A stretch of 64,000 bases of DNA from NCBI GenBank assembly GCA_039619475.1, contig CM077115.1:513814815-513878814 (forward strand), in the 5' to 3' direction. Under the pieces are notes generated by a model, which was not told the DNA's origin, made no database searches, and worked only from the letters and a program-made list of their open reading frames with translations. This document shows, in pieces, positions 1-64,000 of this stretch. The position numbers and the translations under genes were made by a program. The stretch comes from Icerya purchasi (taxonomy: Eukaryota > Arthropoda > Insecta > Hemiptera > Monophlebidae). Positions within the stretch are counted from its first letter, which is position 1; every line of letters starts with the position of its first letter.

Positions 1-2255
1 AATAAATTAAGTAAACATAGAAATTAGTAGGCATCATATAAAAAATTAAAACTTATGATGGAACTTAGAATATAGATGAATGAAAAAAAGTTGTAATTGA
101 ATAGATTAATGAAAAAACATAATAGTCTTTGTGTTTACGTTTCTTCTGTTTTTTTTTTTGTTTTTTTTTTTTCGTTATGTTTAATGCATCATATTGCTTT
201 TTATGTATAGCCTCTTCACTCTCTTGTTTTCAAAAGTATACTCTTCTGTCAATTACTTCTTTAAAAAAACTTTCCGAATTTTAGCATTTATCATATTATA
301 TGACATGTACAATAAATTAACAGATTCCATATTGGAGTGTAAAGAAAACTATTTTAAAAAATCTCTGAAATAAAAAATAATATAAAGAAAAAAGATTGTG
401 AAGCAAAGAAAGAAAAAAAACAAAAAAACAGTGATTCTTCATGATATTTTTACTCCCCACCCTGGGGACATTTATTTTTGTAGAATTTAAATATTGTTGT
501 AAAAGCAAGTATGATGTTATTTTGTATATCACAGGGTGAAAAAAAAAATAATAATAATAATACGTTAATCATTGATTTAAAAATTATATTATCATACATT
601 TCCAGCATCCGATGTTTGCATGTGCTTGTATAGAAAGCGTGTATACACATATACACGAATAAAATATAATACATCCAAGGTAACTTGCATATTTCTGCTG
701 TTGTCTAAAACCGTTAGAATATTAGGTAAAAGATTGAGCAAGATAAATACGATCGTAACACATTGTTTAAAGAAACAAAAATAAAAAATAAAATAACATG
801 ATCGATTTAATTTGAATTTAGCAATATTTTTAGAACTAACATAAATTTTTGGTAAAACGTGAAAGAAAAAAAAAAAGGAAAGAAAACAACGGTAAAATTT
901 GTTAGTTTTACGGATAAATCAGTATAGTTGTATTTAACAATGCCTATGCAGTTAATAATCTTTTGTCATTCATTTAACCGTGCGCTCACACACATGCCCA
1001 CATACACGTATACCGGTCTTAATGGTATGTTTATTATCAACTATCTCATTCATCCAGTTTTAAAGCTAATTTTCGGCCTTTTTTATAAAACTGCCTCGAA
1101 AAGGATGCTAACGGATATTTCATGTCTGCCACTGCAGTGCAGTTCTGCAATAATAAAGGTACATAATTTATCTCACTCTCACTCTCTTATTCTATAATCG
1201 GATCTCTACCTGTCGTTGCGGGATGTTTCTTATTAGCCATTTCGCACATTTCAAGCATACATACACACACATGTTCACACATATTCACACATATTTACTC
1301 ACCCTTACGCGCATGCAGTGTCGATACATGATCTGCAGGTGCTTCTATAATGACGAAGACTATTCGTAGACGTTCCTGTAGATTTCGAAATATTTTCGTA
1401 TTGAAAAATTTTAAATGTAAAAAATGAAAAATCTTAGAACGAAACATTGAATAAAAATTTCCTTCATAATCTGTATTCCAAATAATAAGACTCGTACGTT
1501 TTCATCAGCTCCCTCCCTCACGTGTAAAAATAATTTAGCTTTTTATTTTCTCTCTCTGTCGTATCAGTCTATTTAAATGATATGAATAATAATAATGAAA
1601 AATTTTTTTTTTAAAGATAATAAGTGTAAATTGAACGTTTTACGGAAATTTCCATCAAAGTTTGAAATCTATGTATTAGGTTTTGACCGTTTTTCAAATA
1701 AATTCGTAGATTTACCATTCATATCGAGGAAAAAATAAAAAAATAATTTTTTTCATACTTGTATATGTAAGCATATACACGCATGCATATGCTGAGAGAT
1801 AAAAAAAAAAAGAAAAAGAAAAAGATTATTTAAATTTAAATAAACAGTTACATAAATTGATTTGATTTCGTCCATACAACATATTAACTGAAATAGAATG
1901 AAATAATAAATGATGTGTTCGGTACTATAATATCTGCGGTGTATCTAAATAATTTTAAAGTAATTATACGACCATGAAATAAAATAAAATGTATGAAATG
2001 TATATTATTACATATTAAAATTCCATACATATATACATACATACATTATAATTTATGTGAAACAATGTAAAAGATTTTGAAATAATAAAAATAAAAATGC
2101 GAGTAAAAGAAAAAAATATGGTTTTATTTCACATATTATACATACTGCGCGAAAGCTGACTTTGGTACATTGAAAGGTAATTGTTATGTTCATATTCAAC
2201 TTTCGTAGGATCTAGACAACTCCATCTTTCAAATTCCGCGCCTTTTATTGAATTT
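1..2255. other. AT-rich sequence with no recognised gene
   Basis: I see poly(T) and poly(A) runs, short AT-rich simple sequence and only short accidental reading frames. The largest + frame (928-1197) has no recognisable domain, biased composition and no supporting signal. No exon of the S28 gene further downstream was recognised here, although its missing N-terminal exons could in principle be this far upstream. Confidence 0.5.
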
Positions 2256-3275
2256 TTAATCCGTATGAATTGAATGTTGACAGTCGTCGCAATCTTTTAC
2301 TTTGACACAATTTCGAGTACTCCTGCGTAATGTATCACCGTCGATATAATATTCTTTATCATGTTCGTGATCGTAGCATGGTAGAAATGATTTTATCGTA
2401 TCATCCTGTTTTAATCTGTCCGGTAAAAATATATAAATGTCCCCGATGCAACTTGGAAATAATGTAATTATCATTTCTTTGGTGGCTGTAATGAATAACT
2501 GGCTTAAATCATTTATATTGAGATTGTTCATAAGCTTCAGCGGACGGATAACGTGATCGTGCCATGTCCTCATCACCATAACATTTTTCACCGCACAATG
2601 AAAAATATCATTCTCATAATGGTGTTTACAAGTTAGCAAATTGCTTATACCAGAGTATTCTTGATATAAATCATCGATACTAGGTACTCGAAAGACTTTC
2701 TCCATATTAACGAGTTCGTAGTCCAAGTCACGCAACAATTCAGACTTTTCGTTAAGTTCCCATAATATAAGTTTTGCATAAGTGGTTAAAATATATACGC
2801 GAGCCTTCGGTTTTTCGGACAATATTGTGAATATATCGCGTGCCATGAATATTTCTTCCCGACAGGGAAATAATGAGGGGTTTTTCAAGTAATGACTCAC
2901 GGAAGAGCATTGTAAATGAGGCATTTTTGATGCAGACCATGCTCTGCTTGGCTTGTATAGCGTATGTAAATACCTCCCGCCAGACATATCAATCATCGCT
3001 AGTTCGGTTACTAGAAAACCATAATCAGAATCCTTATGGAAGCTGAAATCTACAAAATATTCCGCTATATCCATCTGATCTGACAATAATACTGGACCAA
3101 CGATTTTATGTGTAGAAGATGTTGATTCTGTTGAAGAATAACCACCATCTGATTGCGGTAATTGAAGTGACGAAGACGTATGTGAGTCGCTATCACTTGC
3201 AAATAAATTCTGAATAAATTCAGCGTGCTTAATTGATTTTGAGTTGTTGCTTACGTTAACTATATTAGCGTTCAT
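2256..3275 (-). CDS. Orphan single-exon protein, 339 aa, possible degenerate nuclease-like fold
   Basis: An uninterrupted 339-codon frame on the minus strand is exceptional for this AT-rich window. Codon use looks normal and the composition is balanced, unlike the A/T-run frames around it. The N-terminus (about residues 1-60) is Ser/Thr-rich and probably disordered. The core (about 68-250) contains a hydrophobic strand starting YFVDF, then TELAMID and LYKPSRAW. A Cys/His cluster follows near residues 215-235 (CKHHY, then HCAVKN and MRTW). This order of elements reminds me of uncharacterised insect proteins with an RNase H-like or DEDD-exonuclease-like layout, but the acidic residues are not clearly kept, so no activity is claimed. 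A Cys-rich tail ends the protein. The first Met of the frame was chosen as start. An AATAAA lies on the minus strand at 2244-2249, very close after the stop. No operon-like neighbours exist; it may be a domesticated or host orphan gene. Confidence 0.55.
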   Translation of the reverse strand: MNANIVNVSNNSKSIKHAEFIQNLFASDSDSHTSSSLQLPQSDGGYSSTESTSSTHKIVGPVLLSDQMDIAEYFVDFSFHKDSDYGFLVTELAMIDMSGGRYLHTLYKPSRAWSASKMPHLQCSSVSHYLKNPSLFPCREEIFMARDIFTILSEKPKARVYILTTYAKLILWELNEKSELLRDLDYELVNMEKVFRVPSIDDLYQEYSGISNLLTCKHHYENDIFHCAVKNVMVMRTWHDHVIRPLKLMNNLNINDLSQLFITATKEMIITLFPSCIGDIYIFLPDRLKQDDTIKSFLPCYDHEHDKEYYIDGDTLRRSTRNCVKVKDCDDCQHSIHTD

Positions 3276-3534
3276 GATTGAATAATATGTATTTCAAACT
3301 TTTCACTAAAAAAAATACAGAGAAAAAGAAAGAGAAAAAGAAAAGATAAAAGACAGAAAAAAATGATAGAGAAAAAAAGAGAAAAAACGTAGGAAATTAT
3401 TTTCTTTAACGTTGATGTAAATTTTTTAATAATGCGTGAACACAGATTCGACAAAATAGACATGTTTAACATAAAACTAATACTGACTGCTTGAATGATT
3501 CTGTTCGATAGTCTATCTCATTAGCTACCTTTGA

Positions 3535-3830
3535 ATCGGTTATGGCAGTGGAAATGTTACATCAGAAAAATGTTGTTCCGTCGGAGAAAGTTGAATATAT
3601 TTGTATACAAACAAAGTAATCGAGGACTTTGAATGTATGCGCATATGTGAAGGAGTGTGAAAAATATTCTTGTACCGAATAATGGTAAATAGCGTGCGAG
3701 CAATGTACAAGTGGTCTTGAAGGTATGTGAGTCATGCAGGTAAAGGTTGTTGCGATGACAGGATATATACCTGCAGAGTTCTTGGAAAACAGGTATTGAC
3801 GTTCGAAACAATAATGTCTTGAAACGATTG
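3535..3830. repeat. Diverged duplicate of 6220-6850 (left border of the satellite block)
   Basis: The stretch containing TGGCAGTGGAAATGTTACAT, followed by CAGAAAAATGTTGTTCCGTC, matches 6233-6275 with a few substitutions. Further on, CTTGTACCGAATAATGG matches the region near 6752, and the stretch at 3741-3765 matches one near 6812. The same order of blocks shows one long duplicated sequence flanking the tandem array. The short frames here are not credible genes. Confidence 0.6.
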
Positions 3831-4441
3831 ATGATGCGGATGAGTTTATTAAATAAAAAATTATGTTTATAGCGAAACGAATAATATTAAAAATAATTGT
3901 GATGTTAATAAATATTTTTTATTGATCGGAGATTTTTCTTTCTCGAAACGTTAAAATTATTTTTGACAATGTTAAGTGTATATGATGACATGACTGTGTA
4001 GGAAAAAGTAATACCAATACATAAAAAATAAAGATCGTTATTAAAAATTAGACATATAGAACTGCATGTGGTGTGTATGCGAGACCAATGTGATATGTTA
4101 TTGTGTCTAACGTTGAAAAAAGTTCATGATCAATAGGGAAATTCGTGATAAAAGATATGTGTGTGGGAATGTGCGGTACGCTTTCGAGTGAACCATTGAT
4201 TAATTTTTAGAATCGATAAAATAAATAAAGATCAGCAATTTTAGATGTGAGGGGGCGGGGGTAGAAAGAATGAATTTTTAGGATTGAAAAAAAAAAAAAA
4301 AATGAAAAACATATTCGAATCAATTTTTTGAAGAACTCGTAATAGAGTAACGTATAATGTAGAATCTGTGCGGTGGATAGATAGTATGCTTTCACAACAG
4401 TCTGGATGTCTGTTCGGATTAATTTTTAAAACCTCGGAAAA

Positions 4442-4854
4442 CATACAGAAATACTTACGGACTGAAAATAATCGTAATGAGAAAAATAATAAAATATACT
4501 TGGGCTAATTTTGAAAAAAAGTGGTAACGCGAACGAATGACACGTGTGTGAGAATGATGCGTGTGCTTTCGTTGAGGGGCGAGACATCGATAGATTTATT
4601 TTTAGAACCGGGGAAAACATACATAAATACTTACGGACTGAAAATAATCGTAATGAGAAAAATAATAAAATATACTTGGGCTAATTTTGAAAAAAAAGTG
4701 GTAACGCGAACGAATGACACGTGTGTGAGAATGATGCGTGTGATTTCGTTGAGGGGCGAGACATCGATAGATTTATTTTTAGAACCGGGGAAAACATACA
4801 TAAATACTTATGGATGGAAAAGTAATCGTAAGTGAGAAAAAATAATAAATATAC
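4442..4854. repeat. Tandem repeat array, unit about 177 bp
   Basis: The sequence starting GTGGTAACGCGAACGAATGA at 4521 recurs at 4698, a 177-bp period, with only a few differences. A third, more diverged unit begins near 4800. A related unit can be seen upstream (4140-4440) and one at 6140-6220. The + frame at 4521-4835 is simply the repeat read through twice and should not be taken as a protein. Confidence 0.85.
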
Positions 4855-5000
4855 TTAGACTAATTCTATAATACTTAGGCTTGGAAAAATTATTATGAAC
4901 GATAGGGAAACTATCGAGAGCAGAGTGTGCACGGGATCGAATGGTTCGCTTTCGTGGTGGCTAACGCTATGGTAGATATAAGCGTGTGATCTGCCAGTGC

Positions 5001-5330
5001 TAGTGATGTGCGTCGAAATGTTTTTACAATCGAAACAATCAACAATCGTCAAAAAAAAAAAAAAAAAAACAATCAAATGATTTTCATTCGAATGATTTGA
5101 TTCGAATGATTTTAATTTGAATGATTTTAATTCAAATGATTTTGATTCAAATGATTTTGATTCAAATGATTTTAATTCGAATGATTTTAATTCGAATGAT
5201 TGTTGTGAATACAAATGAATTATTCGAATGAAATAACATTTCGAATGTAACTGTGGAACAATCGAATGCATTCGAAGTTATCGAACAATCGAATAATTCG
5301 AATGAATCATTTCGAAGTTGCCCATCACTA
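5001..5330. mobile_element. hAT-type MITE, copy 1 (330 bp)
   Basis: The ends are TAGTGATGTGC on the left and GCCCATCACTA on the right, an 11-bp terminal inverted repeat with one mismatch. They are flanked by 8-bp copies GCCAGTGC (4993-5000) and GTCAGTGC (5331-5338). An 8-bp target duplication and TAGNG-type ends are typical of the hAT superfamily. There is no coding sequence, so this is a non-autonomous element. It lies inside the 613-bp tandem unit. Confidence 0.7.
5074..5210. repeat. 15-bp minisatellite inside MITE copy 1
   Basis: About nine copies of a 15-bp unit close to AATGATTTTAATTCG run in tandem, with A/G and G/A variation inside the unit. The array lies within the hAT-type MITE and follows a poly(A) run. 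In one frame it gives a KSFE-type repeating peptide, which is an artefact. Confidence 0.85.
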
Positions 5331-5613
5331 GTCAGTGCGCTTTTGTAACGATCGGAGAATAAGGAAAAATTTTTGGAACCGTAGAAAATGAGAAATATAC
5401 TTAGACTAATTTTATAATACTTACGGACGGAAAAATAATCGTAAGTGAGAAAAAATAATAAATATACTTGCACTAATTCTATGATACTTAGGCTTTGAAA
5501 AATTATTATGAACGATAGGGAAACTATCGAGAGCAGAGTGTGCACGGGATCGAATGGTTCGCTTTTGTGGTGGCTAACACTATGGTAGATATAAGCGTGT
5601 GATCTGTCAGTGC

Positions 5614-5948
5614 TAGTGATGTGCGATTTCGAAATGTTTTTACAATCGAAACAATCAACAATCGTCAAAAAAAAAAAACAAAAAACAATCGAATGATTTT
5701 GATTCAAATGATTTTAATTTGAATGATTTTGATTCGAATGATTTTAATTCGAATGATTTTGATTTGAATGATTTTTGATTCGAATGATTTTAATTCGAAT
5801 GATTTTGATTCGAATGATTGATGTGAATACGAATGAATTATACGAATGAAATAACATTTCGAATGCAACTGTGGAACAATCGAATGCATTCGAAGTTATC
5901 GAACAATCGAATAATTCGAATGAAACATTTCGAAGTTTCCCATCACTA
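5614..5948. mobile_element. hAT-type MITE, copy 2 (335 bp)
   Basis: Same ends as copy 1 (TAGTGATGTGC at the left, CATCACTA at the right), flanked by GTCAGTGC (5606-5613) and GTCAGTAC (5949-5956). Because it occupies the same place in the 613-bp unit, it arose by tandem duplication of the unit rather than by a second insertion. Confidence 0.7.
5691..5820. repeat. 15-bp minisatellite inside MITE copy 2
   Basis: The same AATGATTTTRATTYG unit as in copy 1, in a slightly different number and order of variants, with one unit carrying an extra T. This shows that the array has changed since the 613-bp duplication. Confidence 0.8.
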
Positions 5949-6139
5949 GTCAGTACGTTTTTGTAACGATCGGAGAATAAAGAAAAAATTTTCGGAACCG
6001 TAGAAAATGAGAAATATACTTAGACCAATTTTTATAATGCTTAGGCATGGAAAAAATAAAAAAATAAAAAAATACATTTGAATGTTATAAAGCGGGGAAT
6101 GGGGGGCTCAGGCTAGTTTTATGCTTTAAATATTATACT

Positions 6140-6850
6140 TTGGTTAATTTAAAAAAAAAAATTACGATATCGCTAACGATCGACATGTGTGCGAGAACGA
6201 TGCATGCGCTTTTACTTGGTTTAAATCAGTTGTGGCAGTGGAAATATTACGTCAGAAAAATGTCATTCCGTCAGGAATAGTTGGTTACATATGCGCATTG
6301 AATAAAGTAGTCATGGGTTTTGAGTATGAGTGTGTTTTTGTGTTAGTGTGTACATGTAGGGTGTATCCATCTACAATATGACATAGACTGTAATAGAAAG
6401 TATAAGAATGTTAAGATCCGGTTTCAATGGTTGTGTTAGCATTTACGTGTAGCGCTATGAGAGAAGCATTTTCGCTTTTGCGATGTGTGAGATAGAGACT
6501 TACCCCCCCGTACATAATGTATCGGACAAAGAAAAGTTTTACGCAACTGACCGAACGAAAATCTTCGCGATTCCTAGAAATAACGGAACGGCGAAAACCT
6601 GTATTTTACCGCGATTCCTGCAGACTGACCACTGATAATATTGATAACAACGAAAATCAATAATGATAATAACTAATTTTACATATGTTACGAACGCTCG
6701 TAACCGTATATACATCATTGTGTGTGTGTGTGCGTAATCCTCCAAAACTAGTTGCTACCGAATAACGGTAATTTACGTACAAGCAAAGGCATGCATCGAC
6801 CAATTGATTGACAGGTACAAGGTCACTTGCGATGGCACGCGTACGAATTT
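6140..6850. repeat. Right border of the satellite block; duplicate of 3535-3830 plus one diverged 177-bp unit
   Basis: At 6140-6215 a diverged copy of the 177-bp satellite unit can be read (GACATGTGTGCGAGAACGAT against GACACGTGTGTGAGAATGAT in the array). Directly after it comes the sequence shared with 3535-3830. The satellite therefore seems to have grown out of this sequence. No credible coding frame is present. Confidence 0.6.
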
Positions 6851-6939
6851 ACCGCGATAGTGATGATGATGGTGATTTTTACATGTGTGTGCAGACGTAT
6901 ATACACGTACATTTGCATGTGTGTGTATTAATTAAGGGA

Positions 6940-8665
6940 TCGACAATCAAATGGAATGCGGTTCCGCGGTTCGAGATGCTCCAGAAACGGCCCTCGAAGG
7001 CTTTAATCAACGGTGGCGGCATCCTTTGAGTTTGAACTCTCCTTTTCCCTCTACTCGAAATACATTATATTTCCTCGGAATTCTCATTTGTATTTCTTCT
7101 TTCCATATTCTGTCGAATGCGTTTGTTATATCAAATGTGCATTTGTTTGTTAAATTTTTTATTGATTTTTGATATTAGGTAGAATAACTGATTTAAGGTT
7201 GAACGTGACGGACGAAACCGCACTGCGCAGTTGATATGAGATTTCTATTTTTCATTTTCTATGGTATTCGTCGATTTCCATATCGTATTTTCTTGAATAT
7301 CTCGCATAGTACTGATATCAGTGAAATTGGTCGGTAGTTGTCTAGTTCTAATGGTTTTTTATTTGCTTTGTATAATATTTCTTTTAATAATATAAATAAT
7401 TTTCCGAATTCCAATACTAATAAACCTTAAAATAAACAATAAATGATTAAAATTACATTTTATTAATACATGTATATATATATCAACATTACTTTTTTCC
7501 CTCAACACATAATAGGATTAAATGGAATACTACGACGATACCCCAACTTTAATGATAATCTTACATTATGAAATATAATAGCTTCCCTCCTTTGCTGTGG
7601 AAAAGATTAGTTAGACCATGTGTGTTTGTATATTAGCGCCAGTTTGTTAATCATTGATTCTGGGGTGTGTTTTAAGAATGAAATATGAAATATATCAGCG
7701 CCATAAACAGATATTATAGTTCTTCTGGATGGGGTTTTAGATTTCATTTAAGCTTAAAGGTGCGTTAGATGTTTCTGAATTTGATGAACTGAGATCAAAT
7801 TGTTCGTTTGCTAAACATTGTTTGTTTGAACTGGTTATTACTTGACATATTTTCAAAAAATGATGCAAATTTTCTGCAATTTGCCCTGGGTCTGCATGTA
7901 ACTAGTTATTTGTTGAAATCGCTATAGGTATTTGTAGATCAACGTGTTTATTTAATGCTCTTATTCTGCTTTATAACTAATGAATCGGCTATTTCTTCCA
8001 GAATTTCCTTTTTTCTTATTTTAGTGTCCATCTTGTTGTTGCCCGAGCGAGTTAAATAGCAGTGTAGTTTTTCAGTGTAGCGAATATTTTCAGAAGTTTT
8101 AATCACTTTCTTCTGTCCTTATTGTCTGCGAGTACTTTTCTGACCACCACGGTACTAGGAATTTATTTGTAGATAACGGCCTGTTTCTCGGGATTCATTT
8201 CACGGAACATTTTAGGGTTCCGTTAGTAAATGAGCGAACCATCGTATTAGTATCACTGTAATCACCGTCGACCTCTGTCTGACATAACTGCTGAAACATT
8301 TCCTCATTTCGTTTTTTGAAATTCAAGTTTGGCCATCTTATATCTGAAGTCATATTTGTTTTCATGTTTAAATTTTTCTCTACTACCAGTTTCGTTACCA
8401 CCCAAAATTTCATAATGCGAATTTATGTCACCGGTGTATATGAATAGTGTAGTAGTGAGATTGTTTACCATTGATGTGTAGGTACTTTCTTCTTTTTTCG
8501 TGTACTGAAAATATAGATGGTACATACCCAGACGGGAGTTGTTGTATTAATGTGTACTGCTAGCGTTTGAATGCCATTAATGTTGAGTTTTATTTCTGTG
8601 TAGGTAATATCTTTCCGCATGGCTATAAATATGCGGCTATGTGCTTTTGATTGATAATTTAAACT
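6940..8665 (-). pseudogene. Decayed APE-type LINE: endonuclease and RT remnants
   Basis: Read on the minus strand from 8665 downwards, the remnants of a non-LTR retrotransposon ORF2 appear in the expected order. An endonuclease piece (8400-8650) has MRKDITYTE and the catalytic-type motif GDINSHYEILGG (family GDFNAH). A linker piece at 8030-8160 has VPWWSEK. RT pieces follow: NYRPIS at about 7350, QCGF at about 7220, and palm motif A as FDITNAFDRIW near 7130. Frames are broken by many stops and shifts. The RT is cut before motif C near 6940. The family is probably Jockey/CR1/I-like, but I cannot place it more closely. The element is old and non-functional. Confidence 0.7.
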
Positions 8666-9194
8666 TTTGCATATTATATGATACGAAGGTAAGGCTAATG
8701 TTTGTTTCTTTCAACACGTACCTCAGTAATTGTCCACTTTTGGTTGATGATAAAAGAATTATACACGATTTATTTATTTGTTTTAATGAAAACAATCAAA
8801 CACGAAAAAAGTCAACTCAATGGATATCGCAACAAAAAACGTATTAATTATACTTTAGATTTGGAAAATAGTGCAGAAATTACAAAGCTCAATGAAATTC
8901 TGGTTTTGTACTTTTTCCCAAGAGGCAAACTGCCGATATAAATTTTGCACTCTATTTCCTGGAATTCTTCTAGATTTGCTGAAATTCCCGTGGAATGCCA
9001 TGGAATTGCTATTGCATTGCTGGGAATTCGTTGTACACCAAACTTTTTCAGCGGTTTACCCTTGTTTCTATCTCAACATAAAACACCAAAACGATCAGAA
9101 TTCGGAAAAATTATAAATTGTACTGATTAATTATATAAAACGATTCAAATTTCATAATATTCGTCTTCCCAGGAACCAAATTGTACTCATTTTT
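8666..9194. other. Unassigned AT-rich sequence
   Basis: Several overlapping + frames of 60-80 residues exist at 8641-9130, but none has a domain and they overlap in different frames. Repeated GGAATTC/TGGAATGCC words at 8960-9030 suggest an old local repeat. Nothing else is recognised. Confidence 0.4.
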
Positions 9195-10050
9195 AACCGA
9201 CTTCAAAAAAGGAGGAGGTATTCAATTCGACTGTATTTTTTTTTTTTATGTGTGTTACCACAGAACTTTCTTCTAGGTGAACCGATTTTGATGATTCTTC
9301 TTTTATTTAAATGGTGGTGCTTCTCATGCGGTCCCATTTAAATTTAATCAAGATCTGATCGGTAATTTTTGAGTTATCCTTAATAATGCGAGAGTTAAAG
9401 ATTTTGGATGCTTTTTATTCATGATTCGTTTAAATGTCAAGTTAGATTTACTCACTTAGAATATTATAAATTTGCCAAATTACTATGGAAATGTAGCTAT
9501 TGATGTTTTTATCGTGGGAGTTCAAAATAAAGAAATCGATTTTTTTTAAGTATGAAGTATGGAGAATAATGTAAAAAAAAAATTGATTTTTAACAAGAAA
9601 AAAATTCAAGCATAACGGTAAGAATTGTAAAATAAAATTCTTTTTTACAAAAAATAAATACCGACTTCAAGGTTTATTATACAAATTTAAAAATGCACTA
9701 AAAAGTAAAAAATAATTACTCCCGATAAAAAATATATATCAGAGTGATATAACTTAAGGTGATATCGTAATTATTATACAACATTAACTTTTTGGAGGTG
9801 GCATCAAATTCATATTATAATAATAATTAAAAACTGCGTTAAATGTTCATTAAATTGTTCCTAGATATTGTAACATGAATTTGATGCCGACTCTAATAAG
9901 TATTAATGTTGTATAAGAATTACGATATCACCTTAAGTTATATCACTCTGATATATATTTTTTATCGGGAATAATTATTTTTTACTTTTTAGTGCATTTT
10001 TAAATTTTTATAATAAACCTTGAAGTCGGTATTTATTTTTTGTAAAAAAG
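9195..10050. mobile_element. Interspersed insect repeat with ACCGACTTCAA-type ends
   Basis: The left end has AACCGACTTCAAAAAAGGAG, a motif I recognise as a common interspersed repeat start in insect genomes. The right end has CCTTGAAGTCGGTATTTAT, giving an inverted ACCGACTTCAA at each end. No protein is encoded. I cannot assign the superfamily from sequence alone. The inner half (9640-10050) is itself a large palindrome. Confidence 0.55.
9640..10050. repeat. Foldback inverted repeat, arms about 175 bp
   Basis: The left arm (about 9640-9815) and right arm (about 9873-10050) are reverse complements with only a few differences, for example around the shared core TATATCAGAGTGATATAACT. The spacer is about 57 bp. 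This would form a strong hairpin when copied to RNA. Confidence 0.85.
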
Positions 10051-10185
10051 CATTTATTTGTTTTTTTATTTATTTTTGTTTTGGTATTTTAAGATCAGAA
10101 AAACCTCTTTTTTTACTTTTATGAGGGGACAGCAAAAAAGTTATGAGTCGATTTTTTTCCAAAACACTTATACGTTCAATTTTTA

Positions 10186-10913
10186 CAATTTGCATTTTGT
10201 GGTATTGTTAAATGTTCATGTGATCAGCATCACATATACAAGGAGGATCACAATACTGCGGAAATGGCAGAGGATTTCCAGTCTTCAATGCACAAACGGA
10301 GGCAAGATTTCTAGATTGCGTCAAGTTTAGAGAGGAGGGACTTTGAAGAATTATCGAAGACAAAGGAACAATAGTCAAGCTTGGACCGAATAATAGCTTT
10401 GAAAAGAATTAGAAGAATAAACGGATCGCCTCCCCATCTGAGGAGAGAATAAAATTTAAGGAAAATAAGTCTTTTAAGACAGGAATTATAGAGAAAATTA
10501 ATGTGCTCCTGAAATGTGAGTCGAATATTCAAAGAAGGGCTAAAATTGCATCTAGAATTGACAACGGGAATAGAAATGCCAGATACACTAATGCGGGTTA
10601 GAGTACGGTTAAAGGGGCGGAGAGAAGAAATAATACAAGACGACTTCGTAAAAGAAAGAGAGAAATGAAGACGAGAAAGGGAATTGTTAAGAACAGACAA
10701 CGAATTATTCAACTCATCGCTAGCGGTGGGCAGATTATCAGAGATGGAATAGATTAGAATATCGTCAGCGGAAGAGAAAGGTAAAGGAATGAATAGGAAG
10801 AGAGGCGATATCGAAAGAGTAGATGTTAAAAAGTGTAGGACTAAGACAGGAGCAAAATGGATCTTAACACCCTGTGTGGAAAAGCTAACTGTGTACGTGT
10901 TTGAATAAGACAT
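10186..10913 (-). pseudogene. LINE A fragment: RT palm/thumb fused to the C-terminal zinc region by deletion
   Basis: The minus-strand frame 10311-10913 reads an RT segment with motif C as FSADDILIY (family FADD/YADD), then the thumb region with RWGGDP and IIRSKLDYC. It matches the + copy at 34540-37956 at almost every second or third residue. Directly after KLLSKLDAI the sequence jumps to the C-terminal zinc region (CICDADH, about 10190-10290 on the minus strand). The RNase H domain is therefore deleted. The start is truncated inside the palm. Dead copy. Confidence 0.85.
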
Positions 10914-12137
10914 TTGTGTTTTTCAGCCTCCCGAAAGTTTATGTATACGCGAGTGAATAAAATGTTGGGAATTTGCCGTGTATGTAAGCGATTAGTCCAA
11001 CAAATAATTTACTCAATTAATAAGAAGCATTACGTTTATTTGCTTTTCATTTACACCAGTCTACAAAGAAGTGGTGCAGAATGAAGAAAAAAATTAAGGT
11101 GGAATAAAGTCGAAAAAACACACTAACCCTTGTTATATAATTTTTGATGTGAATTAATATCGAGAGTAGTTCACGCTATAGTTTATAGACTGTTAATTTA
11201 ATTTTTAATTTAAATTTACAATAATTTTACTCGTATGTTTTATTTCTTTTCTTTTTCATATTACATTACCTAAATTTCATAAAATTGTGCAGAACGTAAA
11301 GAACTCAATCAATGCAAATCGATAATAATCGGCCGACAAAATACGAATTAAATTACTTTTCATATAATTACGTCATTTAATTTAGATAACATATTGGGTA
11401 TAGAAAAAAATTGGAGTGGAAGATGTATTTGAAAAAATGAATAAAAGGAATATGAGTGATTTAAATGCTACTCGTTTTTCTTAGACAGCTTACTAGGTAA
11501 ATTATGAAGTAGCCTTTTCACCCTGGCCCATGTGCTGTAATGACCATTGCGGTTAAAAATGGCGCAAGGGCGCCATCAGGAAAAAAAATAAAAAGGGTAA
11601 ATTAAATTGTATATCAATTATTTTTATGAGATCGAGCCAGGCTGTATAAGTGTATATCGATAAAATTTTTTAGTTTGAATTACTTTTTTAAAAATTTTTA
11701 TCGGCCGCTTAATTAGTGAATTCAAAATATATATCTAGATAGTGTAGGTAGCTGGTATTTATACTAGTAATACAATAAAACTGATTCCGAAATTTTGAAT
11801 ATTTCATTTTTATTTTTTCAACGAGTTAATTATAACCTTAAAAATTAACATTTCGGGAAACCGAAAGTTAAATTTTTTTAATAAAACGGTTTATTATTAA
11901 GATTTGAAAAATACTTTTTATATTCAGACTTTTCAGTTTTATATAAACAAATAATGTGAAGGGAGTCCCAAATTGGAGGGATATCATTTTTTTTTTTTAA
12001 ATTTTATGGGCACGTCAGCACAGGACATTTACCCAACTCAAAACATTAGAAGAATAGAAAGACGTATAGAGCGACAGGTTATATCAAAAAACGATTAGAT
12101 AGAAGAAATGAAGGCAGCTAACAAAGGAACAACAGAT
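10914..12137. other. Intergenic or intronic AT-rich sequence; short LINE 3' end at 11528-11600
   Basis: No coding frame is seen. At 11528-11600 (+) the words CATGTGCTGTAATGACC and GGCGCAAGGGCGCCATC followed by an A-rich run resemble the 3' UTR and tail of the I-like LINE at 28396-28545. It is probably a short 5'-truncated copy. The rest shows nothing recognisable. Confidence 0.4.
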
Positions 12138-12235
12138 GTTTTTTTTTTTTGTTTTTTTTTTTTTAAATTTTCAAACCGTGGTTAGACCCTGGGAAGTGTA
12201 TAATATCTAGACTATTACGGCCCGAGAGTCTCCGT

Positions 12236-13158
12236 TTACAGGAATGCCCCTAATCCACTGTCCCTGACGAACTGGAAGACTGCACTTTGGTTCGCTTCTG
12301 AGTTTGAGAGAACATGGCTGAGGTTATCAAATAAGTGTCTCGTTCTGGAGGATTGGAATGCAGGGCAGTTTATGAGAATGTGCTCAACCGTCGGTGGCTC
12401 TTGTGCGCGACAGAAAGGACACGTGGTTGGAGGGTAAGCGCATTCTAGCAGGTAGTCGTGGGGTAGTCGCGTGTGGCCCAGGCGTAAACGGTTGAGCGCG
12501 CGATAATAAACTCGTAAGGTCCCCTGGGGGGCCACCATGGCTCTACGGATTTCTTTATATTCTGGTGGTGGGATGGGGTGGAGATGTGTTCTTGTTTCCA
12601 TTGTTCCATTATTTGTATTTTTACTGCTTCTGATATTTGAGGGGGCCCAAGTATGCTTTGCGGACTGGGAGCTGTAATGGTTGATTGAGCTGCTGTGTTA
12701 ACCCTTTCATTTTCTGGGATTCTCGCGTGACTTGGGACCCACAACACTACTAGATTATATCCCTTCGATTGTAGCCCCATGATGAGTGCCAAGACGTGGT
12801 TTGTTAACCCCCTCCCCGGGGCTCCCCCTCCTAACATCTTAGCCGCCACTAATGAATCTGTTATCAATAGGATGTCATGGATTGACTCCGTGGACGCCAG
12901 GATCATTTCTAGACATAAGCGTATTGCATATAATTCGGCATCTAGGATTGAGCAGTAATCGTTCAGACGGATGGTTGTTATTGTTCCCTTCACTTCGAAG
13001 CCGCACGCAGTTGGTGACATCCCCTCGACGGGTGCTGCTTTTGCTCCATCTGTATAACATTGGATAGCGTTGTTGTACTGTCTTATTTTTTCACACGCGC
13101 CTTGCTCTGACATGGCGTAGGACTTATACTTTTCCAGAACCGATAGGTTAACTGCCAC
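12236..13158 (-). pseudogene. I-1 ORF2: RNase H domain and C-terminal zinc knuckle
   Basis: The frame 12445-13158 contains an RNase H domain: first Asp in YTDGAKAAP, Glu in LDAELYAI, Asp in LITDSLVAAK, and the WVPSHARIPENERVN segment. The domain would remove RNA from the RNA/DNA hybrid made by the RT. A frameshift near 12450-12600 leads into frame 12236-12601, with RLRLGHTRLPHDYLLE and the zinc knuckle CPFCRAQEPPTVEHILINC (C-x2-C-x8-H-x4-C). Typical I-type C-terminus. It ends with a stop at 12236. Confidence 0.85.
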
Positions 13159-13284
13159 AGGCTCAAATTTCCACAGATGTAACGAGCCGGTGGCTGCTGC
13201 CTGGCATTCTGTGGAGTCGTTGACATTGACATTCTGAAGTAGCTTGGTGATAATTGGTAGTGGGTCGTTAGTGAACAGATACTC

Positions 13285-14700
13285 CTACACGGTGTTGTAT
13301 GATGGGCTCCGGCGATGATTCGTAGTGCAGAGTGGTGAATTGCGTCCAGTTTTTTTACTTAGGGACGCTGAGGAGTACACCTGGCACCCATAATTTATTT
13401 TACTTAGGATCAAGGCTTTGTAAACATTAGAGATTAATTTGGGATGAATATTGAGTTGGGGATTGGAGAGGTATCGGATTATTGACAGTAACTTTATACA
13501 TTCGGATTTTAGCTTATTAATGTGTAGGCGCCAAGTTAATCTGCTATCAAACTCCAGGCCTAGGAACCTGGCTGAAATACAGTTCGGAATTATGGTGTTG
13601 TTTATTTGGAAAGGAATCCTGTTGGTCACAGGCCGTCCCCTATAGGAATCGACACATACCGTCTTTGCGGAGGAAAAGTTTAGACCATTGATTTCTGACC
13701 ATTTTTGGAGTTTGGAGATAGTTTTCTGAAGGATTGTGTGAGATATTTGTGGATCACGAGACGCTAGGGAAATGCTAAGGTCGTCAATGAAGAGCCGGGC
13801 CGTTACTGGTGGCTGAACACAATCAGCAATATCATTGATGTACATTATGAACAAGATTACACTAAGCGCGGAGCCTTGAGGTATGCCGTTCTCGATGCTC
13901 ATTGCATCAGGGACTTGAGAGTCGATTCTGATCCGTATAGTTCGGTCTGCCAAGTAGTTTTGAATGAATCTTATCATTCTACCTGTCACCTGCCATCTTC
14001 GTAGTTTGTTTATTAGGCCTTGCCGCCATAGGCGGTCATAGGCTTTTTCAATATCGAAGAATATGGTTATCAGGTGCTATCGACTTTTGAACGCAAATAA
14101 AATCTGCCTTTGAAGGCTCACCAGATGAATCGACGTTGATTTAGCCTTACGGCCTCCGGCTTGTATTGTGGAGAGGATATTTTTGGATTCACAAAAGGAG
14201 AGGAGACGTCTGTTGACCATTTTATCCAGGGTTTTGGATAAGGTACTCATCAGTGAGACAGGACGGTAGCTACTGGGTAGCGAAGGATCCTTATTCTGTT
14301 TTAAAATCGGAATAACGATTGCCTCTTTCCATAAGATCGGAATTGTTCCCAGATCTGGTTATAGATGTTTAGCAGATATAGTCTTGCCGCCTTGGAAAGA
14401 AACTTTAGCATGAAAGGATGGATGGAATCTGCGCCAGGTGCACTTGTCTTCAGCTTATTGTCTAAGACAAAATTTAACTCGGACAAGGAGAACGGTCGAT
14501 CGTACCGATCCATGCTATTGGGTGGTAGGAGGGGAATGGCATCTTTCTTATTTGCGTGGGACAAAAAGGATGATGAGTAGGAATTCGTTGAGGAAGCATC
14601 GGAAAAATGCTTTGCTAGTATGGACGCAACTGATGCCGTATCTGATATGATGTTGTTATTGGACTTGATATAGATTGGGGTTGGTGGCCTTCCGTTAAGG
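13285..14700 (-). pseudogene. I-1 ORF2: reverse transcriptase domain
   Basis: Read from 14564 down: the fingers start at about 14560 (NSMDRYDRPFSLSELN, then SAPGADSIHPFMLKFL). SSYRPVSLMS lies at about 14265, palm motif A as FFDIEKAYDRLW at about 14040, motif B NGIPQGSALSV at 13890, and motif C as LFIDDL at about 13800. FIDD replaces the usual YADD, a variant also seen in the sister copy at 18838-19822. The thumb and connection follow to 13285. A stop lies between the fingers and motif A, and frameshifts separate the frames 14301-14564 and 13285-13989. It copies element RNA into DNA at a nicked target site in active relatives. Confidence 0.88.
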
Positions 14701-14711
14701 GATTTTATTTT

Positions 14712-15827
14712 TCAGCAGGTAGACGCACTGGTCGACGCGTCATTAATTGACGACATGAAGGAAAGCCAGGCTTCATGTTTTTTCGCCTTGATAATGTGAC
14801 GGGCTAAATATCTATGCTTCTTGAATTCTATTAGATCCTGGTCAGCTTTTGTCGATTTATACTTTCTTAAGGCTCGCTTCGTGTTCGTTATTGCCTCTCT
14901 CACTTCATCACACCACCAGGGGACCCTTCGTGGGTGCACAGCCGCGGATGACTTCGGGATTGTTGCTACTGCTGCTCTGAATAGAGCCTGTATAAATGTC
15001 TTTAAGTTCTCTTCAATAAATGGGCCGGGCTCAGAATCTCTCCTTGTAAGCCTATCCAGTCCGCTTTGTGAAACATGTACCTTTGCACGGTCGATTGATT
15101 TCGAGGAGCCGACCGACAGCTATCTATGTCAGGTGAGATTATAATGGGAAAGTGGTCACTGGAGTGGAGGTCATCCAAGACGCGAGACAAAATTATTGGG
15201 TAAAGTTCGGTGGTGCAGAGGGCTAGGTCAATTGTTGAAAATGTCTTCGCCGTGGAGTCGAAATGAGTAGGACCTTTTAACGAAAGGAGAGCATAGTCGT
15301 TACTGACGAGAATATCCGTTATGACCGAGCCATGGTGATTTGTTGAAGCTGATCCCCAAATCGGGGAGTGGGCATTAAAATCTCCTAGAATTATTGAAGG
15401 GGAGGTCAGTTGCTTTATGGTAACGCATAGCTGTGGGTAGCTGACGTTGCTGCAAGGTGGTAAATAGAAATTGCATATGGATATTGCACTACCAGAAAAT
15501 CCGGGTATTAAGACAGATATCGCTAGTGCTTGAAGATGCGTCGTTATCTTTATCATATGAGCTGGGATTGAGACGTGCACGAGCGTTGCCATGCCCCCAC
15601 AAGCTCGGTCACCCAAAGTGTAGTCTCTCTGGAAGGTGATATAGTTGGGGAAAATAGGGTTTAAGGGGGGAAGTGAGATGTGTTTCTTGCAAACAGATAA
15701 CCGCAGGGTTGTGGGTTGCGATTAAATATTCTAGTTCCGTTTTATTGTTGTGGAGGCCTGTGCAGTTCCACTGGAGTATGGTGCACTTACTTCGCATTCC
15801 TGAAGACATCATTTGAATTCTTATCAC
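14712..15827 (-). pseudogene. I-1 ORF2: APE-like endonuclease and linker
   Basis: The start of ORF2 can be read at 15609-15827 (CTILQWNCTGLHNNK, then VICLQETHL, the conserved Asn and Glu of the APE fold). After a frameshift it continues in 15002-15616 with GDFNAHSPIWGS, the FSTIDLALC segment, and SDHFPIII (the catalytic Asp-His pair). The linker at 14712-14939 carries the common PWWCDEVREAI motif. All catalytic signature residues are visible, although the frame is broken. This enzyme nicks target DNA to prime reverse transcription. Confidence 0.88.
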
Positions 15828-15867
15828 TCCGTGATCGTGCCTTGTATGAGGATTGCTGAACCTCCCA

Positions 15868-17698
15868 TTACTTAGTCTGGGAACTGCGATCGTCGTCTGT
15901 TGTGTTCTCTGATTCAGAGAGTGTAAGTTTCAAATTCTTTATAATACGCGAGCATCTATTTTTGACGTTCCTACTCCCAAGGAATGGCTTTACCTTGGAT
16001 AACATGTGCAATAGTCCGTCTGTGTCCTGTGTGAATTGTTGGACGTACTTAAGATAACTGGACGATGTGCTGATACGCTTTATGAACTTTTGGAAGTCGT
16101 TGTAATTGAGAATGAAGGGCACTTGGTTTTCTTCGAAAAGATGTTTTGCTCCTACTACGATTTCCTCAATATCTGCCCTCTTCTTTTACGTCGTTGGTCC
16201 TTCAGCTGTTTCTGTCTGCGCATCAGCGGGTAGGTGTTCCATTGGTACTTCTGCGTTGGCTGTGTCAGCAGTCTGTACTGGGCGTTCTTCAGGGTTGTAA
16301 TTGTGGTTGTCCAGAATGATCCGTTTTGGAATAGAATGTGTAGGATATGTAGGCTCTTCTGCTCCTGCTTGACATTCAGGAGTTTTGGGATGCGGCCGTT
16401 TGAAGAGTGGGTTTGCTCTCTCGCTGTCCTCCTGTTGGCAGTTGGTTTGGTTCGCTGGGGTAGTGATTTGGCGATACGGCCGCTGTCCCGGTGCTCGGTG
16501 AGGACTAGTCGTGCCTATCTGGCTTGTTACGAGGTCACTTGTTTGTTGTTTTTGGATATCGTGAGGAGGGGGATTCTCTTTTTGTATATCTTGATGGGGC
16601 CTATTTTCGAGGGATCGATAGGCATCTCCGGAAGAGGGCTTTCTGTTTGAATTACACTAGGGGGGTCTGTGTCCTTATTGCATGCAGGGCACATATGGTT
16701 CTCCAAGAGGACGAAAATTCGGTGATCTCTGCCGTTATAGCTTATCAGAAAGGACTCCGGTATGTTTGTACAGCTGGTGTGTTCGATGTGAAGCTGTCGT
16801 CGCCAGCTTAAGACGTGACAAAATTCAGCATCCATCGGATTTACCCGGGGGATTGCTATCTGTGACAGGGGGTTTATTGTCAGGTTACTGCTCAAGTACT
16901 GCAAAAGTTTGTCATTCGGAATGGTGGGGGATACATTTGACAACACCAACTTATTTGTTGGGTTCCGTAATCTGCGCGCGGCGACTGGTTTCCCTTCGAG
17001 ATAAATCGTTGCCCCTTAGGCAAACAGCAAGTTAGTTACTTCGGTGGAACTTAAGAACATCATTACCCTGTCTTGGCTGATTCTTGATCCGGCCAGAATA
17101 TTTGATGCGCTACCTATCTGCTCCTTCAGCGCTACTAAATACTCTCTTATGGTGTGTGGAGCGATATATGGGAATATAATTTTCCCCGCTCGTCAGTTAT
17201 TGGTTGAACATTCGTTATTGGGACTATTCTTTTAGCAGCGAGAAATGGTGTTCTGTTTGTCGATTTTAACTTTTCCGAGAAGGATGATAAGAGCGGCTCT
17301 GTTTTGCCGGGCTGAGAAATATCACGCGATATGCCGGGTAGTGCTGGAAATTGGTCGTTATCAATTATTGGCGCTTCGCTTTCGGAAAGATCGAGAGATA
17401 ACAGGCTATTTGTATTGTTATCAGTAGTAGATGCAGCTGTACCTGAATTCGCGGCTGACTGTGGCAGTGTGTTAGTGGTGGCGGTCGGTTGTGCGTGTTG
17501 AGTTAAATTAACAACGTTCGTCTTACCTGCATTGCTGCTGTTAATGATGTTACGGGTAGTTTTTGTCGCATCGGTCGCATTGTCGAAGCGTCGTAGCGGT
17601 GGTGATGATGAAGGGCTGGTTTCGTTGAGGCTGCGCGCTGAGCTGCCTTGTGCGCGTGCGGGGGGAGGTTTCTTAGTCGCCGACATGAATCGGCACAA
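15868..17698 (-). pseudogene. I-1 ORF1 (Gag-like RNA-binding protein), broken
   Basis: The N-terminal part (17147-17698) starts MSATKKPPPARAQG and is Ser/Thr/Asn-rich, probably disordered. The middle part (16527-16949) has an RRM-like VVLSNVSPTIPNDKL-type pattern and a single CPACNK knuckle start. The C-terminal part (15868-16122) has the FLNYNDFQKFI and KNRCSRIIKNLK patterns common at the end of these proteins. Frameshifts separate the three parts. It lies directly upstream of ORF2, as in I-type elements. In active relatives it binds element RNA in the ribonucleoprotein. Confidence 0.75.
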
Positions 17699-18017
17699 GA
17701 ACGATAATTACGATAATATACACACTATAAATTATTTAAACGCGATAAACACAGAACTACTTTCGTTTACCGATTGATGATTTTCGTCATTAGAACAATT
17801 TTACTTTTTTAACAAGTGTATTTATTTTTACAACTAAAATATTAATTGGGAGAAAGATACCTGGTTAAATGTTGGAAGACATATAAAATAGAGGTGACAC
17901 AGAAATTCTGGAAGTGTAATTTTATTTAATTATGCTTTAGTAGAAGTAATGAAAATAATTTTATATTTTAATGTAAGGTACTTGCATGCTAATATTTCTA
18001 TGTTATTATTCTGATAG

Positions 18018-18153
18018 GATTTCTTGATAATGTTAGAAACGCCATAGCTGTATATAGTGAAAGTTGCGTTACCGAAATAATGACTGCACATCAAGAGATG
18101 GACCAATTTCTCCAGGACGAAAACGGGAGAAATTATGTAGCAAAACATTTCAA
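18018..18153 (+). CDS. S28 serine carboxypeptidase, first visible exon (exon A)
   Basis: The exon follows the acceptor CTGATAG and ends before GTAGGT. It encodes FLDNVRNAIAVYSESCVTEI and onward through DQFLQDENG to VAKHFK. In S28 enzymes this stretch lies after the nucleophile-containing core, in the helical cap (SKS) domain. It carries a conserved Cys. The exon ends with two bases of a Lys codon, completed by the first base of the next exon to give HFKLCD. It is only 318 bp from the end of the I-1 LINE. Confidence 0.85.
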
Positions 18154-18837
18154 GTAGGTTGTTTATTTTGTTTTGTTTGTTTTGTTTTTTTTTTTGTTGT
18201 TGTTAATCACGTTTAGAGATTATTTATTTTTAAGATATTACATTAGAAGAACTTGTAATGCAGCTATGCTTATATAACAAGCGTCTAACAGCGGACACGA
18301 CATTACGATTGATGCGCATGTGCAAGTAGTTCTTATTTACAACACAATGGAAAGAGAGATAAAGAATTGTTCTAGATTGTTGATACTAAGTTGATTGATT
18401 TAACTTTTATGTAAAACAGCATTTTAAGCATAACGTATCCCTTTTCACTGATCCAAATGATATGTTTAAATGCTTAAAAGAAGACAAATGTTTTAAAGCG
18501 TTCTCTATTATTGTATAAATGAATAAAATTTCTTTCATATTTAAGGACTTGTACACATTACGCTTTATAAATGGCTCACTAAGTTTGTTCGCATCTAGTT
18601 TTTAATTTCCCCATTAAACATATCGAAAATTGTTTATAATATTTAGACCACTTCATAATCGATATTAACGCAAATTAAGAAAAGGATATTTTAGATTTCC
18701 TCCAATAGGTAAATAGTATGTACGATTTGAAAATTTAAGATGTGACACATCTTCCGAATTGTATGGTTTCAAGGGGTATTCTGGTTTAGAGGCGTAAATT
18801 TTAGGTCTTTTTCTCGAGATCGATAAAAAAAAAAAAA
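18154..18837. other. S28 intron 1, part without recognised elements
   Basis: AT-rich intron sequence with a T-rich tract just after the donor and no coding signal. The minus-strand frame at 18665-18850 is the run-off of the truncated LINE that follows. Confidence 0.5.
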
Positions 18838-19822
18838 AGAAAAAAAACATATTTTTACTGTTAATTTTTTTTCAAGATATTTATTGATCTTTTGAAACAA
18901 TCGGAGTATCCTCCCAGGGGAGTTCAACATGCTGTGTTCAAGGTCAGAGTTCCAGTTAATTCCTCTTTCCTTAAGGAGGGATAGTACACTGGGAAGGGGA
19001 TCGTTTGGAAAAGACGGTAGTGGGATTTCTGAATTATCGTTGCGGCGTAATTTAGCTTGGTACCAGTAGAATAAATTTCTGAATTCATAAGAATTTCGGA
19101 TAACCGTTAAGGGTGGGATGCCCGCTAGTGAACAGATTTCCAACAATGGCGACGTCCTATGCGCTCCCAAGATAATGCGTATAGCAGTGTGATGGATTGT
19201 GTCAAGTGATTTAAGGAGTGCTTTGTTTGATGAGGAATAAACTTGGCACCCATAGGAGAATTTACTTAAAGTGAGAGATTTGTACACAGTTAGCAGGAGC
19301 TTAGGATCTATGCTATATTTCGGATTTGACAGACATTTTAGTATATTCAAGGATTTCATGCATTTATTTTTAAGATGGTGAATGTGATGTGACCAGGACA
19401 GTTTTTCATCAAACACAAGACCCAAGAATTTAATTGTGTGGAGCAACGGGAGTGGTGAATTCCTTAGGAAAAGAGTTATGTCGGAATCGGGATCACACTG
19501 GCGTCTCTTGTGAAATTTCACACATATGGATTTTGTCGGAGAGAATTCCAGGCCATTGTTATCAGACCATATTTCCAAGTTATTGATTGTTGATTGAAGG
19601 ATTGATCTTGCATTGGACGGACGGTTAGAAGGAAGGGATATATTAAGATCATCAATATATAAGCGGGCTGTAACTGGCGGCCGTGTACAATTTGCCATAT
19701 CATTTATGTATAATATAAACAATGTTACGCTCAGCGCTGAGCCTTGCGGAATACCATTTTCGATAAGGAAGGAGGAAGATATTTTAGAGCCAATCCTTAC
19801 TCGGATCGTTTTAATTTTTTAA
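18838..19822 (-). pseudogene. I-like LINE fragment (I-3): RT palm, thumb and connection
   Basis: The frame 18769-19722 reads an RT from just after motif B, with YIDD as motif C (LYIDDLNISL), then FLGLVFDEKLSW and the LSKFSYGCQVY segment. Upstream bases still encode ENGIPQGSALSV. It is close to I-1 in order and motifs but clearly diverged (SNPKYSIDPKLL against SNPQLNIHPKLI). It is truncated at both ends: the 5' end at about 19822 and the 3' end at about 18838, next to an A/T run. The frame over 300 codons is open, so this copy is younger than most. It lies in S28 intron 1. Confidence 0.88.
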
Positions 19823-19885
19823 AATAGTAAAAAAAAATAATTTTGATACAAAAGTGATAAGAGTGACAGGTTATATATTAAAGGT

Positions 19886-20140
19886 TGGTACGATCACATA
19901 ATGTTCAGTTGTTCGTCGCTTTCAACTGAACAAGCTTCTTCTTATTTCTTCCTCTTACAAACCGGTATTCCCGCTCCATGCTTCATTCATTCTCTTCCTT
20001 CCTTCTCCTTCGGTTTTTCTAGCTCTTGATTCCTTTCTGTCGGCTATCTCTGATCGTGTAAGAATCTGAGTCTCTCCTTTCCCTCTGTTCCGCTGCTCTT
20101 GGGCCAATGCTCATGTTGACGAACCCATTAAAAAAAAAAA
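19886..20140 (+). pseudogene. LINE A 3' end with A tail
   Basis: The + strand reads SSYKPVFPLHASFILFLPSP and FLSAISDRVRI, matching the C-terminus of LINE E at 52397-52678 (-) and resembling LINE A at about 37800 (+). An A-run at 20130-20140 marks its 3' end. It is a 5'-truncated copy inserted beside I-3. Confidence 0.75.
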
Positions 20141-21098
20141 GTTTGGTACAAAATTTGAAGTAAATTGGTTAAAAAGAACTTGAAACATCATGCCAACCAT
20201 GTTGAAAAATGAAGTTTTAAGAAAAACGCGTTTAAAGTTTTGAACAAATTTCAGGCAGCCGCAGCAGTCCAAGTCGTAGAATGGTACGTTTATTTACATT
20301 TTGTCAATCGGTCTTGGTTCATAAAGTGTGCCTTTTTTGACTTTAAAGGATATATTTTCGGAGGCTCATTTTGATTTTCGAGCAGTTCTAGCTGTTTTAG
20401 AAGCATCAGGAGCTCGTTACTCGGAGCGCTCAGTTCGACTATTGTCCCGTTTAGTAGCGAACGCATAAGTTTTCGGACCAATAGTGATTTTGATGGCATT
20501 GATAATTCTTAAAATTGGTAATATAAACAGCTATATAATTTACAGTTTCAATTGTCGGTGTTCCTTGCATCTATATCTGATTTTAGCGGGATTTTTACAA
20601 TCTTCTCTTGACTCGATGTTACACGACTCACAATATGGATGCGCTCAGATGTTACTGTCTTAGATTTCGACTATTACCACTCAGACACTAACGCAATCTC
20701 TAGCCGATGCGACTGTTCTTACGAACGTGCACGGGGACTTTGATTTTTGCCGTGTAAACATTCTTGACTGAACCATATAGCGACAGCAGATTAGAACGAT
20801 GTCCGAGAGATCGTGAATTAATGAAATATCTGGGAATATTTTCTAGCTCGCACACCGCTAATTACATACAAAAATTAAAATTAACACTCAAAATTATTTA
20901 TTTTCAAACAGCGAGCAGCGTACGCACGTTTCTTAAAGATTGGAACTAAATTGAATTGAACCAAACACTGAACACAAAAAGTTTTTCAAAAAAATACGTT
21001 ACTGCGACCTTCGGTTAATTTTCTTAAATATAGTGCAAATTATAAAATTATTATTTCGAATGAACTGTACTTTAATAATTCGTTATTTTTTCTTGTAG
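20141..21098. other. S28 intron 1, remaining part; no firm feature
   Basis: A 69-codon minus-strand frame at 20290-20499 (MPSKSLLVRKLMRSLLNG) has normal composition but no recognised domain. The 20560-20960 region is more mixed in base composition than its surroundings and may be an unrecognised mobile-element end. The 3' end of the intron has a good pyrimidine tract and TTGTAG acceptor. Confidence 0.4.
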
Positions 21099-21276
21099 AC
21101 TGTGTGATAGCGCTGATGAATACACAAAAAGTGATATTTCCAATTTATTTTTAAAAATAGCAGATTTATTTTCTATGATAGTACAATATAATAAGGTTAA
21201 TTATTATCTTACCCGTGAAAATGTGACCATAGACGTTATGTGTGATATGATGAACTCGGATAATAAGACACCAGCT
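21099..21276 (+). CDS. S28 serine carboxypeptidase, exon B
   Basis: The acceptor is TTCTTGTAG and the donor GTAAGTATT, both strong. It encodes LCDSADEYTKSDISNLFLKI, ADLFSMIVQYN and on to MCDMMNSDNKTPA. S28 relatives have F-x-LCDP, D-I-S-N-F and V-V-Q-Y-N in the same order, and a conserved Cys in the VCDIM segment. The exon ends in phase 0. Confidence 0.9.
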
Positions 21277-24200
21277 GTAAGTATTTTAATTGAGAGCTAT
21301 ACTAAACTAGTTAAACTTTGTTTATATTACACAAATATATTGTTTAAACGTAGTGAATTGATCATTATTTTGTAAATATTCGTATGAAACGAAATGATAT
21401 GCATGAATAAAACAACACAAATTACTAGTGCTTATAAATAACTACATTTTTTTTCTTATTTATCTTTTCTCATTAAATATATCAGTTTGCTATATATCGT
21501 TTTCCATTTCTTACCGTTATTGATTATTACAATTAATTTTTACACCCAAATATTGCATTAAAATTTATTCATACAATTAAGTTAAAATATTTTAGGCTAG
21601 GCTATAACTTTCCTCTCTGTGGAACAGTAAAGAAATAGACAGATAAAAGTTAAGCATATTTAATATATGAATGTGAATGTTTGCGAAATGACTAGTAAAC
21701 AATGTGGAACAGTTTATGTGATTTCACGAAATAGAGAACAATTATATATATTGAGACGGATTCGGCAGCTGTAGCGTTTTAATTACGTTTTATACGGTTT
21801 CTGATAATGCTGTCCGAGGTAGAAATTATTATTTCGATTTTAATTTATTTTATATTTCGGGGTTTTCTCGGGCAGCAGAGATGACGGTGAATTGCGATCG
21901 GAGAAGGTATTTCGACCGAGAAGCCTGGTTATCCCGAACGCAGCCGTTCTGTCGGCTGTGTTGCGGGGGTGAACTGGTTGCATGGGGGAAATCGCGGTCG
22001 CTTTTACCGTCGAAACGTATAAGTACAAAGCGTGTAGCTACGAATTGGTGAAATCCTGGAAAGACAGGGTAGCAGCCGATTTAAAATACATATTAATATA
22101 AGAATGTTCTAGAAAAATCGGCGTTCGTATTAATTGATAAGGTACGGGGTAATTTTCAGCGATTCGACTATATCGTTTGGAATAGCCCATCGTGTACCGA
22201 AAATCTTCGTTCGTGGATAGTCGGATTAATTTTGTTGTTCGCGCGAGTCGGTTCTTTTCGCGAGTCAGTAATGAACTTTCGTTCTTAATTGTTGTCGTAA
22301 GATCACGCCGTCGCGTGCATCTGTATCACCCTAGTCATCGTTAATTTCCGTGTACAGTCATCGTAATTTTGACTGAAATTTCGTTTTTTTGTTTGTTTAA
22401 TTGTCCCGTTCAGAATTTGTTTTCCCTGTTTTTGCTCCCTTTTCTTGTGTAGAAATTTGTTTAAATATATATGTTTTCATAGAAGGCTTCGTTATTGGAC
22501 ACGTGGTAATCCCGTGATATCTTCACCAGGAGAAAATACCGCCATCGAACGGCGGATTTCGCGAGTTTTATTTTTTTTATTTTTTTATCAAAAGCCTAAA
22601 GCTCTGCTCGGCAGAGTTTTCCGGTAGTGGCAAGCCGCATTTTGCCACTGGCGCCCGTGAAATAGTTTTTATTATATTTTTTCATTCATTTTTCTCGTAC
22701 ATGCGAAGATCTCGATTTATTACAACTGGTTCCCGAAATCAAGGAATCAAAAGTCGATATATTACAATATATAATTCGTTATACTATTATAAATATACAA
22801 TGATACCATTGTAATATACGACAAGACAAATAAAACAGAGTGCTGAACCTACAATTTATGTTCCAGTGCTTATATTAAATTACTAAATTTACTAAATTTT
22901 CCGAAGAGGCAGCCAGATTCTCTATTATCAAAACCTTTTATATGTTTTATGTTCGAAGAGAAAGTACAGATAAATTCATTGTAGTCCAATATTCGTGAAT
23001 TCAGTTGTATTATATAAATTTAATTCATCGTTACTTATATTAATTTCAGTTAATACGATTACACTTAAAGATGACCTGTAAATATACGTTATAAATTGAT
23101 CCCAGTTATGTCTCACAGTTCTTATGTTTAAGTGTAACACATGAAATAGGCAATAGAGATAAAATGAACGATCTCGCCGATAAAATCAGCAAATATTCGA
23201 ACACAGCACATAAACCTCTTTTAATAACAACCATCTATTGCTATTATTTTTCATCTCTAGTTCCGATGTACGTTGATTGATGAGCCGTCACAGTTTATTA
23301 TGCAGGCAGAATTTGATGATGGATTTATGACATACTTTACTAATTTACTTTTTGTTGTGTGGAATGCTGCGCTTTCGGCTTGTTCACCCATTCCATCGGA
23401 TGTTATACAGACATGATCGTGTTTTTATACAGTGGTGCAAATGTGTCTGCAATTCTCGGAAAAAATCAGTGATAAATTATGTTATTCCGAGAAACATTCA
23501 GTAATGCACTCGTTCTAACTGGTTTGAGGAACTGGTTGATCGCTTCAAAATGTTTCATATCTGACTGAAGTCCATCTTCTGAGGGCACATATCAAATGAA
23601 TGGTATCAATATTGACCTGAAAATTCATTTCACATTGTTAATTTGTAGCTCATAGTTATCCAAGGTTTGCAGTACAATGTGAGTACGGAAATTGGGAGGA
23701 TATCAATGTACTATCGTCTAAATATAGAACTATGAAAGGTGCATTGCAGAACATATTGTTTGTGTATCGATGGGAAATGACATTCCTCAGTCGAAATAGC
23801 GTTACCACAAAATTCGTAAAGCCTGGAAGAAGCTACTGCAGCTGTTTTTAGTATGACTTAATCAAATATGTCTTTTAAAATGTATTTAGAGATAAATAGA
23901 TGGACTATTTCATGTTTTATATATTAGGTAGCGATTATTTATCTGGGACACTTTCACTGAATTTATCTGGAGATAGTCGTCACAAATGCTCTGCTGGTAC
24001 AGTTTTCGAATGGGAGTGGGGGCATATTGATACGGGATTTTCTAGAAGTGATTAAAAGATGAAGAGTCAGTTAGACACTGATCCACTCAAAAATTGACAG
24101 AATGAAGAAGCCAAGAATTGGAACAATATACAAGAAGGGTAGAAAGGCGGAATAAGTATTATGAAGTTTAAGGGACCACAAAATAGAGTAGCACATTTAG

Positions 24201-24300
24201 TCGAAAGAATGGGGCACCTAGAATCACTGACAGATTTGTAATTAGAGTAAAGGTGGCAGTTGTGAGGAACGTTAAAAGGAGAGAAAAATGTAAAAAGGAT
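21277..24300. other. S28 intron 2, 5' part; CpG-richer block at 21840-22670, otherwise unassigned
   Basis: 21277-21780 is AT-rich with nothing clear. 21840-22670 has many more CG dinucleotides than the rest of the window and no long frame. It ends with GCCACTGGCGCCCGTGAAAT, which loosely resembles an LTR end followed by a TGGCGCC primer-binding site; support is weak. 22680-24300 holds old unassigned sequence without a readable protein. Confidence 0.3.
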
Positions 24301-24309
24301 TATTCTTCT

Positions 24310-25290
24310 TCAGGCGCCTTCTCCTTCAAGGAGGTTGACTATCATATAACGAAACTGTTCTCTATTGCTGGCTTTCCTTAAGGCTTCTGAGACTTTCTTG
24401 ATATTCAACCATTCCAGCATATTCTTAATCGAGTCCGTTTTTCTATTTCCCTTCAATATTTTCCCTTGTAGGATAATTTGTAATAGAGCTCATATTAATT
24501 ACTTCTAATTATACGTCCTAGCTATTCCAACTTTCTTCCTTTTATCAAAGTTATCAATTCTCTATGTTTTTTCATTCTGTGCAACATTTCCATATTGGAG
24601 TTTCCACCCTGTACATTAGTACCAGAAGCACATAACATTTAGTTATTTTCCATCTGGTTGTTAGTGGCAGGTCCCTATTACACACCAAATTTCGTACTTA
24701 TGCGCTTCTTGCTGCTTCAATTCGAGTTTTAATGCTGTAGTCAGGGTCCCATTTATATCATTAATCCAATACCCTAAGTATTTTATTCTGTTTACCCGTA
24801 GTATTGGCTGTGCATTTACTATTATTTCTTTTGAAGTTGTTATTTCCTTATTATTTATAATCATTATTTTGGTTTTCGAGGTGTTTATTTTGATACCATA
24901 TTCTCGGCAACTATCCTTTATACAAGTCTTTTATACTTGTTGCTAATAACACCGCACCATCTGCATATCTTATGTTATTTATTATCGCCCCATTTATTTT
25001 TATTCCTTTTTTAACCCGATCTAATGCTTCGTTGAACATCTGCTCCGAATAAAAATTAAACAGTAGCGGTGAAAGTTTACATCCCTGTCGGACTCCTTTC
25101 TTAATTTCTAGTTTTTCTGTGAGGTGTTGATTAACTTTCACTTGAGCCGACTGGTTCCAATACAGATTCATAATTATTCTTATATCGTTACAATCTAAAT
25201 CTATTTTTGTAAGAATGTCTAATAATTTATTATGTTTAACATTATCGAAAGCCTTTTCGAAATCAATGAGGCAGTCGATCTATACATTTT
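24310..25290 (-). pseudogene. LINE C fragment: RT palm to C-terminus
   Basis: Reading down from 25290: DFEKAFDNV (motif A), NLYWNQSAQVKVN, then GVRQGCKLSPLLFN (motif B) and NNIRYADGAVLLA. The last is motif C with Gly in place of the second Asp, which would abolish catalysis. KYLGYWIND follows at about 24780, and a C-terminal stretch with MKKHRELITLIKGRKLEWLG lies near 24570. The GVRQGC-x-LSPLLFN signature differs from the I/Jockey GVPQGS type and resembles RTE/Proto2-like endonuclease-RT elements; that assignment is tentative. It has frameshifts and a short 3' remainder, and is 5'-truncated by LINE B at about 25290. Confidence 0.75.
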
Positions 25291-25299
25291 TGAATTATT

Positions 25300-28200
25300 A
25301 CTTGTATCGCAAACAATGCTTCCCTTTGTAGAAAAATATGATCTGGTGAATCTGTTTCAATATTGTATTCTTTGCATTTATCATAATTTGTTATGTCCAA
25401 TTTTTTCAGATACTCAGCGAAACTACCATGTCTCGATAGAAATTGGGTTAGAAAGAAACATGGACTGATTAGTTTGTTCTTTAATCTATCTTCGATTCTG
25501 AGTAATAATCCATACGTTCGTCTTCCTATTAATTCTTGCTCATAAGCGTTTTACCACTGCTCCAGGAATTTCGACTTTACTTCTTTCATTTTCTGTATTA
25601 CCATTATCCTATCATTGTGATTGTTTTTAGTTATTTGTATCTCGTTAATCGTTTCCAACTGTAAATCCAAAGGCATAATTCTTGATACGACATACGAAAA
25701 TGTATATGCAGATGTTATGTTTAAGACAGTTTTCCTTTGTTCCATTTGATTTTTATTTTATTTATTTATTTATTTTTTATTATTTTTTTTACCGAAATGT
25801 TAGGAAAATAAATCGAGGAACCACATTCCGTTATAGATCTGAACAGCGCCGAGTGAAGAATTTTCCTGTCCACAAATTTTAGACCAAAGCTTCTCTAGTA
25901 TAGATCTACAAGTTGTGTGTAATATTTTGTGATTTTATCCACGATATAGTCAACATGTTTACTGAAATTGAGATTTTCATCTATGTATATACCCAAATAT
26001 TTCATTTCCTTGCTAAATTTAAGAGGTTTTTTATTTCGTTTTAATTCATTTTTTATTTTACTTTTAATTTCATGTTTTTTTGTTTCCTAGTTATTAATAT
26101 TGAATTAGTTTTTTCCGGATTTGAACGTAGCCCAAGATTAATGAGTTCGTTGTTAATATTGTTAATTTTCTGATTTATTTGAGGAATCTTCTCTATATTA
26201 TTTATTCCTGAAATCAATGAAATGTTATTCGCATAACTTACCAGATTTATATTTTCATAATGTTCCCGGTGTTATTATGTATGTTTGCCATTGCAATATT
26301 AAAAAGAGTGGGTGCCACAATGGATCCTTGTGGAACACCTGCTGCGAGTGTCTTTCGATTAACTATTTCATTATTCTTATTCGGGAAAATAATTTCTCTA
26401 CTTTTTAAGAAGTTTCTTATTATTTCGGTTAAGTTTAAAATCAAACTTATTCAGTTGTAGACACTTTATAATTTTTAATCACTTTATATTATCAAAGGCA
26501 CCACTGATATCAAAACTTATTAATAATATTAATTTATAATGATTTTTGTAGTCGTTAATGAAATGCGTTGCATTTCAAAATAGCTTTTTCCGTTGATTTG
26601 TTCCTTATATATCCATATTGTTGTTCATTCGGTATCACGTTGTTATCGAGTACCTCATCAATTTTATGTTTTATTACTTTCATAAATCTTTCCAATGCTG
26701 GAAAGTTATCGGTCTATAAGCTTTTGGTGATGAGGGTTCATTATCTGGTTTGTTTAGCAGGATGATTTTCTCTCTTCTCCATATTTCCGGAAAAGTGCAG
26801 ATGTTTAAATACGAATTGACTATAGTCGGTATTAATGTAATATGATGTTTGTTTAAAATTTTAATAATCATGTTAGAAATTTGATCGATAACATTGGCCT
26901 GTTTGTTATTGCACATTTTAATTATTTTCGTAATGGTTAATTCATTAATTTATAATTACATATTGTATCACTTGTCCTGAGTTCATCATCCACTTTCGGA
27001 AAAAGTGCATTACTTATTAATTCATATTTTTCTTTTTCATTTGTAATAATTTCCCCTGCACTATTAATTAATGTTGGAAAATTAAATTTTCTATGTTTCT
27101 TCGTAACAATTTTATACGACTTGCCCCACACCGACGAATTGGCAACTAGTTGTTTCCACGCTTCTGATTTGCTTCTGTCTATTTCTTTTCTATATCTTGC
27201 GGTCGTTTCTTTCAGCAATGTGAGTGTCTTTTATTTAGTTGATTATTTTTATTTTTGTTTTTAGATACGTATTTTAATTTGGTCAGTTTTTTACTTTTTT
27301 TTGTATTGTTCCACCATAATTGCTGTTTCACCGATTCCACTTCCTCGCTTTTATTTCTAATATTTTGAATTTTATTCATGATTTCGTTCAACTGTTCATT
27401 CCTGTCGATTTAGCCATGCGGTTAATTTATTCGTTAAAACTTTCTTTTATAACAAGTTTCTCAAATTTACTGTAATTAATTGTCTTGATTAGTTGTTCAT
27501 CTTTTTTCACTGAACTATTCTTGATTTTAAATTTAACCTTATTATGAGAGGTTTGCGCATTTAATCTCAATTTTTCCAATTTGATCACAGATTTTTTCGT
27601 TGGTTAATACTAAATTAATCACACTACCATGATTTTTATTACGGCGAAGTTTTAATATTATAATCATTTATAACAGTTAATTTGGGGATTATTATAAATT
27701 CTTCGAAAATAATAACTCTTTTATTATTTTTATGAACTATCTTTTCATATAACGACGATCTTGTGTTAAAGGTGAGCCAGTGAGCCAGTATAATATTTTT
27801 CGTTATACTATTTAAGTTGTTTAAATAGTTTTGTAATATTCTAGTTTTTATCTTCGATCGGTTCGTTTGGTGAGAAGTAACATGCTATTAAAATAAAATT
27901 CTCTATTTCAAGTAGCAGGATGGATATCTTCTGTTTCTTTAACAGTTTCTACTGTAATAATGCTTCTGTCACATCTTTTTGTATGATATTTATATTTTTA
28001 TTTTTTTTATTTATGCTTCTCAACCTTGATTAGGCTCGGGGCCGTGTACAATATTTAGACTGTTACGGCCCATGAATCTCCGGTTACATGACTGCCCGTC
28101 ATGAAAAACTTCGCTCTGGTTCACTTCCGAATTCGAGAGGACATATCTGAGATTATCAGAGGTTGGAATGTAATGCAATTAATGAGAATATGATCAACCG

Positions 28201-28395
28201 CCGGTGGCACAGGTGCGCGGCGGAAGGGACAAGTGGTTGCAGGGTGACCGCCCTCCAACAAATGGTCGTGGGATAGTCGCGTGTGGCCGAGGCATAAGCG
28301 GTTTGTGTAATATTGATAACCAGTCAGTTTATTGTTTATATTATTTGGTTCTGTGATAATAATAATGTCACACTTCATATTTTGTAAAATTTCTG
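25300..28395 (-). pseudogene. LINE B ORF2: endonuclease, RT and C-terminal zinc region
   Basis: From high to low coordinates: an endonuclease start at 28303-28395 (EILQNMKCDIIIITEPNN). The endonuclease continues below an inserted fragment at 28000-28302 (FILIACYFSPNEPIED). A linker follows at 26937-27218 (EAWKQLVANSSVWGKSYKI), then RT fingers at 26680-26916 (FPEIWRREKIILLNKPDNE), motif B AAGVPQGSIVAPTLF at about 26340, and SYANN as motif C near 26240. A final region at 25320-25745 reads KTVLNITSAYT, LPLDLQLE and FLSRHGSFAEYLKKL with a Cys/His remnant. A-rich sequence at 25746-25793 may mark an internal element end. Jockey/R1-like, many stops. Its ORF1 appears to lie at 34030-34535 and 37957-38460, separated by later insertions. 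Confidence 0.7.
28000..28302 (-). mobile_element. Short I-1-type LINE 3' end inserted in LINE B
   Basis: This stretch matches 12170-12500 of I-1, including the UTR word GACTGTTACGGCCC and the knuckle region (CPFRRAP, with Arg for the second Cys). An A/T-rich tail at 27990-28015 marks its 3' side. It is a 5'-truncated insertion in the endonuclease of LINE B. Confidence 0.75.
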
Positions 28396-28545
28396 ATTGC
28401 TTTTTTTTTTTTTTTATAAGATTGTATATAAGGGTTTCCATGTGCCGTGTTTAACTACTGGGGCTATTACAGCACATGGAGCCTATTTAAGGGGGTTAAA
28501 CGCGATAGTACAGATCGCTGCTCCGCATGTAAGCTAATACAGCTG
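28396..28545 (-). pseudogene. I-like LINE I-2, 3' end (tail side of MULE insertion)
   Basis: A T-run at about 28400-28416 (the A tail on the minus strand) is followed by the 3' UTR word CATGTGCTGTAATAGCC (minus strand) and by the last codons of ORF2. These codons (LAYMRSSDLYYRV then stop) join directly in frame to APPAVAAV at 33392 when the MULE and one target copy are removed. The last 9 bp are the target duplication. Confidence 0.8.
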
Positions 28546-28597
28546 GGTGGACAATAAATACACCAACGCTGCGGTAGGCGAATATTTAAACTCCGCC
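28546..28597. repeat. MULE left terminal inverted repeat
   Basis: Matches the reverse complement of 33331-33382 with two mismatches. The outer 38 bp are identical. It would be the transposase binding and cutting site. Confidence 0.9.
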
Positions 28598-29092
28598 TAT
28601 TTGTACTTCTTCGTTTTCATTAATGTTATGACGTCATTATACAATGAAAAACATAATAACTCGAGAATAAACAATAGTATTTTTACGTTTTATCAAATAA
28701 AATAAATATTTTATTACAAGCCAGTTTAGTGTTATAATTTTATAATTACTAGGCAATACATATAAATTTATTTCTTTACAAAATTTGTAATATAAAATCG
28801 TAAATTACACATATTTCCACTATATTCATTATATGTGTGTACACATTTATAAAATATAGTGTGTAACTATAATTAACTAAAATATTACTAATGTTATAAT
28901 AAAAAATATATTTAATATATTATTTATTTACAAAAAACTTTCTAAAAACTTTTAAATGTATATATATATATACATTTATATTATATCTATTAGGTTTCAA
29001 TGAGTTTTTTTCCTTACTGGTAATTCGGAAAAAATACTTTCGGAATCTGCTGCTCTTTTATTTGACCTGTCTTTTTCTATTAGGGATGATGA

Positions 29093-31006
29093 TCATGTAA
29101 ATAAGTCTTTAACTTTATTATAAAGTTGTTTTATTTTGTTCTGATCGGTGATATTATAAGTATTGTTTATTATTTCGTGCAACATAACTCTAGTTTCGGA
29201 ATCATATTTAATGGTATCGTTATGTAATTTGATTACTTCGTCATTTAATGCGGTTTTTTCCAATGACAATTCATTGTTTGCTGGTGGTATAATCAGAGAA
29301 GTAGAATATGAAGTTACACTTTCATCTAAAATATGAAAAACTGAGTTTATATAATTCATTCCAATACTTTCCCATGGTTGTTTTGTTTCTCTTAGAACAG
29401 CAAACATATGTTTACAGGGCCACCTGTTTTTTTTCCAATCTAAACATTCGCAAGATAGATTTTCCTCATTATTAGCAAAACAGACTTTATATTTTCTGTT
29501 CGGATTGTCTTCGCTTTGAACCATGAATTGTGACTTTTGAATTTCGACAACATTTTTCAGTAATTCACAGTTCGACATTCGTTTTAAACAGTGCGTTATA
29601 AAACTTTGAGGACGATTATTTAAAAATACTGGAATTTCCTTGTTATATCCTTTAACAGAAGAAAGACATGATATATTTTTTTCAACATATTTATGAAATT
29701 TTTCTGTGAAAAATTGGTTATGCAGCACCCCAAGAATACCACTTAATGACTTATCTTTATGGTGACGTAAGTAACAGTTCTTCAATTCACTATTCAGGCT
29801 TTCAACGCCATTATTTGTTTTAATATTAATAATAAAATGTTCTTTTCTAAAATACCATACCCATTTCGTCATGTAGGGCTCCCATTTTTTCGTAAAATAA
29901 TCCTGAAATTTGATTGATGTTTGCCATATATTACTTTTTTTTAACTCGGCCAAAGCTTGTTCAAAATCAATTTTATTTTCTGAATGAGAAATATCTCTTA
30001 ACATCTTTAATAATTCTTCTTTTTTAGAATGAACGGCATGCTCTTTTGTTTTCAACCATCGTAACCAACTTTGTTCTTTATGAATGTCTGTTGCAGGGAA
30101 AGTAGCTTCGATGGCTTTTATTTCTGCCTCAGAAAAATCAGTCATAAAATATTTAGGATTCCATGCAGGATTCCAGTTTCGTAAAACTTGTAGTGGTTCA
30201 GTGATTGCCTGAATAGTTTCATTCATTGTTATGAAGGTCGCTACTGGCTGGTAGTCTACATTTGTCTTCACAACAATAAAAAATAATGGTAGTGCGTATT
30301 TCGACGTTTTGTAAGTAGCATCCATAAGACACGCTTCATTTCCATAACGGTGAAGTAAATTTTTTTGATTTTTTGACTGAAAAATAAAAAGTAATGGAGA
30401 TTTATGATTGTCACTGTTCACAAATGGTTTAAAATATACCGCATCTTCTTTATATTCAATTTTCCATTGCTCTATCATTTGCTGTACATTTTCTTGATCA
30501 ACTTTTGAATAGCGAAGTTTTCTGAGAGTTAGATTAACATGGTTCCATATTGTGTTATTATTTGGATAAAATCGTTTGTTAATTCGGCTTGGAAAATTTC
30601 CATTCTGAAACCAACTATTTTTGTTTGAATTAAGAAATTCATTTAAATATCTCTTTATTTCTATTGTGCTATCTACCCCATTATTAACCAGTTCATAAAT
30701 TCTATTTTTTAAACGTTTGTCTAACCTTTGTACACAATCTTCTGTAATTTTGGAATCATGATTGTGATTTGTTATTTGTGGTAAACAAACATAATACCGT
30801 TTTTCAGTTAAAATCGAATCTGAAGATTCTTTCAACTTATTTCTTATTTGTAGAGATGTTATTTTTTTAATATGCGCCGTGAGTTTATCTGTTTTAAATG
30901 TTGGAAAACGAATGATCTCGCGTAATATTATTTTAGCTGTGCAATCTTGCTTTTTTGTTCTTTGAATGTTTCTTCTTACACCACTTTTATCATAATTGTG
31001 ATCACA
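29093..31006 (-). CDS. MULE transposase, exon 3 (main exon)
   Basis: The open frame runs upstream of its first ATG (30835) to the acceptor TTAAAAATAG at 31007-31008, so the ATG is not the start. It opens CDHNYDKSGVRR, then KKQDCTAKIIL and a THNH-type pair (TNHNHDS), completing an N-terminal WRKY/FAR1-like zinc domain. The MULE catalytic core follows: first Asp in CLMDATYKTSKYALP, second Asp in FMTDFSEAEIKAIEATFP, a retained His in DIHKEQSWLRWLK, and Glu in NNGVESLNSELK. A SWIM zinc finger comes after it (CECLDWKKNRWPCKHMFAVL, C-x-C-x9-C-x-H). With exons 1 and 2 the protein is about 758 residues. All catalytic residues are kept and no stop interrupts it. It cuts at the TIRs and inserts the element. 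Confidence 0.9.
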   Translation of the reverse strand, partial: CDHNYDKSGVRRNIQRTKKQDCTAKIILREIIRFPTFKTDKLTAHIKKITSLQIRNKLKESSDSILTEKRYYVCLPQITNHNHDSKITEDCVQRLDKRLKNRIYELVNNGVDSTIEIKRYLNEFLNSNKNSWFQNGNFPSRINKRFYPNNNTIWNHVNLTLRKLRYSKVDQENVQQMIEQWKIEYKEDAVYFKPFVNSDNHKSPLLFIFQSKNQKNLLHRYGNEACLMDATYKTSKYALPLFFIVVKTNVDYQPVATFITMNETIQAITEPLQVLRNWNPAWNPKYFMTDFSEAEIKAIEATFPATDIHKEQSWLRWLKTKEHAVHSKKEELLKMLRDISHSENKIDFEQALAELKKSNIWQTSIKFQDYFTKKWEPYMTKWVWYFRKEHFIINIKTNNGVESLNSELKNCYLRHHKDKSLSGILGVLHNQFFTEKFHKYVEKNISCLSSVKGYNKEIPVFLNNRPQSFITHCLKRMSNCELLKNVVEIQKSQFMVQSEDNPNRKYKVCFANNEENLSCECLDWKKNRWPCKHMFAVLRETKQPWESIGMNYINSVFHILDESVTSYSTSLIIPPANNELSLEKTALNDEVIKLHNDTIKYDSETRVMLHEIINNTYNITDQNKIKQLYNKVKDLFT

Positions 31007-31673
31007 CTATTTTTAACAGAAAATCAAATAAAACAATTATTAACTTTTCCAATTTATCTAAAGAATAAAAAAGGGAAAAAAATAACTTTTAATTTTTAAA
31101 GTTTTTGAGGAGGAACTTGTGATCTGTATTTATTTCAGCAAGAAAATTATCATAGTCGACGTTTTTGATTATTTATTCAAGTTTAAATGTTAAAGATGTT
31201 ATCTGCTTAAATATGCATTCTTGCATTTTTTAAAAATACGTACATAAACCTTTTGTAAAACAGTAAAATTAATTCAACTTATCAAGTGCAAAGTCAGTAT
31301 GATATTTTTGCACTTTAAAAATTCATAGATTTGATTAAAAAATAATTCAAAATTTTATTTCAAACAAAGATAGATTAGACTTTTATAGAAATATTTTTCA
31401 AAAACATATATTTCTAAACAACTGTTTTATTATGTTTAAAATGTAAAAACTAGAAAAAGCAATTTAAATGCTTTCCTGTCTTCTAGACTGCTGTAATTAG
31501 TGGTAGATCTAAACAATTTAATAGTCCTACTGAAGTTTCATTTATAGGCTCCTATGATATAAGCACATATGATAAATTCAGTTTATTCGAAAGATACAAA
31601 TTATAATATAATTTTTTGATAAGCTGTAACGACTATATTTTACTATGTAAGAAACGATAAATTATTCACTAAC

Positions 31674-31867
31674 TTCAGAAGAATCATTTCTTGTTACTCG
31701 TTTTTTCCCTTCTCGATGACACTTGAACATTTCAATATTTGCACATATAAAGGGTACATTATCACACTCTATTTTCCAGTCTTTGTTCTTAAAGTCATTG
31801 AAATGAATGCAGTGCCCATCAATGGATATATCTAACAATTTAATATTGAATAATACATTCATATCAG
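31674..31867 (-). CDS. MULE transposase, predicted exon 2
   Basis: Bounded by the acceptor ACATCATTAG and the donor GTTAGT; 194 bp. It encodes NVLFNIKLLDISIDGHCIHF and on to EMFKCHREGKKRVTRNDSSE. With exon 1 the phase is 1 plus 194 = 65 full codons, and exon 3 starts in phase 0, so both junctions fit. The Cys-containing FKCHREGKKR segment is the first half of the zinc domain finished in exon 3. The intron to exon 3 is 667 bp (31007-31673). Confidence 0.75.
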
Positions 31868-32135
31868 CTAATGATGTAAATAAATTTTTTTTTTAAACTG
31901 AACTGTATATACAGCGGATATAATTCAAAAAATTAGGATAAAAAAAATATATACAAATAGGACCAAACGTATTGTAAATTTAAATAATACATTAATAACT
32001 GAATAATAATATTAAATTGCTTAATTGGTGAGAAGTAACAAACAATAATGGGATCACATATTCTTACATTATTAAATTTCTTGTGATTATTCACATTACT
32101 GATTAACATTAATAAAATTGTGTAGTATAACTTAC

Positions 32136-32304
32136 TGTTTTGATTTAGTCTCTTATGTTTTATTATTTTAGAAACATATCGAGTATTAGTTGCAATTTGG
32201 AATTGTTCAATAAGTTCCTTTGCAATTTCATATGATGTTGTAAATCCGAAAAATAAATTTGAAAAACCAAAAAAAAATTTTATCCAACCATTTGATTCCT
32301 CCAT
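32136..32304 (-). CDS. MULE transposase, predicted exon 1
   Basis: Starts at ATG 32304 (MEESNGWIKFFFGFSNLFFG), reads YEIAKELIEQFQIATNTRYV and ends before a perfect GTAAGT donor at 32135. The IAKELIEQFQ-TNTRY pattern is common at the start of SWIM-MULE and CARF-like proteins. The intron to exon 2 is 268 bp. An in-frame Met further upstream (32355) exists, but the preceding residues look like non-coding sequence. Confidence 0.65.
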
Positions 32305-32359
32305 AATGCTGTAATATATTGATTTTATTATAAACAATATTAGCATATTAAACATGTAT

Positions 32360-33330
32360 GTTAATTTTCTAGTCTTTTATTATTTTTCCACGTTAATTTA
32401 TTAGCTGTTATTATTATAGTTTATTGTTCAATGTAATCGTCAACACGGTTGTGTGTCATTTTTATTAATAAAATTTATCAGCTATTAATCTTTGTGATTT
32501 TTATATTTACGAACAGTAAAAAGGATTGTATTTAATAAGTCAGAGTGATTTTGTTTGTTTATTTTGGATTTGTCCTATATAATAATTAAAAACAAATTTA
32601 CGTTACGTTATAGGTCTACAGCACATAGGATCTATAAAAAATTAAAATCTAAAATGTATATTATAATAGAGAAATTCAGTTAGTCGACGATACTGCAATA
32701 TAGACGAATAAAAGTTTGTTTCATGAAACAAAGAATTCAAAATACAGAACTGTATACGGAATTTTAAAAAAAAAGATGAATTCAATTTATCTAGATCGAC
32801 AATACTGCAATAGTATCAAATAGTGAGCAAAAAGATAGTATTTCTATATTTTGACATTCGTTTAAATTTTGAAATTAAAATCTTTAGTTACCTTATTTTA
32901 AATTTAGAAACTTGTATCTTTACTGTATATATAGTTATAATTCGTTTTCTTCGATAAATTTCTCTGCTTTTATGAACTACCTAACTATTGTAATTAACTT
33001 CGTTAATATCAAATCTTTCTTTTCTGTTTCCTAATTACTATAGATGATCAAATTCATCATTACAAAAATATGTACAGATTCGATCAAAAATCAATTCAGA
33101 AATTCAAATTAATGTTTTTCAGATGATTATATAGTTTCGTATCGATGTTATATGCATTTTCTAATTATTTGTTTTTATTTTTAAATTAAAAGATAATATG
33201 GCTAATATGAATATATAATGTGAAAATGTTTAGTTATTAAGTGGAAATGAAGCATTTGAACATTTTTAAAATTTCAAATATATGACGTCATGAATTCTAC
33301 GATCATTGTACAAACGGAAAAGTATAACTG
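32360..33330. other. MULE 5' non-coding region
   Basis: AT-rich, with no frame. The words CGACGATACTGCAATA (about 32688) and CGACAATACTGCAATAG (about 32799) repeat in direct order about 110 bp apart and may be subterminal transposase sites. The promoter is presumably here, but no clear element was identified. Confidence 0.4.
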
Positions 33331-33382
33331 GGCGGAGTTCAAGTATTCGCCTACCGCAGCGTTGGTGTATTTATTGTCCACC
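33331..33382. repeat. MULE right terminal inverted repeat
   Basis: Reverse complement of the left end with two mismatches. It is followed directly by the second 9-bp target copy ATACAGCTG. Confidence 0.9.
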
Positions 33383-34000
33383 ATACAGCTGCGACCGCGG
33401 GAGGAGCATTTGACGGTATCGTAGAACTAGAGGAAGTGGTGAAGTGCATGGATCGTGGTACTGCAAAAGAGGGACATTCGAGAAGTAGGTGATAGGTGGA
33501 TGGGGCGCTCGGTTGACTACAACAGGGGCAGACATTTGGGGGTACCTGGCTCGTGAATATGTAGCCGTGCGAGAGGGTTGTATGTCCTATTCGGAGACGA
33601 TTCAGGACAGAAAAATCTCTGCGGGAAACTCCGTCTGTGGGCCACCAAGGTTCCGTGGTTGTTTTTATGCTTCGGAGAAACGTACTTGAAGATCTCCATT
33701 CCTGTTGCCATTCTTCTCCAGTTTGCTGCATAAATAAATGAGCCAATGTAGGGGGAGAGGGGGGTTGTGTGGCATTGGAGAGAACAATGTCACCTGAGCT
33801 GCTCGATTGACACGCTCACTGCCTGGAATCCCAACATGAGCCGGCACCCATAGGAAGGACATTTCGGAGTTTAAATGTGATAACCTGTATAATAGGTAAT
33901 GGACCTTCCTTACCAAAGGGTTGTTGGATTTAATCCCCGAGATGAGTTGAAGGGAGTTTAGGGAGAGTTGAAGGGAGTTTAGAGAGCTGGTATTTACTTC
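33383..34000 (-). pseudogene. I-like LINE I-2, RNase H end and C-terminal zinc region
   Basis: Reads MSFLWVPAHVGIPGSERVNR (end of RNase H), then a frameshift, then TEPWWPTDGVSRRDF, RLRIGHTTLSHGYIF and the zinc knuckle CPCCSQPSAPSTYHLLLEC. It continues to APPAVAAV, where the MULE interrupts it. The 5' end is truncated at about 34000. I-like ORF2 C-terminus, one of at least six related copies in the window. It appears to have inserted into LINE B between its ORF1 and ORF2. Confidence 0.85.
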
Positions 34001-34029
34001 TGCTCACATTTAGCATTAAGCAGTATAAT

Positions 34030-34535
34030 TCTATTAATTTAGTTTTATAAAACTTTTTTCTTAATTGAACATTACCTGCCACCATTCATAGTTAGTGTTT
34101 GAATCTAAAAAGTTTAATATTCTGTTTGCTACTAAGAATTTTAATAGCTGATTATGTTTATGATCTGCATAAAATTTTGAGTTTTTTTTTTGTATTGAAG
34201 TATTCGCAGTTAGGACAACGATTTTTATTTATTGTTTCTTTAATGAAATTTATTTTTTCTTTATGTAGTTTACAATTCTTTGCTTTGTGTCTGAAATCAG
34301 CAGAGTTAAAACATTTTGTAACTTTTGTATGTTCATGACACGAAAACTTTTCCATTCAATAGGGCTATATCCAATATTAACTAAGTTATTATATAAACTA
34401 GGCGATACTTGTGTTATTGCATAACTGCTTCTATGTATGTTTTGTCATTCTTAACTTTCCGGTTTATTCTAATATACGTGTTTTCATGTTTTAAATCATC
34501 CGAATTTTCTAGATTTTTTTGTTTACAGTACTGCT
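34030..34535 (-). pseudogene. LINE B ORF1, C-terminal part with zinc knuckle
   Basis: The minus strand reads YCKQKNLENSDDLKHENTYI, then NRKVKNDKTYIEAVMQ, and after a shift SCHEHTKVTKCFNSADFRHK with AKNC. This is the end of an RRM-like domain followed by a CCHC knuckle whose second Cys is Ser, as in Jockey/R1-type ORF1 proteins. A further Cys pair (RCPNCEYFN) follows. The last bases, just before the I-2 insertion, resemble the start of an endonuclease ORF (MLNVSRS). That ORF would continue at 28395. Confidence 0.6.
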
Positions 34536-34539
34536 GGAT

Positions 34540-35688
34540 TTATTTATTATTGGTGGAGACTGGAATGCGCACTCCCCTATGTGGGGCTGCGCAGGGCGCA
34601 ATCCTCACGGTGTGACTCTGGAAAATCTGATTCTAAACCATAATCTTTTTCTCCACAACGATCGTTCTCCTACTTTCTTCAAACATCCATTTTCTTCTAG
34701 TGCAATCGACCTCTTGTTTTCATCTCCGTATCTTGGTCTTGTAAGCTCCTGGAGAACTCTCGACGGCACTTTTGGTAGTGATCATGTCTCCATTCTCCTA
34801 ACTCTCAACAACGCTCTTCCTTCTAGACCTTTCAGGCCCTTGCACGCTCCTCACTGGATTCTCTCCAAAACAGATTGGAATAAATTCCGATCTTTGGTGG
34901 ATTCCTCACTCCTCCTTATTCTGGATTTTTCCGACCCGTCATCCCAATACAACTTCTTCATTCAATCTCTATATTCTGCTCTTTCCGCGCTCTCCTCTCC
35001 TTCTTCCTTTTCGCGCGGTCGTTCTTCCTCTTATGCCTCCTCTCTTTGGTGGAATGAAGAGTGTAAAGTTGCCTTCCAAAAAAGCACCGCTACCTTCAAA
35101 GCTTTTCGCTCTTGTTCCTCAATATCCAACTTTTTAGCTCACAATGAAGCTAACGCAAAAGCTCGGTACATTTCAAAATCTGCCAAGAGGAACTCTTGGA
35201 AATCATTTTGTTCATCTTTCTCTAGAGATACGCCTCTCTCTAAGATATGGAAAATGGCCAAAGCGTTCAGATCTCCTCTTTCTGAGCGTCCCCACTTCTC
35301 CCATCATCCTTCTTTCCCTAAACTTCACTCTTTCTTGGACTCTATTGCTCCTCCGTATGTCCCCACTTTCGAGGAATCGAACATTCCTTCACTCCCAAAT
35401 TTCTCAGAACCTCATTTCCTAACGTCTCCTTTCCGCTACGAGGAACTCTTGTCCGTCCTTAACAAAACCTTTCCTTCTGCTCCTGGCCTGGACGGTCTTT
35501 CTTTCCCTATTCTTAAAAAACTCTCTCCTTCCTCGCTGCTCTCCCTTCTGAATATCTTCAACTCTTTCTTACTCTGTGGTTTTACTCCTGAGTCTTGGAA
35601 TGACTTCATCGTCATTCCAATTCCTAAAAAAAAACCAGTGTTCCTTCCGTCCTATCTCCCTAGCCTCATGTCTGCGCAAACTCTTTAA
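34540..35688 (+). pseudogene. LINE A ORF2 part 1: endonuclease and RT fingers
   Basis: The frame starts inside the endonuclease (IIGGDWNAHSPMWGCAGRNP). It has the SSAIDLLFSSP and FGSDHVSILL (catalytic Asp-His) motifs, then the SLWWNEECK linker, KSAKRNSWKSF, and the RT beginning with FPSAPGLDGLSFPILKKLSP. It ends at a frameshift around 35640 (after the VIPIPKKKP motif). The true N-terminus is missing by 5' truncation, and the Met at 34519 lies in flanking sequence. Confidence 0.88.
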
Positions 35689-37879
35689 AGGTTTAATAAA
35701 TAACCGCCTCGTTTGGTGGCTTGAGCATAATAAATTAGTTCCTTCTAATATGTTCGGTTTTCGTCCCGGGCTTGGCCCGGTAGATTGCATCAGTACCTTC
35801 CTTGCAGATATCTATAAATCATTCCTATCAAAGAAATTTACTGTCGCTTCTTTTGTCGATGTCTGCTCTGCATTCGATAATGTGCATCTTCCTTCTCTGG
35901 GCTCCAAACTCCTCTCTCTTAATCTCCCTCCGGTTCTTATCACTCTTATACTCAACCTCTTTCAACATAGAACTCTTTATCTATCTTCTCCTTCTCTTTC
36001 CACCTCCAGATGCGTCTATCGTGGGTTTCCCCAGGGTTCCTGCCTTAGCCCCACTCTTTTTAATATTTACTCCTTCGATATTGCTTCGCTCACTGTTCCC
36101 TCTTTCTCTCTCCTTTTTGCTGATGACATTTTAGTTTATTCCACCTCAGATGATCTGTCCTCCGCCACCAACGAGTTAAATCATTCATTGTCCCATCTTA
36201 GCAATGCTCTATCTACTCTCCACCTCTCTCTTTCCCCTTCCAAGTCTTCCTGTATAATTTTTGCTCTCCGCCTCTTTAATCGTGCTTTTATAAACATCAG
36301 CGTATCTGGTACACCTATTCCCACTGTTAATTCCATATGTTATCTAGGTCTTTTCTTAAATAGTCGCCTTACATTTCATGATCATATTAATTATATCTAT
36401 AATTCCTCGATCAAAAGACTTAATCTCCTCAAATCTTTATCTCCGCTCAGATGGGGTGGAGACCCGTGCATTCTATTAATTCTATATAAATCGATTATTC
36501 GGTCCAAACTCGACTATTGTTTCTTCATTTATGGCAATGCCTCCAAGTCTCTTCTTTCGAAACTTGACGCAATTCAGAATTCCTGCCTTCGCCTATGTAT
36601 TGGCGCTTTAAGATCTTCTCCTATTTCTGCGATTCTATCCGAAACTTGCACTCAACCTCTTTTCACTCGTTGTTCACTCCTCGATTATCGATTTTTAATA
36701 AAAAGCCTCCCCATTTTGTCATCCAATATTATTCCTTCCTATCTTCATATCAAAAATCACTGGCGCTTGGCGTCTCATAGAATTCCGATTTTATCGCATA
36801 TAGCTGCTCGTGTTTCCAATTTTTCTCCCTACGTTTCCTCTTATAACAGTCTTCCTTACTTTTCTCTCGATTTTAATAGCATATGGTACCCCATCAATTT
36901 CTTCTCTCTTCCAGTCCGAGCTAATTCTTCCTCTCACAATGTAGTCAACTTCGAATTCCTTCAGCTGCTGAACTCTGCTTTTCCTTCCCATGCCTTAATT
37001 TTCTCGGATGGCTCCAAGAGTGATGGGGGCGTGGGTGGCGCGTATACGTCTTCTACGTTCCTGCACTCTGAGTCTTTCAGACTTCCTTCTTTCTGCTCTA
37101 TCTTCTCAGCCGAGTCGATCTCAATTCTTTGTGCAATCCAATTCATATCCTCTACGAGTGGGATTCACAAATTCCTGATTGTTTCTGATTCCAAAGGCGT
37201 TCTTCAAACCATCTCTTCTCCTCCTTCTCATACTTCTGACGGTATCATCCTCTCTATTCGATCCCTTGTATCCTCTTTGTTCTCGTTCCGATCCATTCTC
37301 ATAGACTTTCTATGGAACCCTAGTCATTCCAATATTGAGGGCAATGACGCAGCTGACTCTTTAGCTCGCTCAGCCGCCCGCATTGGTCCTTTCCTCGACT
37401 CTTCCCCTTCCTCAGACATTCTTTCTCTGTCACACTCTAATCATTCTAGACTTTGGACTGACATGTATCCATCTTTATTCTCAAATCGCTTTTCACAGTA
37501 CCGTCTTATTCAACCGGTTCCTAGTTTCCTGCCTTGGTTTCAATCTATTCCTACCTGTCGTCGTTCCACTGTTGTTTCCTTAATGAGGCTTAGAATCAAT
37601 CATTCTCTACTCCCCTCTTCTCGCTTTCGATTCGCTTTGTCCCCTTCTCCTTTCTGCTCTCTTCACGCTTCTGAGCCTTCTTGTATTTGTGACTCAAATC
37701 ACATCCTACTCGAATGTTCTACACTCTCTAACGAACGCTCCTTTCTTTACGCCCAACTTCTAATTTTGGGTCTTCCTACTCCCTTTAACGCTACCTATAT
37801 TCTTTCCTTCCCATTGCCTTCAGTTATTCCATTGCTGCTGTCCTTTGTCTTTTCCATTTCTGACCGCTTGGCTATTTAG
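35576..37879 (+). pseudogene. LINE A ORF2 part 2: RT, RNase H and zinc region
   Basis: Continues the RT in the next frame with FRPISLASCLRKLF, FGFRPGLGPVDCI, motif A FVDVCSAFDNV, motif B GFPQGSCLSPTLF, motif C LLFADDILVYS and the thumb RWGGDP. RNase H follows with Asp in FSDGSKSDGG, Glu in SAESISILCA, Asp in LIVSDSKGVL and the GNDAADSLA end. The C-terminus has SLMRLRINHSLLPSSRF and a Cys/His region CSLHASEPSCICDSNH-ILLEC. The frame is open over 700 codons; one shift separates it from part 1. It is the best preserved LINE protein in the window, though truncated at the front. Confidence 0.9.
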
Positions 37880-37956
37880 TTACAACTCTAAATTTTTCAT
37901 GTTGTTGGGTCAAGGCCGCTGGCGCGCCCAGAGTAGAAAAAAAAAAAAAAAAAAAG

Positions 37957-38460
37957 ATTGAAATCATTGTTTTTTAATTTCTTCATTGTTCATTAGTAGA
38001 AAAGAAGCAGGTAAGTTGTTTACTTTTATATATGGAGATTTTTTTTTGTTTCTGTAATAGAAAAAGTCCCTTGTAGTGAACGATGTTGTACATCAATTTT
38101 ATGACTTTTTCTTTGTCACACGAGTTTGTTTTAATTATTAAGGAATTTTTTGTTCCGTGCAACATTGGAAAAATTTAAGTTCCGATGGTTTTATAGATTT
38201 TTTCAAAACGTTTTCAGCGAGCTTTGCTGAAGATTGAAATTATTTTTTTCCTGGTGTTATTTATTTTAGTTTTTCAATTTTATTTCCATCATCAATTACT
38301 TTAACTTTGAGAACTTTGTCTACGTTAGATTTAAAGGCAAAGGTAATTTACCAGTGTATTTATTACAATCCGATATTATCGCAGAATATTTTTATGTCTA
38401 ATCTTTTTCTAGGGATTCCTTTACAAGTCGTACCGCACCATTAACAACTTTTTTTAAAAT
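37957..38460 (-). pseudogene. LINE B ORF1, N-terminal part
   Basis: Minus-strand reading gives HVALADDVSSSALLDSKILK near 38460, an internal region, then the stretch at 37983-38165 (MLHGTKNSLIIKTN to YKVNNLPASFLLMNNEEIKK). The last words are the start of the RRM-like part whose second half lies at 34535, beyond the inserted LINE A. The frame is interrupted. Identification as one ORF1 rests on this complementarity. Confidence 0.5.
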
Positions 38461-38520
38461 TTTAGAATCAAGCAGCGCGGATGAGGACACATCATCAGCC
38501 AAAGCCACATGAATTTCAGG

Positions 38521-39610
38521 TTTTTTTTTTTTTTTTTGTGAAAACAACATCCTGTACAGTGCTTAACTGCTGTGGCTATTACAGTACGAGGATGAGCAGT
38601 TTGTTTTTATAGATATCTGCTTATTCCGCTAGTTTTGATAAATTGTGTTACAGATAAAATTGCATTGGGGGAATTCTCAAAAATGTTGGTGACTGTTTTG
38701 TTATTAATAGAAGGGGGCCGATGGGGTGAGAGTGTTGGACAGCCGCACAGTATGTAAGAAGTTGAGGGAGCAACATCTTGGCCACAGAAAGGACAATTCG
38801 TAGGAGGGGGAGGGGGGGGGGGGGGTTCTTTGCAGAATAAAATTATGCGACATGGCCATATGGCCTGTGCACAAGCGGCTAAGTGCACAGAAATCTCTGC
38901 GGGAAATACTTTTTTCTAGCCACCATGGTTCGGTTGAGAGTTTAATTAACCTTGAGAAAGTCTGACACGAGGACCAATGGGTTTTCCATAAGGACGTGAG
39001 ATTATTGAAGATTATGTTCGATAGATAAGGTGGAGGAGGGCTGTTACTAGGCAAAGGGCAATACATTGCTGCTCTGGCGGATGTATCGACGCGTTAATTT
39101 CCAGGAATCCCAGCATGGCTGGGCACCCGCAGAAAGGATACGGAGCATTGTCTCTTAATAAGTTTGTATGCTACCTGCTGGGTTCGAATTGCTACAGGAT
39201 GTTTGGTAAGAGGATTAAAGATTGTCAATAAAGCTACGGATGAATAAGATACCAGTAGGGCTTTCTGTGATGTAGGCTCTGTAGAAAGAAAATATTCCAA
39301 ACAGAAAAATATTGCGTATATTTCAGCATCTAGTACCGAGCAATTGTCATTCAGTCGAATGCTTCGAATCACGTCGCAGACTTCAAAGGAATAGGCGGTT
39401 GGGGATGATGTAGCCTCTGGGGTAGCCTTGGCAGCATCCGTGTAGAAAATGAGGTGGTCGGGGTATTTTTGTATTGTTGCTGCTGTCAACTGAACGATAT
39501 TCGGGCGCAGGGGTTTATTATAATAATTTGTAACAGACATTTTAATACGTCCCAGATCCAGCAGAAATGGCAGTATTTTAGACCCTACAATCTCACGTAG
39601 GGCCTTCATG
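38521..39610 (-). pseudogene. I-like LINE fragment (I-4): RNase H and C-terminus
   Basis: The T-run at 38521-38537 is its A tail. Frame 39094-39609 has RNase H motifs: FYTDAAKATPEA, LDAEIYAI, and LLVSYSSVAL, in which the catalytic Asp is replaced by Tyr. It ends with FLRVPSHAGIPGN. After a shift, 38704-39066 and 38607-38888 read STEPWWLEKSISRRDF, RLCTGHMAMSHNFIL and CPFCGQDVAPSTSYILCGC. A G-run at 38808-38824 lies in the linker. 5'-truncated at about 39610. Confidence 0.85.
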
Positions 39611-39888
39611 TGCTATGTAATATATTTTTAGTGTACTATATATTCATGTAGAATATCTGGTAACACCGTTAAGTTGTTGAAATGAGTATTTATCTCCCAG
39701 AATACAAATGACTACAATGTACGTATGTAATAATTACCCACTTTGTGAAACGTTATCAATTACTTATCGTAGACGCCGCTCCCATAATTTAATCGTAGAC
39801 TCAACTCCGACGATAAACAATAACACAAACACGATAAACTGCGTCATTCACGTCTGAAATAATAATAAAATAATTTGAAATTTAAAAC

Positions 39889-39927
<39 letters not shown>

Positions 39928-40035
39928 TACTACTATTTCTATTTTTTCTTCTTTTTCTTCGCCCACCTTAAATTAAGAGACATATATTAAACTGTTATCT
40001 GATTTGTTTGTGCATTATGTGATTTCTTATTACAG
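39611..40035. other. End of S28 intron 2, with (TTA)n microsatellite at 39890-39925
   Basis: No coding sequence. About twelve TTA units run at 39890-39925. The acceptor of exon C is TTATTACAG at 40027-40035. Confidence 0.7.
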
Positions 40036-40162
40036 ATAGATCGCTATGCGGCTGTGATTACATTCCTCCTAGAGAAGACTCAAATGGAATGTATGGAATT
40101 CAAGTATACAAGCGAAATTGATGCGTTAAGTAAAATCGATTGGAACGATATAATAAACGACA
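40036..40162 (+). CDS. S28 serine carboxypeptidase, exon C
   Basis: Follows acceptor TTATTACAG and ends before GTGAGT. It encodes IDRYAAVITFLLEKTQMECM, EFKYTSEIDALSKIDW and NDIIND. S28 relatives have a conserved Cys followed by a Tyr and a Trp in this order, before the RQW-YQTC block. It ends with one base of a codon (phase 1), which the next exon completes. Confidence 0.88.
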
Positions 40163-40204
40163 GTGAGTTGTTTTTTTTCTACGATTTAATACATAGTTAT
40201 AGGA

Positions 40205-42520
40205 AACCATAAAGATTGCCAAGTGTCCTCGACTTTATAATAACAAAGGAATTGGATCACTTGTATGTGGACTGCAAAATGGAGCCGCAGCTAAATTCGG
40301 ACCATGCTCCAGTCATCGCGTGTTTTGGTGTGAAACAAATGCTCGCTCATCAGCATTCAAGACTTACAAGCTCTAGAATGAACTGGTTAACTTTTGTTGA
40401 CGAAGTAAATAAATCTATAGATTTAAACGTGCGCCTAACTGTCCAGGCTATTGCACTAAATATTCAGAACTCTTGTAGTGTAGCTACTCCAACTCAAATA
40501 GGGGCATCCTCAAATTATGTATATAATGTACCCCTGAAGATAAGATTATTAGTACAGAAAACTAGGAATGCTCGTGTTAGATGGCAACGCAATAGAACAC
40601 CATTTTATAAGGGGGAATATAATAAGCTGCATAGGGAATTAAGGGCCGAAATAGATGCGTATAAAAGCGATAGATACATTGAATTCTTTTCTTCGCTTAA
40701 TCCGGAAGACAGATCGTTATGGAAAACGACAAAATCGTACCTTAGACAATTAAAAAAGTCGCACCCGATTAAAAAGTCAAATGGTGAGTGGGCTAAGTCG
40801 AATGAGGAAAAGGCCACGGTGTTTGGCGAACATCTATATAATACATTCCAACCGCATCGAAACATAGGCAATGGTAATAATGATAAAGTAGTTAGTGACG
40901 GCCTATGCGTACCCATGCAGTTAACGCTTCCGACCAAACGAATTCTGCCAAGTGAGGTACAGGCTATTATTAAAAGAAAAGCCCCAGGAGAGGATATGAT
41001 TACTGGTGAAATATTGAAAAAGTTGCCGCATAAGGGAATTCTTATGCTTACCTATATCTTCAACGCCATCCTAAGATTGGGCTACTATCCTATATGTTGG
41101 AAGGATTCGATTGTCCTTTTAATCTCGAAACCAAATAAAAATTCTATAGGTCGATTAGTTTATTGAATACCTCATCTAAAATATTCGAAATGATTTTGCG
41201 TGAGCGGATATTAAATTCTATAGCAGGAGCGAATATTATTCCAAGTCACCAGTTTGGGTTTCGCACTAACCATTCTACTATTCATCAGGTCCATAGAATA
41301 GCTGATAGAATAGCAGCAACCTTAGAAAGAGGATGGTATTGCTGTGCGGCGTTTCTCGATATTGAGCAGGCCTTCGATCGGGTGTGGCATCAGGGTCTGC
41401 TGTTCAAACTTAAATTAGTGATACCAAATGATATCTTCCAGGTAATGGCAGCATACCTATCGGACAGAACTTTTCGAGTAAGGATTGGCTCAATTGTATC
41501 GGACAAATTTGCTATTAGAGCCTGTCCCGCAAGGCAGTATTTTATACTGTATCTGATCTACACATCAGATATTCCAGCTTTAACAACGACAGTAGCCGCA
41601 ACATTTGCTGATGACACGTGTATATTGGGAGCGCATGAGGATCCGACTTGCGCTTCGGTTCTAGTCCAAGAACACCTGAATAAAATTCAGGACTGGGCGA
41701 GTAAATGGAAAATTAAAATTAATCATTTAAAAAGTCAGTAGGCTACCTTCACGCTGAATAGAGGGAACTGCCCTCTCTTATATTTAAATGGGCAAGCGCT
41801 CGTTAATTGCAACACCGTTAAATACCTAGGATTGGTACTGGATCGTCGACTTACTTAGGGAGCTCAAGTTGCAAACTGCAGACAAAAAGTTATTGCCAGA
41901 ATCAAGGCGCTAGGGTGTATTTTCAATAGAAAATCTAGGGTCACCCTAAGGTGTAAAAGACTAGTTTACATGGCGGTTGTAGCCCCATGTTGGAGATATG
42001 GGCTTCAAGTATATAGAACTTCAGCAGTGAGCAATATCAGAAGACTACAGCAACTGCAGTCACGAATATTAAGGCAGATGGTTAACGCTCCGTATTACGT
42101 GTCAAATAAAACCCTCCATGAGGATCTAAACGTTCCGTATGTCAAAGATGTGCACAAAGAACTATATATCAAGTTATACAATAAGTTGGCAGTTAACGAT
42201 AACCCGAATATTGCCAGCATGAGGCGGATGAGCCTTCCGGGTTGTACACACTTGAGACTGAGAAGGACATGGTGTAGAGACGTTTTGGCAAACGGATGAC
42301 TAGGGAAAGTTTACAACAGCAGATACGTCGTCATATAGCATTCCGCATAATCGATTAGCGTTACGTATTAATCTATATAAATTTTTCTTATGCGTTCATT
42401 TATATAAGACAGCATTGGTTAATAGTTATTGTAAGTCTCGCTGCAGCTATCGTATTGCTGAAAGTGTAAGTGTATCTACAGTTTATTAAATACACAGGTT
42501 TAAAAAATATATACGAAATA
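40205..42520 (+). pseudogene. Jockey-type LINE, 5'-truncated, in S28 intron 3
   Basis: Begins inside the endonuclease (PSVLDFIITKEL, then LNSDHAPVIACF with the Asp-His pair). The linker has QKTRNARVRWQRNRTPFYK. RT: AIIKRKAPGEDMITGEILK, LLISKPNKN (then a break), HQFGFRTNHSTIHQ, motif A AFLDIEQAFDRVWH, a damaged motif B (CPARQYFILYLIYT), and motif C TFADDTCIL. After a stop at 41741 comes VKYLGLVLDRRLT, and the end at 41970-42299 has VVAPCWRYGLQVYRTS and RILRQMVNAPYYV. The Jockey clade is typical in order and motifs. 3' UTR runs to about 42520. It starts only some 45 bp after the exon C donor, so this intron is nearly all LINE. Confidence 0.88.
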
Positions 42521-42918
42521 AAATTTAATTTTGTTTTAAATTTTCAAAATATTGTATTAACATCATCCCATTTTTTACTATAGTGTTCAAAGTTGGATCA
42601 CCTTTCTACGCATATCATCCTGTTATGTTTTTGTATAAGGTTTTTAAGTTTAAAGTTTTTTCTTCTTCTCTCCTTGTTTTTCAATAATAATAATAATAAT
42701 ATACCTTTCAGAATAAAATATAAATCGACTATAAATAATTTAATTGTTATAACTAATTCGTCATTGTAGCTGATATTGAGTAAAAAATAGCGCGAAGTTT
42801 TTAATGTTTACAGTTTGCAATAATTAAATAATGATTTTATTCTCGAAATTTCACATCATGCGCTGGCACATCTAGGAAAAAAACTGCAACTTAAAGGTTA
42901 ATCGTTTATATTTTTAAG

Positions 42919-43051
42919 ATCGACAGGTCTTTTACATGTTGTGTACGGAATTTGGAATGTTCCAGACATCCACTAAGGAAACAGATTTCTTCGGTGCACA
43001 TTTTGACATCAACTTCTTTATACAGAAATGTATAGATGTTTTCGGAGCTAG
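42919..43051 (+). CDS. S28 serine carboxypeptidase, exon D
   Basis: Acceptor TATTTTTAAG, donor GTAAGT. It reads RQVFYMLCTEFGMFQTSTKE and continues DFFGAHFDINFFIQKCIDVFGA. The family consensus is RQW-x-YQTCTEFG-x-x-QTS, then FG...F...C.D.FG, matching closely. Val replaces Trp and ML replaces QT. Two Cys residues probably form conserved disulfides. It ends in phase 2; with exon E the sequence runs FGARFNETLI. Confidence 0.92.
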
Positions 43052-43199
43052 GTAAGTTGTAATACGGTTATTTTGATTCAATTGTTTTCACAGAAACCTG
43101 AAATAAACTAAATATCCTTTTCTTTAGCTCGTTTTACCTATAATGTGGAATATATATTATACCATCTGATTTTCGTTATTAATATTATGTATGTTATTT

Positions 43200-43830
43200 T
43201 CCTTTCCAAGTACTCGTCTTTGCTTTCGACATAGTACTTGCATCGTTTCTGTTAGAGGTGGATGCACCTTAGATTCATTTTTTGATACAGCATGTAGAAA
43301 TTCCGGCGAATTTTAGACAGCAACATATAGTCCAGTGTCCGAAGGCGCCCCTCTTCCTCAGCTAGGGCCACCCTTTTTTCAGCAACATGAGGCAGAGGTA
43401 TGGAAAACCATGTGGTCGGCTCAAATATTGCGGCTGCAATCCATTAAGGGGAGTACTGAGGCATGATAGCCAAAGATACCAATGTTCCGCAAAGAATTTG
43501 CAGCTCTGACCAGACTTCACGTAGGGCACACCTTAATATCCCATAACTATTTGTTAGAAGGAAAATCTCTTTAATCCGCCTGTTTCTTGTGCAATTCGCT
43601 CGTTTTATTAACTGCTGAATACATTTTGGAACATTGTCTTCGTTATGGCATCTCCGAACTTACCGTCGGTTGCATTGTTAAACGAACCAAAACAAGTCCG
43701 GGATATGGTACACCACATGAGAGCGGCTAAGCTATTAAAATTCCTCTAAACCTGCGCTGATCTATGTGCTGTAGTAATCTCGGATATTTCACACAGCACA
43801 TAGATCATATATAAAATAAAGAACAAACAA
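43200..43830 (+). pseudogene. I-like LINE fragment (I-5), C-terminal end
   Basis: Broken frames on the plus strand read LRLQSIKGSTEA, then FRKEFAALTRLHVGHTLISH and NYLLEGK, which is the conserved stretch before the zinc knuckle of I-like ORF2. A degraded knuckle follows (AEYILEHC). An A-rich end lies at about 43815-43830. Lies in S28 intron 4. Confidence 0.75.
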
Positions 43831-44072
43831 CATAAAATCATCAATGTCCAAAATTTTTCATATTCCGAAGCTAAGAATAGTAGTCAAGGGAAGCTGGTGT
43901 CTACAGCTTTCACCTTTGCTAACATTTAACACAAACGATTTTCTCGCCTTAAGAAAACTTCTCATATCATATTCTTCTGGTCCTTCCTCTTCGTATATTA
44001 AACTACCTTTCTTTAAAAACACCGTTATCAGCCGAAATTACAAATTTTTTTTAACAAATATTATTCCAATTT

Positions 44073-44425
44073 AACTTTTTTTTTTTTTTTTTAATAATAA
44101 TTTGCGGGTCCCACAGGGCACTAGCCCGTCTGTGGGTTCCCAACATAAGTACTACTTTCTGTTACAGCATAAAAAGTGTTAACTTATATATTACTATACT
44201 ACAAAATCTACACTCTCATTATTTATCATGTATATTACAATTATACCATCATCTAAAATAATTGTTCCTATTACAATAAACTTAAATATGATAACACTTA
44301 TATATTACAATAATACAATATAATTTTTATACAACTACCACTCTCTCATTAGCAGCTTAAAGCTGGAGATAGTAATCTCATGTCAACGTAGCGTCGATGT
44401 TATAAGTAGTTATTACTAGTATTAC
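44073..44425 (-). mobile_element. LINE 3' end fragment (T-run plus UTR)
   Basis: A 17-base T-run is followed by TTTGCGGGTCCCACAGGGCA and CTAGCCCGTCTGTGGGTTCC. This looks like the tail and 3' UTR of a minus-strand LINE. No coding sequence remains, and the family is not identified. Confidence 0.45.
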
Positions 44426-44430
44426 GATAC

Positions 44431-44963
44431 ATTTTTTTTTTTTTTTTTTTTGTTACTATTTCTATTGCTTTTTACACCATGCTATCAATCAAATTTTAAC
44501 CTTGTTTTTCCATCTCTCCAGATATTTTTCATTTCGAATTTCCTTTGGTATGTTCCCCATTAATTTTATTAATACCTCTTCCTCTACATTGTCTATTTTA
44601 CTGTTAATCCCCCTAGATCGTACATAGCAAGGTTTATCGCAATTTCTAGTCCTGTAAGTTCTTGTTCTAGTTGGTAACTGCCTATCTTCGAGTTTAGCAC
44701 ACTCAGTAATTTGCTGTAATAATATAAAGCATTTTTGGCGACATTTCATTATTTTTGTTCCACCAAGTCGTGTTAGCTAATGCGTTTTTCTCTCGTTGTA
44801 TAAGACCAGTTTTAAACATTTTTTTTGAAACTTGTTGATTTTCCTCATTTCGGTAAAATTACGATTCCGTATTTAATTCTGGACATTATTACAGCTTCGA
44901 AATATAACCTTAAGCTTTTGTATGTCATACCTTGTTTTAATTTATATAGTGCTGGAATAGTTT
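44431..44963 (-). pseudogene. LINE D, 3' part (after the Penelope insertion)
   Basis: The T-run at 44431-44452 is the A tail. The frame 44489-44749 is the C-terminus (CAKLEDRQLPTRTRTYRTRN, then EVLIKLMGNIPKEIRNEKYL). At 44830-44963 the thumb reads LYKLKQGMTYKSLRLYFEAV and IKYGIVILP. This joins in frame to GKVRQTIP at 49404 once the Penelope element and one 12-bp target copy are removed. Jockey-like. Confidence 0.8.
44952..44963. repeat. Target duplication, left copy, of the Penelope insertion
   Basis: CTGGAATAGTTT here equals 49392-49403. A 12-bp duplication fits Penelope-like elements. Confidence 0.9.
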
Positions 44964-45021
44964 ATAATAAAATAAACTTTAATAACAAACAATATAGATC
45001 AATAAATTAGATAAATACCTA

Positions 45022-45060
45022 TTTAGAAACGTTTTCGGGCATAACCCATCATCAGCTAAC
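45022..45060 (-). ncRNA. Hammerhead-ribozyme-like motif in left Penelope arm
   Basis: Reverse complement of 49259-49295 with the same sequence: CTGATGA core, short hairpin, GAAA, then the putative cleavage site and closing stem. Described at the right-arm copy. Confidence 0.6.
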
Positions 45061-45222
45061 ACTAACTTAAAGGAAACTTAAAACATACTGAAGTGAATAT
45101 AGGGAATACATGTGTATATATAGTAGATGTAAAGAGGAATAAACATGGCAGGAATAAAAATCTATAGGTTGAAAATGCTAATAATTAATATAAAATATAA
45201 AATAAAACAAGAAGACAAAAAG

Positions 45223-45702
45223 TTAAATTTTTATATTAAACAGTGGATTATTATTATTAGGTGTTTGGTCATTTAAAATATTATTTTTATATTTATTTAT
45301 ATAATAATTTTCTGCAATGTTCATATTATTACCTTTGTGATAAGTGGCCAGGATGGTTACAGTATTTTCTATTGAATTAGGTTTATGTTTATTTTTAATT
45401 AGATGTTCTGCATAGGTTGATTTTTCTATTTCATTATTATTAAATGCTTTTATATGTTCTTTATATCTGCAATTGATTTTTCGCCCTGTTTGACCAATGT
45501 ATGATTTCTCACAATCAGTACAATTTATTTTATATATACCGCTATTTTCGTAAATATTATTATTTTTTAAATTTAAGGTGTTTATTTTATATTTTAAATT
45601 ATTTTTAGTTTTGAATGCTACATTTAAACCTTGTTTTTTGAATAAATTGGTTAATTTGTATATGTTATTGTTTATAAATGTGAATTTTATTGTTAGTAGC
45701 AT
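45223..45702 (-). pseudogene. Inverted-arm copy of the GIY-YIG endonuclease ORF
   Basis: The 159-codon frame is identical in protein to the + copy at 48616-49095, including GIYKINCTDCEKSYIGQTGR. It is part of the truncated inverted partner and has no complete RT upstream. Classed as a partial copy rather than a gene. Confidence 0.9.
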
Positions 45703-46492
45703 TATTGACTCCTAATTTTTGTATATATTTTGATTTTGATTTTATTTTGTGAATTAGTTTATCTATTATTTGTTCGTCATAACCATTATTTCTTGCTAAA
45801 GTCTTTAATATATTAATTTCTATTTGTTTTTTATTTATATTCATGGGTGTAGTTAATAATCTATTTATTGCAGTCATGAAGTAAGCATATTTATGTTGGT
45901 TTGGGTGATTTGATGTTTTATGAATTATATTATCAGTGGTGGTTTGTTTTCTATAAATATTATATGTTAACTTATCATTTGATTTTATTATTGTTATATC
46001 TAAGAAATTTATTTTGTTATTTTCTTCTTTTTCCATAGTATAATGAATATTTTTGTGATTTTTATTTAAATCATTTAGAATGTCATTTTCAGTATTACTA
46101 CTATTTTCATCAAAAATTAGTAGTGTATCATCTACATATCTAATATAAGATTTAATATTGTATTTTTGTATTATATTTTCCCTGTATATTTCTTCTAAAT
46201 TTTGTAGAAAGATTTCACTTAAAATACCTGACAAAGGTGAGCCCATAGCTAATCCATTATTTTGTATATACATGGAGTTATTAAAATTAAAGTAATTTTG
46301 CTCTGTAACAGTTTTAATTATTTGGATTAATTGATTACAAAAAATATTATTCTTTAACTTATTTACAGATTTTTTAATTATATCTATGGTTTCATTTATA
46401 GGTATATTTGGATAAAGGTTTGTTATATCATAAGAAATTAATTTAGTTTTGTTATTAATTTTTATATTTTTTAATTTATCAAAAACATCCAA
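45665..46492 (-). pseudogene. Inverted-arm partial copy of the Penelope RT
   Basis: The 275-codon frame starts at an internal Met and covers RT motifs A-C and the thumb. It matches the + copy except for Arg/Met in LEEIYRENII. The N-terminal half is missing because the arm is truncated at 46641. Confidence 0.9.
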
Positions 46493-46646
46493 TCTGTTTC
46501 TAATAGTATATTTATTATTAATTGATATATTAGTTTTTAATATTTTAGTTATTAATTTTGAGATTTTATAAGAAGGTGCACTAGTATAATTTATTAGTGG
46601 TCTTATAGGAGCATTATTTTTATGTATTTTTATTAAAGGGTATTTG

Positions 46647-46722
46647 TTGATCTATATTGTTTGTTATTAAAGTTTATTTTATTATACCATTTTAACAAAC
46701 AGGATGTATTCACCTACATTTA
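46647..46722 (+). repeat. Partial pseudo-LTR at the start of the plus Penelope unit
   Basis: Direct copy of 49316-49391 (ends with GTATTCACCTACATTTA in both). It begins about 25 bp downstream of the putative ribozyme cleavage position and so does not itself contain the hammerhead. Confidence 0.85.
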
Positions 46723-48653
46723 ATTATGCCGATATGGCAATATATATTCAAAAGTTTTATTATTTAAAGTTAAAATTATATAAAACTATCAATAACATAT
46801 ATTTTAATAAAGTTTGTATAAGTAATAATATAATACCTAAATATGCAGTAGTTAAAATAAAAAATAAATCTGATATAGCAATGAAAACTAAATCACAAGC
46901 TGAAAAATTTTGGATTAAAAATGAAATTAACTTCCTTTATAACAAAAAGAATAAAATTAACCTTCAAATGTTAAAATTACATATATATATAGCTAATAAC
47001 TTAAAATTTGAAATATTAAAATTATATTTAGATGAAATAGATCTAAAAATTAAAGCATTTATTAATAAAAAACGCCTAATTTTAGATAAGAAATTAAATA
47101 ACTTAATAAAACAACAAAAACCAAAACTTGCAGATAATAACAAATTTAATTTTCATCTCAGAATTATAAACTTAACCAACATACAATTAACAAATGATGA
47201 AATTAATACTGTAAATTTGGGCTATAAATATAATTTAAACATATATAACAAAAAACAATATGAAAATTTAGTTATAGAAACTGAATCTGCTATCCAAAAA
47301 TTACCAATTGAAGATCAAACAATTATTAGAGCTGAGGCAACTCATGCCATCAGAAATATCTTAAAGAAAAATGAAACAAATATAGAACATTTAAAAATAC
47401 AAAACACAATTAAAAATATCAATAGTAAATTAAAACAAAACAATGCAGTCATTGTAAAAGCAGATAAGGGAAACAGTTTAGTAATCATCAATAAAAATGA
47501 AATCATCCAAAAAACTGAAAATTTTTTAAAAGAAAATAATATACAATTAATAAAAACAGACCCCACTAATAAATATCAAATAAAAATAAGGAAAATAATA
47601 AAAGAATCTGATATAATAATAAATAATAATGAAGCTAAATATTTAATAAATATGAACCCAAAAGCATCAACTCTTGACCCTTTAATAAAAATACATAAAA
47701 ATAATGCTCCTATAAGACCACTAATAAATTATACTAGTGCACCTTCTTATAAAATCTCAAAATTAATAACTAAAATATTAAAAACTAATATATCAATTAA
47801 TAATAAATATACTATTAGAAACAGATTGGATGTTTTTGATAAATTAAAAAATATAAAAATTAATAACAAAACTAAATTAATTTCTTATGATATAACAAAC
47901 CTTTATCCAAATATACCTATAAATGAAACCATAGATATAATTAAAAAATCTGTAAATAAGTTAAAGAATAATATTTTTTGTAATCAATTAATCCAAATAA
48001 TTAAAACTGTTACAGAGCAAAATTACTTTAATTTTAATAACTCCATGTATATACAAAATAATGGATTAGCTATGGGCTCACCTTTGTCAGGTATTTTAAG
48101 TGAAATCTTTCTACAAAATTTAGAAGAAATATACATGGAAAATATAATACAAAAATACAATATTAAATCTTATATTAGATATGTAGATGATACACTACTA
48201 ATTTTTGATGAAAATAGTAGTAATACTGAAAATGACATTCTAAATGATTTAAATAAAAATCACAAAAATATTCATTATACTATGGAAAAAGAAGAAAATA
48301 ACAAAATAAATTTCTTAGATATAACAATAATAAAATCAAATGATAAGTTAACATATAATATTTATAGAAAACAAACCACCACTGATAATATAATTCATAA
48401 AACATCAAATCACCCAAACCAACATAAATATGCTTACTTCATGACTGCAATAAATAGATTATTAACTACACCCATGAATATAAATAAAAAACAAATAGAA
48501 ATTAATATATTAAAGACTTTAGCAAGAAATAATGGTTATGACGAACAAATAATAGATAAACTAATTCACAAAATAAAATCAAAATCAAAATATATACAAA
48601 AATTAGGAGTCAATAATGCTACTAACAATAAAATTCACATTTATAAACAATAA
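46704..48653 (+). CDS. Penelope-type reverse transcriptase ORF
   Basis: 649 codons without interruption. The N-terminal ~190 residues are Lys/Asn/Ile-rich and include an N-terminal helical region. Penelope RT landmarks follow: NAVIVKADKGNSLVI, then LDPLIKIHKNNAPIRPLINY, motif A SYDITNLYPNIP, motif B NNGLAMGSPLSG, motif C SYIRYVDDTLLIF, and INFLDITI. The catalytic Asp of motif A and the YVDD pair are intact. The start Met (46704) lies within the pseudo-LTR sequence, so the true start may be downstream or the ORF may begin as predicted. The C-terminus ends 38 bp inside the GIY-YIG ORF in a different frame. It is telomerase-related and primes on target DNA in active relatives. Confidence 0.92.
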   Translation: MYSPTFNYADMAIYIQKFYYLKLKLYKTINNIYFNKVCISNNIIPKYAVVKIKNKSDIAMKTKSQAEKFWIKNEINFLYNKKNKINLQMLKLHIYIANNLKFEILKLYLDEIDLKIKAFINKKRLILDKKLNNLIKQQKPKLADNNKFNFHLRIINLTNIQLTNDEINTVNLGYKYNLNIYNKKQYENLVIETESAIQKLPIEDQTIIRAEATHAIRNILKKNETNIEHLKIQNTIKNINSKLKQNNAVIVKADKGNSLVIINKNEIIQKTENFLKENNIQLIKTDPTNKYQIKIRKIIKESDIIINNNEAKYLINMNPKASTLDPLIKIHKNNAPIRPLINYTSAPSYKISKLITKILKTNISINNKYTIRNRLDVFDKLKNIKINNKTKLISYDITNLYPNIPINETIDIIKKSVNKLKNNIFCNQLIQIIKTVTEQNYFNFNNSMYIQNNGLAMGSPLSGILSEIFLQNLEEIYMENIIQKYNIKSYIRYVDDTLLIFDENSSNTENDILNDLNKNHKNIHYTMEKEENNKINFLDITIIKSNDKLTYNIYRKQTTTDNIIHKTSNHPNQHKYAYFMTAINRLLTTPMNINKKQIEINILKTLARNNGYDEQIIDKLIHKIKSKSKYIQKLGVNNATNNKIHIYKQ

Positions 48654-49095
48654 CATATACAAATTAACCAATTTATTCAAAAAACAAGGTTTAAATGTAG
48701 CATTCAAAACTAAAAATAATTTAAAATATAAAATAAACACCTTAAATTTAAAAAATAATAATATTTACGAAAATAGCGGTATATATAAAATAAATTGTAC
48801 TGATTGTGAGAAATCATACATTGGTCAAACAGGGCGAAAAATCAATTGCAGATATAAAGAACATATAAAAGCATTTAATAATAATGAAATAGAAAAATCA
48901 ACCTATGCAGAACATCTAATTAAAAATAAACATAAACCAAATTCAATAGAAAATACTGTAACCATCCTGGCCACTTATCACAAAGGTAATAATATGAACA
49001 TTGCAGAAAATTATTATATAAATAAATATAAAAATAATATTTTAAATGACCAAACACCTAATAATAATAATCCACTGTTTAATATAAAAATTTAA
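48616..49095 (+). CDS. Penelope GIY-YIG endonuclease ORF
   Basis: 159 codons, overlapping the RT ORF by 38 bp in the +1 frame. It begins with the linker YKLTNLFKKQGLNVAFKTKN, then the zinc-like CTDCEKS and the GIY-YIG core (SGIYKINCTDCEKSYIGQTG), Arg in CRYKEHI, ending with a Glu-containing IAENYYINKYKN (catalytic Glu of the family). In most Penelope elements this domain is fused to the RT in one ORF, so the overlap marks a frameshift; both arms carry it. The enzyme would nick target DNA. Confidence 0.92.
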   Translation: MLLTIKFTFINNNIYKLTNLFKKQGLNVAFKTKNNLKYKINTLNLKNNNIYENSGIYKINCTDCEKSYIGQTGRKINCRYKEHIKAFNNNEIEKSTYAEHLIKNKHKPNSIENTVTILATYHKGNNMNIAENYYINKYKNNILNDQTPNNNNPLFNIKI

Positions 49096-49258
49096 CTTTT
49101 TGTCTTCTTGTTTTATTTTATATTTTATATTAATTATTAGCATTTTCAACCTATTGATTTTTATACCTGCTATGTTTATTCCTCTTTACATCTACTATAT
49201 ATACACATGTATTCCCTATATTCACTTCAGTATGTTTTAAGTTTCCTTTAAGTTAGTG

Positions 49259-49295
49259 TTAGCTGATGATGGGTTATGCCCGAAAACGTTTCTAA
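49259..49295 (+). ncRNA. Hammerhead-ribozyme-like motif in the Penelope pseudo-LTR
   Basis: CTGATGA (49263-49269), then a small hairpin (GGGT, loop TAT, GCCC), then GAAA (49282-49285). A minimal stem III (AACGTT) and a TT/C cleavage position (49291/49292) follow. TTAG (49259-49262) pairs with CTAA (49292-49295) as stem I. Hammerheads with very short stem III are known in Penelope pseudo-LTRs. One extra T between CTGATGA and stem II departs from the strict consensus. The older copy at 56688-56733 keeps the core with compensating changes. Confidence 0.65.
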
Positions 49296-49354
49296 ATAGG
49301 TATTTATCTAATTTATTGATCTATATTGTTTGTTATTAAAGTTTATTTTATTAT

Positions 49355-49391
49355 ACCATTTTAACAAACAGGATGTATTCACCTACATTTA
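49355..49391 (+). repeat. One-sided 37-bp Penelope tail
   Basis: This terminal piece has no counterpart at the left end of the insertion (44964), but is present internally at 46686-46722. Confidence 0.8.
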
Positions 49392-49403
49392 CTGGAATAG
49401 TTT
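49392..49403. repeat. Target duplication, right copy, of the Penelope insertion
   Basis: CTGGAATAGTTT, identical to 44952-44963. Confidence 0.9.
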
Positions 49404-51145
49404 GTCTAACTTTCCCTGTAATATTGTCAATATGGTTTCTCCATGTTAAACTTTTATCTAATGTTATTCCAAGATATTTAAATTCATTCACATTTTCTAA
49501 CTTATTACAACCACATATTTCCTTTCTATGTAAACACTTTATATTGTGTAAAATTAATTTGGGGACGAACCTTCTAAACCGGCTTGGTGTTCTTATATGC
49601 ATCACTTTTGTTTTTTTAGCATTAATTAATAGTTTTTTGTCATGCGCCCATTTGTATACATTATTGAGATCTTCTTGTAACATTTTTTCAGCACTTTCAA
49701 TGTCAGAGTGTTCAATAACTAGTGCGATATCATCTGCATAAACATACACTTTGGAGTTCTTTGCATATCGGTAGAGCGAATTCATATATATCAAAAATAG
49801 TATAGGTGCCAATATTGTCCCTTGTCCAACTCCGTAATTCATTATTTCTTTTCTACTGTGTTCATTCCCGATCTTTACTAAAAATTCTCTTCCTCTTATG
49901 TAATTCCAAAACCATTTTAGATACCTCCCTTTTACACCCATTTTTCTAATGTCCTCAATTAGTATTTCTTGGTCCACTAGATCAAAAGCCTTAGTAAGGT
50001 TTAAAAGAACTAACAGAAATTGTTTACCCACTGCTAATCCTTTATTTATCTCTGATATTAGTGTTCTAAGTAGTAATATCGTCGATTTTCCCTCTCTAAA
50101 ACCGAATTGATTACTATTTATCAACTTTATTTTCTTCCAAGTAATTTTTCAAATATTTTCCCACATACTGCTCAATTATTTTTGCTATGACTGAAATTAA
50201 TGTGATCGGTCTGTAGTTTTCACACTATTTTCTATCTTCACTTTTGTAAATTGGCCGTACCATACCGATTTTTAACTCTCTGGGAAATATTCCTTCCTTC
50301 AAGGAGTAATTAATCATTTTCGTTAGTATTGGGGTTAGTAGTTTTGTGTGTCTCCTGATATCCTTCACTCTTATTCCGTCGTATCCTTGGGCTTTATCCG
50401 GATTAAGTTTTTTTATTATGGATTCTATTATGACCTCTGTAGCTCTTGGAATGTATAAGGATATACTAGTTTCATCATCTATTTCAGTATTCAAGAATTT
50501 ATTATCACAGAAGTGTTTCATTTTCCCCGTTATGGATAAGTAATAATTTAAGAATGCGTTAACTGCATTGTCATAACTAGCAAAATTCCTGAGTATATCC
50601 TCGTCTATTATTGCTTTTTTCTTTTTGCATACTATTTTATTTATTATTCTCCAAGTTTTCTTCATGTCGTTGCCTGCTTTTTGTAATTCCTGTATGTAAT
50701 ATTTTTCTTTTGCTTGTCTTATTTCCTAATTAAAATAGATTTCTGTATCTCTTATATAATTCTTTATATCGTCTATTTGAGTTGTTTCCTTTACGTATTT
50801 TATAATATAAATCTCTTATATGAATGTAATTTAATATTTTCCTGTTCATCCATTCATTCCTAGGGCAATTTTTCATTTTCACAGTTGTTTGTTTTATATA
50901 CCTACATTCCTCGTAGCAATTTTTAATTCCGGTTGTAAAGTTCTCCTGTGAGTAATTTTTTACTATTCGAAAAATCTGTCTGGGACTCCACCTTTCCATA
51001 AATTAATGAATACTGAAATGTCTCCGACGGTTAATAATTTTTTCCCTGGGGATTCCGCATCCCATTCTTCCAAAAATGACTTAATCCTATTTCAGTATCT
51101 ACTCTTAGTAAGTTCCAAATCCTAAATTTGGATAATAAAATATCG
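49404..51145 (-). pseudogene. LINE D, 5' part: linker and RT
   Basis: From 50999 downward: linker (MERWSPRQIFRIVKNYSQEN to CPRNEWMNRKILNY). RT fingers at 50225-50665 have LNPDKAQGYDGIRVKDI and FPRELKIGMVRPIYKSED. The palm at 49404-50124 has NSNQFGFREGKSTILL, motif A as LLNLTKAFDLV (Asn for Asp), motif B GVGQGTILAPILF and motif C VYADDIALV. The motif A change and a frameshift near 50150 mean it is inactive. At 49404 the Penelope element interrupts it. Jockey-like. The endonuclease end is cut by the hAT insertion at 51154. Confidence 0.85.
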
Positions 51146-51153
51146 GCTTTATG

Positions 51154-52326
51154 CAGTGGCGGATCCTCCCTAAAGAACCAACGCATCTAATCTGTTATAA
51201 CAGAGAAACTTAATCATTATGATTGACTGAACTTGTTGAAATTGCAATGATTCCATTTCTAGATTGGAGTCTAAATCGTTTGGATAAATTTCAAGCAATC
51301 GTTGAGAATTTCCTAAAATTTCAGCATGACTTAATTCACTGAGTTTAGATAAAAATTTAAATCTTAACTCAGTTTCATTGTAGGCTGTTTTTCTTTGATT
51401 TAACGTATTTATAAAAGTATCTATCCCTAGAAGACATGGAAAGATGCAAAACGATTCAGATACTGAAAGTTCAACTTCTGATGTTGTTGCATGGCCATCT
51501 AAAGAGTTTAAACGAACGTTTCTCCTTTGCATTCGATTATTTTGATACTTGGTCACGTCGGTAAGCTTTTATCCTAAATTTGCATGGCATGAAAAGTTAT
51601 CTCATTTTTCTGCAGCAGATTCTTTTAATGATTTAATACATGCAATTTTGGCATTTAAAAGTAATTTTGGATTTTAAATTGTACCAGTGGCGGATCCATG
51701 AAGGAAGGATGTGGGACACCCTCCAAAGAACTAAAAACTCGATGAAAAAATATGTTACAACAGAGAAACTTAATTTACACTATAAAAGATTTGTATAAAT
51801 GTTACCTATGGATTTAATTACATAACTAATATTTAATACTGTTTTCTAGTAAAACTATTAATGTTAGATTTTATTCTATTATAAACGCAACTGTCATGGA
51901 TCTCTTGTCTTTTTTATTTATTTTTAATTTTTATTTTGTAATGTAAATGAAAATAGTTCAATGAGAAATACGTATATTTTTTTTACTTGCTCGCGAACAA
52001 ACAATTGGGATCGGATTACTAATAAAACTAAAAAAGAAGTTAAGTCTAATAAAAATACTATCTTTCTTACTATTCAAATTCTAAACTACCATTTTAGCTA
52101 CGATTTTATAATTTCGCTTTATTTTTCACATAAAAATAAAATAAAATTTAAATTAAATCATAGTAATTATGTATTTTTAAAACATTTTTAAATTTCTAAA
52201 CAGGTCGCTATTTGATTTTATTCATGAAGCAATGTATTCTTAAATTTACTACCTGTCGTAGAAGATATTACGTAATTATATCATTATCTCTCCCCCCCCT
52301 CCAATATCACTCTGGATCTGCCTCTG
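51154..52326 (-). mobile_element. hAT-type DNA transposon remnant (1.17 kb)
   Basis: The left end is CAGTGGCGGATCC and the right end, read inverted, CAGAGGCAGATCC. Flanking 8-bp copies GCTTTATG (51146-51153) and GCTTTATA (52327-52334) fit hAT insertion. It carries a transposase fragment near the left end. A second left-type end (CAGTGGCGGATCC at 51685, same orientation) lies inside, so either a related element is nested or the left end was duplicated. Confidence 0.7.
51170..51556 (-). pseudogene. hAT transposase C-terminal fragment
   Basis: 128 codons on the minus strand: SVSESFCIFPCLLGIDTFIN, then RFKFLSKLSELSHAEILGNS and LLEIYPNDLDSNLEMESLQF. This pattern (a helical stretch after the catalytic core, with DL-x-x-EL/LEME-x-x-QF) is seen in ZMYM/TTF-type hAT transposases before the dimerisation domain. 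The catalytic region is absent. It lies just inside the left TIR, in the position expected for the end of the gene. Confidence 0.6.
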
Positions 52327-52389
52327 GCTTTATAACAAGTTTTGCAATTTAAGAGAACTTATTAGCCAAAATTTTCTCTTTCACTTTTA
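51557..52389. other. Non-coding body of the hAT remnant and short flank
   Basis: AT-rich, no readable transposase. The stretch after 51685 repeats the terminal sequence of the element (AACAGAGAAACTTAAT occurs at 51201 and 51759). C-run at about 52292-52299. The + frame at 51961-52191 has no domain. Confidence 0.5.
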
Positions 52390-53960
52390 CTTCTTTTTAC
52401 AAGACACAGATTCTTACACGATCAGAGATAGCCGATAGAAAGAAATTGAGAGCTAGGATAATAGAAGGAGAAGGAAGGAGGAGAATGAATGAAGCATAGT
52501 ATGGAGTGAGAATACCGATTTGTAAAAGGAAGGAGTAAAAGGTAGCTTGTTCAGTTGAGAGCGACGGAGAACCGAACATTATATGATCGGGATCACAAAT
52601 AAATTGATTACTGGAGTGGTGCAATGGACAATAAGGAAAAACCAAGAGAGAATAACGGAAGAGCGAGAAAGGGAGCAAACTATGCCCAAAACACAGGCGG
52701 TAAATCGCAGAGAAATTGCAAGGGAAGGTTGAATAGACAAGAAAATGTTGGAGAATCAGGAGACGTAGGAGTTAAACCATAGTCTGGAATGAGAAGCTAC
52801 AGACAGACCGGTAATATTGGAAACTGAGAAAACAGGAAGGAACCTACCAGAAAAGGAAGATAATCGAGTGAATGAGTCAATGGTAGTTTAATCTCCAAGA
52901 ATTTCTTTTAGTTCTTTTGAGTAAATTTCGCGTCTTCTCTGAAATTTTCCTATATGTAAGATAAGCTTCAATTGAGCCAATTGAACTAAAAGTACGCAAA
53001 ACATCATTTCATGCTCTAACCTTAGACTCGCATTCTCCATTCCATCAAGGAATAGGGGGATTATTCCCTTTGTACAAGGACGCTTTAGGCGTGGAGCACG
53101 GTATCGCCGAAAGAACACCATCATGAAATGTATAATATTTATTTGAAGCAGTGCTCACAGAATTAATTATTGTAAGATTTTGATCAACTAACTCACGAAA
53201 TATATTCCAGTTCTCTTCCATAAATTTCCAACGCAATATATTATTTTCAGATTGATCTTTCTGCCGATTAGATGACATAGTTGTTTGTATTTATAGTGCT
53301 CATGATGGGGAAGTGGTAACTACCTAAACAGGTTGATAGGACTTCCCATGAACAATTGAGTGCCATTGAGGATGATACTAAGGTTAAATAAACAGGGTTA
53401 TTAACATGAAGAGGATTTTAAAGTTTGGTTTTTTGGAACCATCATTCAATAAGCACAGATATGAGTTAATGATGAGGTCGAGTTTCGCATTGTTATTGTC
53501 ACAACTCCTGCACCCACTCAGAGCATTGAAATCTCCGTCTCCCAAAATGGGAACATTATTATAACCCTCCAATGCATCTAAAAATGTTAAAGAGTCTATA
53601 GAATGATTTGGGGGAGAGTAGTACAAAACAAATATACCAGAAAATTGACCAATAGTAACAAGAACGCTGATTGCATTTGATTTGGTACCATTGTTACTAG
53701 TTGATAAATCGAGATAATTCATCTAATGCTTGATTCCAAACTTAACTAAAATAGCCGTATCCCCGCAACTATCTTCTCTGTCGTCTCAAAAACAGTGATA
53801 ATTGGAAATATTAAATGATCTATTCTTGGATAGCCAAGTTTCGGACAGTAGGACAATATCAATATCCTCCTGAGACAGAACGATTTCTAGGTCACCTTTA
53901 TTGGACAAAATTTTGTGTGCATTGCACTGCAGTAGCCGAATCATATCAAAAAGAAAAAGT
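52390..53960 (-). pseudogene. LINE E ORF2 (LINE A relative): endonuclease joined to C-terminus by internal deletion
   Basis: The N-terminus at about 53940 reads MIRLLQCNAHKILSNKGDLE and DIDIVLLSETWLS (APE Asn and Glu). It continues in 53384-53722 with VPILGDGDFNALSG and at 53045-53278 with the NNPPIPWWNGECE linker (spanning a frame change) and a KRTKRNSWR segment. At about 52860 the sequence jumps to the C-terminus (52397-52678: FICDPDHIMFGSPSLSTEQA, then FLSAISDRVRI). The whole RT and RNase H are missing. Dead copy. Confidence 0.8.
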
Positions 53961-54002
53961 TTAAAATGAATGCGAATTACGTCTGTTTATATATTTATCT
54001 TG

Positions 54003-54003
<1 letters not shown>

Positions 54004-54048
<45 letters not shown>
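54004..54048. repeat. (TA)n microsatellite
   Basis: About 22 TA units in the 5' side of LINE E, next to a small inverted-repeat element. A second shorter TA run is at 54375-54400. Confidence 0.95.
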
Positions 54049-54051
<3 letters not shown>

Positions 54052-54052
<1 letters not shown>

Positions 54053-54273
54053 TACAACGTAATTCTTAGGCTACCCCCATTAGAAAAAATGTCCTAATTT
54101 TATGTAATGCAAAATGTCCCAAAAAAATGTCACAATATTATGTAACGAAATATGTAACGAAAAATGTAACGATAAAATTTTTTTATTTTATATAATGAAA
54201 GTCAAATGTTAGGATAGGATTTTTGTGATTATGTTATTTTTTTTGTGTTGTTGCCAGTAGAATTACGTTGTAA
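54052..54273. mobile_element. Small MITE-like inverted-repeat element
   Basis: TTACAACGTAATTCT (54052) and AGAATTACGTTGTAA (54259-54273) are perfect inverted ends of a 222-bp non-coding segment. Repeated ATGTAACG words are inside. It sits in the region between ORF1 and ORF2 of LINE E. No clear target duplication because the left flank is a TA microsatellite. Confidence 0.55.
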
Positions 54274-54375
54274 ATTTTGATTATTTTATACAAAGTATAG
54301 AAGAGAAAGAGACAGAAATGAAAGCAAAAGGGGTGAAGGAGCACAGCCCCTTGCGAGGCCGAAATGGCCGAGTTT

Positions 54376-54409
<34 letters not shown>

Positions 54410-54429
54410 AATATATAACCATTAAATGT

Positions 54430-56210
54430 ATCAAATTCATTAATAAATAGTAAAAAGAAAAATATAATTAAATATTTAAAATAAAGCAGGAAAATTAATT
54501 ATCGGCTGAATTACACTTACTAGCTTTTCTATTATTAGGAACAGACTTAAGTCCTTTAGAATTAACCACATTGGAGATTTTGAAATCCAAACCCTTTTTG
54601 CTTATGTCAGTTGTATTACTATTCAATATTGATTGATTTGGTTTCGGACCATTATTAGTTAAGATTGTGCTATTGGTTAATTTGCACGAACTGGGTTATC
54701 TGTCTAACCTCTTTGGGCTAGAACGGATTGTGTAAAACGATACGGTACGTTTAAGTCGAAAATCTAAGATGCGAATTAATTGATTTGAATCGATATATAT
54801 ATCCAGTTTTTCTTACAGGTTTATGTTTAAACAAAGGGCTAATGCGAGATTCGTGCTCTTGATTACTCTGCGAAATAGGCAGAAAATTAATTTCTTCAGA
54901 TAGGATGGAAAAACGGTCTCTTCTAACAGTATTGAAGTAGAGATTTTCTTGTCGATATAGAGGGGGTACTTCTAATGATGTCTCTTAAAAGTTGAGGTTA
55001 TGCGACGTCGTAAGTTCGTTTATTTGAGTTTGTTTTTTTCTTTCTGGACACGAGGTATCCGAGCTCTTGTTGGTTTCTGAAAAGCACACGGAGATTGGTG
55101 ATGTACTAGTACAGGCTTCTTCAGAATGTTCCATTCCTCCGCAACGCAGACACCTGGAATTGCCCTTACACTGTCTAACTATGCGTCCAAATCGGAGACA
55201 TCAGTAACACGCACGCGTACGACACACAAACGGTTCACAAGGAAACCTGACGTTCCATAAAAAAACATGCGATGGTAAGAAATGGCCTTCAAACGAGATC
55301 AGTACGAAAGAACTTGAAATATATATATTTAACTTCGCCTTAACATTAACTCTTCTACTTAATCGCCTGATGTTATTAAATATAAATGGGTAGGAGTCAA
55401 TTATTTCCATAATTTAATCCTCGGAATACTCGATTTCCACTCCCTTGAGGATATCACAAACCGTGAAACCAGAGGCGCCGGAATGTAGGCCTTATACCTC
55501 CCCCAGTAAGAACAAGAAATTAAATTATTGGCGGAATAAGGTGACAACAATTGAATAATCACTCTATTCCGGCCTACTTTCTTACTTTCAGTAATATCCT
55601 TCCATATATTATTCCTTTTTAATATATTTCGGCGATTTTTAACGCGCTAATGGCTAGCCTGTTTGAGTCGAGTTGATAGTATTTTTCAATAAAAACTTTG
55701 AAACCTTTATCACTAAGAATTGGATTTGTATCAGTCGGATAACAATTAGAAAAATAATTACGAGATTCTCTGAGTTGTCCGGTGGAATACTATTAGAAAC
55801 ATCATTATGATAACCACTACAATTGTTATAAACAGCTTCATTGTTTGCCTTATCAAGATTGCTGTTACTATCATTATTGTTATCACAAGATATGGATTCT
55901 TTAGACTTACTTAACGGAGATGTTGCTTTCAGTGTTGTTGTCGTTAACAGCAGTTGTAAAATTACTTACCTCGATGCCCTGCGTACTGTTACCTGTTTCA
56001 CTTAAGTTGATGGGGGGACCTTTCCCTCATCGTCATCGACGTCCATGTACGATGTTAACTGCAACACTGAAGACTTAACAACCGAGTAGAAGGAAGAAAG
56101 AGAAAATAAAGAAAGGAGATTCTACGAATTCGTTGAAATATTTTATCAACTCGAACGCGATAGAACACACTCACTAACGGCCATCGTAAAAACCACTTTC
56201 CGAAAGGGAC
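54430..56210 (-). pseudogene. LINE E ORF1 with zinc knuckles
   Basis: The frame at 55201-55410 has the RRM-like end RRLSRRVNVKAKLN, then FEGHFLPSHVFLWNVRF. Just below it are two CCHC knuckles: CLRFGRIVRQC, in which the usual His is Ile or Arg, and CLRCGGMEHSEEAC, a good C-x2-C-x4-H-x4-C. A downstream segment (54540-55080) is low-complexity with many stops. The N-terminal part (55640-56060) is Asn/Ser/Thr-rich. It precedes ORF2 at 53960, as in ORF1-ORF2 LINEs. The 5' end is near 56200. Inactive. Confidence 0.65.
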
Positions 56211-56639
56211 CATTGCTGATCACGCTTCGCACTGCTAAATGCACACCACAAGCTGCGTTTGATAACAAACGGGATAAAAGAACGTTAATTAAATTTACAG
56301 AAATTACAACTTTACGCGGTGATTTATTTAAAGAATGTCAAATGATACTCTTCAATTGTTGGAAAAGTAATGTGAAATACTTGCAAAAGCAAAGGTCAGC
56401 ATATTAAATAAACGGGCATGAACTTGAAAGCGGGCTCGGAAAGCGGAAAAAATACAGACTGAGATAAAAGAAAATCGGAGAGGCGAAGAAGAAAAATGAA
56501 AAATTTAAATTTACCGCAACCGCACCCGAACAACAAACAGAGATAACTTGAGCCTTCTTATAGAACGTAATACAAATCCAAAAGCAAAATTGATATCCGA
56601 AGATTATGCTGAAGCTTTCGCTAACAATACAATTGATTT
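56211..56639. other. Unassigned sequence
   Basis: A short + frame at 56213-56407 has no domain. A + stretch at 56545-56650 (ERNTNPKAKLISEDYAEAFA) looks like a LINE linker remnant, possibly of the same element as 57550-57690, which would make the Penelope relic between them an insertion. Confidence 0.35.
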
Positions 56640-57545
56640 CATATTATACAAATATAACAAACAAATTTAAGACTAAAATGAAGGCTTACTTAGAAACATT
56701 TTCGGGTATAACCTATCATCAGCTAAGAACACTACTCACTATGTGTGATCAGAAACAAATTCTAAATCACACTGAAGTCAAATAGGAAATAAAAAGGTTT
56801 CAACTTAAAGTCGATGTATCATAATTGTTAGAATAAGATGACCTACAATAAATATCTAAGGATTATATTAAACATTTAAATAATATAAATATAAAATATA
56901 AATATTAAAAGATATTTTAAATTTTATATTATTATTTGGTATCTGGTCGTTTAATATATTTTAATTTTGTGTTTATTTATATAATAATTTTCAGCTATGT
57001 TCATGATGTTACCTTTGTTATATGTAGCTAAGACAGTGACTGTTTTTTCTAATGAATTTGGTGTATTTTTATTTCTTATTAAATGTTCAGCATAAGTGGA
57101 TTATTCTATTTCATTATTTTTAAATGATTTAATATGTTCCTGGTATCTATATTTAATTTTTTTACCTGTTCGACTGATGTATGATTTCTTACAATCATTA
57201 CAGTTTATTTTATATATACCACTATGAAGTATGCATGTTTATGTTGATTAGGATGGTTTGATGTTTTGTTTATTATAATGTCAGTGGTTGTTTGTTTCCT
57301 ACATATGTTGCACTTTAATTTATCATTTGTTTTGATTATTGTGATATTTAAGAAGTTTATTTTACTGTTTTCTTCTTTTTCCATAGTATGTTGTATGTTT
57401 TTATGTATTTTATAATTATATTTTATATTTTAATAGTTTTCTTTAATTTTAATTTTAGATAATAGAATTTATGAGAGTACATCGCTATATCAGGAAAATG
57501 TAATAAAGAATCTTTCAACATCCTGTTTGTTAATTAATAAAATAT
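56640..57545 (-). mobile_element. Old Penelope-like relic with internal deletion
   Basis: The minus strand reads an RT piece at 57225-57400 (TMEKEEN, then INFLNITIIKTNDKLKCNI and a HKHAYFM end). It is then cut directly to the GIY-YIG region (57215-56935: SGIYKINCNDCKKSYIS, STYAEHLIRNKNTPNSLEKT, NIAENYYINKHK). The parts between are deleted. The ends resemble the younger element at 44964, including CAAACAGGATG at its 5' side (about 57512-57524 on the + strand as the reverse complement). Stops and substitutions show age. Confidence 0.8.
56688..56733 (-). ncRNA. Hammerhead-like motif in the old Penelope relic
   Basis: Minus strand: CTGATGA, hairpin AGGT-TAT-ACCC, GAAA, and stem I CTTAG/CTAAG. 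Compared with 49259-49295, stem I has changed on both strands (GTTAG/CTAAA to CTTAG/CTAAG, gaining a pair) and the inner pair of stem II changed from T-G to T-A. Confidence 0.55.
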
Positions 57546-57549
57546 AGAA

Positions 57550-57690
57550 CTATTTCCAGCAGTAAGAAGAAGCAGGAAGCTGAATCGATACCTTCCGTTA
57601 AATACAATTAATAAGAGATTACATTTCAAATTAAAAGAGGAAATTAGGAAGTACCAGGATAACTCATTTCAAAATTATTTAAATTTTACA
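57550..57690 (+). pseudogene. Jockey-like LINE linker fragment
   Basis: The + strand reads RSRKLNRYLPLNTINKRLHF, then KEEIRKYQDNSFQNYL, similar to the helical linker between endonuclease and RT in Jockey elements. It is very short; support is moderate at best. Confidence 0.4.
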
Positions 57691-57999
57691 TTTTAAATAT
57701 CGTTTTTATATATTATATAATTTATTAAGTGCGTTATTTTCAATGAGCAAATATTTATGGGAGAGGCTGATTATTGTTAATATGATTTTTGCAGAGCTAT
57801 CTCAGGAAAAAAAGCATGAGACACTACTGGTATGTATGTATGCGAATATTTTTATAATGAACACACTTCTTGTAGACAGCTTATTTTGTTTTGTCATTTT
57901 AAAAATTTGCGAGAACATCCCTCCTTTTAAGTTGCACTGCTTTTACTTGATTACATTTATTTATTTATTAAAAAATCCATTTTTTCGATAACATTTTAG

Positions 58000-58172
58000 G
58001 TTCAATGAAACATTAATAACGAATGCTGTAGAACGCACAAATATTTTAACCGGCGCTACAACAGTCAATCCCACAAATGTGATATTTGTTCAACACGACA
58101 GGGATCCTTGGTACACTTTAGGAATGTTACCACCAGATGATGATAAAAATTATTACGTTTTCTTGTTGAAAG
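58000..58172 (+). CDS. S28 serine carboxypeptidase, exon E (catalytic Asp)
   Basis: Acceptor ACATTTTAG, donor GTATAA. Encodes FNETLITNAVERTNILTGAT, then NPTNVIFVQHDRDPWYTLGM and DDDKNYYVFLLK. S28 relatives have TN-x-x-x-GG, TN-VVF-x-x-G-x-x-DPW-x-x-LG at this place. The Asp of DPW is the catalytic Asp. HDR stands where GEL or GNL is usual. Ends in phase 1, completed to Gly by exon F. The + frame starting upstream (57743-57991) is intronic. Confidence 0.92.
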
Positions 58173-59393
58173 GTATAATGTTTTTCTCGAATTAGGTTTA
58201 ATTTTATTACTGAATAACTTGAAAAACTTTTTTAACTTAGATAATTTGCAATTTAGATGAACACTACTATGAACATTTGTGAGTGGGATAAAATAAAAAT
58301 TTTCTTAGCCCTCAAAGTATTTTCAATCTTTTTTAAATTTCAGCTGCACTGTCCCGCTGTATTCATTTTTTTGCTATTTCTTGACAACGTGCTTAAAGAA
58401 AATTTTGACGGGGGTTTTGTAGACTTTGTATATCCGTTGAGAATTTTTCACCATACAGCTCATTTTTTTGAGAGGGGGGAAATGATAAAAACCATACAGT
58501 GCAAGGTGATGGTGTACGTTGGATGCAAAATGACTCTGATTCCTGCGGCTTTGCTGATTTGCAGTCTTTACAAAATTATTTACGCTAATAAAAAGTTCAC
58601 TTCTTGCTAAATAGTCTGCTCGACATTCTCCTCATTCATCTTTTTAATGGCTTTCATAGGAGATCACCTGTGACGAATACTCTTGTAATGTTGTTCTTTT
58701 AGCAGCAAGTCTGTTTTCAAATATGAAACAGCAGAAAGCGGCCATATGACGACACACTTCAATAAAACTGGCACTGTTCGGATGGGTTGATTTTCATAAT
58801 TATAGAATTAAATAGACTACAACCCTACTTCGGTTTATGCTCATAGTGCATTGTTTGAAAGCTAATGACAGTGGTCTTTGGCAAGCTGCTGTCGGTACAA
58901 TGAAAAAAAAAAAAAAACAAAAAAAAAACGATCAATTGATGTAAAATTTTGAAGCCATTTCCAGCAATGTCATTGAACTTTCGGTCAACTATGATCCGGG
59001 AAAACGAAATGTAAGAAGTATTTTAAGAACAAGGTTGGCTATTTATACACTATCTCATTTGAAAATGGAGATAAGATATCGTAAATAAGCTAGCTGTAGG
59101 CGGCATTAGAGGATGCATTCCTTGTTTGGTTAAACATCTTCTGTTTAATGTTATGTACAAGCAAGAGTAAAAAATGTCTTATCACGTGAATATTTGGTTG
59201 ATAATAGGGTACCACAATGCAGCGATCTAAGCGTTGTATACTTTCTAGTATCAGTAAATGATATAACAACATACATTTTTGCGCCTATACGTTACAGAAC
59301 ATTTGCAATTGATATTTTAATATTCTCAAATTTAGTCTCGCATAAATAACTTATTAAAGTGAAATTAATCTGCTGAAATAAAATTTTCTGCGT
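58173..59393. other. S28 intron 5, first part; no firm gene
   Basis: The longest + frame (58257-58610, 117 codons) is Ile/Phe/Leu-rich without a domain. The opposite strand reads TKSTKPPSKFSLSTLSRNSK and may be a decayed transposon, but I cannot name it. An A-run lies at 58903-58928. Confidence 0.45.
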
Positions 59394-59702
59394 GAAAAAT
59401 AACACGCGCAGGGATTTTAGCAGGAAAATAATCTACTACAATTATTAATCTATACAAGGAAAATACTAAACTAAATTTTTCACTATTCATCTAAAACAAT
59501 GGAAATTAAAATATGCGTCAGCACTAAACATAGATTAGACTTTTTGTTATAAATAACTTTTAATATGTTTAGTGCTGACGCATATTTTAATTTCCATTGT
59601 TTTAGATGAATAGTGAAAAATTTAGTTTAGTATTTTCCTTGTATAGATTAATAATTGTAGTAGATTATTTTCCTGCTAAAATCCCTGCGCGTGTTATTTT
59701 TC
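59394..59702. repeat. Perfect long hairpin: 139-bp arms, 31-bp loop
   Basis: 59394-59532 and 59564-59702 are exact reverse complements base for base, with spacer 59533-59563. There is no protein. In the pre-mRNA of the S28 gene this would fold into a 139-bp double strand. Confidence 0.95.
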
Positions 59703-61198
59703 ATATCATAACATTGGACCATATCATATATACCAGCATCTCAACATCAGATACTGTTGCTGATCTAACACATAACTCGGTTTTTTGTATGTAATCCTGA
59801 TAATATTCCTAATCAGCCTATGCAAAAATTTATACAGCATATCGGGTGAAACACAACTTTGTGACTGATGGAAAATGTGAACGTGTAAACTTACAAAGTG
59901 TTAACCAATTTATTCAAAAATACATCTTGTTCAACTTACACCTTATACGAGAAGTAATATTATAAATCGTTTTTTAACGATTTTAAATTCCTGTATCCAT
60001 ACATTTTCATTTCGAATACATTAAGCAAAAAACACATACTACCAGTACGTAATCTCAAAACTGGTAAATATTTGAAAACCTGAAAAAGATTTTAACAAAT
60101 TTCAAAAATTGCAACATTTATTATGCGGATGGGACCGCAGCAGATTTTTTTTATACATAACTACTAATTGCTATAGTTTCTTTTGCTCATCTCCGCTGAA
60201 TTAATAACATTATCTGTTATCCGGAAGAAATAATTGAAAACAATACGCTGAAAAACTCATCATCTTCCGGAATTCTCAACCTGTAGGTTCGATTTTTGAA
60301 AATCCCGTAGTAGTGTGTACATCTAAAACTCTGAAAAATATCTATGCGGGAGAGTATTGTTTATCTTGATCCCAGCACCGTTGGATACTCCAGAGCATAA
60401 AGAGATTTATAGATTGAAAAAAACTTCCTCATCGAACTGCCCTTATGTTATTGGTGAAGATGCTAAAAATATAGAATAAAAGCATCGTCTTCCAAAAAGT
60501 AAACATAGAAAGAACTAATCCCGAAATAAGATCAGCAGTAACAGCAGAACAAAGGATGTTTCTATGAATAGATCGTTGATTGACTCTGCACGTTCTACCC
60601 AGGAAGATTTACTGTAAAAAGCGGCCTTACTTATATGCGGTTTACGTGACAATTGACAATACAAAATCGACCTAAAAGATGTAAAGCAGCGCTCCACATT
60701 TCTCCACAACAAAGACATAATCCGATTTTTCAAGTCACCCGGGCTGTTTTTGAAAATACACTAAAATGAATTTAATACAGGAGATGGCTTTGCAGGCAAT
60801 GAAGATTTAAAATATGTATATATGTATATTACATTTTTCATTTATTATTTTGAGAAAATTTTTAAACGTTCTACTGATTTTTCCTGATAATTCGTAAGTC
60901 TTTAGTGTTGAAATTCCTTATCTTTTATAGCTTTCTTAATTTTCAGAAATTAAAATTTAAAGTATAAAAATTAAGCAGAGAAATCGGAAAATTTTGTTCG
61001 AATATCACCTGATTCGCAGATATAATTAAACAATAGTTTACTCCGTATTAATTTGACGAAAAATGAATTATCGTTTGAAATAATACTTCGTCGCTGAAAA
61101 TGTAAATATGATGTTTTCATGGCGTTTTTCGATATTTATTTAATGTGGACAATAATAATTTGTTGTTACGAAATATTTATCGCAAACAATATTTGTAG
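59703..61198. other. S28 intron 5, second part; nothing recognised
   Basis: AT-rich, no frame of note. A 72-codon minus frame at 60515-60733 has no domain. Acceptor of exon F at 61190-61198 (TATTTGTAG). Confidence 0.5.
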
Positions 61199-61314
61199 GT
61201 ACTGCTCATTGTGCGGATATGGTACCTTCATCATCTGATGATGATCCACAGTTGGTAGATGTGAGGGAAAAAATTGCCTCGATAATAGCCAGCTGGCTGA
61301 GTGCGGAGAGTTAA
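61199..61314 (+). CDS. S28 serine carboxypeptidase, last exon F (catalytic His, stop)
   Basis: Encodes GTAHCADMVPSSSDDDPQLV, then DVREKIASIIASWLSAES and TAA at 61312-61314. GTAHC-x-x-M is the hallmark of the S28 catalytic His, and the final helix with I-x-x-WL closes the family domain. The C-terminus has the usual length, so the gene is not truncated at this end. Confidence 0.93.
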
Positions 61315-61330
61315 CACGGAAGCCGATAAA

Positions 61331-61336
61331 ATTAAA
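61331..61336 (+). promoter_or_regulatory. Candidate poly(A) signal ATTAAA of the S28 gene
   Basis: ATTAAA, the commonest variant signal, lies 17 bp after the stop. A canonical AATAAA was not seen close by, so the true 3' end is uncertain. Confidence 0.35.
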
Positions 61337-61699
61337 TAATCTGGCTAAATACAGCCGACGTTTGGTTGAACACGACGATTCTTAAAACCGTTTTTATGTT
61401 AAATATTTCACTATCCCTTACACAGAGAAATACAGAGAAATACTATATAAATATAGTCACTTATTTATTTTCGCACTATCACAGCTTAATAATATAAAAA
61501 ATATTTCCTACATTAGCAACTGCGAAATAATCTTAAATATGGAATTTGTAAAACTGTCTTACTCTTTGTGTGTATTATGTACGTTATTAAATCATTTGGA
61601 AAGCATTCAAAGTCAAGAAATTCTCTCGCAATAACGCTACTGCCATTTTAAATCTAAAATATTCGTGAGTTTAGATGCATTTAATTGTATATCTTCGTT

Positions 61700-62640
61700 A
61701 CGTTTATAGTGTGAAGAACATTAGTAATTGATGTGCAGAAACACTGTACAAAATTTCAAAAGAATCGGTGCATTAGTTATCGAGTTACAGTGTCCACCGA
61801 CTTTAAAAATGTCAAGTGCGAGAAAAAAGCTTTAAAGTTTTGTGTACAAAAAAATTTGACTTAAACATCGGTACGCGAGTGTTTCTTCTAATATACTTAT
61901 TCAGAGTCATCGATGCTCTAAGCCTATAAAGCTCACAGCTTTCAGCTGTAAAATCTAAGACAGCTTTTTGCTCTTGTCAACGTAGAATTCTGCCTTCTTT
62001 ACTTTCAAGTGCAGCTTGTTGCTCCACTCTGTTTATGCTCGTTCAATCTACCATGCCTGTCCATTCATGAGAACTTGACCCTGTACTGATGTTTATCTCT
62101 TGCATAAATGAGAGCAAAGCAAAACAGCCCTCATTCAACATACATGAAGCCACAAGAGCTGTGATTTCAACAACAGTTGAGATACCACTCAGTGATTTTG
62201 GGGTAATTTTCCAAATGAGTTGATTCAAACTCTCACTGTTGTTTTGAGTGAATCCTCCAAGATATCGCTGCAGAAGTGCCCCCTTACTCAAGTCTTCATA
62301 TATCGGTTTAATTTCTTCAGAAACGTCACTTGGAAGTGCAGTGTAACTGTGTTTGAATTACTTCAGGACATTTGCAGCTGCAGCTTTCTGCCATTCATAC
62401 CACGAGTCTTGGCCGCTCGGGCATTTGTCGTGCTGCGGTTTCTCGTCCATCGAACAATAATGGTAGTAAGTAGCCCAAATGGCACAAAAGTATTCAATTT
62501 TATTTTTTTTTGGACGATGTACTTTTTGCTTCGCCATCGTCTGTCTTTCGTTTCTGTGAAGGTATTACTTTTTTTGATTGATCTGATCTGGAACTGGTAC
62601 TCTTGCGATCTTCTCTGCTAATTTTCTTCGGCATTTTACT
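61700..62640 (-). pseudogene. Mutator-like transposase domain fragment
   Basis: The minus strand from about 62640 reads KCRRKLAEKIARV, a frame break, then FCAIWATYYHYCSMDEKPQH, KCPSGQDSWYEWQKAAAA and VSEEIKPIYEDLSK. The clean frame 62043-62291 follows (LLQRYLGGFTQNNSESLNQL to PKSLSGISTVVEIT), then INRVEQQAALESKEGRILRR down to about 61840. The H-x-x-CP-G-x-SW-x-x-WQ, then G-TQN-NES-N-x-x-W-x-x-PK and VEI order is that of the Mutator-like transposase domain common in arthropod genomes. The sequence after it (61700-61840) is probably its 3' UTR. The N-terminal catalytic part is absent; inactive. Different family from the SWIM MULE at 28546. Confidence 0.75.
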
Positions 62641-63131
62641 AATAATAAATAAACAATCACAGCGAAACTAGAAAATACGAAGTTCAAAAGAGCACGAAAC
62701 AGCTTCCAGGTAGCCGCGTTACGTAGCTGCCCGGTAGGTGTTCAAACCCGGAGCGGAGCACCGCTCACTCAAAACTCTATAGGTCCGTTAGTTTTGTTGC
62801 GATCGATTTCAAATTTTTACACAATAATCTTGAAATATTGTACATTCATATAAGAAAATAAAAAAAAATTGCAAAAAAAAAGTTTAAAAACTTTACCCCC
62901 CCCCCTTAAGTTAACAAGAAATAAATGAAATGAAACAAAAAATGACAGAAAAATGAAAAATTGAAGACAAGAATAAAGAGAAAAATGTTGTTGAGAAATA
63001 TTTATTACAAAAAGGTAATTAACGTTGATGGTAAACTTTAAGTTAACAAACTATGCAGTGACCGAGTGCCTGTTTTTTTTGTCAAAATAAAGGTAATGAA
63101 AGTAAATAAAACAGAATTGATGCTTTTGATA
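62641..63131. other. Unassigned; probably the flank of the Mutator-like element
   Basis: A mixed-composition stretch at 62650-62790 is followed by AT-rich sequence with a C-run at 62896-62906. No protein. Confidence 0.35.
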
Positions 63132-64000
63132 TATAAATTAATTTTTTTTTTCTTTTTTTTTTTTTTTGTAGGCGCGCCTGCAGCATTAAACCAACAATAG
63201 GAAAAGCTAAGCTAAAGAACTAAGTAGCTAGTCAGCAGTGCAGGCCCCACAGAAGATGAAGGAAAGGAAAGGATAATGGAAGAGTTATAGGGAGTAGGGA
63301 GATCTAATGACAAGAGCTGACTGTATAAAAGGGAGCGTCCATTACGAAGAGCAGGACACTCGAAGAAAATGTGATCAGCATCACATATACGAGAAGGATC
63401 ACCATTGTTAAGAGAACAATAAGGAGAAAGCGGCAGAGTAAATTAAAAGCGTGAGGAGGGGAGGAGAGAATGATTGATCTGGAGACGAATTAGGTAGATA
63501 ATAGAAGAGCGACGACCGAAAGGAATAAAATGGAACCAAGACAGCGAACGAGGAATAAAACAGTAGTGCGAAGGATAATTAGAAAATAGGGAGGGGTAAA
63601 TATCCCGCCAAATTCTGGCGTGATTGGAAGTGGATAAGGAAAGGATATCTGAAGAAGGGAAATGGTTGAGGAATGAAATGGGCTGCGTCATTGTCGTCAA
63701 TTCCAGAATAACTGGGGACCCATAAAGAATCAATAAAATTAGAGCGCGATGACTGCAGAGTGGAGGTAAGAGAACGAATTGAGAGAATAATACTATCAGA
63801 GGAATGTGAAGGAGCGGAGGATAGGGCTTGAAGGACGCCTTTAGAGTGCGAAGTAATGAGGAATTAGGAAAGATCATTTAAAGAGGAAATAAAAGAGTTG
63901 GCTTGAAGGATGGCGATAGACTCGGTAGAAAAAATAGTGCAGAAGGAAGGAAGCCGGAAGGACTCAGAATGCCGAAGCGACGGAGCAGTAAACGCACCAC
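63132..64000 (-). pseudogene. LINE A fragment, 3' end, running off the window
   Basis: The T-run at 63140-63168 is the A tail, followed by GTAGGCGCGCCTGC (UTR, compare GGCGCGCCCAG at 37921). The minus frame 63443-63877 and broken frames around it read an RNase H end and the C-terminus: SDILSLSTSNHARIWRDIYP, WFHFIPFGRRSSIIYLIRLQ, INHSLLPSSRF, and the zinc region with CDADH at about 63370. Asp in the RNase H region is no longer in frame. It continues beyond 64000. Confidence 0.85.

Follow-up and report, generated by a model that had tools for sequence, protein, structure and literature searches.

The insertion described here, found in a 64,000-nt stretch of Icerya purchasi DNA (the window), is probably the product of two-ended target-primed reverse transcription (TPRT) of a Penelope-like element. 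The element sits in a non-LTR retrotransposon and consists of two arms of different length joined head-to-head (Table 1).

Table 1. Features of the insertion and its target site in the window
Feature	Positions	Strand	Remarks
Target-site duplication, left copy	44952-44963	.	12 bp, CTGGAATAGTTT
Reversed arm	44964-46641	-	1678 nt of unit; starts at no-tail site, truncated within RT region
Endonuclease frame of reversed arm	45223-45711	-	translation identical to plus-arm copy
Truncated RT frame of reversed arm	45665-46651	-	
Head-to-head junction of the arms	46641-46642	.	
Plus arm	46642-49391	+	single unit, 81-bp terminal direct repeat at each end; ends at tail site
5' pseudo-LTR	46642-46722	+	81 bp; presumed start codon 46704 inside
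Reverse transcriptase (RT) frame	46671-48653	+	first ATG 46704; YVDD motif
Arm portion pairing with reversed arm	47677-49354	+	1678 bp
GIY-YIG endonuclease frame	48607-49095	+	shifted relative to RT frame
11-bp deletion private to this locus	~48632-48633 (reference position 1992)	+	mirror near 45686 in reversed arm
Hammerhead-ribozyme-like core (CTGATGA ... GAAA)	49259-49295	+	by eye
3' pseudo-LTR	49311-49391	+	81 bp; 80/81 identical to 5' pseudo-LTR
RT frame of target non-LTR retrotransposon	49351-50148	-	
Tail	49355-49391	+	36-37 nt (first base ambiguous); right end only
Target-site duplication, right copy	49392-49403	.	12 bp, CTGGAATAGTTT, exact direct repeat of left copy

Pairwise alignment of the reversed arm with the matching portion of the plus arm gives 1678 bp on each side with no indels, which bears out the palindrome proposed in the initial annotation, and the exact 12-bp target duplication proposed with it is also present. 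Chance does not explain an inverted repeat of this length and 99.7% identity whose two edges are each bordered exactly by a 12-bp repeat. The arms are equal in length, as had been stated, but they differ by five substitutions rather than one (left positions 45147, 45153, 45163, 45379, and 46182; 5/1678, 0.30%), which is below the several percent that the initial annotation regarded as incompatible with its reading. Three of these mismatches cluster in 17 bp (P 0.003 under random placement). Once the flanks are joined, the RT frame of the target non-LTR retrotransposon is uninterrupted for 287 codons across the site. An assembly artefact is unlikely at this locus because of the five arm differences, the tail at one end only, and the 17 loci with a like plan at other junctions.

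The Penelope-type RT and GIY-YIG reading frames are confirmed. The RT has 409 homologues at E<=1e-5, and both of its solved-structure matches are telomerase RTs (E 4.6e-4), while GIY...YIG is visible in the alignment, with a Pfam match (E 0.025) weaker than the Pfam cut-off. Several hallmarks of EN+ Penelope elements are present, namely a telomerase-related RT, pseudo-LTRs (pLTRs) in partial tandem, an inverted partner, a 30-40-nt tail, and a target-site duplication (TSD). RT and endonuclease lie in separate frames in both window arms, with the break at the matching place, and the 11-bp deletion at this break is found in both arms and at none of the 19 other mapped loci. A single frame of at least 780 codons is present in 39 of 45 full-length units (20 mapped loci; domains inferred from length), and all 86 homologues of at least 780 aa among the matches listed match both the RT and the endonuclease frames. 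Open reading frames had been taken as a sign of a very recent event. The frames are broken in both arms, and the arm divergence of the window locus (3.0 per kb) exceeds that of 14 of the 15 other loci whose arms can be compared over 300 bp or more; the locus is young, yet outside the youngest group. The hammerhead-like core is mostly preserved in one diverged relative, an Rfam scan gives no hammerhead match to it, and the region folds no better than shuffled sequences. A tRNA scan and an NCBIfam search return nothing informative, and a viral-contig scan finds no relative.

The pentamer ATTTG between the arms had been interpreted as a 5-bp filler recording the join. It is the first five bases of the 81-bp repeat, which read ATTTA in the other copy. 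We rejected the filler interpretation; the continuation of the pLTR through four of the five bases is suggestive, short of proof, that ATTTG is probably not filler.

Many near-identical copies of the element are present in the genome of Icerya purchasi (1.10 Gb), and the window locus, described earlier as a clean example, is one among many and not the cleanest. Among 20 mapped loci, 18 are head-to-head, and every arm is made of 2680-bp units, truncated, with a 2680-bp tandem period where there is more than one. The shortest arm measures 169 nt and the longest 13.4 kb (about five units). Long tandem arrays of the element are also present. The TSD is 12-16 bp at all 21 head-to-head loci of the window family (family A), as read by a script and possibly including a few bases common to the element ends. 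Pyrimidines are preferred just downstream of both cuts at +3 (26/29 and 25/29; column picked after inspection). The locus at C1:326.08 Mb is not head-to-head, being one-sided with no TSD found. The locus at C2:341.97 Mb is one-sided by alignment, and 8 extra nt separate its 12-bp repeat from the truncated end; these could be a minute no-tail arm, and the locus was left out of the counts.

The outer ends of the arms take one of two positions, about 36 nt from each other. At each of the 33 head-to-head loci whose two ends could both be read (21/21 in family A and 12/12 in family B, an older relative), the ~36-nt tail is present at one end and absent from the other. If the ends chose independently at best odds, and with the loci treated as independent, the probability of this outcome is 0.5^33 = 1e-10. 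The first 18 loci were drawn with an internal query and are free of tail bias. A second search with a tail-containing query gave 21 new loci, of which only the three that matched on both strands were scored for their two ends; this query would under-sample tail-less loci among the three, and the other 18 were not read in this way. In family B, 16 loci matched on both strands (counted by eye) and 12 were scored, while those at C2:355.49, C2:171.11, C2:94.34, and C1:186.96 Mb, with at least one end short of the unit 3' end, were left unscored. The loci all belong to a single genome and to two families that are related, and most are young copies. The tail-matching expressions were composed after the ends had been inspected; family-B ends fetched in pairs show alignment scores of 27-36 with the tail versus 7-12 without it, against a shuffled maximum of 12. 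Two-ended TPRT in which each target strand has its own single start site accounts for the regularity better than does fold-back priming or the copying of a palindrome that already existed. The literature already describes inverted partners and an optional tail; searches of an open-access library did not turn up a strict one-tail/one-no-tail rule, which appears to be new here.

The initial annotation had also proposed that a single integration event gave rise to the reversed partner, and this origin is well supported at the window by a junction unmatched elsewhere among the scored candidates, private variants common to both arms, one TSD around the whole, and 18 different junctions. Of the 40 candidates scored out of 209, none but the window itself contains its complete junction, and the 18 mapped head-to-head junctions are mutually different. 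Four private substitutions and the 11-bp deletion are common to the window arms. Both arms cover 53 locus-private variants; 22 of these occur in every segment of both, and the remaining 31 are missing from at least one segment, which counts against the two-ended model. The partner arm is the closest or tied closest at 14 of 16 testable loci (strictly closest at 7), and at two of the 16, other loci are nearer than the partner arm by a margin of one event. Gene conversion between the palindrome arms could equally yield private variants common to both. At C1:360.92 Mb, a variant is present in all four covered plus laps and absent from the minus arm, and the sequences suggest that these arms may come from different templates. 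At C1:3.25 Mb, one variant is present in lap 2 of both arms and not in laps 1 or 3. Microhomology at the 11 exactly readable central junctions is 0-5 nt (mean 1.3, null mean 0.94), a weak signal; 7 of the 18 junctions are not exactly readable owing to nearby locus variants. How close the inner breakpoints of a locus lie to each other is likewise a weak signal (permutation P 0.03 to 0.18 by threshold; P 0.15 to 0.47 for arm-length equality) and is not claimed.

In two-ended TPRT, the endonuclease would cut both target strands 12 bp apart, presumably leaving 3' overhangs, as the duplication suggests, and each target 3' end would prime its own cDNA on element RNA of one common source. The tail site would serve as the start of one cDNA and the no-tail site, about 36 nt further in, as the start of the second; an asymmetric RT pair would probably use each of them once. 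The cDNAs would extend variable distances (2750 and 1678 nt at the window), and their free ends would be joined head-to-head, probably by end joining, before the second strands were filled in, an order of steps that we infer. Since its frame was broken, the window RNA was probably mobilised in trans by the protein of intact copies. For a more general proposal, we consider the balance to be even: Penelope insertion may be obligately asymmetric. A single RNP, with two protomers working at one RNA boundary, would prime the two ends of a staggered break, the tail site invariably being used by one protomer and the no-tail site by its partner. On this view an inverted partner would be what insertion normally yields, not an accident, and single-sided copies would be failures.

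The alternative that survives best, although we consider it improbable, is that both cDNAs were copied from one circular monomer RNA formed by hammerhead cleavage and ligation, with laps as rolling-circle turns and one tail and one no-tail site per circle. Such an RNA would jointly explain the multi-unit arms in 2680-bp register, the common variants, and the one-of-each rule, and all 36 arms extend beyond the hammerhead-like site, with no inner end at 9 nt or less from the predicted cut. However, the variant confined to lap 2 at C1:3.25 Mb is better explained by gene conversion or a linear multi-unit RNA than by a circle, and the difference of every covered plus lap from the minus arm at C1:360.92 Mb argues against a single circle. 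The hammerhead was identified by eye and none is listed by Rfam, the long tandem arrays could give multimeric transcripts, and hammerhead mutations of the anole element leave insertion in vitro unaffected, according to the accessible part of PMC11167929.

For the Adineta vaga Penelope, PMC3846280 (2013) put forward self-priming with an antisense strand as template. Fold-back self-priming, in which a single cDNA 3' end snaps back and copies itself into the reversed arm, is very unlikely to account for the loci studied here. Two of 18 loci (C1:40.13 and C2:490.74 Mb) look as it predicts, in that their arms are almost the same length and their inner breakpoints are separated by 12 and 7 nt, and breakpoints lie within 110 nt at six of 18 (permutation mean 2.8, P 0.03). 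At the other 12, however, they are at least 171 nt apart on the circular unit map, and the lengths of a locus's two arms can differ by as much as 7.6 kb. A fold-back copy should also end at the end of its template, whereas the observed ends always differ by the tail. No hairpin (arms >=6, loop <=60) spans the window junction, a weak argument because none is found at 55 of 200 random centres either.

Copying of a palindromic source locus whole as one RNA is hardly credible: head-to-head loci are common in the genome (18/20 mapped) and would allow such a source, but the window junction is in no other scored candidate (40/209 scored), all 18 junctions are different, and the left end at the window lies at a 3' start site, not at a random 5' truncation. 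We give just as little credence to a secondary rearrangement (two independent insertions, inversion, or inter-copy recombination) or a long-read assembly artefact: recombination is possible in principle for so repetitive an element, but a single TSD surrounds each of the 21 family-A structures, arm-specific substitutions are present, and the joined flanks restore a continuous target frame through the site.

The Icerya purchasi element can be compared with known Penelope systems. In the founding member, Penelope of Drosophila virilis, the terminal repeats are direct or inverted and there is an extension of 34 bp. In the available portion of PMC3846280, Adineta vaga Penelope elements (Pen2a_Av and others) resemble the Icerya purchasi element in their RT and GIY-YIG ORF, pLTRs, adjoining inverted pLTR, 5'-truncated tandem partners, and insertion into a non-LTR element; their TSDs are 8-10 bp, a 31-bp tail is optional at one inverted pLTR, and Pen3 and Pen4 are said to form long tandem/inverted structures. 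The inverted part of Pen2a is pLTR-sized (181 bp) and its tail is termed optional there, whereas the Icerya purchasi arms reach 13.4 kb from a minimum of 169 nt and exactly one tail is found at every readable head-to-head locus (33/33). For Poseidon/PAc of Anolis carolinensis, the accessible part of PMC11167929 (2024) describes cutting and extension of both target strands and, as for the Icerya purchasi element, two adjacent internal start sites whose spacing equals the tail, which is in keeping with two-ended TPRT, as well as AT-rich targets; it contains no survey of how tails are distributed over the two ends of genomic insertions. Poseidon/PAc also has a hammerhead motif. This motif lies over the start codon, unlike the hammerhead-like motif of the Icerya purchasi element (~100 nt upstream of it). 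In vitro, the strands showed no difference in start site, which counts against the one-site-per-strand rule. Because Icerya purchasi contains many near-identical head-to-head insertions with target duplications, the models differ in checkable predictions. If strict, the rule of one start site per strand would separate Penelope from LINE and R2 target priming, and it would inform how telomerase-like RTs are able to copy sequence into the two ends of a break.

The 4428-bp Penelope-like insertion in the window is bounded on both sides by the 12-bp direct repeat CTGGAATAGTTT. As the initial annotation had described, its two arms are reverse complements of equal length (1678 bp). We count 0 indels and five substitutions between them where a single substitution had been reported; three of the five lie inside 17 bp (P = 0.003 against random placement). 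The ATTTG that had been read as filler at the join forms bases 1-5 of an 81-bp repeat, whose second copy has ATTTA there. The right end exceeds the left end by 36-37 nt, and a copy of the presumed start codon sits inside this tail. When joined, the flanks of the target site give a non-LTR element RT frame of 287 codons across the site (RVT_1 match). A hammerhead-like core in the right arm was recognised by eye; the Rfam scan returned no hammerhead, and predicted folding of this region is not superior to that of shuffled controls.

Table. Features of the window
Feature	Position	Strand	Description
Direct repeats	4417-6055		about 80-640 bp, identity 84-94%
Inverted repeat	9635-10055		153-bp arms (97%), spacer 115 bp
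Retrotransposon frames	12448-13284, 18772-19818	-	RVT_1 and/or RNase H (below cut-off) matches
Putative transposase-like gene	29096-31006	-	open frame of 637 codons; ALS2CR8, ZSWIM1-3 RNaseH-like, MULE and SWIM matches
Retrotransposon frames	35552-37876, 41139-41738	+	RVT_1 and/or RNase H (below cut-off) matches
Family-A insertion	44964-49391		family of the window element
Left arm	44964-46641
Central junction	46592-46691
Right part	46642-49391		unit with the same 81 bp at start and end, one mismatch between copies
Right arm	47677-49354
Hammerhead-like core	49259-49295
Family-B copy	56640-57540	-	Penelope relative of greater age with an internal deletion; its pieces show 72-84% identity to the unit; diverged family, many genome copies
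Foldback	59393-59703		140-bp arms reported 100% complementary, 31-bp spacer

We searched the genome (1,103,370,081 bp, 41 contigs; the window lies at C1:513814815-513878814) with two family-A queries, both of which gave samples biased toward young copies. The first listed 20 loci with 41 matching places between them (identity 99-100%; 40 of 1057 candidates scored), and the sequence of all 19 non-window loci was examined; the second returned 43 places (among 40 of 1671 candidates scored). The results show a head-to-head plan, with the minus arm left and the plus arm right, in 18/20 mapped loci. Each arm is a run of 2680-bp units from a 3' end with a variable inner truncation point, and the minus arm at C2:139.35 Mb (loci are named by contig and position) additionally has an internal deletion. 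Arms range from 169 to 13,414 nt, the window's being of ordinary length among mapped head-to-head loci, and 16 of the 18 loci have an arm longer than 2760 nt, which is partly selection because only loci with the greater part of a unit in one arm or both could satisfy the query. The loci at C1:3.25 and C2:279.82 Mb are large and near-symmetric, with three full units plus part of one per side. In a one-sided copy at C2:341.97 Mb, CACCTACA is repeated at the end with the tail, and the opposite end has 8 TA-rich bases that are possibly a minute reversed arm. Extra TA-rich bases occur at 7/21 family-A no-tail ends (C1:53 and 314; C2:18, 47, 279, 346 and 365 Mb). C1:593504073-593547690, known only from the coordinates that the second query gave, holds at least 17 head-to-tail units in one orientation over about 45 kb.

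The tail lies at exactly one outer end in all 18 mapped head-to-head family-A loci, and likewise in 3/3 additional loci, taken from 21 further second-query family-A loci as those with places on both strands in the table of matches. Family B served as a second sample, with its window copy as the query (40 of 3576 candidates scored). Matches on both strands were found at 16 loci, four of which were not scorable; the 12 readable at both ends all have exactly one tail, including four where the search table showed a tail at neither end and the sequence itself revealed one. An orientation script run on 33 loci found one tail each, on the left in 21 and on the right in 12, with 0 ambiguous. Independent start-site choice at each end would leave at most half of the loci mixed, so that 33/33 has a probability of 1e-10. 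For the mixed fraction, 0.89 is the lower bound (exact, 95%); both figures assume independent loci. Target-site duplications (TSDs) by script are 12-16 bp in 21/21 family-A loci, which may include a few bases common to the element ends, and at least 10 bp in 8/12 family-B loci; in the remaining four, which are old copies, the repeat is imperfect or not clearly delimited. Pyrimidines are preferred directly 3' of the cut on both strands (+3 in 26/29 and 25/29, a column picked post hoc). What is new is how strictly each insertion keeps to a single tail: the available text of open-access literature, including PMC8969392, PMC12910113 and PMC7229834, yielded no statement of such a rule, which may already be in print in subscription papers.

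We compared variants against one real unit rather than a consensus. Of 107 locus-private variants, 53 are at positions covered in both arms, and 22 of these are present in every segment of both arms while 31 are not. In 16 loci the arms can be compared over 300 bp or more. No arm elsewhere is closer than the partner in 14 of these, and the partner is strictly closest in 7; at the other two, which are nearly identical and young, other loci are closer by one event. The window arms have in common four private substitutions and an 11-bp deletion. Their differences polarise as two derived in the left arm and three in the right, the other base being present in every remaining segment that covers the site in question (49 to 69 segments, depending on the site), as expected of post-insertion changes. 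At an insect mutation rate of 2.8-3.5e-9 per site and generation, and if all five differences are later mutations, the insertion would date back about 0.4-0.5 million generations (95% range 0.14-1.24). Arm divergence is below the window's in 14/15 other comparable loci. The central junction matched whole only at the window itself (among 40 of 209 candidates scored), and the central junctions of the 18 mapped head-to-head loci are all different.

Judged from sequence, the end, TSD, shared-variant and junction data fit two-ended target-primed reverse transcription. An anole Penelope protein, as described in the available text of PMC11167929, cleaves and then extends both strands; it has two internal start sites, their spacing equals the tail, and no difference between strands was seen in vitro. 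As far as the accessible part of PMC3846280 describes, rotifer Penelope has an inverted pLTR with a tail optional at one of the pair. A variant at C1:360.92 Mb, present in all four plus laps (unit turns) and absent from the minus arm, suggests two templates at this locus, one per arm. Gene conversion between arms is a general alternative that would explain variants common to both. Fold-back self-priming, proposed in the same part of the rotifer paper from junction palindromes, would make the inverted partner and bring the inner breakpoints nearly together, as they are in 2/18 loci, but it does not predict that the tail should in every case distinguish one outer end from the other. The window junction also lacks such a hairpin, yet so do 55/200 random centres, and the tail-differing ends are therefore the stronger argument against fold-back. 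At C1:3.25 Mb a variant occurs in lap 2 of each arm and in no other lap; this speaks against a single circular RNA as template of both arms and points to gene conversion or a template that was linear and multi-unit.

The long frame encodes a Penelope-type RT, with 409 homologues at E<=1e-5 among 7993 candidates scored (43% identity for the best-scoring) and two matches to solved structures, both telomerase RT (E 4.6e-4). The short frame is a putative GIY-YIG endonuclease: its Pfam match (E 0.025) is below the Pfam cut-off, and the motifs are visible in alignment with seven homologues. The two frames are mutually out of register in both window arms, while all 86 homologues of at least 780 aa (among 120 listed) match both within a single protein. 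A single frame of at least 780 codons is found in 39/45 full-length units from 20 loci, the window copy not among them, and intact copies therefore exist. Because the deletion is common to both window arms, the template RNA probably carried it already, and this RNA would probably have been mobilised by protein made elsewhere.
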